Source: a virus
DNA length: 32,789 bases
Virus record (IMG/VR): IMGVR_UViG_3300025313_001364
Span: 1-32,789 of that record
Direction: 5' to 3' (one strand)
A model generated the notes under the pieces. The model made no database searches, was not told the origin of the DNA, and saw only the letters and a program-made list of their open reading frames with translations. The translations under genes were made by a program, and so were the position numbers. Below are positions 1 through 32,789 of the stretch, piece after piece. Numbering within the stretch: position 1 is the first letter of the stretch; the number at the start of each line of letters is the position of its first letter.

Positions 1-257
1 CCGCCCAGCACGGCCAGAAGCGCCAGCAGGAGTCCGGTCGCGCCTACGGCGGCATGGAGATGGATGACATGTGCCTGCGTGCTCTGGGTCGCCCAGGCCG
101 CCGCCCCCAGACCCGAGGCCGAGATCACCGTCAGCAGGATTGCAATCGGATTCCGCGGCCGGCGGTAGATCACGAGCGGCCACACGATGAGAGCCGCGAG
201 AGCGGCGCAGACGAGGATGTAGCCATCAATGATCTGCTCGATCGAAACGGCGAGCAT
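1..257 (-). CDS. Small multi-pass membrane protein, cut by the left window edge
   Basis: An open frame begins with ATG at 257-255 and runs off the left edge without a stop, giving 85 visible residues. It starts MLAVSIEQIIDGYILV. Three hydrophobic stretches are visible, at about residues 9-31, 38-56 and 68-85, joined by a short basic loop (YRRPRNP). A GAGGGG ribosome-binding sequence lies four to five bases before the ATG and supports this start. The start overlaps the end of the preceding gene by 32 bases. It is the third of three small genes after the baseplate genes. The family is not recognised. A holin or other lysis-related membrane protein is possible from position and topology, but nothing in the sequence proves it. 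Confidence 0.7.
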   Translation of the reverse strand, partial: MLAVSIEQIIDGYILVCAALAALIVWPLVIYRRPRNPIAILLTVISASGLGAAAWATQSTQAHVIHLHAAVGATGLLLALLAVLG

Positions 258-441
258 GGGGCCCCCTCAACGACTCGCCCGCCTGGTCGGTCTCATCGTG
301 GTAGCGGTCCGCGAGTGTTTCCAGTAGACGGTCGGCGGCCAAGGAGAGTTCGTGAACGTCCTGCCGCAGGTTGTGGAGCTCGGCCACGGCCGCCATGGCG
401 AGGAAAGGAAGCCCTATCAACTCACTTGGCAGGATGGGCAT
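226..441 (-). CDS. Small hypothetical protein with hydrophobic N-terminus and coiled-coil-like helix
   Basis: This 71-residue protein starts at ATG 441, chosen because GGAGG sits six bases upstream. A longer frame to 501 has no such site and would overlap the preceding gene more. The N-terminus (MPILPSELIGLPFLAM) is hydrophobic, and residues 20-45 form a charged helix with heptad-like leucines (LHNLRQDVHELSLAADRLLE). The C-terminus is hydrophilic. The gene overlaps the preceding membrane-protein gene by 20 bases and the next one by 32 bases, so the three are probably translated together. No family is recognised. It could be an accessory of a lysis cassette, which is inference from position only. 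Confidence 0.65.
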   Translation of the reverse strand: MPILPSELIGLPFLAMAAVAELHNLRQDVHELSLAADRLLETLADRYHDETDQAGESLRGPHARRFDRADH

Positions 442-736
442 AGCCAGCCTCCTCTCGATGTGCAATCCGTTCTGCCGCTGTGTGGATTTTTTGTGCGGCA
501 TTGGTGAGCTCCTTTACCACCGGGACGAGCTCGCCCTGGTAAAGCTTGAGCAGCGTGACCATGCTATCGAACGTGAGTTTGGCATCAGCAGTCAGGACGC
601 TCCCTGACTGGGCGCGCTTGGCGTTCCGGTAGGTCAGAATGGCATTGATTCCCGCCATGATCCCGCCGATGCCCCCAATCATCGCCGTGAACAGAGCGGG
701 AATGATGAAGTACCACGCCACGCCTACTCCATACAT
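422..736 (-). CDS. Small membrane protein, N-terminal transmembrane region plus helical tail
   Basis: The 104-residue product begins at ATG 736, whose A is also the last base of the preceding stop (TGATG), a common coupling arrangement. Residues 6-34 are strongly hydrophobic and glycine-rich (YFIIPALFTAMIGGIGGI), enough for one or two membrane passes. They are followed by a basic segment (YRNAKRAQ) and an amphipathic helical region to the end. The layout of a membrane segment followed by a charged cytoplasmic tail resembles many phage holin-like or membrane-anchoring proteins. No signature motif identifies the family. It stands first among three small genes after the baseplate genes, where phages often place lysis genes. 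Confidence 0.7.
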   Translation of the reverse strand: MYGVGVAWYFIIPALFTAMIGGIGGIMAGINAILTYRNAKRAQSGSVLTADAKLTFDSMVTLLKLYQGELVPVVKELTNAAQKIHTAAERIAHREEAGYAHPAK

Positions 737-984
737 CAGTTGTGCACGATCTTGCCGAGCACGATCCATGCCCCCCCGCCTGTAAGGTCCAGCATCAGCA
801 CCTCGTCGTCAGCGATTACCGTCACACCGCCCAGCTTCGGGTAGCTCTGGCCGTCCGCCGTCGAGAATCCCAGGCGCCGCACGGATACCTGATCGGTATC
901 GTTCCCCGTCACGATCGCACGGATGAATCGGGCCCGGTGGTTCTCGTCCACCACCCGCGTGATGGCGTCATGGATCGTGGTCAT
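736..984 (-). CDS. Small beta-rich baseplate-associated protein
   Basis: The 82-residue product starts at ATG 984 and overlaps the stop of the preceding hub-like gene by four bases (ATGA). After a short helical start (MTTIHDAITRVVDENH) the sequence alternates like beta strands, with VSVRRLG, GGVTVIADDEVLMLDL and GGGAWIVLGKI. This pattern, with a turn before the hydrophobic strand and a final VLGKI, resembles small OB-fold-like tail proteins found beside hub proteins. That fold assignment is inference. The tight coupling to the hub-like gene suggests the two proteins work in the same tail-tip structure. Confidence 0.75.
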   Translation of the reverse strand: MTTIHDAITRVVDENHRARFIRAIVTGNDTDQVSVRRLGFSTADGQSYPKLGGVTVIADDEVLMLDLTGGGAWIVLGKIVHN

Positions 985-2414
985 GGCGTCACCGTTCGGA
1001 GCGTGGCAGCCTGCGCTCGACCGATTCGATGGACCATCGTCGTCCCAACCTTCATTGAGAGCGACCAGCCGAACACCCTCCATTTGGTCGAGTCTTCGAC
1101 GCCGGCGATGGTAAGAGTATATGTCTCGTGTCCGGTACGGCGCGGGTCGAACATGGTCACGAGTCTGGCTGGCTGACTGGAGGCGATGGCATGCCCGAGC
1201 CAAAAATCCGCGATGGCTATGAGTTCATCGCCCGAGGGGGCCGACTCCTCCGCCCGCTGCTCCAGGATGATGGGCTGGTTCGCGGTCGAAATGCGCACGT
1301 TCGGGTCGTAGTTCTCCCGGATGTAGCCGGTCGCGTCCTGGCGGGCGTCGGACCAGTAGGCGTTGACGCGATTCGGATGCCGGCCCTGTGTCCGCTCTCG
1401 GCGGAAGGGCGCCACGATCAGCCGCGGCTCGGCCAGCGTCGTGTAGGCGACGTCCGGGAATTCATCGGCGGGCTTCAGGCGCTCCCGCGTACGCAGCGTG
1501 CCGCGAGCGTCAGCGTAGATCGGGTAGTGATTGATGGCGCGGAGGAGGTTATTGACGACGTCGAGCCGAGATGCCTCGGGCGGCCAGGTGCGGTCAAACG
1601 GTAGCACGCGATCATCATCGGGCAGGTCATGACGTAGCGGGAGCACGGCTCCGACGAAATCCGGGAGGGTGACCGCGTCGATGACCGCCCTGGCAGCGAT
1701 GATGATATTCGTGTTGGCATCCACGGTGTAGGGGGCACCCAGGCAGGAACGATGGAGGTGCACGACGACGTCGGCGCCATCCGCATCGAGGATCGTCGTG
1801 AACTGAGGCGGATCGGAGTCGACCACGGTCGAGAGCGGGTCGCCGGCGGGGCTGAACTCCTCATCGTTGACGTCGAGCCGGAAGAGGCCGAGAGGAAAGA
1901 GGAGCTGTCCGCCGCCCTGGATGAACGATGCATTGATGGCTACGTGGTCGCTCTCGGGATCGAACGTGGCCGGGAGTAGGCGCGGGTCGATGGAGAGCCG
2001 CGCCGAGCGCGTGATCAGGCGGTCGTTTTCGAGCTCCACCGACGCCGCAAACACAGAGGGCGTGATGTCAGCGATGAAATTGTAGCGGTGATCTCTCCAC
2101 TCGTAGACGAACTGGAGAGAAACGACGGAGGCCGTAAGGTCCAACTCGGGAGTAGGAGCCTCGACGTCGAAACTGGTGTCCGTGGGGTTCGCAGCGCCAT
2201 CGTAGACGCGGATGGAGCGCGTGTTGGTGACGCCCTCGACGATGAACGTGTCCACGACGACGAGGGTTTCGACGATGGCATCGGTCGCGCGGCCGCTGGC
2301 GATGACGTCGCCCGCGCCGGCAGCAGCGTTCCGGATTTCGTAGAACAGCTCGTCGGTGTCGGTGGAGCGCGCGTCGTGCGGCGTGAATGTGAGGGTATAG
2401 GTCCGGGTGGCCAT
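981..2414 (-). CDS. Putative tail hub / baseplate protein
   Basis: This 477-residue protein starts at ATG 2414, one base after the preceding stop. Residues 1-90 are beta-rich with evenly spaced strands, like a domain for attachment to fibre or tail-tip partners. The middle (about 95-300) contains a run of short strands and the helix SRLDVVNNLLRAINHYPI followed by YADARGTLR. This resembles the region of tail hub-like proteins where a helix precedes a strand pair (DUF5047-like), although I cannot confirm the family. The C-terminal 130 residues are mixed alpha and beta. Its position after the fibre genes and coupling to a small OB-like protein fit a tail-tip role. No catalytic motif is seen. Confidence 0.7.
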   Translation of the reverse strand: MATRTYTLTFTPHDARSTDTDELFYEIRNAAAGAGDVIASGRATDAIVETLVVVDTFIVEGVTNTRSIRVYDGAANPTDTSFDVEAPTPELDLTASVVSLQFVYEWRDHRYNFIADITPSVFAASVELENDRLITRSARLSIDPRLLPATFDPESDHVAINASFIQGGGQLLFPLGLFRLDVNDEEFSPAGDPLSTVVDSDPPQFTTILDADGADVVVHLHRSCLGAPYTVDANTNIIIAARAVIDAVTLPDFVGAVLPLRHDLPDDDRVLPFDRTWPPEASRLDVVNNLLRAINHYPIYADARGTLRTRERLKPADEFPDVAYTTLAEPRLIVAPFRRERTQGRHPNRVNAYWSDARQDATGYIRENYDPNVRISTANQPIILEQRAEESAPSGDELIAIADFWLGHAIASSQPARLVTMFDPRRTGHETYTLTIAGVEDSTKWRVFGWSLSMKVGTTMVHRIGRAQAATLRTVTP

Positions 2415-2415
2415 C

Positions 2416-4491
2416 TCAGGCCGTCACCGCGATAGCCGTCGCGGCTGTGGGGTTCACATCGTCCCGGCGGAGAGTGAAGCTGCAATCATCCCCGACCACG
2501 GGAGGGGTATCGCCGTCGTCGAGCGATAGATACAACGTCTGGTCGCCATCGATGAGACCGGAAGCGTTGTAGGCGATGGAAACGCTGTTCGCACCGACGG
2601 CGCAGACTCCCGAGGCGACGAGCGTTCCGCCGCGACTCGCGGCCGTGCGGATCTGGTAGTTCGCGGGCGAGACGTCCCCCGCGCTGGCGAGAAACGAGAG
2701 ATGCCAGGGCGTGTTCAGCGGTCCGGTGCGCGTCCAGGCGCCGTAGGTGACCGAAAGAGCGGAACAGGCTGGCGGAACGGTGGTGTCTGCCTCCGCCCAG
2801 ACGAAGACGTACACGACCGTGCAGCGAAGGCCGGAGGCATCATTGCCCTTGACCGGACCAGCCTCGAGCGCGTTGAACAGCGCAGGTGACCATGCGGCGG
2901 ATGCCTGTGGCTCCGCTGCGAACAGGTAGTGCCGATTGATGTAGGTGGTCCCGGAGGCACTATCGATATAGTCGGAATCCAAATCTGCCCCATTGCTCCG
3001 GAAACGGACTGCTGCCAGAGTCGTGGTCGAACTCTCCTCACGGACGCGTGTGCAGGGCCGTACGGATGCGATGTCCCCCACGATGCCAATCGCAGCCGCG
3101 GTCTGGAATGTGAAGGTATGGCCGACATTGACGGCGACCGTGTTCTCGCCGATATATGTCGTCGTGTCTGGGGGCACCTCGTCGCACTCGGCGAACGTGG
3201 CACCGGTGCCGCTATTCCAGCTGGAGTAGGTGCCCGCACCGGTCGGCACAGCCATCAGAGCGGCGTATGTTTTGTTTTGGCTGAATGCCCGGGTTGCGAT
3301 GCCCACGTCATCGAAGTAGAGGTCGTAGGTTTCCGTGGCGCCGGACTCGGTGCCCAGGCGTAGGCGCTTCATAACCGTGCCAGCGCCACCAGTCGCGGTC
3401 TGCTCCGATCCGCCGTCTACTCGCGCGCCACAAGTGGAGGCATCGCAGGTGACGCGGAGGTCGATGCGATACCAAGTGGTTCCAGCAGCCAGGGTGGCGA
3501 TCGGCGTCGGATTGGACCCGATGAGCAACTCGCCAGTTGTCTTGAGCTGGAGAGCAATTAGGTTGTTGTTAGACGAATCCTGCACCTTGATGATGTTCGC
3601 GTCAGCGAGAGGCAGCGAGGCCACGCGCAGATAGATGAGGAAATAAGTCTCGGTCGCCCGGCGTATCAATCCTGATGCGGATCCTGCCCCGTCTCCAGCG
3701 CCCCATCCCTGGATGTCCGCGCTGCCGGCATCAGCAGCAGGATTGAGCCGCAGTGCATAATTGCCGCTTCGCTTCACGGCCGACTGGATGCTGACTCCGG
3801 GCCCCGTCGTCGCAAAGAAATCGACTACCGCCCCAGCCTCGAATCCCGTGAAGTCGACCAAGAACGGGTTACCGAGGAATAGGAAATCATCCCCAAACTC
3901 GAACCAGGGCGGCCGCGTGCTGAGAAGTTCCCCGTCTAGTGCTGGGGCTTCTCCGATGGTGGCCGTGTTTCCGGGATTGTAAAAGATTTCCCAATCGTGG
4001 CGTGATGTACCTGACGGATCTCCACCGAGCCCCATTTCGATGATCAGGTGATCGCCTGCTTGCACGCCCGCCAGGGCAGCCGTGGCGGTTGTGAAGTGGC
4101 GCGACAGGACCTGCACGCTATTCAGCTCCGTATCATCGCGAGCTAGCGCTAGCAGTGTGCCGCGAACCGTCGAACCGTCCGCCGACACGACCTTGATGAC
4201 GTATGAGAAAACCAAATTACTCGTGCTGAGGCCCTCACGGGCGCCAAACACGGCCTCGAATGTGGAGGCGGGGAGATCCTGCCCGGCGAGAGGCGGCGAG
4301 ATCCACTGATAGATGAGGAGGTCCTGATCGTTGGAATCTCCATTGTCCGTATCGAAGCGGCTGACGTTATCCTCATGGGATAGCACCAGCAGCATCTGAC
4401 GCCGCAGAGCGTCCGTCGTGACATCCCATGCACCATCGTAGGACGGCGTGATGATCGTGGGTTGGTCGGTCGGATAGAAGCGGGTAACCAC
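2416..4491 (-). CDS. Tail fibre / tail-tip protein with a lectin-like (LamG-type) domain
   Basis: The 691-residue product starts with GTG at 4491, immediately after the preceding stop (TAG GTG). The N-terminal 200 residues are beta-rich and include YQWISPPLAG, reminiscent of proteins with a generic fibre-decoration fold. About residues 215-405 look like a concanavalin-type sandwich: GFEAG start, a YALRLNP strand, TYFLIYLRV, TTWYRIDLRV and YDLYFDDVGI, in the order usual for LamG or glucanase-like sugar-binding domains. The last 250 residues contain further strands and an Ig-like segment ending in SFTLRRDD. Many Thr, Ser and Gly residues and few Lys fit an exposed virion protein. A role in binding host surface glycans is likely but inferred. 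Confidence 0.75.
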   Translation of the reverse strand: MVTRFYPTDQPTIITPSYDGAWDVTTDALRRQMLLVLSHEDNVSRFDTDNGDSNDQDLLIYQWISPPLAGQDLPASTFEAVFGAREGLSTSNLVFSYVIKVVSADGSTVRGTLLALARDDTELNSVQVLSRHFTTATAALAGVQAGDHLIIEMGLGGDPSGTSRHDWEIFYNPGNTATIGEAPALDGELLSTRPPWFEFGDDFLFLGNPFLVDFTGFEAGAVVDFFATTGPGVSIQSAVKRSGNYALRLNPAADAGSADIQGWGAGDGAGSASGLIRRATETYFLIYLRVASLPLADANIIKVQDSSNNNLIALQLKTTGELLIGSNPTPIATLAAGTTWYRIDLRVTCDASTCGARVDGGSEQTATGGAGTVMKRLRLGTESGATETYDLYFDDVGIATRAFSQNKTYAALMAVPTGAGTYSSWNSGTGATFAECDEVPPDTTTYIGENTVAVNVGHTFTFQTAAAIGIVGDIASVRPCTRVREESSTTTLAAVRFRSNGADLDSDYIDSASGTTYINRHYLFAAEPQASAAWSPALFNALEAGPVKGNDASGLRCTVVYVFVWAEADTTVPPACSALSVTYGAWTRTGPLNTPWHLSFLASAGDVSPANYQIRTAASRGGTLVASGVCAVGANSVSIAYNASGLIDGDQTLYLSLDDGDTPPVVGDDCSFTLRRDDVNPTAATAIAVTA

Positions 4492-6282
4492 CTACTCAAC
4501 CGCCTCATCGAAGTAGGTCTCCGTGAATCGCAAGGACTGCCGGTAGTCCTTCTGCCCCTCCTCGCGTTCGGCGGCGTTCATCGTGACGAAGTAGAGTTCG
4601 TGACCGCGCCCGAATCGCAGGCACAGCACGGCCGCAGCGTCTCGCTGCAGCCGGCTCAGCTCACGGATCCTGGCCCAGCGCGTGCTGTCCGTGAGCAGCG
4701 AGGGATGCACGGGCACATCGATCTCGTGGTAGAGGGCATGACCGACATAGGTCGTCGGCGTCGCCCGCCCCCAGGGCTGAACGTACCGCACGTCCTGCCG
4801 AAGTTGCTTCCGTGGCTCCCAACTGTCGAGGCGGACCGAGGTGAAGTTTGAGTCGTCGCTCTGAATGTTTGCCGTGTGCAGCCAGTTGAACTCGAACGTG
4901 GTTCGCCCCGCCGGCAGAGTGGTTTGATTCGCCGACATGAGGACCGAAGCGCCCGATGCAGCCTGCCAGACCACGGCATACTCGTACGTCTCCCGCGACT
5001 GCACGTTGTGGTCCGTGTAGGCGTTGTCGCTCTGGTCCAGGAGCTCGGCCATGTTGATGAACGCATCCCCGCTCCCGCGCACGCGTCGCCGGATCAAGTA
5101 GCGGACGAACGTTTCGCCCGCGCCCGGCGTGATGGGCGTCCAGGTGATCCGGAGCCCCGGCAGCGTGTTCGGAAAGTCGCACTCGCCGATTTCTGCAACG
5201 GCCACGCCTCCCACGTTCACGCTCGTGGGGAAGAGTGTCTGAAAGCAGGTCAGCGCGCTCGAGCCTGTAGCGCCGGCATCGTTGGTCACGCTGATGCGGA
5301 CGTAGAGAGTCTCCGGGGCCGGCAGCAGCCCCGCGGGGATGATGTGCTGAGTCGTCGAGGAGCCCACCTGCCCGGAGTCATAGACGAGATTGGCCCCACC
5401 GGCATCCGAGAAGACCTGCACGCGATAGCCAGCCTGAGAGCCTGCTGTGATGGTCCAGGCGACGGTCATCGTAGCGCTGGTGATGCTCGGACACCCGGCA
5501 GCCGGCGAGGTGACCGCTACCCCGAAGCCAACGCTCGCCTTGAATTCGACATCGGCGAGCGTCTCGTGGAAGACGGAGGCGAGGAACACAACCCCCAGTC
5601 CCGGGTTGGCCACGGATGCCAGGAAGGCTACGTCGGCCGTGACCGTTGCGGGCGGGCTATAGACGATTTCGAGATAGAGCGCGGCGACCGTCACATCAGA
5701 TGTCCACACCGGCGAATAGGCCGGCGGCTCGCCGGCCGCCAAGGCGCACCCGAACTGCGAATCGTTCACGACTGCCGGCGTCAGCGCCAGACCGAAGAGG
5801 CTAGGTCCCCATGTGAAATGAGCGAACTGACTGTCCTGAGCCGGTGGACTGGCAATTGTCGTACTTTGGGCCCCATCTGGCCATCCCGCCGCGTCGCCCC
5901 ATTGGGAGTACTTCGACTGTGAGAGGTCATCGCCCTGAACGCTATTGGCGACGATCAGCTTAACGCCGGCGGCGCGGACCTTCTGGGTGCCATCCCATGG
6001 CGCCGAGAAGGTCTGATGACTGACGAAGATGAGAGCGTGGATAATGACGCCCGTAATGATTGCTCCGCCAGGGATGCTGAAATTGAACCCTGTGACGCGG
6101 AGCCATCTGCTCTGTTCGTTATCGACGGTCGTGAGCTGTTGGATGACGGCTCGCTGGCCATCATCTTGAGCGAGGATGCCCGCGGGATTGGTCCACGCCC
6201 TCACCGCCGTGCCCGTCACAGGTGCCGTCAAGGCGTCCGTGCTCTCGGAGGCGTTGTTGCCGTAGGCGATGACACTGACCAT
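4492..6282 (-). CDS. Tail fibre / baseplate protein with fibronectin type III-like domains
   Basis: This 596-residue protein starts at ATG 6282, whose A is the last base of the preceding stop (TGATG). Residues 1-210 form a jelly-roll-like module with the motif VTGFNFSIPGGAIITGV, seen in many phage and bacterial surface proteins. Residues 215-255 carry three short tandem copies of a strand motif (AFLASV, VFLASV, EFKASV). Two fibronectin type III-like domains follow, at about 258-350 (VAWTITAGSQAGYRVQVF) and 370-460 (LRITWTPITPGAG, then YEYAVVWQA). The last 135 residues (from WLHTANIQ) are mixed and end with YRQSLRFTETYFDEAVE. It is probably a tail-tip protein that links the tube to fibres. No enzymatic motif is seen. 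Confidence 0.75.
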   Translation of the reverse strand: MVSVIAYGNNASESTDALTAPVTGTAVRAWTNPAGILAQDDGQRAVIQQLTTVDNEQSRWLRVTGFNFSIPGGAIITGVIIHALIFVSHQTFSAPWDGTQKVRAAGVKLIVANSVQGDDLSQSKYSQWGDAAGWPDGAQSTTIASPPAQDSQFAHFTWGPSLFGLALTPAVVNDSQFGCALAAGEPPAYSPVWTSDVTVAALYLEIVYSPPATVTADVAFLASVANPGLGVVFLASVFHETLADVEFKASVGFGVAVTSPAAGCPSITSATMTVAWTITAGSQAGYRVQVFSDAGGANLVYDSGQVGSSTTQHIIPAGLLPAPETLYVRISVTNDAGATGSSALTCFQTLFPTSVNVGGVAVAEIGECDFPNTLPGLRITWTPITPGAGETFVRYLIRRRVRGSGDAFINMAELLDQSDNAYTDHNVQSRETYEYAVVWQAASGASVLMSANQTTLPAGRTTFEFNWLHTANIQSDDSNFTSVRLDSWEPRKQLRQDVRYVQPWGRATPTTYVGHALYHEIDVPVHPSLLTDSTRWARIRELSRLQRDAAAVLCLRFGRGHELYFVTMNAAEREEGQKDYRQSLRFTETYFDEAVE

Positions 6283-6641
6283 CAGCCCGCTCCCGTGAGA
6301 TGGCGCACCATGCGCTCGTCAATATGCTCCGGCGGGCAAGGCCTCGTAGAGCCATCCCAGAACCAGAGCTGGCTCTGGCCGTCGGCACTTGCCCGCCCTA
6401 GAACCACTCCATCGCAGCGAGGCCCGAGGCCATTCAATTCCAACGAGAATCGCCGGTACCAGATGGGACGGTCGAACTCATGGGAGAACTGGATCCTGAG
6501 CATGGGCCGGAGTCCCCTGAGCAGTACGAGCGCTCTGGGATAGGGCCGCGCGGCCAGAATCGACAGTCCGTCCTGCGGCTCATCCTGCGACGAACCGTCC
6601 GCGTAGACGGTCCGCCATCTGGGCTCCGCGCCTCCCATCAA
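6282..6641 (-). CDS. Conserved-looking tail-region protein, unknown function
   Basis: The 119-residue product starts at ATG 6641 and overlaps the preceding gene by four bases (ATGA). It ends one base into the next start, so both junctions are coupled. The sequence is rich in Arg and aromatic residues (FSHEFDRPIWYRRFSLELN, then SQLWFWDGSTRPCPPEH) and looks soluble. I do not recognise the family. Its place between two beta-rich tail proteins and ahead of the fibre genes argues for a small tail-tip or chaperone role. Confidence 0.7.
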   Translation of the reverse strand: MMGGAEPRWRTVYADGSSQDEPQDGLSILAARPYPRALVLLRGLRPMLRIQFSHEFDRPIWYRRFSLELNGLGPRCDGVVLGRASADGQSQLWFWDGSTRPCPPEHIDERMVRHLTGAG

Positions 6642-7168
6642 CCTTCGCTCCAGGTCCAGCGGCCGGTCGTCACGCTCACCCCCGTCCCGGTCATGGTGGC
6701 CGTGCCATCGACGCCGAGCACGATCTCTACCAGGTTGCCTTTCTGCCCTGTCGTCGCAAATGGCCCAGCGGCATAGGCGGCCGGTGGCGTCGTAATCAAG
6801 CCAAGGGCGCTACCCGCCGCCCCGTTGATGGTGGGAGCGGTGACGTTGTTGTCCCCAGTGTCGCCTGGTGCGCTCGCTGCCTGGACATAAGAGCCGAGCG
6901 CGTGGCTCGTGACATGCCAGAACTTGTAACCCGTCTGGGCCTCGTTAGCTGACTTGCCTACTCGGATGCTCGTCATCGAAAGGCCGCCAGTGGCGGAGAT
7001 GTTCACGATGAACGTCTTCACCCACGAGAACTTCGTGCCTGGATTCGTGGGAGTGGGGATGGCAGTCGTTCCGTTGACGGTGTCCTCACGGCTGAACACC
7101 ACGCTGCTGACGTCGGTTGACGTCGGGCCTGCCCCGGTCAGGCACTGGATTGCTACCGTCATCGGCAT
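6638..7168 (-). CDS. Beta-sandwich tail protein downstream of tape measure
   Basis: The 176-residue product starts at ATG 7168. AAGGAGGG lies eight bases upstream, overlapping the end of the tape measure gene, which favours this first ATG over the second one two codons on. The composition is low in charge and rich in Thr, Ser, Gly and Ala, with alternating hydrophobic strands (FSWVKTFIVNISATGG, GNLVEIVLGVDG, TGRWTWSEG). This is typical of distal tail or tail-decoration proteins. No family is recognised. The location directly after the tape measure matches where distal tail proteins usually lie, but its length and sequence do not let me name it as such. Confidence 0.7.
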   Translation of the reverse strand: MPMTVAIQCLTGAGPTSTDVSSVVFSREDTVNGTTAIPTPTNPGTKFSWVKTFIVNISATGGLSMTSIRVGKSANEAQTGYKFWHVTSHALGSYVQAASAPGDTGDNNVTAPTINGAAGSALGLITTPPAAYAAGPFATTGQKGNLVEIVLGVDGTATMTGTGVSVTTGRWTWSEG

Positions 7169-7182
7169 CTAATCGCCCTCCT

Positions 7183-10100
7183 TTACCTGGCGCCAGCCAG
7201 GAACGCCTCGCGCCCCAGCTGTCGCGCTATTACATCACGCATCCGACGCTCGATGGCGGCCGCATTGTCCTCGGGTGAGCCAGCAAAGCTCGAATACCGC
7301 ATGTCCGCGACGACGGAGACCGTGCTCGTCGACCGCTGGTCCGGCTGGCTGAGCTGGATCAGCGGGACGCTCGTGGGCATCGTCCAGCCATGCGCGGGCA
7401 CGATGCCGCTCGCGCGCAGAATCTCGGCGTAGGCGCGCGGGATGATGGCCTCGCCCTCATGGATCATCGCCAGCTGGTCGCGTGGCACGTACGGCGTGCC
7501 GATGGCGTAGCCCGTGACGCCGGCCTGATGCAGGAGGTCAGCCCGCAGGAAGGCGGACATCCTCGCGAAGTCGGCGTAGGTGACGACTCCGCCACCGGGG
7601 AGAGTGAGGGAGGTCGCCTGGCCAGTCATGCCGACCTTGTTGGCCAGTTTGACCCACTGCGCATCCAGGGTGTCCGCCGTGGCGGCTGCCGTGGCGGCTC
7701 CCTGTGCTGCCTTGAGGGCCGTAGCACGATCATCAGCGGACATCGCGTTCCACTGCTCCCAGGTCAGCGCGGAGTTCGGAGCGAGCGAACGAAACAGTGC
7801 GAAGTCGGCGTCGGACTGGGAGCCACCGGTCATGACAGCCGTAGCGCCCCCTCCGCCCGTGCCCGCCGGAACCACTTTGATCTGGGACGCCAGTTCCTGG
7901 AGCCGCTGTATGGAGGTCGCCGTCGAGATGAGTCCGTTCTGAAGATCCGTCAGGATGCGGGTGACTGCCTCAGCGATTGATGGAGCGATAGCGTTCACGC
8001 CATCGAGGACTGCCGTCAGTCCCGATTGCACCAGGAGTCCGACTTCGGTAGCGATGTTCGCCCCGGTGAGCCGGAAGGTATCCACGATGACCTTGAGTTC
8101 ATCCGCCAGGAGGACTGTCTTGGTCTTGGCATCGTAGATGCCTCCATCAAGAACGGCGCCGACGTCGCGCATGACCTCCTCGAAGGCCGCGATGGCGTCG
8201 GGCGACTTCTCGTCGACAGCGCGCGCGAGGGCGTCCATGAAGTCTCGGCCGAGGGCGCTGGCGTCTTCGGGGGGCATATCCTCGCGGAGCTGCTCTACGA
8301 TGTCAGCCGCGTTCTCGGACACCGTGGCGAGCGCGTTCTTCCCGCCGTCTTTGAGGGCCTTGTCCAGAGTGTCCATGAAGCGCGCGCCGGCCTTGCCGAA
8401 CTCGAGCTCCGCAGCCTTCTGAGCCTCTCCCTCGGCGATAGCGCCAGCTATGCCTCGCATGAGGTTGTCGCCAGTCAGTTTGCCGGCGGCCTCGATCTTG
8501 TCCTGGTTCGCCTGAATCGCGCCGGTAACGGCCGAGAGCGCTTCGAGGGCGGCCTGCTGGGCCTCCGGAGTACGTTCGGTGAGGGCGCGAGCAAAGGCCT
8601 CCATGAGATTCGAGCCCAACGCTTCGGCGTTGGGAATCTCATCTTCTCGGAGCTGGTCGAGCAGATCATCGATGGCGCGTGCGGCATTCTCGCCTGCGCG
8701 GGGGCTGTTGGTTCTGATGGCCTCGCCCAGGGCATCGGCCGCCTTGGCGCCCGTCTCTCCGAACTGCTTGACCAGCCCTTCGAGCTCAGGTGCGAGAGCC
8801 TCGCGGAAAGCATCGATGGCGCTTTGGGCTGAGTCCTTGAGTGCTTTGCCGGCGCCACCTCCGGCGCCACCACCACCGAGATTCACGGTCCGCGTCGGAG
8901 TGGTAGGGCCGGTCGGGGCAGCGCCCGCTACCGGTCCTGTTATCAGATCCCACCAGGCAGCGCCCGGCTGAGCAGCGATGATATCGAAGAAATCGGGGCC
9001 ATGGCCCGGCAGTTGAGGTAGCACCGGCATCTGCGGCATATGGGACAGGTCGAGTGCCGCCCCCGAGAGCCCGACCAGGGATGCCTGTATCTGATTCGCG
9101 AAGCTGATGACCTGCTGCCCGAGAGCCTGCATCCTCGCAAGGAGGCTCGGCGTCTGGTTCGAGATTCCCATCTCGATCCCCTGCACGATGGCCTCGCCCA
9201 CGGGGATCATGCTTAGCGCGGGACTGCTGACGCCGAGAACACGTCCCGGCAGGTCCTTGAGGTCCTCTAGCCGATCCTCGAACCAGTCCGTGAAATTGTC
9301 CCAAGCTCCCGCGATGCCGTCCTTGATGCCATCAACGATGGCCTCCCCGATTCCCGTGAACCAGTCGTAGACGTCCCCCGGGAACGCGATGGCCCAGTCA
9401 AATATGCTTTGGGCAAAGTCGCCGACAGCTTGCAGGGCGTCATCGAGCGCTTCCGCCACGGATTCCGCCGCATCCCAGACGGCGGCGCCAAAATCGCCCA
9501 CTGCGCGACCAGCATCCTCCACTGCGCCGACAGCACTGGCAACCGCTCTCTCCGTGGCCCAGAATGCCGCCTTCAGGTCATCCCAATGTCGAATGATCTC
9601 GATGGTGGCAGGGATCATGCCGAAGCTGACGACACCCGCCAGAATTTCCAGCCCCAGCTTGAACTGGTCGGCGTGCTCGCGGACGAAGTTGATGGCATCG
9701 CCCATCCTGTGGAAGGCCTCGACTGCCCCACCTGCCAGGGCCTCCAGAATGGTGGCCGTCGTGTCAAACCACTCGTATCTCTCCCGGAGTTCGTCCCATT
9801 TCAGGATGAGGTAGGTGATGCCCGTCGTGATGGCCACGGTTGCCAGCAAGGCTGCCGTGAACGGGTTCACGAGCGCGGCGGCGAGCGCGGCGGCTGTGTA
9901 GGCAATCGTGGCCGCGGTGACGATCCCGATGGCAATCGCGAAAGCCTGCACGAGATCCGGATCGAGGGAGCCGTGCAACTCCCCGGTTGCTTCGACCACT
10001 GGCCCCAATACCTCAGCCATGGCGAGGAAAGCCGGCCGCCACGTCTCGCTGAGGTAGTTGATGGCGTTCGGCAACTCGTCGGCGAGGAAATCGGCCAATG

Positions 10101-11250
10101 CTGTGAGCGCCGGCGCGAGGACGCTCGTGAACTGAATCCCGAGCGTCTCGATGGTTCCCGTCAGCCGTTCCCAGGCGCCCGCGAGATTGTCGGTGCGCTG
10201 GCGAGCGATCTCGGCCGCGTCCGAATTCTTCATGGCGTCGGACATCGAGACGAACGCGTCTTGTCCCATCTCCATGATGCCGATGGCCGTACGCATCGCG
10301 TCTCGGCCAAAGATGGTCTGGAGAGCCTGAGCACGTTGCTCGTCGGAAAGTCCCGTGAAAGCCGTCTTGAGGATGCCCGCAATCTGGGAGAGCGGCTTCA
10401 TCTGGCCCTGAGCATCGAAGAACGCGAGCGAGCCTTCTTTGGTTCGGAGGCCGAGGCCTTCCATGGCATCTTTCGCGGCGTCCGTGTTCGGGATGAGCGT
10501 GTTCAGAAACTGCTTGAAGGACGTGCCAGCGTCGGATCCCGACTGAAAGAACTTGGCGGTCCCCGCGATGGACGTCGAGAAGTCAGCAAAGCTAATCCCC
10601 GCCGCCGCAGCAGCGCCACCGCCTTGCGCAATCGCCTGCGACATGTCGTCGACGTCGAACCGCGAGACGTTGGCTGCCCCAGCGAGACGGTTGACATACT
10701 CCGTCAGGTCTGATGTCTTCGCTCCCCAGACCGCCATCGACGTAGAGACGGTGTCCGCAGCCTGAGCGAGATTGGTGCCACCAGCCGCCGCGAGGTTCGC
10801 GGCCGCATCGGCCGCCCCGATCATGATGTCCTCGGCGCTCAAGCCCGCCTGAGAGAGGATGACCATCGCGCCCGAGACCTCGCGGGCCGAAAACATCGTG
10901 TCCGACCCGATGCGAAGTGCTGTCTCCCCCAGGCCGTCGAGTTGATCCTTTGAGGCGCCAGAGACGGCCGCTACCGCGGAGAGATTCTTTTCGTAGGTGG
11001 CGAAGGCCCCCACGCTGCCGGAGAGGGCCGCCTTGATTCCACCAATTGCGAGTTGAGCGGCGCCGAATCCGAGAGCCGTGCTAGCGATCTGTCTGCCGAA
11101 GGATGTGAATCCACCACCAGCCGCCGCGGCCTGCTGCCCTGTCGCAGCAGTCGCCTGCTGCATGCGCTTGAGGTCGTTGAGATAGCTGTTGAGTCCTTCG
11201 ACGACGGCCTGGACGCCAGCCTTCTCCAGGGGCACGGAAACCTCCGGCAC
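7183..11250 (-). CDS. Tail tape measure protein (TP901-type core)
   Basis: This 1355-residue protein sets tail length and is threaded inside the tail tube. The N-terminal third matches the TP901 tape measure core: TYEKNLSAVAAVSGAS, then GSDTMFSAREVSGAMVILSQ and TVSTSMAVWG. A long hydrophobic block follows at about 430-490 (FAIAIGIVTAATIAYTAAAL), the usual membrane-active segment. Further on come amphipathic helices, a Gly/Pro linker and, at roughly 820-1060, two diverged copies of a 90-residue helical repeat (compare GSNLMEAFARALTERTPEA with GRDFMDALARAVDEKSPDA). At about 0.15 nm per residue the tail would be near 200 nm. The start at GTG 11250 has a poor ribosome site. A second GTG at 11235 has GGAGG five bases upstream and may be the true start. 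Confidence 0.95.
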   Translation of the reverse strand: MPEVSVPLEKAGVQAVVEGLNSYLNDLKRMQQATAATGQQAAAAGGGFTSFGRQIASTALGFGAAQLAIGGIKAALSGSVGAFATYEKNLSAVAAVSGASKDQLDGLGETALRIGSDTMFSAREVSGAMVILSQAGLSAEDIMIGAADAAANLAAAGGTNLAQAADTVSTSMAVWGAKTSDLTEYVNRLAGAANVSRFDVDDMSQAIAQGGGAAAAAGISFADFSTSIAGTAKFFQSGSDAGTSFKQFLNTLIPNTDAAKDAMEGLGLRTKEGSLAFFDAQGQMKPLSQIAGILKTAFTGLSDEQRAQALQTIFGRDAMRTAIGIMEMGQDAFVSMSDAMKNSDAAEIARQRTDNLAGAWERLTGTIETLGIQFTSVLAPALTALADFLADELPNAINYLSETWRPAFLAMAEVLGPVVEATGELHGSLDPDLVQAFAIAIGIVTAATIAYTAAALAAALVNPFTAALLATVAITTGITYLILKWDELRERYEWFDTTATILEALAGGAVEAFHRMGDAINFVREHADQFKLGLEILAGVVSFGMIPATIEIIRHWDDLKAAFWATERAVASAVGAVEDAGRAVGDFGAAVWDAAESVAEALDDALQAVGDFAQSIFDWAIAFPGDVYDWFTGIGEAIVDGIKDGIAGAWDNFTDWFEDRLEDLKDLPGRVLGVSSPALSMIPVGEAIVQGIEMGISNQTPSLLARMQALGQQVISFANQIQASLVGLSGAALDLSHMPQMPVLPQLPGHGPDFFDIIAAQPGAAWWDLITGPVAGAAPTGPTTPTRTVNLGGGGAGGGAGKALKDSAQSAIDAFREALAPELEGLVKQFGETGAKAADALGEAIRTNSPRAGENAARAIDDLLDQLREDEIPNAEALGSNLMEAFARALTERTPEAQQAALEALSAVTGAIQANQDKIEAAGKLTGDNLMRGIAGAIAEGEAQKAAELEFGKAGARFMDTLDKALKDGGKNALATVSENAADIVEQLREDMPPEDASALGRDFMDALARAVDEKSPDAIAAFEEVMRDVGAVLDGGIYDAKTKTVLLADELKVIVDTFRLTGANIATEVGLLVQSGLTAVLDGVNAIAPSIAEAVTRILTDLQNGLISTATSIQRLQELASQIKVVPAGTGGGGATAVMTGGSQSDADFALFRSLAPNSALTWEQWNAMSADDRATALKAAQGAATAAATADTLDAQWVKLANKVGMTGQATSLTLPGGGVVTYADFARMSAFLRADLLHQAGVTGYAIGTPYVPRDQLAMIHEGEAIIPRAYAEILRASGIVPAHGWTMPTSVPLIQLSQPDQRSTSTVSVVADMRYSSFAGSPEDNAAAIERRMRDVIARQLGREAFLAGAR

Positions 11251-11277
11251 CCCCCGACCGTCAATCGAGAGTGTAGT

Positions 11278-11838
11278 CTACGATTTCCGCCGGCGCGCGG
11301 CCGGCCGCGGCTGCGCCGTAGCGCGTGCCAACTCTCCCGGCATGAAGTACTCGACGGCCTGGATAACCTCGCGTTCCAGATAGCCACAAGCCTCTGTGAC
11401 TGCGCGGATGACAGCCGCGAGATCCCGTTGCTCCGCGAGGGCATAGCTCTCAACCCACTCGCGATAGCGAGCCCCGGGATTGGGGTCGATGGGCACGCCG
11501 GCGAGCGCCAGCTGCTCGACCCAGCCGTCGTCGGCTGGTGCCATCGTGCCAGGGGGAGCAGCGTCGAACTCCGTCCCCAGCAGCAGCAGCACACGCGCCA
11601 CGGCCATGATCCGATTGGAGTGAAGCTCCGTAGGGTCCGCATCGTCCGTAGGGTCCGCATCGATTGTGACGGCATCGATGGCGCGACGGAGCGCTCCCCG
11701 AGGGACGGCTCTGACGCGGAGCGTGATGCCGTTGCTCAGGGTGATCCGGCGCGCGCTTTCCGCAGCGCCATCTGGCGTTCCTGGTGTTTCGCCATTGCGT
11801 CGCTGCGATGGATCTCGATCAGTCGCTGGAATCGCCAA
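11278..11838 (-). CDS. Second tail assembly chaperone (diverged duplicate), start unresolved
   Basis: The protein resembles the upstream chaperone at 12004-12537 along its length. VPRGALRRAI matches IPRALVRRAL, DDGWVEQLALAGVPID matches NDSWIEELAAAGIAVD, and LEREVIQ matches LESEVLA. It lacks the acidic NPSDPDY segment. It ends RPAARRRKS, 27 bases before the tape measure. The resemblance begins at ITLSNGITLRV, but no ATG, GTG or TTG lies just before it. The nearest ordinary start is TTG at 11838, which overlaps the preceding frame by 103 bases. A CTG at 11739 overlaps the preceding TGA (CTGA) exactly as other genes here overlap. A -1 shift from the preceding frame would also join them. The interval given uses TTG 11838. 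Confidence 0.75.
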   Translation of the reverse strand: MAIPATDRDPSQRRNGETPGTPDGAAESARRITLSNGITLRVRAVPRGALRRAIDAVTIDADPTDDADPTELHSNRIMAVARVLLLLGTEFDAAPPGTMAPADDGWVEQLALAGVPIDPNPGARYREWVESYALAEQRDLAAVIRAVTEACGYLEREVIQAVEYFMPGELARATAQPRPAARRRKS

Positions 11839-12537
11839 TGTGCCACCGCCTCGATTCGCTGCTCGCGGGCCAGTCCGTCCCATTCGGGCCAGGGAATGCA
11901 AGCATGCCGTGCCGCCTCGCGTTCGTCGCGCTCCGGCACGAAGCCTGGAATGTCCGGCTCCGTGGCCAGCCCGAGATCGACCTGTTGCGACGTGAGAGGA
12001 TGCTCAAGCAGCGACTCCCCGTCCCTCCAGGCCCGGAAAGCACGACATCCGCGCCAGGACCTCGCTCTCTAGGATACCTATGGCAGAGCGGCCGAGATTG
12101 AAAGCGGCCGTGAGGTCGGCGTCTGTCCGGCAGGCGTAGAGTTCCAGCCAGTCGAGACGGCGCGTCCACCGGCTGCGCACGTCGACGGCGATACCGGCAG
12201 CCGCGAGCTCCTCGATCCAGCTGTCATTCTCTGGAGGCGCAACGTCCGGCGGGGTGGTCACGATTTCGAGGCCACGCGCCAGAAACAATCGCGTGAGGGC
12301 GCGCATGCGCTCAGCTTGTGCTTGTTCCTGCGCGGCGCCGTAGTCCGGGTCTGAGGGGTTCTCCTCGATGTGACCATCCTCAAACGTGATCTTGGGAACC
12401 TCGGGATCGGCCACACTGCTGAGAGCGCGCCGGACGAGCGCCCTCGGAATCGGGAGGGAAGCGAGGACGACCCTTGTCGAGAGAGTCGTGGACTGGATCC
12501 CTTCCGCGTCAGTCCAGAGCAGGGGATCGTCAGCCAC
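11736..12537 (-). CDS. Long tail assembly chaperone made by predicted +1 frameshift (GT-like)
   Basis: This entry is the predicted fusion of the 12004-12537 frame with a second frame ending at 11736. After residue 167 (Phe, TTT 12039-12037) a +1 slip skips C12036 and continues RAWRDGESLLEHPLTSQQ, through WPEWDGLAREQRIEAVAHW to a Lys/Arg-rich end. The fusion is 266 residues long. The second frame opens only after a TAG near 12071. It has no ATG, GTG or TTG before GTG 11939, yet its 32 codons before that GTG read like ordinary protein. That argues for entry by frameshift rather than a separate start. Two-protein chaperones made by frameshifting just ahead of the tape measure gene are standard in long-tailed phages, as in lambda G and GT. 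Confidence 0.75.
12004..12537 (-). CDS. Tail assembly chaperone, short form (G-like)
   Basis: The unshifted product has 177 residues and starts at GTG 12537. It shows the layout of siphovirus tail chaperones: an N-terminal strand region (TTLSTRVVLASLPIPRAL), a segment with PEVPKITFEDG and the acidic NPSDPDY motif, then helices to NDSWIEELAAAGIAVD and a helical C-terminus. These proteins coat the tape measure during tail assembly and are not in the finished virion. The last ten codons (PGLEGRGVAA) look less protein-like than the alternative frame, which is expected downstream of a shift site. The gene lies 18 bases after a small zinc-ribbon gene. The ribosome-binding site is weak. Confidence 0.85.
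   Translation of the reverse strand: MADDPLLWTDAEGIQSTTLSTRVVLASLPIPRALVRRALSSVADPEVPKITFEDGHIEENPSDPDYGAAQEQAQAERMRALTRLFLARGLEIVTTPPDVAPPENDSWIEELAAAGIAVDVRSRWTRRLDWLELYACRTDADLTAAFNLGRSAIGILESEVLARMSCFPGLEGRGVAA
12034..12042 (-). promoter_or_regulatory. Predicted +1 ribosomal frameshift site UGC_UUU_CCG
   Basis: On the minus strand the zero-frame codons TGC TTT CCG lie ten codons before the chaperone stop. A Phe tRNA sitting on UUU can slip forward one base to UUC, which its GAA anticodon pairs with perfectly. The next zero-frame codon, CCG, could act as a slow codon. The arrangement is close to the +1 site UCC_UUU_CGU of influenza PA-X. The shift must occur between about 12070 and 12006, because the +1 frame has a TAG just upstream and the zero frame ends at TGA. 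This is the best candidate in that interval. A less likely alternative is a shift at the terminal GCT TGA. Confidence 0.6.
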
Positions 12538-12555
12538 GGCCGCAGTGTATCACCG

Positions 12556-12765
12556 TCACGCGGAGCGCGTGCTCGGGCATGATGAGCAATACAACCATCG
12601 ACCAGGAGTCAGGCTCAGCAGATATGGCTTCTCGCGGAGGTCCGTGACTGTGAATCGGTAACTGTGTCCGCAGTAGAGGAGAACGTCCAGTCCCCAGACG
12701 TCGGCCCGAAGCTGGCGAATGGCCGAGCGCCCGGGCCGGTGGGGCCTTCGGGAGATCCTCACCAT
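12556..12765 (-). CDS. Small putative zinc-ribbon protein
   Basis: The 69-residue product has two metal-ligand pairs: YCGHSYRF (Cys-x-His) and, near the C-terminus, YCSSCPS (Cys-x2-Cys). They are separated by about 30 residues that include a strand pair. Small phage proteins with a CGH plus CxxC pattern are common near tail genes and are generally taken as zinc ribbons of unknown function. The N-terminus is basic (MVRISRRPHRPGR). The start at ATG 12765 lacks a strong ribosome site but overlaps the preceding small frame by seven bases, suggesting coupling. It ends 18 bases before the tail chaperone. Confidence 0.65.
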   Translation of the reverse strand: MVRISRRPHRPGRSAIRQLRADVWGLDVLLYCGHSYRFTVTDLREKPYLLSLTPGRWLYCSSCPSTRSA

Positions 12766-12854
12766 TGGAGTAGGCGACTCTCAGGGAATGCCCAGTCCAG
12801 CCACCGCGCAGCCCAGCATCGCCACCAGCTCAGGAGCCAGGCGACGCAGACCAT
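12759..12854 (-). CDS. Candidate tryptophan-rich 31-residue membrane peptide
   Basis: An ATG at 12854 opens a 31-codon frame with seven tryptophans (starts MVCVAWLLSWWRCWAARWLD, ends LLQW). It overlaps the end of the preceding small gene by 25 bases and the start of the zinc-ribbon gene by seven bases, filling what would otherwise be a 64-base gap. Residues 1-17 are hydrophobic with two Cys. The support is the packing of the frame between neighbours plus a membrane-like composition. There is no clear ribosome site and no known family, and it may be a chance frame. Confidence 0.35.
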   Translation of the reverse strand: MVCVAWLLSWWRCWAARWLDWAFPESRLLQW

Positions 12855-12970
12855 GGCGGGATCCACTCGGGATCCTCGGGCACATCGGCGGACCGCCACT
12901 CGTTGCGCTCCCACTCGGCGCGGCCGATCCCCCGTAGTTCACCCAGCGTTCGTCCGTCATCGCAGCTCAA
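12830..12970 (-). CDS. Small acidic, Trp-rich hypothetical protein
   Basis: A frame starting at TTG 12970, which overlaps the preceding TGA (TTGA), encodes 46 residues. Its second half (GRAEWERNEWRSADVPEDPE, then WIPPW) has codon use typical of the genome. A different start, ATG 12960, opens a neighbouring frame beginning MTDERWVNYGG. A -1 slip on the run GGGGG a few codons on would lead from it into this frame. Which start is used is not settled. No family is recognised. Confidence 0.45.
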   Translation of the reverse strand: MSCDDGRTLGELRGIGRAEWERNEWRSADVPEDPEWIPPWSASPGS

Positions 12971-13164
12971 TCGCTCATGATTAGCCTCGTGAAGCCTAGC
13001 AGGCTTGCCCCCACCGCAGCTGCTAGGCCGGTCACGAGGCCGACGAGCCATTCACGTGGCTCGAGGAGGTCCGCGGCGTCGAGCTGAACGAGAGCGTTTG
13101 CCATCGATGCCAGAATGGCCACGCCCACCGTCACCGCCAATTGCTCGAGCCGCTTCGTCAACAT
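12967..13164 (-). CDS. Two-helix small membrane protein, holin-like
   Basis: The 65-residue product starts at ATG 13164, two bases after the stop of the tail tube gene, so it is probably translated by reinitiation. It has two hydrophobic helices, at about 8-28 (LAVTVGVAILASMANALV) and 39-60 (EWLVGLVTGLAAAVGASLLG). They are joined by an acidic loop (DAADLLEP), and the end is short and charged. Two helices, small size and charged ends match class II holins and other small phage membrane proteins. Its position inside the tail module, far from any visible lysin, makes the holin label uncertain. Confidence 0.7.
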   Translation of the reverse strand: MLTKRLEQLAVTVGVAILASMANALVQLDAADLLEPREWLVGLVTGLAAAVGASLLGFTRLIMSD

Positions 13165-13166
13165 CG

Positions 13167-14684
13167 TCAAGCGGCCTTGATCAAGCGGCCATCTGAACCG
13201 TCGACGGCAAGCCCACCCCAGAGGCTCACGTTCTCGACGCCGCGCGCCGTCGCTGCGACCACGGCATTGAGCTGCCGGGACGTGGGCCAGGTGACGGCTT
13301 GCTCTGGCAGCCGATACCACGAGTAGCCGCCGTCGATTGTCCGGTAGGCATGGCCGCGGAGGTTTCCGGTGTCGTTCCAGATCAAGTAGCCGACTTCCCG
13401 CGTGGCGAAGCAGATATCGGCGACGCTGCCAGTCCCGGAGCCCTGAAAGGTCTTTGCGTCCCAGTTGTCGCCGCCATCAATCGTGTAGTAGACGTTCCCG
13501 TCCGCGGCGCCGATCCACCAGATCTGATCGGTGACCATCCAGACCGTATTGAGAACGGTAGCTGCGATGGGTCCGGTGACCGCTGCCCAGGTCGAGCCGC
13601 CGTTCGTCGTTACGAGGACGGCATTGGCGTTCCCGACGGCGACGACATTGTCGCGGTCGACAGCATGGATCGCATTGAGGTCCTGCGCCGTGACGCTGCC
13701 AGCCTCCTGAACCGTCACGCCCTGCGTGGCGTCCGTGAGCAGGTAGATGTAGCCGCCGTCCCCGACGATGTAGGTGCGATCCGCACCAAGCGAGACGAGA
13801 TCGTTGGGAGGGCCCGAACCGACGTATCCCGTCGTGACCTCGGTCCAGCCGCCGAGGCCGGCGATGAGGTCCGCGGTCCGCAGGTAGTGGTGACTGATGG
13901 AGGCGTTGGAGACGACCACCAAATAAGGCCCGACGCAAGACATCGCTGACGGCGCCTCGGCGAGCCCGAGCGATGTGATGGGTGACGTCGCCCAGGTTGC
14001 GCCCCCATCCGTCGTGTAAACCACCTTGGCGGGGAGGCCGGGCGAACCCGAGGAATCGGAGACGAGTGCGAAAAGATGCTGGGCGCCATCGGAGGCGGGT
14101 CCGCAGCCACCGCAGCTGATGCTGTCGCAGATCGCGACGTCGATCACCTCATCGGTGACCTGCGTGTCTGCCTGGATTGCCGGCAGGACGGGCTTGATCT
14201 CGTATGCCGTCCGCCCCGTGACGGCGAGGTTCTCGGGAATGATGGCGCGCTGTGAGGAATCGAGAGCGCCGACTTCGCCTGTGCTGTAGGTCGTGACCAC
14301 GCCCTGGCTGATGACCAGCACCTTGCCATCGGACCAGCCAGAGTTATGGTCTCGCGGGTCCTTGCAGCTCCCAAAGTGGAACATCGGGGTGATCTCGCAG
14401 CGCCGGCGCGCAAGCGCGAACATGTCGCTGTAGGCCAGCGGGTAGCGGAACTCGAGCGGGATCGAGGGAAGTCCCTCTTGGCCCTGGATGATGTCGGTGA
14501 CGTCGAATTTGTCGTACTCGGTCTCGCTGGGGGAGTAGACCGGTGTCAGGTCTCCGAGGTCCCAGGTGAGGGCACCTCCGCGAGCCTGACCTTTGTAGCT
14601 GGGAGCGTTCGTGGGCCCGGCGACTCCATCGATAACCCAGAGCCGGGAGAAAGTCGTCTTGGCGATCTTCTGGTTAGCGACCAA
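13167..14684 (-). CDS. Major tail (tube) protein fused to Asp-box repeat domain
   Basis: The 505-residue product starts at TTG 14684, supported by GGAGG seven bases upstream and by the lack of another start nearby. Residues 1-185 (MVANQKIAKTTFSRLWVID, then ALTWDLGDLTPVY and IPLEFRYPLAYSDMF) fit a tail tube domain, consistent with the position before the tail chaperones and tape measure. Residues 200-505 are a repeat domain with four Asp-box motifs: TTDGGATW (224-231), TTNGGSTW (359-366), TIDGGDNW (401-408) and TIDGGYSW (449-456). Such repeats occur in sialidase-type and YCF48-like propellers. No sialidase catalytic set is seen. A CGGCG cluster (191-195) lies at the join. The added domain would decorate the outside of the tail, possibly binding sugar. 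Confidence 0.8.
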   Translation of the reverse strand: MVANQKIAKTTFSRLWVIDGVAGPTNAPSYKGQARGGALTWDLGDLTPVYSPSETEYDKFDVTDIIQGQEGLPSIPLEFRYPLAYSDMFALARRRCEITPMFHFGSCKDPRDHNSGWSDGKVLVISQGVVTTYSTGEVGALDSSQRAIIPENLAVTGRTAYEIKPVLPAIQADTQVTDEVIDVAICDSISCGGCGPASDGAQHLFALVSDSSGSPGLPAKVVYTTDGGATWATSPITSLGLAEAPSAMSCVGPYLVVVSNASISHHYLRTADLIAGLGGWTEVTTGYVGSGPPNDLVSLGADRTYIVGDGGYIYLLTDATQGVTVQEAGSVTAQDLNAIHAVDRDNVVAVGNANAVLVTTNGGSTWAAVTGPIAATVLNTVWMVTDQIWWIGAADGNVYYTIDGGDNWDAKTFQGSGTGSVADICFATREVGYLIWNDTGNLRGHAYRTIDGGYSWYRLPEQAVTWPTSRQLNAVVAATARGVENVSLWGGLAVDGSDGRLIKAA

Positions 14685-14739
14685 CGGGGAGCCTCCGACA
14701 TGGAGATCACCCCCCGGTTTCAGGCTGGAGTGTAGAGGC

Positions 14740-14994
14740 TCAGGCCGCTGGCGTCACGTGGGCGAGGAAAACTCGCGCTTGCGGCCAGCCGTGCCGACTC
14801 ATGCCAGTGTACCTGAAGAGCGAGAATCGGCCCGAGCGCGCGGCTCCATGCCACCAGAGCCAAACTCCATCCCGCAACGCGAGCAGATGACGATCACGGT
14901 ATGATCTCCTCGGATCCGTTAGAACACGCCGCGCCGTATCCAGTCGGCTCCCCCTGTGGTCCGGCGGTGATGGGGGACGTAAGCCATAGACCAT
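14740..14994 (-). CDS. Small Arg/Trp-rich hypothetical protein in connector block
   Basis: The 84-residue product starts at ATG 14994 with GAGG seven bases upstream, nine bases after the preceding stop. It is rich in Arg, Trp and His (DRHLLALRDGVWLWWHGAAR) and has little sign of membrane segments. The sequence DGVWLWWHG followed by FSLFRYTG looks like a small beta-hairpin. The family is not recognised. Its position between the connector genes and the tail tube gene is where head-tail joining and tail terminator proteins lie, and it may be one of these. The 55 bases between its end and the tail tube start hold only the tail gene ribosome site. Confidence 0.6.
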   Translation of the reverse strand: MVYGLRPPSPPDHRGSRLDTARRVLTDPRRSYRDRHLLALRDGVWLWWHGAARSGRFSLFRYTGMSRHGWPQARVFLAHVTPAA

Positions 14995-15003
14995 AACGGA
15001 TCC

Positions 15004-15309
15004 TCATGGGGGGTTTCCGTCGGTGCTGGCCAGCGCGAGGATGCGTTGCGCGTCCACCCGGAAAGCAGCCAGGACGGCATCTCTCACATCTCCGATGTGG
15101 CGCTCGAGGTCCTGTTGGGTGATGAGCCCACGATGCCAGAGCTGGTGATTAAGCCGAATTTCAGCGTCGAGCGGTAGCCCCAGCGCCTCCAGTCGAGGCG
15201 GCCCGAGGAGGATGCCATGGGGAGCCTCCCGGTCCGGCGCATCCATGGGGATGATGGACCGAAAGCGCCGGCCGAGCTCGTCTGTCCAGTCGACGGTGCG
15301 CGTGTTCAT
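15004..15309 (-). CDS. Conserved phage protein of the connector block, unknown function
   Basis: The 101-residue product starts at ATG 15309 and overlaps the preceding gene by four bases (ATGA). The N-terminus (TVDWTDELGRRFRSIIP), the central GILLGPPRLEALGLPLDAE and the following NHQLWHRGL resemble a family of small phage proteins that recurs beside head-tail genes, with no assigned function that I know of. The second half is a single long helix (LERHIGDVRDAVLAAFRVDA). No membrane segment or catalytic motif is seen. Coupling to the Acb2-like gene upstream suggests co-expression with it, late in infection. Confidence 0.7.
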   Translation of the reverse strand: MNTRTVDWTDELGRRFRSIIPMDAPDREAPHGILLGPPRLEALGLPLDAEIRLNHQLWHRGLITQQDLERHIGDVRDAVLAAFRVDAQRILALASTDGNPP

Positions 15310-15533
15310 GCGGGCGCACCGTCTGGTTCATTGATGGCGATCGCCGCGTTTGCCCACATGGTGGCCTGCTGCAGCGCGCGAATGGCGAGCGTCTGTTCCG
15401 CGGATTCTGGTGTGTTGATCTCTATCAGGCGCGCGAAGGCCAGGGCCCCCTCTCGCAGATGCTGATACCGCGTCGCCTGGTAGGGCGACGGCGGATGATA
15501 CGTAAAAATGCGAACAAGATCCAAATAAGGCAC
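15306..15533 (-). CDS. Acb2/Tad1-hairpin-like protein, candidate cyclic-nucleotide sponge (anti-CBASS/anti-Thoeris)
   Basis: The 75-residue product starts at GTG 15533 with AAGGGGGG about four bases upstream. It has the features I associate with the Acb2/Tad1 hairpin family of phage proteins: an N-terminal FTYHPP motif (10-15), an RYQHLREGALAFARLI helix, a TPES turn (41-44) and a second helix ending ATMWANAAIAINE (57-69). Known members bind cyclic oligonucleotides and block CBASS or Thoeris signalling. This copy keeps the two-helix layout and the strongly conserved MWANAAIA block. Binding residues cannot be checked by eye. Placement inside the structural operon would make the protein late in infection. 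Function for this copy is inferred from family resemblance alone. Confidence 0.7.
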   Translation of the reverse strand: MPYLDLVRIFTYHPPSPYQATRYQHLREGALAFARLIEINTPESAEQTLAIRALQQATMWANAAIAINEPDGAPA

Positions 15534-15542
15534 GTTCCCCCC

Positions 15543-16802
15543 TTATGGCATCACTGCCGAGCGCACGATTGCTGTCTCAGGGTCCCTCACGCGGCGCCAG
15601 GCGGCAATGGCACCGCGCCGCGTGCCAAACGGGTTATCCAGGTCCTGAGCCGAGACATTGTAGGCCGAGAACTCCTCACCCCCAGAGCGGAAGGCGAGAT
15701 CCGTCTGCCACCGGTTCATGCCCGCTGCACAGACGCAGCCCGGGCGATCGAGCTTCGCGGCCGCGAAGCGCGCGATGACGCGTTCCCAGTCGCGGTCCAT
15801 CTCAATGGTCGGATGCTGGCGCTTCTGATCCTGCCAGCCGGCGCGGTAATAGAGCCGAGCGACGTCCGGCATACGCCCGACGATCCACTCGGCCCGGTCG
15901 AAATCCTCATCCGTAGCGTTCCAGTCTCCGGGAGCATACGAGAGCACACCCAGCGCTCGATCTCGCATGAGGAGGCAGCCGGTCTGCGTCTCGTAGGAGC
16001 ACTGCACGCAACTGCCGCTTTCGGAGCAGCTGCAGCCACCTGCCGGCTCCCACAGGAACGACACCTGAGTCTGCGGGTCGTTGTAGATGCGGTAGACGTC
16101 GACCTCAGCGAGGAAACTTGCGTCCACCGAGGCGTCCTGGGCCTCCCAGCCGAGCGCCTCCTGAAGATCCTCCAGCACCGCGAGCTCGCGCCGGAACGTG
16201 ATCGTGGAGACGCCCGACGCGATCACCACGTGGATCGGCCGGATCTCCCATTCGGGCGCGCCGTCTTTGCCGGGATAGAACGCATGTACCTCCGCCGCAT
16301 CGACCACGAGCGAGCCCGAGGCTACGGTCACGGTGCCGGTCTCATCGTAGCTGTCGCCGTCTTCATCCGACCAGGTGATCGCACTGCCCTCCTCAAGCAC
16401 TGTCGCAGCCTTGATGCCACCGGTGAGGATGTGGCCCCAGCGTGCTTTCACGATGTTGTGGAGGCCACGCACATCGAAGGACGGGCGCATTACAGCTTCG
16501 GGGCGGAAATACCGCTCGATGTGGGCCCATTCGTCGAACTCCCAGGTCGGGAGCAGGCGATAGCCGATGTAGCGCTCGAGATCGCCTTCGGCTTCGGCGA
16601 TGGCCTCGGCGACGTCCTCGCGGGAGACCGCATCCGATGCCTGCCATGAGTGCTGAGCCCAGGCCTGGCCGCAGCTGACATTCTGGGTGTTCGGGAGCCC
16701 ACTTGAGCCGTCGAGCTGCAGGCCGGCGCCATGAAGCGGATTGACGCCGACGAGCTGAAACCATCGCCAGAGCGGGAGTTTGGTCGGGGTCGATGCTCTC
16801 AT
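15543..16802 (-). CDS. Head-tail connector / adaptor protein
   Basis: The 419-residue product starts at ATG 16802. The N-terminal part (LPLWRWFQLVGVNPLHG, then SREDVAEAIAEAEGDLERYI followed by GYRLLPTW) looks like the helical core of phage connector proteins that bind under the portal, and VNPLH is a recurring start motif of that group. The rest is beta-rich. It contains a Cys-dense stretch at about 254-276 (GGCSCSESGSCVQCSYE, then TGC) and further Cys at GCVCAAG, so a metal site or disulfides are likely. At 419 residues it is longer than simple adaptors and probably carries an extra domain. The gene is the first structural gene after the glycan island. Confidence 0.7.
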   Translation of the reverse strand: MRASTPTKLPLWRWFQLVGVNPLHGAGLQLDGSSGLPNTQNVSCGQAWAQHSWQASDAVSREDVAEAIAEAEGDLERYIGYRLLPTWEFDEWAHIERYFRPEAVMRPSFDVRGLHNIVKARWGHILTGGIKAATVLEEGSAITWSDEDGDSYDETGTVTVASGSLVVDAAEVHAFYPGKDGAPEWEIRPIHVVIASGVSTITFRRELAVLEDLQEALGWEAQDASVDASFLAEVDVYRIYNDPQTQVSFLWEPAGGCSCSESGSCVQCSYETQTGCLLMRDRALGVLSYAPGDWNATDEDFDRAEWIVGRMPDVARLYYRAGWQDQKRQHPTIEMDRDWERVIARFAAAKLDRPGCVCAAGMNRWQTDLAFRSGGEEFSAYNVSAQDLDNPFGTRRGAIAAWRRVRDPETAIVRSAVMP

Positions 16803-16815
16803 GGCGCCAGTGTAC

Positions 16816-17106
16816 TCAAATGCTCCGCGATAGGCGCTCCAGCATCAGCGCCAGCCCCGCGACGGCCGCGACCGCGAGAGGCCAGGTCGGCGCATCGAGT
16901 CGCAGCCACGCATACGCTCCCGCAGCCGTCCAGACCGACGTACAGCCGACGCAGTGCAACACACTCGCCAGGGGCAGAGGATTTCCGTCGCGCCAGAGCG
17001 CGGCTCGCAACCGCCGAATGGCCTCGAACGGCCCATCGTCCTCGACCAAGAGCACGGCGACCCTCCACGCGGCCAGGCCGGCAAGCGCGAGGGATAGCCA
17101 TGTCAC
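16816..17106 (-). CDS. DUF1360-like small membrane protein
   Basis: The 96-residue product starts at ATG 17106 and overlaps the triple glycosyltransferase gene by four bases (ATGA). It shows the DUF1360 pattern: an N-terminal helix with AWRVAVLLVEDDGPFE, then an LR pair (RRLRAALW), then HCVGCTSVWTAAGAYA with a Cys-x2-Cys pair at the start of the next membrane segment. A last hydrophobic helix (PLAVAAVAGLALML) follows. DUF1360 proteins are known from sporulating bacteria and many phages without a settled function. It is the last gene of the overlapping glycan chain and could hold the glycosyltransferases at the membrane, which is speculation. Confidence 0.75.
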   Translation of the reverse strand: MTWLSLALAGLAAWRVAVLLVEDDGPFEAIRRLRAALWRDGNPLPLASVLHCVGCTSVWTAAGAYAWLRLDAPTWPLAVAAVAGLALMLERLSRSI

Positions 17107-19829
17107 GGCTGACGAGTAACCGACGCGAGCTCGGGCGCGGAGCGAGCCGGCATCGAGGCCACCTGCTCCACCGTGTATCGCGACATGCCCCGCAGGTTCA
17201 GCAGCCAGTCGACGTCATCGTTCTTGACGTAGGCCCAGCTGCCCTTCTTGAAGTAGTACCGCGTGCTCGTCTTCGGGCTCCGGTAGCTGTGCTCCGAGGT
17301 CAGCGGGCCATCATAGAGGATGGCCGTGAGTCCGTTCGGCGAACTCCCCGCAGGCGCCGCCTGAACGCGTGATTCTGGCGATGGGAGCGAGGTCGACGCT
17401 GCCCCCTTGCGACATCCTGAGCAGGCCATGAATCGTTCGCCCCCTTTCCAGAGTCGGTCCCATTGTCGCAGGATAGCAGCCTTCGAATCCTCGAACGCCG
17501 CCATGTTTTCCTCGCGCCGGCGGCCCGTGTACTTCCGATAGGTCCAGAGCGGCAGCGGAATGCGCGTCGAGCAGTACCCGCGATCCGCGAGCGCGATGTG
17601 AAACGCCCAATCCTCCCAGGCCGGCAACTGCTCGTCATAACCGCCGACGGTGCGCCAGGCGTCGACGGGGATCAGCTGCGTGACGGCGCCGATCTGGCCG
17701 ATGCGGACGAGCAATTCCGGATCCCAGTCCGGATTCCGGAACACCTGCCACTGCCCGGGGCCGCTGGGATCCTCCCAGAAGTCGGAGTACGCCACGATGC
17801 CCGGCTGTTTGCGGATGACCTCGAACATGAACTCCAGGCACTCCGGCTCCAGCATGTCGTCCGCATCGAGGGGCAGGTAGTAGCGCGCCCGAGCAGCGGC
17901 CACGCCGACGTTGCGAGCATGGGCGACGCCCGTCCTGCCCTCGGTCTCGATGATTCTCACCCAGGACGGCAACGGAGCGAGGGATTTGCCCGAATCATTG
18001 ACTACAATGATCTCCCAGCCCCGGAACGTCTGGGCCTCTACAGAGTCGACAGCGTCGGTGACGAGCCGTTCGTGGCCCGGGCCGACAGGGATGACCACGG
18101 AGAGCGCCGGAGGATCGAGAGATGGTACGGGGGGTATTGACCTTGTCCCCGCTCCTGCCGGCGCTCTCCGCGAGTCTCCGCCGTGCCAGGGGAACCAACG
18201 GTGCCACTGCACGGGAGCCTCGAGACGGGACATGGAGGATTCGCGGTTGCGATAGATGAGAGTGTCCGCTGTCGTGACCATACGCGCGCGGAATCCGTAC
18301 GACGCCAGCCGGCACCAGAGGTCCGCATCCTCGGCGGTGCGGCAGCGGCCCCGATAGCCGCCAGTGAGTCGCCACGCCTCCCGCGTGAACATTGAGCAGT
18401 AGGGCATGAGATTCTGCCCGCTGAGTTGCCGTTCCCAGACGAACTGCTCGGGCCAGCCGCTGTTGCCAGCCGGCAGATCGCGCCGGTAGACGACGGGAGT
18501 CCGACCGTCTTCCTCGGTGAAGCGCACGTTGCCGTAGACGGCATGCACCGGTTCGAACCCGTCCGGCCGGCCGATCTTCGGGAGCACGCGTTCGTCGAGG
18601 GCCGCGGCCAGGTGCGCGAGCGTGTGGGGCGTGAGTTGATCGTCAGCATCGAGGGGGATGATGTATCGCCCGCGCGCGGCCGCGATGCCTGTGTTGCGCG
18701 CGCCCGCGAGGTACTGGTTCGTCTCGTTGTGAATGACCCGAAACCGTTTGTCCTTCGCCGCGTAGGCGTCGGCGATGGCGCCGCAGTCGTCTGGCGAGTC
18801 GTCGTCGACGACGACACATTCCCAGTCGGGGTCGGTCTGAACCTCCACGGAGTCGAGAGCATCGGGCAGGTACTGGGCGAGCTTATAGGCAGTGACGACG
18901 ATGGACGTCCGCGGGCTCGACTCCTCGGCAGCGCGCCGCTCTGCCAGCTGCCGGTAGAGGCCCGCGTACTGCGCAGCGGCGCGCTCCCACGACCACCGCG
19001 CGGCGGTCTCGCGGCAGGCTGCGGCCATCGAATCTCGCTCCACCATCGCCTTCTCAAGGGCTACGGCGAGCGCCGCGTAATCGTGAGGGCGCACGAGGAA
19101 CCCGTCGACGCCGTCGGTCACGATTTCGGCCGCGCCTCCCCAGCGCCAGCCAACGACAGGCACCCCGCAGGCGAGCGCCTGGAGGATGGAGACCCCGAAG
19201 GTCTCGCGCGCCGTCGAGAGATAGGCGCTCGCGCCCTGATGGAGCAATGCGGCTTCGGCGTAGGATTTGTGCCCGACGATCGTCACGTTGGGCGCCGCTC
19301 TCCCGAACGTAGAGACGAACTGCCGTTCGGGTAGGAGCTTGGCCACTTCGTTCATGTGATCCGGATCGCAGACCGGATCCGGACGAGTCTTGTCCCAGAG
19401 GATGTAGGCCGGTGACACCGGCCTGCCCTGCCACTGGCTAGCGTCAATGCCATGCCCGATGACGACGGGATCCCGTGCCGTGTGCCGACGGATGGCGCGC
19501 GCTACCCAGTCCGTGGGCACGGTGACCGCATCTGCGGATGTGATGGCCGCAAGCACCTCGCGGTTCGCATCGTGGCACCAGGACGGCCACTCGAACTCTG
19601 ACCAATAGAGCCCGTGGCAATGCGCCACGAAGAGCTTTCGCGGCCATTTTCGCAGCCACTCTCGCGGCATTGTGATGTGGCAGGCGAGGATGTCGGCGTC
19701 GGCGGGATTGCCCACAAGCTGGATACCCTGGGCGGGCAACGAGTTCTGGAGCCCTTCCACGACCCGACGAACGCCACCCTGGCCATCATCCTGGCCGCGC
19801 GCTTCCGGCCACATGTGAACCCTGATCAT
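17103..19829 (-). CDS. Triple-domain glycosyltransferase (GT4-like plus two GT2-like domains)
   Basis: The 908-residue product starts at ATG 19829. The upstream extension of the frame to 20153 is ignored because it lies in the methyltransferase gene. Residues 1-300 are a GT-B fold of the GT4 type, with RETFGVSILQALACGVPVVG at 208-227. The second Glu of the usual E-x7-E pair is Gln217. Residues 307-535 are a GT-A domain of the GT2 type (VVDDDS, PLDADDQL and TAEDADLW). Residues 575-770 are a second GT2 domain (VVIPVGPG, VVNDSG, PLDADDML and AWEDWAFH). The last 110 residues hold CSGCRKG (803-809) and a small domain with RYYFKKGSWAYVKNDD. It probably adds several sugars in sequence from nucleotide-sugar donors. 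Confidence 0.9.
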   Translation of the reverse strand: MIRVHMWPEARGQDDGQGGVRRVVEGLQNSLPAQGIQLVGNPADADILACHITMPREWLRKWPRKLFVAHCHGLYWSEFEWPSWCHDANREVLAAITSADAVTVPTDWVARAIRRHTARDPVVIGHGIDASQWQGRPVSPAYILWDKTRPDPVCDPDHMNEVAKLLPERQFVSTFGRAAPNVTIVGHKSYAEAALLHQGASAYLSTARETFGVSILQALACGVPVVGWRWGGAAEIVTDGVDGFLVRPHDYAALAVALEKAMVERDSMAAACRETAARWSWERAAAQYAGLYRQLAERRAAEESSPRTSIVVTAYKLAQYLPDALDSVEVQTDPDWECVVVDDDSPDDCGAIADAYAAKDKRFRVIHNETNQYLAGARNTGIAAARGRYIIPLDADDQLTPHTLAHLAAALDERVLPKIGRPDGFEPVHAVYGNVRFTEEDGRTPVVYRRDLPAGNSGWPEQFVWERQLSGQNLMPYCSMFTREAWRLTGGYRGRCRTAEDADLWCRLASYGFRARMVTTADTLIYRNRESSMSRLEAPVQWHRWFPWHGGDSRRAPAGAGTRSIPPVPSLDPPALSVVIPVGPGHERLVTDAVDSVEAQTFRGWEIIVVNDSGKSLAPLPSWVRIIETEGRTGVAHARNVGVAAARARYYLPLDADDMLEPECLEFMFEVIRKQPGIVAYSDFWEDPSGPGQWQVFRNPDWDPELLVRIGQIGAVTQLIPVDAWRTVGGYDEQLPAWEDWAFHIALADRGYCSTRIPLPLWTYRKYTGRRREENMAAFEDSKAAILRQWDRLWKGGERFMACSGCRKGAASTSLPSPESRVQAAPAGSSPNGLTAILYDGPLTSEHSYRSPKTSTRYYFKKGSWAYVKNDDVDWLLNLRGMSRYTVEQVASMPARSAPELASVTRQP

Positions 19830-19903
19830 TCCGCAAGTCTCCAGAGCGCCAAGCCCAGCCCGAGAATGACCACGTAGATGATCAGCAGGTCGATGTACCT
19901 CAC
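19826..19903 (-). CDS. 25-residue single-pass membrane microprotein
   Basis: Between the methyltransferase and the triple glycosyltransferase lies a frame from GTG 19903 to TGA 19826. It overlaps the upstream stop as GTGA and the downstream start as ATGA, the same four-base junctions used elsewhere in the island. GGGAGGGAG sits three to four bases before the GTG. The peptide reads MRYIDLLIIYVVILGLGLAL, then WRLAE. It is one transmembrane helix of about 17 residues with a charged residue at each end, probably tethered in the cytoplasmic membrane. Without it the gene chain would have a 70-base gap here. Function is unknown. Anchoring or regulation of its glycosyltransferase neighbour is inferred from coupling. 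Confidence 0.75.
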   Translation of the reverse strand: MRYIDLLIIYVVILGLGLALWRLAE

Positions 19904-20448
19904 AGGCTCCCTCCCAGATAGGTACCACCCCAGCCCATTCCCCGGCGGGACCATTCCGCAAGCGTCCCGCTTGCGATGAATGGGGCCAGTGCCAAGGCCA
20001 CTCCCGGATAGGCATCGGTGTGATCATGCAACCAGACGGGAGAACGAGCGCGCAGCGACGGCAACCAGAGCTTGAGCTCCATCGCTGTATCGGCTTGCTC
20101 ATGCGAAGTGTCGAGCAGCAGTCCGTCGAAGAGGCAACCGTTCCGGGGCCCATTGGAGGTGTGCGAGCACCAACTTTCCCAGCGATGGGCCCAGCCGCAA
20201 TTCTTGACGGCTTGCTCCGTCCAGTTCAGTGCATCCTGGCTTCGATCCACGCTCATCACGCGCGTGTCATCCGGAAAACGCTCAAGGATGGCGAGCGCTG
20301 TGGTGCCGCTGCCCGCTCCGAGATCTGCCACCCAGCGCGGGCGCTGGGCTCGCCAGTGTGCCTCGAAGAGAGACTGAATCAGGTCGACATCGTCAACAGT
20401 CAGGTACTTGCGGGACCGAGCGAGGTCGCGGGCAGGGGATTGCGTCAT
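19900..20448 (-). CDS. SAM-dependent methyltransferase (class I)
   Basis: The 182-residue product starts at ATG 20448, overlapping the preceding stop by four bases. The frame extension to 20826 is only a shadow of the preceding gene. Motif I is VADLGAGSGTTALAI, followed by VMSVDRSQDAL for the ribose-binding acidic strand. The region FDGLLLDTSHEQADTAMELK, with LPSLRARSPVWLHDHTD after it, resembles methyltransferase_24-type enzymes often found in polysaccharide clusters. It likely methylates a sugar hydroxyl or small metabolite in the glycan pathway. The exact substrate cannot be read from the sequence. Confidence 0.85.
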   Translation of the reverse strand: MTQSPARDLARSRKYLTVDDVDLIQSLFEAHWRAQRPRWVADLGAGSGTTALAILERFPDDTRVMSVDRSQDALNWTEQAVKNCGWAHRWESWCSHTSNGPRNGCLFDGLLLDTSHEQADTAMELKLWLPSLRARSPVWLHDHTDAYPGVALALAPFIASGTLAEWSRRGMGWGGTYLGGSL

Positions 20449-21122
20449 CGTTGATCCGCCCTCGCCTGGATGCTGCCGATGTGCGCGAACAGGTCTCCCA
20501 CCGGCCGCAGGTTGAGGGGCCAGAGCACCCGCTGACGAGCGGCAGGCCGGCCGCACCATTCGCGCTCGGTGCTTCCAGGATCGAGTCCCTCCGTCCATGG
20601 CCCGACAGCCCGCGCCCAGCGCACAGTTTCGAGCCGTGGATGGCCCGCTGCGATGTGATGCTCTGCACTCGTGGGATCGAGATGGAGATAGGTCGCGCCG
20701 TCGATGTTGAGGACCTCGGCGCGGAGTTGGGCGAGAAATCCCAGATAGCCCAACCTTACGCAGCCCCATCCCTCCCGGAGCGGCCGCACGAACTCCTCGG
20801 CGTCGAAAAGTCGGAGACACTCCCAATCGTCCTCAAGCGGCAGGACCCAGGTCGACTGAGGATGGATTTGCTGCATGGCCAGGTTGTAGGAGGCACCGTA
20901 GCCGCGGCGCTCGCTGTTGCTCGTGCGCACCGGCAGTCCGAACGCATCGCTTGCCAGGTGCGCCAGACATTGGCGATACTCGTCGGCGCTCCCGTCATCG
21001 GCGATATGCACGACCAATCGACTGCTCCAGCGGAGGTATTTCGCGAGGGACGATATGGTCCGGGCAGCGTAATCCCAACGGTCATAGGTCAGAACGGCCA
21101 CCCCGAGCGTCTCCTCAGCCAT
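20445..21122 (-). CDS. Glycosyltransferase, GT2-like
   Basis: The 225-residue product starts at ATG 21122 and overlaps the kinase-methyltransferase gene by eight bases. The N-terminus (LGVAVLTYDRWDYAARTISS) matches the first strand and helix of GT-A enzymes. IADDGSADEY follows, and the metal-binding region is LPLEDDWECL, an E-D-D version of the usual D-x-D. The C-terminal part lacks the long extensions of polymerising transferases, so it probably adds a single sugar. It is one of three separate transferase proteins in the island, with five predicted transferase domains in total. Acceptor and donor are unknown. Confidence 0.85.
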   Translation of the reverse strand: MAEETLGVAVLTYDRWDYAARTISSLAKYLRWSSRLVVHIADDGSADEYRQCLAHLASDAFGLPVRTSNSERRGYGASYNLAMQQIHPQSTWVLPLEDDWECLRLFDAEEFVRPLREGWGCVRLGYLGFLAQLRAEVLNIDGATYLHLDPTSAEHHIAAGHPRLETVRWARAVGPWTEGLDPGSTEREWCGRPAARQRVLWPLNLRPVGDLFAHIGSIQARADQR

Positions 21123-22200
21123 GAGCAACGCGCCAGACCGTCCGGCTGGCCCGCCGTCCAACGACGGGAATGGTCACGATGGGCGCAGCCTCGCAGCCCA
21201 AACCATTGAGCCAGGATTGAACGGCCTCATCGCTGGGGAGCCAGGCGGGCCCAGGCCCATCCCCGGCGAGTTGCGTCTCGAAGTACAGGATGCCGCAATC
21301 CTGCGCAATCTCCATCAGCTTCGCCTCAGCAGCTGCTCGCCCGTAGTCGCGCACCATGTAGGCGAACGTCGAGAACAGGAGCACGACGTCGAAGTTGAAA
21401 GTGTCCAGGTCCATGATGTTGGCCTGGTCGAACTTGACGGGCATGTAGCTCCAGAGCTCTCGAGCGATAGCGATGGAGTTCTCCCCGGTGTGGAATCCGC
21501 CCGTATCGATGCCTGAGGCGCGCATGCCCTCGCACGCTGCCGCCGCCACGAAGTCGCCTTGAAAGCACCCGAGATCGCAGAACGTCTTGCCCTTGAGTGG
21601 AAGCGCGAGATCCGTGTGCGCCCCCAGGTCCCGCAAGACGGCCCGCCATCGGCGCGCTACGCGCGGCGTGTCCCCCACCTCTTGACCATCGGCCGGCCAC
21701 TCCGCAATCGTGCGAAAGCAGAGCCCCGAATCCGACCATGGTTGCTTCTGCGGAGCGGGTTCGCCGATGAAGTGTGCCTCCTGGAAGTCGATGAGGTACG
21801 GCCAGTCGCGTTTGAGGATGATATTCGACGAGGTCATATCCCCATGGCGGACGTTCCGGCTACGGAGCTCCCAGAGCAGGCGGATCATGTTGCGGCGAAA
21901 CAGCTCGCCATCGAGGGGATGATGATCGGACCGCCCCAGGTCATTGGACTGGAAGGCGTAGGCTTTGCCCTCGTGCTCACGCACGACCCCTACCCTCGGA
22001 GTCGGAGTCATCCCGGAGCCCGCCATCTCATCCAGAAACCGGATGTCGTTCTGGAGCGCCCGCCGGTTGTGCGCGTCGAGCGCCACCTTTTCGATGATTC
22101 CGCCAGGCAGGCGGTAGACCTCCATGCCGGCGTGGCCGCCGATGAGCGGGTACGCCTGCAGTTGAGCGCGATGCGCCGCGACTGCCACTGCTAGGCTCAT
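21115..22200 (-). CDS. Kinase-methyltransferase fusion, WbdD-like composition
   Basis: The 361-residue product starts at ATG 22200, overlapping the preceding gene by four bases. Residues 20-145 carry a small kinase-like fold with a likely ATP lysine (IIEKVAL, K38), the catalytic RHGDMTSSNIIL (H119, D121, N126) and YLIDF (D138) as the metal-binding Asp. Residues 200-361 are a class I methyltransferase with motif I FCDLGCFQGDFV (208-218), an acidic IDTG after the next strand, and FDVVLLFSTFAYMV. The E. coli O9a enzyme WbdD combines the same two activities, in the opposite domain order, to end a polysaccharide chain with a methylated phosphate. A comparable capping role is a reasonable inference here. 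Confidence 0.8.
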   Translation of the reverse strand: MSLAVAVAAHRAQLQAYPLIGGHAGMEVYRLPGGIIEKVALDAHNRRALQNDIRFLDEMAGSGMTPTPRVGVVREHEGKAYAFQSNDLGRSDHHPLDGELFRRNMIRLLWELRSRNVRHGDMTSSNIILKRDWPYLIDFQEAHFIGEPAPQKQPWSDSGLCFRTIAEWPADGQEVGDTPRVARRWRAVLRDLGAHTDLALPLKGKTFCDLGCFQGDFVAAAACEGMRASGIDTGGFHTGENSIAIARELWSYMPVKFDQANIMDLDTFNFDVVLLFSTFAYMVRDYGRAAAEAKLMEIAQDCGILYFETQLAGDGPGPAWLPSDEAVQSWLNGLGCEAAPIVTIPVVGRRASRTVWRVAHG

Positions 22201-22889
22201 GAATACCTCCCCCACCGCGGCGGCTTCCAATCCCGGGTCAGGATGTTGCGCGTCTCCAAGATGACGCTCTGCCATGGTCCGCGCTGCGCCGTATCCGTGT
22301 CCGGATGCGAGCGGTAGTTGTAGAGCGGAGCGCCGTTCGCGATCGGGCGCAGGGCGCCAACGTCGGGATGCGTCATCAGGATTGAGATGAGTGCGCTGTC
22401 TGGAGCTCCCGATGCCGTCTCGACGGGGAAGCCCCCTGTGCGGTCCCAGAGGTGCTTGTGAACGACGGCCGCGTTGCACGGCACGGTCTGCGTTTCGCCG
22501 CTCTCCATGTAACGCACGCCGTAGTACCAGTACGTGCGTTCCGCTTCCTGCTCGGGGATCTGATGCGCGGACTCCCACCATGCCTCGATGGCCGTGGGCT
22601 CCAGCGTGTCATCTGCACCGAGCATCAGAATCCACGATCTGGAAGCCAGCGCCACGCCGCAATTGAAGGCGGAGGCCACCCCGATATGCCAGGGGGCACG
22701 CCAATAGCGTAGGAGGCTCTCTCGGCGTGGCAGATACTCGGATGGAATCGGAGCCACGTCGTCTACGATGAGAATCTCGTAGGGATGGGTCGTTTGCGCA
22801 GCGACCGAGTCCAGGCATTCCTCGATCCAGCGCTGATGTGCCTCCAATGGACCGAGCGGAATCACGACCGTCATGGGCGCGGTCGTCAT
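22197..22889 (-). CDS. Glycosyltransferase family 2 protein
   Basis: The 230-residue product starts at ATG 22889, overlapping the reductase gene by four bases. It shows a GT2 layout: MTVVIPLGPLEAHQRWIEEC, then ILIVDDVAP for the nucleotide, GVASAFNCGVALASRSWILM, and LGADDTLEP, where the first Asp of the usual LDADD is Gly but the two metal-facing Asp remain. Later come WDRTGGFP and GAPDSALI, which correspond to the acceptor and base region. It is likely a soluble cytoplasmic transferase. Donor and acceptor are unknown. The preceding two genes make or modify a deoxy-sugar, which may be its donor. Confidence 0.85.
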   Translation of the reverse strand: MTTAPMTVVIPLGPLEAHQRWIEECLDSVAAQTTHPYEILIVDDVAPIPSEYLPRRESLLRYWRAPWHIGVASAFNCGVALASRSWILMLGADDTLEPTAIEAWWESAHQIPEQEAERTYWYYGVRYMESGETQTVPCNAAVVHKHLWDRTGGFPVETASGAPDSALISILMTHPDVGALRPIANGAPLYNYRSHPDTDTAQRGPWQSVILETRNILTRDWKPPRWGRYS

Positions 22890-23716
22890 TCGTCGGCTCC
22901 ATCGCGCCGAAGCGCCTCCTCGAGCGACGGCAGCGTCCAAAGCGGCCCGCTGGGCAGAAGCGTGCGGTTGATGCGCGGCTCCGGCAGCAGCCGAATCACG
23001 GAGACCGCCCCATCGTGGCGCGCCAAGGATTGCAGCGCCGCCGCTTTGCAAATGGGGAACTCGGTCGCTAGGTGCACGATCCGTCGGCTGTCTCGCGGCA
23101 CTCCCTCCGCCTGGATAGCCCGGAGCAGCTGCACGGCGACGGCGCGCACGGTCGAGCCCGACCAGTAGGCATGAGTCCAGCCGTCGCCGGCGTAACCGAC
23201 ATCCCGCCACCAGCGCCAAAGCCCATGTCGCGTCGTCACGAAGGACGTTCGCACGATGAGGCCCGCAGGAACCTGCTCCCCGAGCGCCTTCGTCCAGCCG
23301 TAGGGATCGATGGGCGCTAATGGGCTATCGACTCTGTGCCCCGGGCCCGCTCCGAGTCGATCGTTTGGCGCTGATGCGAGCCCGCTTGGCGGCCATATGG
23401 CCCGGGCCCAGGCGTCGGCCCCGACGCCAAACACGCAGTCGGTGGAGATGCCGACATAGCCGGCACCGCACCTTTGGGCTTCAGCGCTAAGGCGAAGGGG
23501 TATCGCCGCATTCGATTCAATCTGCTCGGCGGCGGGAGCACCTGGCAGTCTACCGATGCAGTTGATGACGATGTCATCTGCCCCATATGGGCCCATGCCA
23601 GTCGGCAGCAGCGAGTCAGCCATCAGCAACTCCGAAGGCTCCTCGTCCGCGCGGTCCCAGGCCCAACGAAGCGCCGTGCCGAGCGCCCCACGGTGGCCGA
23701 ACAGATAGATGGTCAT
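22886..23716 (-). CDS. RmlD-like sugar-nucleotide reductase
   Basis: The 276-residue product starts at ATG 23716 and overlaps the dehydratase gene by four bases. It is a short-chain dehydrogenase of the dTDP-4-dehydrorhamnose reductase type. The NAD(P)-binding loop is GHRGALG (7-13), NCIGRLPG closes the nucleotide pocket, STDCVFG (91-97) supplies the catalytic Ser/Thr, and YGWTK (139-143) the Tyr and Lys. It would reduce a 4-keto sugar nucleotide, fitting the dehydratase next to it. Together they could make a 6-deoxy-hexose donor. The glucose activation and epimerisation steps are not in the window, so the host would have to supply these. The precise sugar is not determinable. Confidence 0.85.
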   Translation of the reverse strand: MTIYLFGHRGALGTALRWAWDRADEEPSELLMADSLLPTGMGPYGADDIVINCIGRLPGAPAAEQIESNAAIPLRLSAEAQRCGAGYVGISTDCVFGVGADAWARAIWPPSGLASAPNDRLGAGPGHRVDSPLAPIDPYGWTKALGEQVPAGLIVRTSFVTTRHGLWRWWRDVGYAGDGWTHAYWSGSTVRAVAVQLLRAIQAEGVPRDSRRIVHLATEFPICKAAALQSLARHDGAVSVIRLLPEPRINRTLLPSGPLWTLPSLEEALRRDGADE

Positions 23717-25689
23717 ACGTGCTCCGCCTCGTCGAGTGCTGCCGCGATCTCCGCTGCGCTCCAGTTCCCGGCCAGTGGTCGATCGCTCCGGAGCTCGAAC
23801 CGCTCAGCGGGATGGAGCGCCTTCACCGTCGGCGCCAAAACCGTCCAGAACGGCCCCTCCTTCAGGGCCCGCTTAGCCTCACTCGAGGTCAGCAGGGTCT
23901 CGTGGGCTTTCTCACCGGCACGGTCCCCAACCTGGACGTACTGCATGTCGCCCACGGCACCGTGCACGGCCGTGAGAAGCGACGACGCGCGCGCGGAGTA
24001 CACCGTCACCGTCCCGCTCGGTGCATCCGCCGCGGCCAGGATGGTGTCTATCGCCTCGCCGCTTGTCATCCAGAACCGCGTCATGTCCGGGTTCGTGACC
24101 GTCACCTGCTCGCCTGCCCGCACCTGCTGGCGCATGCGAGGGAGCGCGGAGCCCGTCGACCCGATGACGTTGCCGTAGCGAGCGACAACGAAGCGCGAAG
24201 CAGCGTTCCAGCGCGCCGCCTCCTGCCAGAGCCGCTCCATGAGCAGTTTCGTTGCGCCGTACGTGTTGACCGGCATGCAGTTGTGGACGATGACCCCCCC
24301 TGCAACAAAGTTGTGAGTACCCTCCACATCGAGACAGTAGACATTACGCCGAGGCCGATCCCCCTTCGTGACCTTTACCGGAGCAATGTACGGGAGGGAC
24401 GGGCCGAACCTCCAGTGACGTTCTTCATAAGGCGGAGCCCAATCCGGCAGCTTGCGACGCATGTGCCCCATCACATATGGACCGATCGCAGCAAAAAAGC
24501 GAGCGCTTGCGTCGGCCGTGAGTCGCGTCTCTGGATAAGGGCCCCACTTGCCCACGCGGACCATGAGGACGTGCGCCGGGAATCCATGTAAGGTCAGTTG
24601 GTCCGCCAACCATTGCACATCCTCAACTGAGAATCCGTGGGTTGCCAAGCGCGCGTGATAGGTACGGCCCCCATTCGTGCGACTTACACAACCGTCATCC
24701 ATGTACCACGCGGCCAACATTTGGGCTGACCAAGCATCGAGAACGTCTCGGCGGCAGACAATCTTCTTGCCGCTTGGATACCAATGCTCCCTCATCTGAC
24801 CAAGGGCCGCTCCTGCGGAATGGGGAAGCCGGGCGACGATATCTTGCCACTCCTGGTCTCGATTGCCGTGGCTCGTTTGTAGCCGAGCACGGCCTGACCC
24901 ATTGCGTGTCAAGAAAGCATCACCCAACAGGCACCCCACGGTCGTGGCGAATTGCCGTGCATTCGGTGCTTCTTCGCCGGTGACGATATGATCCCCGGTC
25001 CTGAGTGCAGCTGCTGGTATCCATCCATCAGGAGTCAGGACGAGATGATCCTCCGTCAGCCATACTCGCTGCGATTGCCCGCGATGCTGGTGCGCATGTT
25101 CGTAGCTGAGACCGAGCATTGTTCGGCCCGCCCTCTGATTCTTATGCCATCCCGTGATTCGGGCGGTCCGAAGCCCGTCGTTGGCGAGTGTGACGACCTC
25201 CCCGTCACACTGATCGTGCACCAGCTTGGCGATGCGGACCGTGCGGCCGTTTGCCAGACGAACGGGCGCAAAGTAATCCAAACAGGCCTTGTCTGTTGAG
25301 ATGGCGATGGCGAGCGGCGTCTGGGCGCGAGCACAGGCGAGTGCCACGCTGGCACTCCCCAGCACATTGACCCGGTAGGTGTCCCAGGCATTGCTCTCTG
25401 AGAGGTCGACATATTTTGATGCCGCAGCATGGATGACGGCATCGGGCTGCACTTCGGCCATGGCGAGATCGAACGGCGTCAGGCCATCACCGCTGTAGCG
25501 GAAGCAGACGTCCCCCCGGATCGCTTTCGTGACGTTGGGGAAGCGCTCGAGGACCGGACGGTGTTTGCCGTCGTCGCGACTGTAGATGACGAACTGGGCC
25601 GGCCAGTGTTCGTTGAGTGCTCGCTGGTAGAGAGCCCGCGCGATGAATCCCGCGCCTCCCGTGACCAGCACCGTGCCGCGAAGCTGCAC
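23713..25689 (-). CDS. Nucleotide-sugar 4,6-dehydratase (FlaA1/PseB-like) interrupted by an intein
   Basis: The precursor is 658 residues from GTG 25689, with GGGGGG about four bases upstream. A longer frame to 25785 would start inside an inverted repeat. The enzyme starts with VLVTGGAGFIARALYQ (NAD loop) and has GDVCF, VIHAAASKYVDLSE, AISTDKA and, after the intein, CMPVNTYGATKLLMERL with the catalytic Tyr-x3-Lys. Then come RYGNVIGSTGSALP and DMTRFWMT. The 335-residue intein occupies residues 136-470 and separates the STDKA motif from YGATK, so the enzyme is inactive until spliced. The spliced enzyme would be 323 residues, usual for FlaA1 or PseB-type UDP-GlcNAc 4,6-dehydratases, which feed deoxy-amino-sugar pathways. 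Confidence 0.9.
   Translation of the reverse strand: MQLRGTVLVTGGAGFIARALYQRALNEHWPAQFVIYSRDDGKHRPVLERFPNVTKAIRGDVCFRYSGDGLTPFDLAMAEVQPDAVIHAAASKYVDLSESNAWDTYRVNVLGSASVALACARAQTPLAIAISTDKACLDYFAPVRLANGRTVRIAKLVHDQCDGEVVTLANDGLRTARITGWHKNQRAGRTMLGLSYEHAHQHRGQSQRVWLTEDHLVLTPDGWIPAAALRTGDHIVTGEEAPNARQFATTVGCLLGDAFLTRNGSGRARLQTSHGNRDQEWQDIVARLPHSAGAALGQMREHWYPSGKKIVCRRDVLDAWSAQMLAAWYMDDGCVSRTNGGRTYHARLATHGFSVEDVQWLADQLTLHGFPAHVLMVRVGKWGPYPETRLTADASARFFAAIGPYVMGHMRRKLPDWAPPYEERHWRFGPSLPYIAPVKVTKGDRPRRNVYCLDVEGTHNFVAGGVIVHNCMPVNTYGATKLLMERLWQEAARWNAASRFVVARYGNVIGSTGSALPRMRQQVRAGEQVTVTNPDMTRFWMTSGEAIDTILAAADAPSGTVTVYSARASSLLTAVHGAVGDMQYVQVGDRAGEKAHETLLTSSEAKRALKEGPFWTVLAPTVKALHPAERFELRSDRPLAGNWSAAEIAAALDEAEHV
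24280..25284 (-). mobile_element. Intein with LAGLIDADG homing endonuclease, in a sugar dehydratase
   Basis: The 335-residue intein begins with Cys (CLDYFAPVRLANGRTVRI) and ends VYCLDVEGTHNFVAGGVIV then HN, followed by Cys as the first residue of the C-extein. Block B is LTEDHLVLTPDG, with the usual Thr-x2-His. The endonuclease motifs are VGCLLGDAFL and LAAWYMDDGCV, each with the acidic residue, so the nuclease may be active. The terminal His-Asn and Cys+1 are intact, so splicing should work. Removal leaves STDKA joined to CMPVNTYGATK, which reads as an uninterrupted dehydratase motif. Confidence 0.95.
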
Positions 25690-25709
25690 GTGTCCCCCCG
25701 TGTAAGCGC

Positions 25710-25764
25710 CGAGCAGCGCCGCTGTCCTCTGGGCGGCGATAGATCGTTTTGTCAGCGCTGCTCG
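25710..25764 (-). repeat. Inverted repeat in leader of glycan island
   Basis: A perfect ten-base inverted repeat, CGAGCAGCGC at 25710-25719 and GCGCTGCTCG at 25755-25764, is separated by 35 bases. It lies upstream of the dehydratase start at 25689. In RNA it would form a stable stem in the 5' leader of the island and could be an operator, attenuator or stabiliser. No promoter with convincing -35 and -10 boxes is seen nearby. Confidence 0.5.
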
Positions 25765-25801
25765 ACGTCGCGCGCACCCTATCACAACCCAGGGGACATA
25801 G

Positions 25802-25840
25802 GGAAGGCCCCCCGGCGAGGTAGTAACCGGAAGGCCTTCC
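25802..25840 (-). terminator. Candidate hairpin terminator or attenuator after the capsid gene
   Basis: Downstream of the capsid stop (25869) an eight-base stem, GGAAGGCC with GGCCTTCC, encloses a second four-base stem (CCGG with CCGG) and an 11-base loop. No T run follows, so this is not a standard intrinsic terminator. It could lower read-through from the highly expressed capsid gene into the glycan island, or protect capsid mRNA ends. Confidence 0.45.
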
Positions 25841-25868
25841 GAGGCAGCTCCGGGCCGATTGGCTCAGT

Positions 25869-27338
25869 TTACCATGGATAGTAGGGGCTTGGGCCGGGCC
25901 GCGAGGTCTCACCACCCGCACGGTAGTACGGGTCAGACGGGAACGGCTGGTCCGGGTTCTGAAGCGGGCAGTAGCTCACGTTCTTGAGCCGGCCTGCCAG
26001 CTGCGGCGTGCGCATGATCAGCCGAGGCTCGATCTTGGCCTGCCAGATCACGCACCAGTTCGTCTGGCGGATGGTCTCCATGAATGCGCCGTTGCCCTGG
26101 ATGGTGAACAGCCCCAGCGGCGTGCCGGCCAGGGAGCGAATGTCCGGATTGTTGTAGTCGAAGTGCTCGAGGTAGGTCACGGCCAGGCCGCCGGCCACCG
26201 AGAACGGAATCAGGTAGATGTCGGAGCAGAAGCAGCCGGACGAAACGGTCTCGCCTGACGGCGGCTCGCCGTTGTTATGCTCGGTGATGGCGTCGTCCAG
26301 GATGACGTCGATCCGTTCGCCGTCGACCAGCAGGTAGCGTCCCACACGCATCTCGTCGCGCAAGCGCGCTTGCGCGGCCAGCTCGACGTTGTAGGTGTAG
26401 TTCGAGTTCGTGGACTGGCAGACGTACGTGATGTACGAACACGGCCAGACGTTCGTGATCTCGTAGAAGGCTGAGGGGCGCATGACGAAGGCCCAGCGCA
26501 CCGGCACGAGTCCCTGCCGTTCAGCCTTGTCTTTGAGGTAGCGGACCATGTAGGTGATGTAGCGCACGAGGAGCGTGCCGTTCGCCTCGCTGTCGATCCG
26601 CGCGCAATGAAAGTCCTTGATGTCGGGCGCCGTCGCTGCGCAAGCCGAGCCGGTTTCGGCGTCATCCCAGCCGTCCGTGCGGTTGAGCAGAATCTCGATG
26701 CCTGCGAACTCCCTGTAACCGGTGCCGGCGTTATTTGAGGGATTCCCGGTCCAGAGCATCAGGTTGAGTTTGCGCGCGAACGAGACGGCTCGTTCGTAGA
26801 ACAGCCGCTCAGCATCCGAGTTCAGGAAGTTCGCCGCGGGTGGGAAGTTGGCGCTCTGCCAGGGTGTCCCGAGTGTCGCTCCGCCGACGAGTCGCAGATC
26901 GATCGGCTCGGAGCGGTTGATGAGCTGGCCGAGCCTGTTGATCTCGACCTCTCGCGTCTGCCGCTCCACGCGTCCGAATGGGAAGGTGTGCTTACAGCCG
27001 CTCGTGATGCCACCCACAATGGCGGGGTCACAGGCGTCGCGGGTCTCGCTCCCAGAGTCGGCGCCGATCCCGGTGATCGTTTCGAAGACGGGATTCATAT
27101 AGCGCGACGCGCGGGTCGGCAGCTGGTTGATGAGCCCAGGGAGCGTGCCGATGATCGTCGAGATGACGGTGGGGTCGACACCGGGATAGGTGAGCAATCC
27201 CCCCGGCCCATGGTAGAAGCCTGAAGTGGAGCCGACCCCCGTGGCGTCGTGCTTGAGGGCGTAGCCGCCCTGCTTCAGCGCGATGGCCAGTTGCAGCAGC
27301 TCATCGATAGAGAGATCTCCCAGATCGCGCGGCGGCAT
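25869..27338 (-). CDS. Major capsid protein (HK97 fold, probable)
   Basis: The 489-residue product starts at ATG 27338 with GGAGGG five bases upstream, the clearest ribosome site in the head module, as expected for an abundant protein. Its place directly after the protease-scaffold gene is the classical capsid position. The sequence has an N-terminal helix (LSIDELLQLAIALKQGG), a long region with FPFGRVERQTREVEINRLGQ and YERAVSFARKLNLMLWTGNP, and a later domain with DGERIDVILDDAITE. Ten Cys residues are spread through the protein, more than usual. The C-terminal tail is Pro- and Tyr-rich (PGPSPYYPW). HK97 folds cannot be proven by motif, so the call rests mainly on position and size. Confidence 0.9.
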   Translation of the reverse strand: MPPRDLGDLSIDELLQLAIALKQGGYALKHDATGVGSTSGFYHGPGGLLTYPGVDPTVISTIIGTLPGLINQLPTRASRYMNPVFETITGIGADSGSETRDACDPAIVGGITSGCKHTFPFGRVERQTREVEINRLGQLINRSEPIDLRLVGGATLGTPWQSANFPPAANFLNSDAERLFYERAVSFARKLNLMLWTGNPSNNAGTGYREFAGIEILLNRTDGWDDAETGSACAATAPDIKDFHCARIDSEANGTLLVRYITYMVRYLKDKAERQGLVPVRWAFVMRPSAFYEITNVWPCSYITYVCQSTNSNYTYNVELAAQARLRDEMRVGRYLLVDGERIDVILDDAITEHNNGEPPSGETVSSGCFCSDIYLIPFSVAGGLAVTYLEHFDYNNPDIRSLAGTPLGLFTIQGNGAFMETIRQTNWCVIWQAKIEPRLIMRTPQLAGRLKNVSYCPLQNPDQPFPSDPYYRAGGETSRPGPSPYYPW

Positions 27339-27350
27339 GGTGCCCTCCTG

Positions 27351-28970
27351 TTAGGTGTTCTGTGCGGGAGCGCCCAGACTGATCGCCCCCTGCCCATTGA
27401 AAAGTCGCGAGAGCATCGCGAACTGCTCTTTCGCAGCCTCCGGGACGCCCTCGATCGCTGGAGCCGACGCGCCCTGGCCCACGCCAGCGTCCTTCGCCGC
27501 CTTCACATCCTGGCCGCGGCCGTCAGCCACGGTGGAGTCGGCCTTCGAAGCGATGAACTGCCCGTTCCGCGGCGTCATCAGGTCGGCAATGGTCTGCCTC
27601 GCAGCCGCGAGGTCCGCCACGGCCTTGTCTGTGGCATCGAGCCGCGTCACGAGTGAGTCGAGCTTCGCCGAGAGAGGAGCCATTGCCTGGGTCAAGGCCG
27701 CTGCCACGTCCATTGCGGGGGAAGGAGGAGGAGGATCGGGAGCAGGTTCAAGGGCGGCGAGCACGTCCTTGAAGGCGATGCCCTGCTCCGTCGCTTTGGC
27801 CCGGGCAGCGGCCAATTGACCCTCGAGGAGGCCCACGGCGTCCGCGCCAAGAACGCGGCTCAGAAATTCTTTCTTTTCCGGCGAGAACATGGATGCTGCC
27901 TCCTGGCTTAGGAATGTGGTCCATTGATTGGCTGCTGCCTCCATGGGCAGCGGCGAGATCTCGTTGGTGCGAATGCCTCGATAGACGCCGTCGTAAAGGT
28001 CCTCGTAGGAGAACCCGTGGCTGACACCGAGGTCGGCGATGGCGGCGAGGGCCTTCGCTGCGGACTGCTTGTCCGCATCGAAGGTGCCCGAGGCGACGGC
28101 AAAGCCCTCCGAGGTGACGTCGAGAAGGTCCGCCTGGCCGACACGCGTTCCGGGCGTGTGCCAGAGCCAGAGCTCGGGATAGCCCCTGGTGGCGTCGGCC
28201 CAGGCCACGTACTCCTTGTGCTCCTCGAGGGGAATCACCTCGCCTTCGCGGTCGTACAGGTTGTTCGAGTAGACCGCGAGCCAGCGCCACGCGCCGGAGG
28301 CGTCCTTGAAGACCCGGAAGGCGCCCTCTTTGCGGTCGCCCATGCCCTCGGCCGAGGCGTGACGCTTGAGATGGGCCGCAGCACGGCCGCGCATTTCCGC
28401 CGGCATCGTCTGGTTCATGCGCGCCATAGCATTCCGCAGGTGCGGCATGTCGATGGCACCGTCGGCGTCGTGATGCGGCAGGTGCCGAAGCGAACGAGGG
28501 GTGGTCCTCCCCTCGCCATCCTTTTTGCCGCCAGGCTCGATGACTGCGAACGCTGAGTCCGGGAGGGAATTGATGTAGGCCGTGGTCCATTCGGCCTTGT
28601 CCCCGCGACTGAAGAGCCGCGAGAACAGCCCCTCTTTCTTGGCGGGCTTCATCATCTCGTCCATGCGCCGGCGCATGTCGGCTGCGGCCTTCTCGACGGC
28701 GGCAGCCTTGGCAGCCGGCTCCATCTCGTCATCCGACATGATGTTTTGCATCAAGGCCGAGAACTGTGCCCCGCTCTCACGCAACGCCTGTTCGGCGTGC
28801 ATGGCGTCCATGTAGGCATCTAGTTCGGCGTATGAGGTGGCTCCACCGAAGGGGCGATACATGCCCATCTCGATGCCACACTTCGTGGCATCGCCAGCGG
28901 GAGCGCCTGGGGACGGGGGAGCCGCGGGATCGGACACGCGCAGGGCGCTCCTGCTCTCCCCCCGGTTCAA
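27351..28970 (-). CDS. Prohead protease fused to scaffold
   Basis: The 539-residue frame starts at TTG 28970, but the better supported start may be ATG 28868 (residue 35, MGMYRPFGGATSYAEL). The ribosome sites are weak in both cases. Residues 137-210 (LPDSAFAVIEPGG, then LRHLPHHDADGAIDMPHLRN) look like a DUF6582-type domain. Residues 215-355 match the S78 prohead protease fold: WLAVYSNNLYDREGEVIP, WLWHTPGTRVGQ with the catalytic His271, LGVSHGFSYED with Ser317, and EISPLPMEAAAN. Residues 380-539 are helical and Pro-rich, with LSAKLDSLVTRLDATDKAVA, like a scaffold domain that the protease removes. Such fusions occur where no separate scaffold gene exists, and none is present here. Confidence 0.85.
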   Translation of the reverse strand: MNRGESRSALRVSDPAAPPSPGAPAGDATKCGIEMGMYRPFGGATSYAELDAYMDAMHAEQALRESGAQFSALMQNIMSDDEMEPAAKAAAVEKAAADMRRRMDEMMKPAKKEGLFSRLFSRGDKAEWTTAYINSLPDSAFAVIEPGGKKDGEGRTTPRSLRHLPHHDADGAIDMPHLRNAMARMNQTMPAEMRGRAAAHLKRHASAEGMGDRKEGAFRVFKDASGAWRWLAVYSNNLYDREGEVIPLEEHKEYVAWADATRGYPELWLWHTPGTRVGQADLLDVTSEGFAVASGTFDADKQSAAKALAAIADLGVSHGFSYEDLYDGVYRGIRTNEISPLPMEAAANQWTTFLSQEAASMFSPEKKEFLSRVLGADAVGLLEGQLAAARAKATEQGIAFKDVLAALEPAPDPPPPSPAMDVAAALTQAMAPLSAKLDSLVTRLDATDKAVADLAAARQTIADLMTPRNGQFIASKADSTVADGRGQDVKAAKDAGVGQGASAPAIEGVPEAAKEQFAMLSRLFNGQGAISLGAPAQNT

Positions 28971-29001
28971 GCCGTAGTGTCGACGCGACCTCAGCGAACT
29001 G

Positions 29002-29715
29002 TCAAGGCACGGCGAGGAGGATGGGCTCTCCGCTGGGTACGTTCCAACAGCGGCAATTTACGTGGGCTGCCTCAAACGAGGTAGCCATCACGAACTTTTG
29101 GCCGTCAAGCGCGGCGCAGATCGGGCAGACACGCTGATCCATCGCCGTCCGCCATTCCCAGTAGCGGTAGCCCATGGCCTGAAACGCTACCTGCGCACCA
29201 TGGCCGAGGAGGTTCGTCATCTCGGTGACAGCGATCATTCGCGCTCGCTGTGGGCCGAACAGCTCCTCTATCTGCTCAGCTACCCAGCGGGAGCCTCGCC
29301 CTTCGGCGCGTGCCTGCAGGATGGCCGCGCGAAGGGCATCCCGCCGAGTCGACGTCAGTTGTTGCCACCAGCGATTCGTGTAGGAGCGCGCTGCCCCGAC
29401 GAAAGCCTCCTCAGGATTCACGCCGAACAGTTCCTCCATCGGCGGCAGCACGTAACCTTCATCCCCGAGCGCCTTCATGGCGTCGCTGTCGTTCTGGGCC
29501 AGCCAGGCGCCGAGGAGGATGATGCTCAGGGCCGCCTGAAAGAGCTCCTGCTCGACCTCCATCCGCATATCATCCCAGAGACGATCGTCGTGAACGACAT
29601 CCTCAAGCGCCTTCACCGTGCCGTTCGCGATCCGGAAGGCCCGCCCCTCATCGTGGGTGTCTGCGTAGACCGAATTCCAGATGGCCACCCAGCGCCGGCG
29701 CTTGGGAACCGGCAT
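29002..29715 (-). CDS. Minor head protein (Mu F / SPP1 gp7-like)
   Basis: The 237-residue product starts at ATG 29715. The longer frame to 30006 lies inside the portal gene and is low in protein-like character, so it is not used. The N-terminus (WVAIWNSVYADTHDEGRAFR) resembles a ChaB-like helix pair found at the start of some phage head proteins. The middle is helical. The C-terminus carries the Mu F-type signature: ARMIAVTEMTNLLGHGAQ, WRTAMDQRVCPICAALDGQ and AHVNCRCW, whose Cys and His residues probably hold zinc. Proteins of this group bind the portal and are carried into the prohead, and some take part in DNA ejection. It lies 52 bases after the portal stop. Confidence 0.9.
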   Translation of the reverse strand: MPVPKRRRWVAIWNSVYADTHDEGRAFRIANGTVKALEDVVHDDRLWDDMRMEVEQELFQAALSIILLGAWLAQNDSDAMKALGDEGYVLPPMEELFGVNPEEAFVGAARSYTNRWWQQLTSTRRDALRAAILQARAEGRGSRWVAEQIEELFGPQRARMIAVTEMTNLLGHGAQVAFQAMGYRYWEWRTAMDQRVCPICAALDGQKFVMATSFEAAHVNCRCWNVPSGEPILLAVP

Positions 29716-29767
29716 CCGGCGCACGCGCTCCGGCAAACTTGGATCGGTAGGACCGCTATATGGCGTG

Positions 29768-31246
29768 TCAGTCCTCCTCGTCGAGCCGGCCGCGGAGACG
29801 ACGGAACATGCGTCCCAGCACGGAACCGTAGAACGCCGTGGCCTCGTCCTCAGCAGCGAGGCGTTCCTCAGTGGGGCCAGCCCGAGAGAGGATGCCCTTC
29901 TCGACGGCGGTCTCCTCGTTTCGCGACGGCTCCTCACCCGCTCCCTCCGGCCCGGCTCCCTGTGGTTCCTCCAGCGCTTGGGCCGCAGCCTCCGCCTCCC
30001 GGGCAATGAGCGCGTCGTAGATCTCTTGCGTCAGCCGGCCTTCGGCGAGGGCGATTTCGCGGGCCGCCTGGGCGTCAATCTCGCCTGAGTCGATGCGCAG
30101 CTTCGTTGCCTCCGCCTGGAGCTTCGACGTCTCCGCGCGCCGTTTGCTCTCGTCGATGTCCTCGGTTTCGAAGCTGAACGTGACGTTTGCGGGGAGGATT
30201 TGGTTGATCATCTGGGAGATGTTCTTGCGCCAGATGGCGGCGCCCTTGAGGCGCGCTTTTTGGTCCAGCGTCTCGCTCTGGGCACCGGAGCCCATGTCTC
30301 CCCGCGGGAGGGGCGCGAACTCCTGATACTCGCTCAGGAAGGCGAGGGAGAGCAGGGTCAGGTACTCCCGGAACTGCTGGTCGCGGTCGAAGCCGTCCGG
30401 GAGGCTCGCGAGCTCCAGCGTCGCCACATTGGCCGTGAGCTTGTCGCTTACCGTCGTCAGGATGACGGGGGGCTGATACCGCAGAAGCCCGCGCGAGTCT
30501 GCGAGGTTCTTCGCCAGCGTCACGGCCGATTCGAGCTCCGACCGGGTGACGCCGGAGAGCACGTGGATGGCTCGACCATGCCGGCCGCCCACTTTCTCGT
30601 CGGTATAGCGCTCGATGCTCTGCCAGGTTTTCGCGCCCTCGAATAGCCGGCTCATGGCCGACATCTGCAGGCCCGAGTAGATGGGATGTGAAACCGGCAT
30701 CTCGAGCAGGTGGTACACCTGAAACCATTTCAGCCGATGGTACTTCCCGCGCCGGTCGAGGAAGATCACCGGCACCTCGGCGTCTCCGGTCACGAAGCAA
30801 TTCGAGCTCGGGAGCACGCTCAGGCCCACGAGCGGAGCCTCAGGGCGGTCAGCCGTCCGGATCAGCTCGACGAAGGCGCCCACATCCTGGCTGAGATAGT
30901 TCAGACCCAGCTCCATGCAGAACGGTACCCAGCCACGACCAAACGACGCGGAGTCCAGCAACTTTCGCGAGGCCTCGCTGGCTCCCTCATCCTGGCTTTC
31001 GAGCTTCCAGGAGTAGCCCGCGTTCCGCGCGCAGATGGACGCCGCGGCTGAGCCCGCGAATGGTTCGATGGTCAGAAAGCGCTGGAGGAGCCAATCCCGC
31101 TGGTAGATCTGGGTGCCCCACTCGGGGATTTCGGTGCCATAGGTGCCCGTGAACATGAGGGCCAGAGCGGCCGGGCCCGCGGTGACGCCGAGGTCCTGGT
31201 CATTGACGCTGTAGCGCTGGGCCTGGAGGGCGATGGGGTCGGCCAT
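29768..31246 (-). CDS. Portal protein
   Basis: The 492-residue product starts at ATG 31246 with GGGAG seven bases upstream. It forms the dodecameric ring through which DNA enters the head. Recognisable stretches are IYQRDWLLQRFLTIEPFAGS, WVPFCMELGLNYLSQDVGAF, RGKYHRLKWFQVYHLLEMPV and SLAFLSEYQEFAPLPRGD, in the order seen in long-tailed phage portals. Residues 375-445 are a charged helical region (ESKRRAETSKLQAEATKLRI) fitting the crown or barrel. The C-terminal end is acidic. It follows the HNH gene and precedes the minor head protein. No enzymatic motif is expected or seen. Confidence 0.9.
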   Translation of the reverse strand: MADPIALQAQRYSVNDQDLGVTAGPAALALMFTGTYGTEIPEWGTQIYQRDWLLQRFLTIEPFAGSAAASICARNAGYSWKLESQDEGASEASRKLLDSASFGRGWVPFCMELGLNYLSQDVGAFVELIRTADRPEAPLVGLSVLPSSNCFVTGDAEVPVIFLDRRGKYHRLKWFQVYHLLEMPVSHPIYSGLQMSAMSRLFEGAKTWQSIERYTDEKVGGRHGRAIHVLSGVTRSELESAVTLAKNLADSRGLLRYQPPVILTTVSDKLTANVATLELASLPDGFDRDQQFREYLTLLSLAFLSEYQEFAPLPRGDMGSGAQSETLDQKARLKGAAIWRKNISQMINQILPANVTFSFETEDIDESKRRAETSKLQAEATKLRIDSGEIDAQAAREIALAEGRLTQEIYDALIAREAEAAAQALEEPQGAGPEGAGEEPSRNEETAVEKGILSRAGPTEERLAAEDEATAFYGSVLGRMFRRLRGRLDEED

Positions 31247-31275
31247 GCGACGGCTCCCGCTCCCCCCGGACGCCG

Positions 31276-31797
31276 TCAGTGTAACGTGGCTGGGCGTTCC
31301 TGCCGACGACGCAGATGATAGGCCCGCATGTAGTCACGTGTGGCCTGGACTTGCTCCGGAGTCCTTGAGGCCCGCGCTCTTGCATCGACAAGCCGCTTGC
31401 ACATTCGGCATTGCCGCCATCCGTTCTGGCCAATCCTGGTATTGGTGGGGCTGAACTCGTGCCCGTGATCACAATGAGTCTTACGCGCGTTGATGGCATT
31501 GGCGCTCATGCCGCGCCTCTTATTCTCCGCCAAGGTCACCGCCTCAAGATGGTCAGTCCGCACGCAACGCCGATTGCGACAGAGAGGATCCAGGGTCATG
31601 CCCTCTGCAATCGGCCCCCTGCCCAGCTCGTAGCCGAAGCGATGTGCCAGGGAAAGATTGCCCGTGCGGACACAGAACGCACCATACCCATCTGCCCTGA
31701 CCGCTCCCTGCCATTCCCAGCATTCATCGCCGGACCCATGAGCTACCTTGCGGGCGAATCGTTCGCAGGCATCCTGACGGTAGTAAACACGTGGCAT
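31276..31797 (-). CDS. HNH homing endonuclease gene, free-standing, possibly impaired
   Basis: The 173-residue product starts at ATG 31797. The frame also has GTG at 31803. It resembles HNH_3-type homing endonucleases: ECWEWQGAVRADGYGAF, LAHRFGYELGRGPIAEGMTL, then DPLCRNRRCVRTDHLEAVT and AENKRRG, followed by a second Cys/His module (KTHCDHGHEFSPTNTRIG, RQCRMCK). In most relatives the first motif reads D-H-x-C-R-N. Here the base sequence gives GAT CCT CTC TGT, so that His is Pro, which probably weakens or removes cleavage. The gene sits between TerL and portal in its own reading frame, 18 bases after the TerL stop, and is not inside an intron or intein. Confidence 0.85.
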   Translation of the reverse strand: MPRVYYRQDACERFARKVAHGSGDECWEWQGAVRADGYGAFCVRTGNLSLAHRFGYELGRGPIAEGMTLDPLCRNRRCVRTDHLEAVTLAENKRRGMSANAINARKTHCDHGHEFSPTNTRIGQNGWRQCRMCKRLVDARARASRTPEQVQATRDYMRAYHLRRRQERPATLH

Positions 31798-31815
31798 GAC
31801 CACATGTCACCACGG

Positions 31816-32789
31816 CTAAACGTTTAGTTCCAGGATCCTCTTTACCGCCATGCTGGCCGCGACGGCGAGGTCGACCTTCTCAGAGGCGCGCCGCTTGACG
31901 ATCCTCATCTTCGAGTCCTCGTCCTTCTGGAGGCGCGCCTTGGCGTTCCCGATGTGCTCCCGCAGCGCAGGATCGCCGTTGTGCCACACCTGGCCCGCCA
32001 TCGCCAGCTGGAAAAGCATACCGTCCGCCACGAGGCGCTCGGCGCCTTGATCGAACTCCGAGATCCAGCAGAGCCCGTCCTTGCGCATGCGTTGCACCAT
32101 CTGCTCTAGCTGGGTCGGGTCGTAGGTGAATTGCACGACGTTGTGAGGAGCGAGCGGCCAGTCCTTGGCCTTGCAACCCGCACATCCTTGATTCGGAAGG
32201 GATCGCGGGTGCCCAGCCGCGCAGCCTCCCTCGATGATGAGCCGAATCCAGCGCTCGCACTCCTCCAGGTCGATGCGCCCGGCGGGAGAATCCTGCGGAC
32301 GCCAACGCTTGCAGGCCCGAATCGCCGCCTGATCGTGGCGCTTTGGGTGACGGGTGACGGCGACTACGCCGAAATTGTCGTATGTCACGGCCGCATCGGC
32401 TGCTAACACGATCGGCTCGTTCCAGCCCGGCCGGAGTGGCGGAAGTTCAGGATCGTGGAGTTGGTCCCAGCGGTCCAGCGGGATGTATTCAGCCTCGGGG
32501 TCGCCGGCGAGCGCATCGTCCGCCGTCTCCGGGGCGAAATACGACAGACCGAGCGGCGTCATGGTGCCCACGAGCGACTCGCGCCAGATGGCATCTCGTC
32601 CCGGGCGGCCCGTGTAGGGCACGAACAATGGATGGAGCCGGCTCCCTCCTGCTACAGCCTCGTGCCAGAGATCCGCCGAGTAGCGGTCTGGGCCACGGCC
32701 GCGAGTGATCACATGGCAAGTCCCTCCGGGCGCGACGGTCGAGACGACGCCGTTCCACAGCGCCTCCGCATCATCGATCTGGCTGAGTT
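31816..32789 (-). CDS. Terminase large subunit, C-terminal nuclease part (cut by window edge)
   Basis: An open frame reaches the right edge without a start; 323 residues are visible. GTG at 32712 is internal, because the 25 codons before it continue protein-like sequence (LSQIDDAEALWNGVVSTVAP). The nuclease domain has three acidic metal ligands: VLAADAAVTYDNFGVVAVT (D106 counted from that GTG), FTYDPTQLEQMV (D198) and KVDLAVAASMAVKR (D281). The ATPase half lies outside the window. Between the first two motifs is an unusual insert with C164, H168, C177 and C180 (Cys-x3-His-x8-Cys-x2-Cys), resembling a small zinc knuckle. The enzyme cuts and packages genomic DNA into the prohead with the portal. 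Confidence 0.9.
   Translation of the reverse strand, partial: LSQIDDAEALWNGVVSTVAPGGTCHVITRGRGPDRYSADLWHEAVAGGSRLHPLFVPYTGRPGRDAIWRESLVGTMTPLGLSYFAPETADDALAGDPEAEYIPLDRWDQLHDPELPPLRPGWNEPIVLAADAAVTYDNFGVVAVTRHPKRHDQAAIRACKRWRPQDSPAGRIDLEECERWIRLIIEGGCAAGHPRSLPNQGCAGCKAKDWPLAPHNVVQFTYDPTQLEQMVQRMRKDGLCWISEFDQGAERLVADGMLFQLAMAGQVWHNGDPALREHIGNAKARLQKDEDSKMRIVKRRASEKVDLAVAASMAVKRILELNV

Follow-up and report, generated by a model that had tools for sequence, protein, structure and literature searches.

A 32,789-nucleotide (nt) stretch of viral DNA (IMG/VR record IMGVR_UViG_3300025313_001364, positions 1 to 32,789; hereafter referred to as the window) carries a gene for a 75-residue protein that is Acb2-like. 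The best explanation for this gene, which we hold with good confidence from the comparisons below, is a cyclic-nucleotide sponge, because in its product Tyr12 aligns with T4 Tyr8 and PaP2 Tyr11, and Arg27 with PaP2 Lys26. T4 Acb2 has been shown to capture cyclic nucleotides and leave them intact (PMC12657218), and one paper (PMC11722364) takes PaP2 Acb2 to be a hexamer that acts as a sponge for 3′3′-cGAMP. The window protein appears to be a newly added member of the known Acb2 family, in which the shifted charged residue at the presumed ligand site seems unusual.

An Acb2-like gene and its family

The gene occupies positions 15306 to 15533 on the minus strand, begins with a GTG start codon and encodes 75 amino acids, which read VPYLDLVRIFTYHPPSPYQATRYQHLREGALAFARLIEINTPESAEQTLAIRALQQATMWANAAIAINEPDGAPA. 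The initial annotation of the window had named an open reading frame (ORF) at exactly these coordinates, without giving its strand, and the three motifs that it quoted for the protein (FTYHPP, TPES and MWANAAIA) are all found in the translation. The gene, its main features and its neighbours are as follows.

15306..15533, minus strand: acb2-like gene, with the Acb2/Tad1 hairpin domain at residues 11–66 (PF24729, phrog_1454 and fold)
15531..15545, minus strand: TAA stop codon of the upstream gene, overlapping a purine-rich ribosome-binding-like stretch, TAAGGGGGGAAC-GTG (sequence)
15477..15512, minus strand: codons of residues 8–19 (RIFTYHPPSPYQ), the conserved N-terminal loop motif that includes Tyr12
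15453..15455, minus strand: codon of Arg27 (alignment and family conservation)
15378..15401, minus strand: codons of residues 45–52, with Ala45 and Arg52 in place of the common Arg45 and Thr52
15004..15309, minus strand: downstream gene, 101 residues, without a family match, whose start codon overlaps the stop codon of the acb2-like gene
15543..16802, minus strand: upstream gene, 419 residues, an orphan

The stretch AAGGGGGG, three bases before the GTG codon, overlaps the TAA of the 419-residue upstream gene (which ends at 15543), and the TGA of the acb2-like gene overlaps the ATG of the 101-residue downstream gene (ATGA, 15306–15309). With these coupled overlaps, the existence of family members and profile scores far above chance, 15306–15533 looks like a real gene.

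The Pfam profile PF24729 (Acb2_Tad1_hairpin) matched residues 11–66 of the protein over profile positions 1–57 of 58, with an E-value of 3.9e-15 and 56.2 bits (curated cut-off, 27 bits), in line with the earlier expectation of a hit over approximately residues 8–70. As a control, the same profile also matches T4 Vs.4 (71.4 bits) and PaP2 p26 (66.1 bits), both of which are Acb2 proteins with solved structures. The corresponding PHROG match was phrog_1454 (E = 4e-16), a family of unknown function. NCBIfam gave no match for either the window protein or T4 Vs.4, and only a meaningless sub-threshold match for PaP2 p26.

The protein had initially been described as Acb2/Tad1-type; the family is correct, but the Tad1 half of the description had to be dropped. 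We regard the protein as Acb2-like rather than Tad1 because the ten residues preceding the hairpin leave no room for an N-terminal β domain, and no strands that could form the N-terminal antiparallel β-sheet of Tad1 are present in the predicted model. Tad1 (7UAV, 8KBB) shares the Pfam domain name and a C-terminal hairpin with a similar RE-x5-T segment, whereas it contains the β domain and comprises about 120–140 residues in total.

The kinship of the window protein to the characterised Acb2 proteins is distant. Whereas T4 and PaP2 Acb2 fall into phrog_717, the window protein falls into phrog_1454, and the cross-matches are weak; a profile of close relatives matched T4 Vs.4 weakly (E = 4.5e-4) and PaP2 Acb2 at a level that is not significant (hhalign, E = 0.091). 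The best PDB match of this profile was ‘Acb2 homolog 43’ (9PTQ; E = 0.0077, profile positions 26–66), a protein of 76 residues that, unlike the window protein, keeps R45/T52 and lacks the ANAAIA signature, and for which our search found no publication. A single-sequence PDB search with the window protein returned nothing below E = 0.69. A PDB query with an approximate consensus, not used as evidence of membership, returned only Tad1 and Acb2 homolog 43 (E about 0.013–0.02).

The short phrog_1454 proteins of Paenibacillus, Brevibacillus, Gordonia and Mycobacterium phages share the stand-alone architecture and the signature of the window protein, although most of those aligned keep R45/T52 (that of Brevibacillus phage Jenst does not). 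These proteins are often labelled ‘putative phosphomannomutase’ or hypothetical. Two family members deposited as ‘putative phosphomannomutase’ lie at 2992–3198 in a Paenibacillus phage (L022) and at 3977–4192 in a Brevibacillus phage (L023). On family proteins of 68–71 residues, the phosphomannomutase label is evidently a misannotation.

Predicted hairpin and presumed ligand site

AlphaFold2, using 16 sequences, placed helices at residues 6–9, 20–40 and 45–68 (mean pLDDT 82.9, pTM 0.69). In this model, a short N-terminal helix precedes two long helices that form a helical hairpin, as the initial annotation had anticipated. Searches with this structure were uninformative, because so small a hairpin looks like many unrelated helical bundles: Foldseek returned no match under E = 1, and in VIA the rows at Z 5–7 were tied with unrelated helical bundles, with Tad1 (7uav) at Z 4.9 among the rows.

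In the alignment to the PaP2 and T4 Acb2 sequences, Tyr12 occupies the position of both T4 Tyr8 and PaP2 Tyr11, and Arg27 that of both PaP2 Lys26 and T4 Lys23. Lys26 is the basic residue of the PaP2 dinucleotide pocket. Arg27 and Asn62 are identical in all 170 of the 170 distinct domain sequences that constitute our family set, and Tyr12 is kept in 159 of the 170. The Y8A mutation of T4 Acb2 disrupts dinucleotide binding and function, and Phe82 of the same protein stacks on the bound base (PMC12657218). The Phe82 position is taken by Ala66 in the window protein and by Ala88 in PaP2; Phe82 is therefore a peculiarity of T4.

A comparison with these two proteins reveals both shared and divergent features. 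PaP2 Acb2 (p26; 8H2J, 8IXZ; PHROG 717) likewise matches PF24729 and combines a hairpin with a short N-terminal helix, whereas it is longer (93 residues), has a longer helix–helix loop, carries Arg67 and Thr74 at the positions of Ala45 and Arg52, belongs to another PHROG and lacks a significant pairwise profile match to the window protein. T4 Acb2 (Vs.4; 7UQ2; PHROG 717), a proven sponge, also matches PF24729 and shares the MWA..A segment, in addition to its equivalent of Tyr12. However, it has the longer loop, Thr68 and Phe82 in place of Arg52 and Ala66, and a gene near regB, within an accessory region.

As a sponge, the gene product would be a short, stand-alone Acb2-like protein whose hairpins would pack into a hexamer, with Arg27 and the N-terminal FTYHPP loop, including Tyr12, forming the walls of pockets between the protomers. 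We infer that these pockets would trap the cyclic oligonucleotide alarm signals of CBASS-type defences without breaking them down, and that the killer effector would consequently stay off.

Linked changes at residues 45 and 52

The window protein has A45/R52 in place of the widespread R45/T52, which forms part of the RE-x5-T segment that is typical of most relatives and present in Tad1 too. Arg45 and Thr52 occur together in 132 of the 170 distinct sequences, are both absent from 33 and are split in 5; in 31 of the 33 sequences without both residues, position 52 is Arg or Lys. The linkage has a naive Fisher P value of 1e-29 over the 170 sequences, is kept after clustering at 60% identity with columns 45 and 52 left out (19, 2, 0, 11; P = 6e-7), and is lost after clustering at 50% identity, at which only 10 clusters are left. 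Outside these two columns, the window protein stands at 64% to the R/T types and at 64% to the nearest A/R type. The sequences without R45/T52 comprise two subtypes, one with Glu46/Trp60, as in the window protein, and the other with Asp46/Thr60. An attempt to demonstrate a repeated, independent origin of the exchange was dropped: a tree from 59 columns, with nine changes on the best tree and one supported pair, is too weak for the independence of the exchanges, and shared ancestry therefore accounts for some part of the linkage.

Position 52 corresponds to T4 Thr68 and PaP2 Thr74, and position 45 to PaP2 Arg67, which is presumably a trinucleotide-binding residue. Since R45/T52 is exchanged and the T68M mutation of T4 Acb2 is reported to lower binding, the ligand preference of the window protein may differ from those of the characterised Acb2 proteins. 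In a refinement of the sponge explanation, rather than an exclusive alternative to it, this preference would have moved: the loss of Arg45 and the gain of Arg52, on the same helix face and two turns on, would rebuild the pocket, and the sponge would then take another cyclic nucleotide, or dinucleotides but not trinucleotides. We put this forward tentatively, as a possibility to which the 45/52 linkage, the effect of T68M at the exchanged position and the alignment of Arg45 with PaP2 Arg67 all point. However, the trinucleotide role of Arg67 is our assumption, shared ancestry lies behind part of the linkage, and position 45 is not an arginine in T4 Vs.4, which is nevertheless a functional sponge. 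The arginine is thus not family-defining, and its loss alone is no argument against a sponge. It is rather doubtful that the A45/R52 members as a whole would constitute a sponge subtype, with an arginine two helical turns along the pocket helix and a ligand specificity that is novel relative to the characterised Acb2 proteins.

The exchange could also be read as a sign of decay, in which the fold was kept and binding was lost, since Arg52 is the equivalent of T4 Thr68, at which a bulkier side chain reduces binding, and some T4-like phages are reported to have lost acb2 function (PMC12657218). We consider decay improbable: the reading frame is intact, the residues of the ligand loop and the invariant residues are preserved, and the type with Arg or Lys at position 52 and no Arg45 recurs in about 30 other distinct sequences, a pattern that does not look like decay in a single phage.

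Genome setting and timing of expression

No promoter-like (0) or terminator-like (0) site was detected within 14600–17300, and the ribosome-binding-like stretch at the upstream stop codon suggests that the acb2-like gene is translated from the operon transcript. With its stop/start overlaps and no promoter-like site of its own, the gene looks like a translationally coupled part of a long minus-strand operon, and its product would therefore probably be synthesised alongside the head and tail proteins. The operon contains, in order, the terminase gene (31816–32712), an HNH gene, the portal gene, a gene for a MuF-like protein (29002–30006) and, further along, the tape-measure gene (7183–11250). 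The acb2-like gene is placed between the head genes (MuF-like, portal and terminase) and the tape-measure gene. The earlier description of the gene as lying inside the connector genes was not confirmed, as neither the 101-residue nor the 419-residue immediate neighbour matched any family in our search. Relatives of the 419-residue ORF were found only in records of the same phage, and the single-sequence fold of its product has a pLDDT of 30.9; a connector role of this upstream gene (15543–16802) is possible.

The same phage is represented by a longer record of 49,069 bases that includes the window (99.98–100% identical DNA); the right-hand extra part of this record encodes, on the same strand, a PD-(D/E)XK nuclease, a Prim-Pol, a UvrD-type helicase and methyltransferases. 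Three records that resembled relatives (L002, L093 and L102) proved to be the same phage as the window (99.98–100% identical DNA where compared); they were rejected and are not counted as independent evidence.

Several further genes were observed in the window. An 8.7-kb sugar cassette (17103–25785, minus strand) is located inside the structural genes, between the putative major capsid gene (25869–27338, which we take for this gene although it has no family match) and the region of the acb2-like gene. It encodes multi-domain glycosyltransferases, an APH-like/methyltransferase protein, an RmlD-like protein and a polysaccharide-synthesis epimerase. The epimerase gene (Polysacc_synt_2; 23713–25785, minus strand) is interrupted by an insert that matches intein-splicing and LAGLIDADG endonuclease domains, and this intein sits in a phage sugar-metabolism gene, not in a replication gene. 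The HNH gene between the terminase and portal genes encodes a free-standing endonuclease (PF13392; 31276–31803, minus strand), and a 505-residue protein from the tail-gene region (13167–14684, minus strand) has BNR/sortilin-type propeller repeats.

The relatives of the acb2-like gene occupy varied positions. In isolates, they directly follow the portal gene in Gordonia phages Schomber and FlyingTortilla, lie between the terminase and portal genes in Streptomyces phage LuckySocke, and are upstream of the terminase gene in Arthrobacter phage Jasmine and Mycobacterium phage Cheetobro; in cyanophage S-2L, the family member is an unannotated ORF (about 3501–3686; L094) in a gap between two tail genes. 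Other relatives are found among replication, nucleotide-metabolism or regulatory genes (Paenibacillus phages Heath and Pahemo, Brevibacillus phage Jenst, Mycobacterium phage 20ES and Gordonia phage Bantam). Among 144 large ORFs flanking the family members in viral contigs (crude ORF calling), terminase large subunits are the commonest recognised families; head maturation proteases and portal, minor head and morphogenesis proteins likewise stand out. This spread over phages of many hosts and varied genome positions is as expected for a portable counter-defence gene. Besides its strong match to the sponge profile, the genome of Gordonia phage Schomber (L021) contains two weak ones (about 2065–2295, E = 4.8e-6; about 4813–5166, E = 2.5e-4), which suggests that several family members may occur in one phage.

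The initial annotation had regarded the late position of the gene as a puzzle of timing, or else as a hint of a second, structural role. The position is not peculiar to this phage and poses no puzzle, because, in the viral relatives, the recognised neighbours are most often terminase, portal and head genes. A virion role is unlikely because the family is found in both structural and replication settings. That the protein is instead a virion or head–tail connector protein sharing the hairpin by chance is very improbable: the gene lies between head and tail genes, is translationally coupled to both neighbours and has relatives that are often near terminase, portal and head genes, but members also reside among replication and nucleotide-metabolism genes, T4 vs.4 is close to regB, one relative adjoins a transcriptional regulator, residues of the ligand loop are among the conserved ones, and our search for a structural protein family matched only phrog_1454, phrog_31113 and, weakly, phrog_717, all of which are of unknown function and none of which has a structural label.

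For a cyclic-nucleotide sponge, the late position fits a report, cited in a review, that Pseudomonas aeruginosa phages without acb2 escape CBASS through mutations in the major capsid protein (PMC10419184): the CBASS trigger may itself be late, and a sponge made late would not be at a disadvantage if late products set CBASS off. Phage genomes commonly encode short phrog_1454 proteins, which are mostly labelled as hypothetical or, wrongly, as phosphomannomutase. Linking phrog_1454 to Acb2 assigns a predicted counter-defence role to proteins of many phages, often encoded beside packaging and head genes, and the coupled change at residues 45 and 52 offers a simple and testable guide to the alarm signal that each type may trap.

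Follow-up and report, generated by a model that had tools for sequence, protein, structure and literature searches.

The window, a 32.8-kb virus record, contains a block of genes for sugar synthesis and transfer that extends from position 25689 down to 16816 on the minus strand, the strand of every gene treated here. A capsid gene precedes the block, and a conserved structural-region gene follows it. The open reading frames (ORFs) were found, all on the minus strand, at the positions given below for each gene, and all eight junctions overlap, by 4 nucleotides at seven and by 8 nucleotides at one, exactly where the original prediction had placed these overlaps. The block encodes (i) a dehydratase and a reductase, (ii) three glycosyltransferase proteins with five domains, and (iii) two methyltransferases, the first of which is fused to a kinase. 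This enzyme set, first named by reading the translations, agrees with Pfam and NCBIfam profiles, which back the dehydratase, an RmlD-type reductase, GT2 domains, a GT4-type domain, methyltransferases, and an APH/Bud32-like kinase motif. The G+C content is 0.61 to 0.67 along the window and shows no step at the block.

The same DNA, with the same gene order and 99.98 to 100% identity, is found in the 49-kb contig IMGVR 3300025325_000039, and a third contig matches the block DNA in part. Since independent contigs agree at 99.98% identity, an assembly join, an explanation already considered in the original prediction, is ruled out. The 49-kb contig reaches past the window on both sides and carries replication genes there, namely, those for a primase-polymerase and a UvrD helicase; in the replication region of this phage, a ParB N-terminal domain is also fused to an N6/N4 DNA methylase (L077:4605-5843). 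Within the window, an HNH endonuclease gene (31276-31803; PF13392) lies between the terminase and portal genes. A nucleotide search of isolated phages with the block and its flanks gave no match, scans for promoters and terminators returned no more than expected by chance, and nothing was found in an Rfam scan.

Flanking genes and enzymes of the block

The two flanking genes had been read as capsid and connector, and the first of these assignments is borne out. The major capsid protein (25869-27338, minus strand) was recognized by no family in sequence-family searches, and its AlphaFold2 (AF2) model, built from 36 sequences (pLDDT, 81.7), retrieved HK97-fold capsids (SPO1, SU10, and HK97) as the best Foldseek matches, the top one being SPO1 9vel (E value, 2.4e-10). 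The downstream gene (15543-16802, minus strand) also yielded a confident model (pLDDT, 89.2), which matched no fold in the PDB; since, in addition, only 1 of its 36 relatives matched a PHROG head-tail adaptor, its identity as a connector is unproven. A tblastn search of isolated phages with both flanking proteins gave no match.

The first gene of the block codes for a PseB/FlaA1/CapE-like nucleotide-sugar 4,6-dehydratase (23713-25689, minus strand), which is split by an intein; it has a GTG start at 25689 in a frame that is open from 25785. The protein matches PF02719 with an E value of 1e-49 and 169.7 bits (cutoff, 20.2). Its score against TIGR03589 (E value, 7e-45; 153.3 bits), obtained with the intein-split protein, is well under the PseB equivalog cutoff of 407.75. 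The nearest solved structure is PDB 2gn4 (E value, 1.5e-30), and alignment with intein-less homologues (L005 and L006) revealed the STDK...YxxxK catalytic residues. The dehydratase thus has its domain family and active site in common with PseB/FlaA1 (TIGR03589) and FnlA/CapE but differs from PseB/FlaA1 in its intein and in its partner, which is an RmlD-like reductase instead of the PseC aminotransferase. This predicted nucleotide-sugar 4-reductase (22886-23716, minus strand) scores 28.2 bits against PF04321 (cutoff, 27), a match that is weak for the single protein but clear at the family level: the family profile retrieves RmlD 1vl0 with an E value of 1e-33, and the GxxGxxG, STD, and YxxxK motifs are invariant across nine aligned members.

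Two GT2-family glycosyltransferases, at 22197-22889 (PF00535; E value, 3e-12) and 20445-21122 (PF00535; E value, 4e-9), flank a protein in which a kinase-like part is fused to a methyltransferase (21115-22200; PF13847 and PF01636), all on the minus strand; homologues of the first transferase occur in the same block of relatives. WbdD is a kinase-methyltransferase that ends the chains of the O9a O-antigen. The profile of six members of the fusion family matched the WbdD methyltransferase (E value, 3e-9), the solved structure closest to the methyltransferase part, as well as the RIO2 kinase (E value, 2e-5), and the HxD, N, and D kinase residues are invariant among the relatives. Like WbdD, the window protein thus unites both activities in one chain; however, it is shorter, and in all six members the kinase part precedes the methyltransferase part, whereas WbdD has the order methyltransferase, kinase, and coiled-coil ruler. 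The phospho-methyl-type capping initially envisaged for the pathway is thus only an analogy.

The second methyltransferase (19900-20448, minus strand) is a putative S-adenosylmethionine (SAM)-dependent enzyme (PF13578; E value, 4e-6). It is followed by a possible 25-amino-acid membrane peptide (19826-19903, minus strand) that overlaps both neighbors by 4 nucleotides. Since this peptide has no support other than these overlaps, with no homologue in relatives and occurrence only in copies of the window's own phage, it is doubtful and may not be a gene. The core glycosyltransferase (17103-19829, minus strand) comprises three Pfam-assigned domains, one GT4-like and two GT2, and its DxD and ED residues are invariant across 22 aligned sequences. 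Its last ~110 residues form a conserved domain (CxxC-like start, Y-x-G ... YRFG ... DV) that is present in nearly all relatives and matches no Pfam family. In one relative (L062:9995-13620), the core transferase is divided into pieces separated by an HNH endonuclease gene, perhaps through an intron or a homing insertion; it is also in pieces in L060 and L061. The last gene of the block (16816-17106, minus strand) encodes a small membrane protein of 96 amino acids, which, of the two small membrane proteins proposed, is the one that stands: 18 of 19 aligned relatives matched PF07098 (DUF1360), and the gene is present in 31 of the 33 contigs containing both flanks.

The intein in the dehydratase

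Two features were absent from the original prediction, namely, an intein in the dehydratase and the family-wide hypervariability of the block. The dehydratase ORF has 690 residues versus the about 310 to 350 expected, because residues 168 to 502 correspond to a LAGLIDADG intein of 335 amino acids (24280-25284, minus strand). Pfam detected a splicing domain and a LAGLIDADG endonuclease (PF14890 and PF03161), NCBIfam detected the C-terminal splicing motif (TIGR01443), and in tblastn searches inteins of T5-like DNA polymerases matched ORF residues 167 to 503. The intein contains Cys1, a TxxH block (TEDH), the penultimate His-Asn followed by the +1 Cys, and LAGLIDADG motifs. It is located between STDKA and CMPVNTYGATK, that is, in the active-site loop between the STDK lysine and the YxxxK pair, and without it the continuous sequence aligns to intein-less homologues. 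Inteins that are 31 to 39% identical (BLASTP) occupy the same site in two relatives (L038 and L055), with Cys1, TEDH, and HN|C conserved across the three alleles, whereas the site is empty in about 27 other dehydratases. On the basis of these motifs, the intein is predicted to be removed by protein splicing. The identity ranking of the three inteins differs from that of their exteins, which, for only three sequences, may hint at mobility.

Wider relatives of this intein are found in other viral contigs, in genes for portal, ribonucleotide reductase, RecA, and peptide deformylase, the last three having been named by reading their sequences. In one such contig (L081:2320-5259), the intein is in a portal gene akin to that of the window and belongs to the clade of the dehydratase intein. 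The intein of the window has splicing blocks and endonuclease motifs in common with known phage LAGLIDADG inteins, such as those of T5-like DNA polymerase and mycobacteriophage terminase, but it is located in a sugar enzyme, whereas a survey of mycobacteriophage inteins found them mainly in DNA and packaging proteins (PMC5050341). The dehydratase would thus be a phage sugar enzyme that needs splicing to work, with matched empty and occupied sites in relatives.

The locus in related phages

The original prediction had called for a comparison of related genomes at this position. We searched IMG/VR with the core transferase, which resulted in 53 loci, and mapped their genes with profiles built from the window; many contigs of this set are incomplete. 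The mapped order is terL, portal, capsid, variable genes, core transferase, DUF1360, next structural gene, and tail genes. By a strict count, capsid, core transferase, and next structural gene are on one strand in 32 of the 33 distinct contigs that contain both flanks. The place of the block is thus constant, at odds with the initial view of an isolated inserted island, and its gene content is variable. Among these 33 contigs, the distance from capsid to connector ranges from 3.7 to 17.2 kb (median, 9 kb), and the sugar genes vary: the reductase is present in 11 and the kinase-methyltransferase in 6, and the dehydratase is present in at least 17, a count that is too low because some open frames extend into the capsid gene. 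Block genes of relatives also encode PseC-like aminotransferases, heptose-7-phosphate kinases, sulfotransferases, and sugar O-methyltransferases. Whereas the core transferase is constant, the remaining genes have been gained and lost between related phages, as illustrated by L053 and L056, the flanking DNA of which is about 90 to 93% identical. L053 is longer by two segments; one of 0.8 kb holds a dehydratase, and one of 5.6 kb, containing two glycosyltransferases and a C-methyltransferase, is located exactly between the reductase and the core transferase. For close pairs of related phages, the island enzymes have dN/dS ratios of 0.10 to 0.21, indicating that purifying selection has kept these genes working.

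Three further observations were made on this set. (i) In L034, L035, and L059, HNH genes like that at 31276-31803 of the window are located within the sugar block. (ii) The core transferase was also matched in Pseudomonas phage Y4 (OQ572406.1; L075), which was set aside as it contains several polysaccharide-type genes and gave no structural-gene hit; this record, labeled as an unverified phage, may be a bacterial surface-sugar cluster. (iii) A genome scan for hosts returned only contigs of metagenome-assembled genomes (MAGs). Two MAGs from different phyla, one a Gemmatimonadetes bin and the other a Proteobacteria bin, contain one and the same phage contig (L068/L069), which points to misbinning, and other phages of the lineage fall in archaeal bins; host assignment by bin is thus not trusted.

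Predicted role in virion glycosylation

It had been stated that phages normally have no enzymes at this place, which is contradicted by mycobacteriophage Corndog, in the structural operon of which the interval from portal to capsid protease includes genes for three glycosyltransferases and an O-methyltransferase (PMC4351075). The virions of Che8, Corndog, and Myrna are described as glycosylated by phage transferases (Freeman 2023, as cited in PMC12363180 and PMC11256854), with capsid and tail-tube proteins as the mycobacteriophage targets (as cited in PMC12363180). Like the window, Corndog (cluster O), Che8 (F1), and Myrna encode glycosyltransferases together with a methyltransferase, and in Corndog these genes belong to the structural operon; the window has, as do the loci of the Corndog/Che8 type, transferases with intact catalytic residues and a position among virion structural genes. 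In contrast to these three phages, the window locus follows the capsid gene, includes nucleotide-sugar synthesis and a kinase-methyltransferase, and varies widely between relatives. In BLASTP searches, the window transferases had no significant match to Che8 gp108 to gp110, with gp108 showing only the profile similarity generic to GT2, and judged by sequence they are not orthologues of these proteins. As a whole, the locus resembles those of Corndog and Che8 but is larger, has genes for its own sugar synthesis, and belongs to an unrelated lineage.

We consider it probable that the block is a hypervariable phage locus for virion glycosylation, with variable content at a fixed place. In the proposed mechanism, the sugar product of which is predicted from the known properties of the PseB, FnlA, and RmlD families, (i) the intein, a selfish passenger on the splicing of which dehydratase activity would depend, would splice itself out of the precursor; (ii) dehydratase and reductase would convert host UDP-GlcNAc to a UDP-6-deoxy-amino sugar, probably of the L configuration, as do pairs of the PseB/FnlA/RmlD type; (iii) working in the cytoplasm, the glycosyltransferases would build up a short oligosaccharide directly on a protein of the virion, for instance the capsid protein; and (iv) the methyltransferase and the kinase-methyltransferase would then modify or cap it. 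The virion glycan itself is predicted from genes and position, and the position also suggests late expression. If virions are indeed glycosylated, particle glycosylation would no longer be limited to a few actinobacteriophages but would include a broad environmental lineage, in which complete pathways for making sugars differ between close relatives, as is the case for bacterial O-antigens. It could then be tested whether a variable coat shields the phage from receptors or predators, stabilizes the particle, or lets it evade neutralizing factors. More tentatively, and to our minds rather doubtfully, this uncultured lineage may have O-antigen-like virion "serotypes," in which each phage makes a custom capsid glycan, cassettes are exchanged at the fixed capsid-side site, and the kinase-methyltransferase limits chain length.

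Alternatively, the enzymes could remodel the surface polysaccharide of the host late in infection or in lysogeny, for superinfection block or receptor change, using a host lipid carrier and export. Polysaccharide loci of the export type depend on a lipid-phosphate transferase together with either a flippase or an exporter. An initiating transferase (Bac_transf, PF02397), a flippase (Polysacc_synt, PF01943), and a WecA-type gene (Glycos_transf_4, PF00953) were each found in 0 of 34 contigs in a search limited to these three families, whereas the DegT aminotransferase, used as the positive control, was found in 12. The absence of these families, together with the position in the structural operon, favors cytoplasmic sugar transfer onto virion proteins but is not proof, since hosts could supply lipid carriers and flippases. 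The enzymes are of the bacterial surface-polysaccharide type, and the conserved DUF1360 membrane protein that follows the core transferase in most phages could point to a membrane step. A tyrosine integrase is present in 4 of 34 contigs, but most contigs have none, and a constant location within the structural operon suits late virion production better than host conversion; we thus regard surface remodeling as unlikely. The capsid-side position in 32 of 33 contigs, the purifying selection, and the lack of the three families for lipid-linked export uphold the earlier view of a single coupled unit of the structural operon that combines sugar synthesis and transfer, most likely for the virion.

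It is far less probable that the bases of the phage DNA receive the sugars, as is the case in hypermodified phage genomes. Sets of phage glycosyltransferases for DNA hypermodification are known (Pyle 2024, as cited in PMC12619734), and several relatives encode DNA methylases; however, a base modifier of the thymidylate synthase family was found in 0 of 34 contigs (the control of the search for TET-type enzymes was empty), and for DNA-modification genes one would expect a place in the early region and not beside the capsid gene. Finally, although genes taken singly are similar to bacterial polysaccharide enzymes, it is hardly conceivable that the block is a bacterial sugar cluster of recent capture or an assembly artifact and has no stable role in the phage, given the identical DNA in independent contigs, the even G+C content, and the selection on these genes in related phages; this reading is refuted by the conserved position across divergent phages, many of which carry homologous blocks of ~45% identity at the same place.
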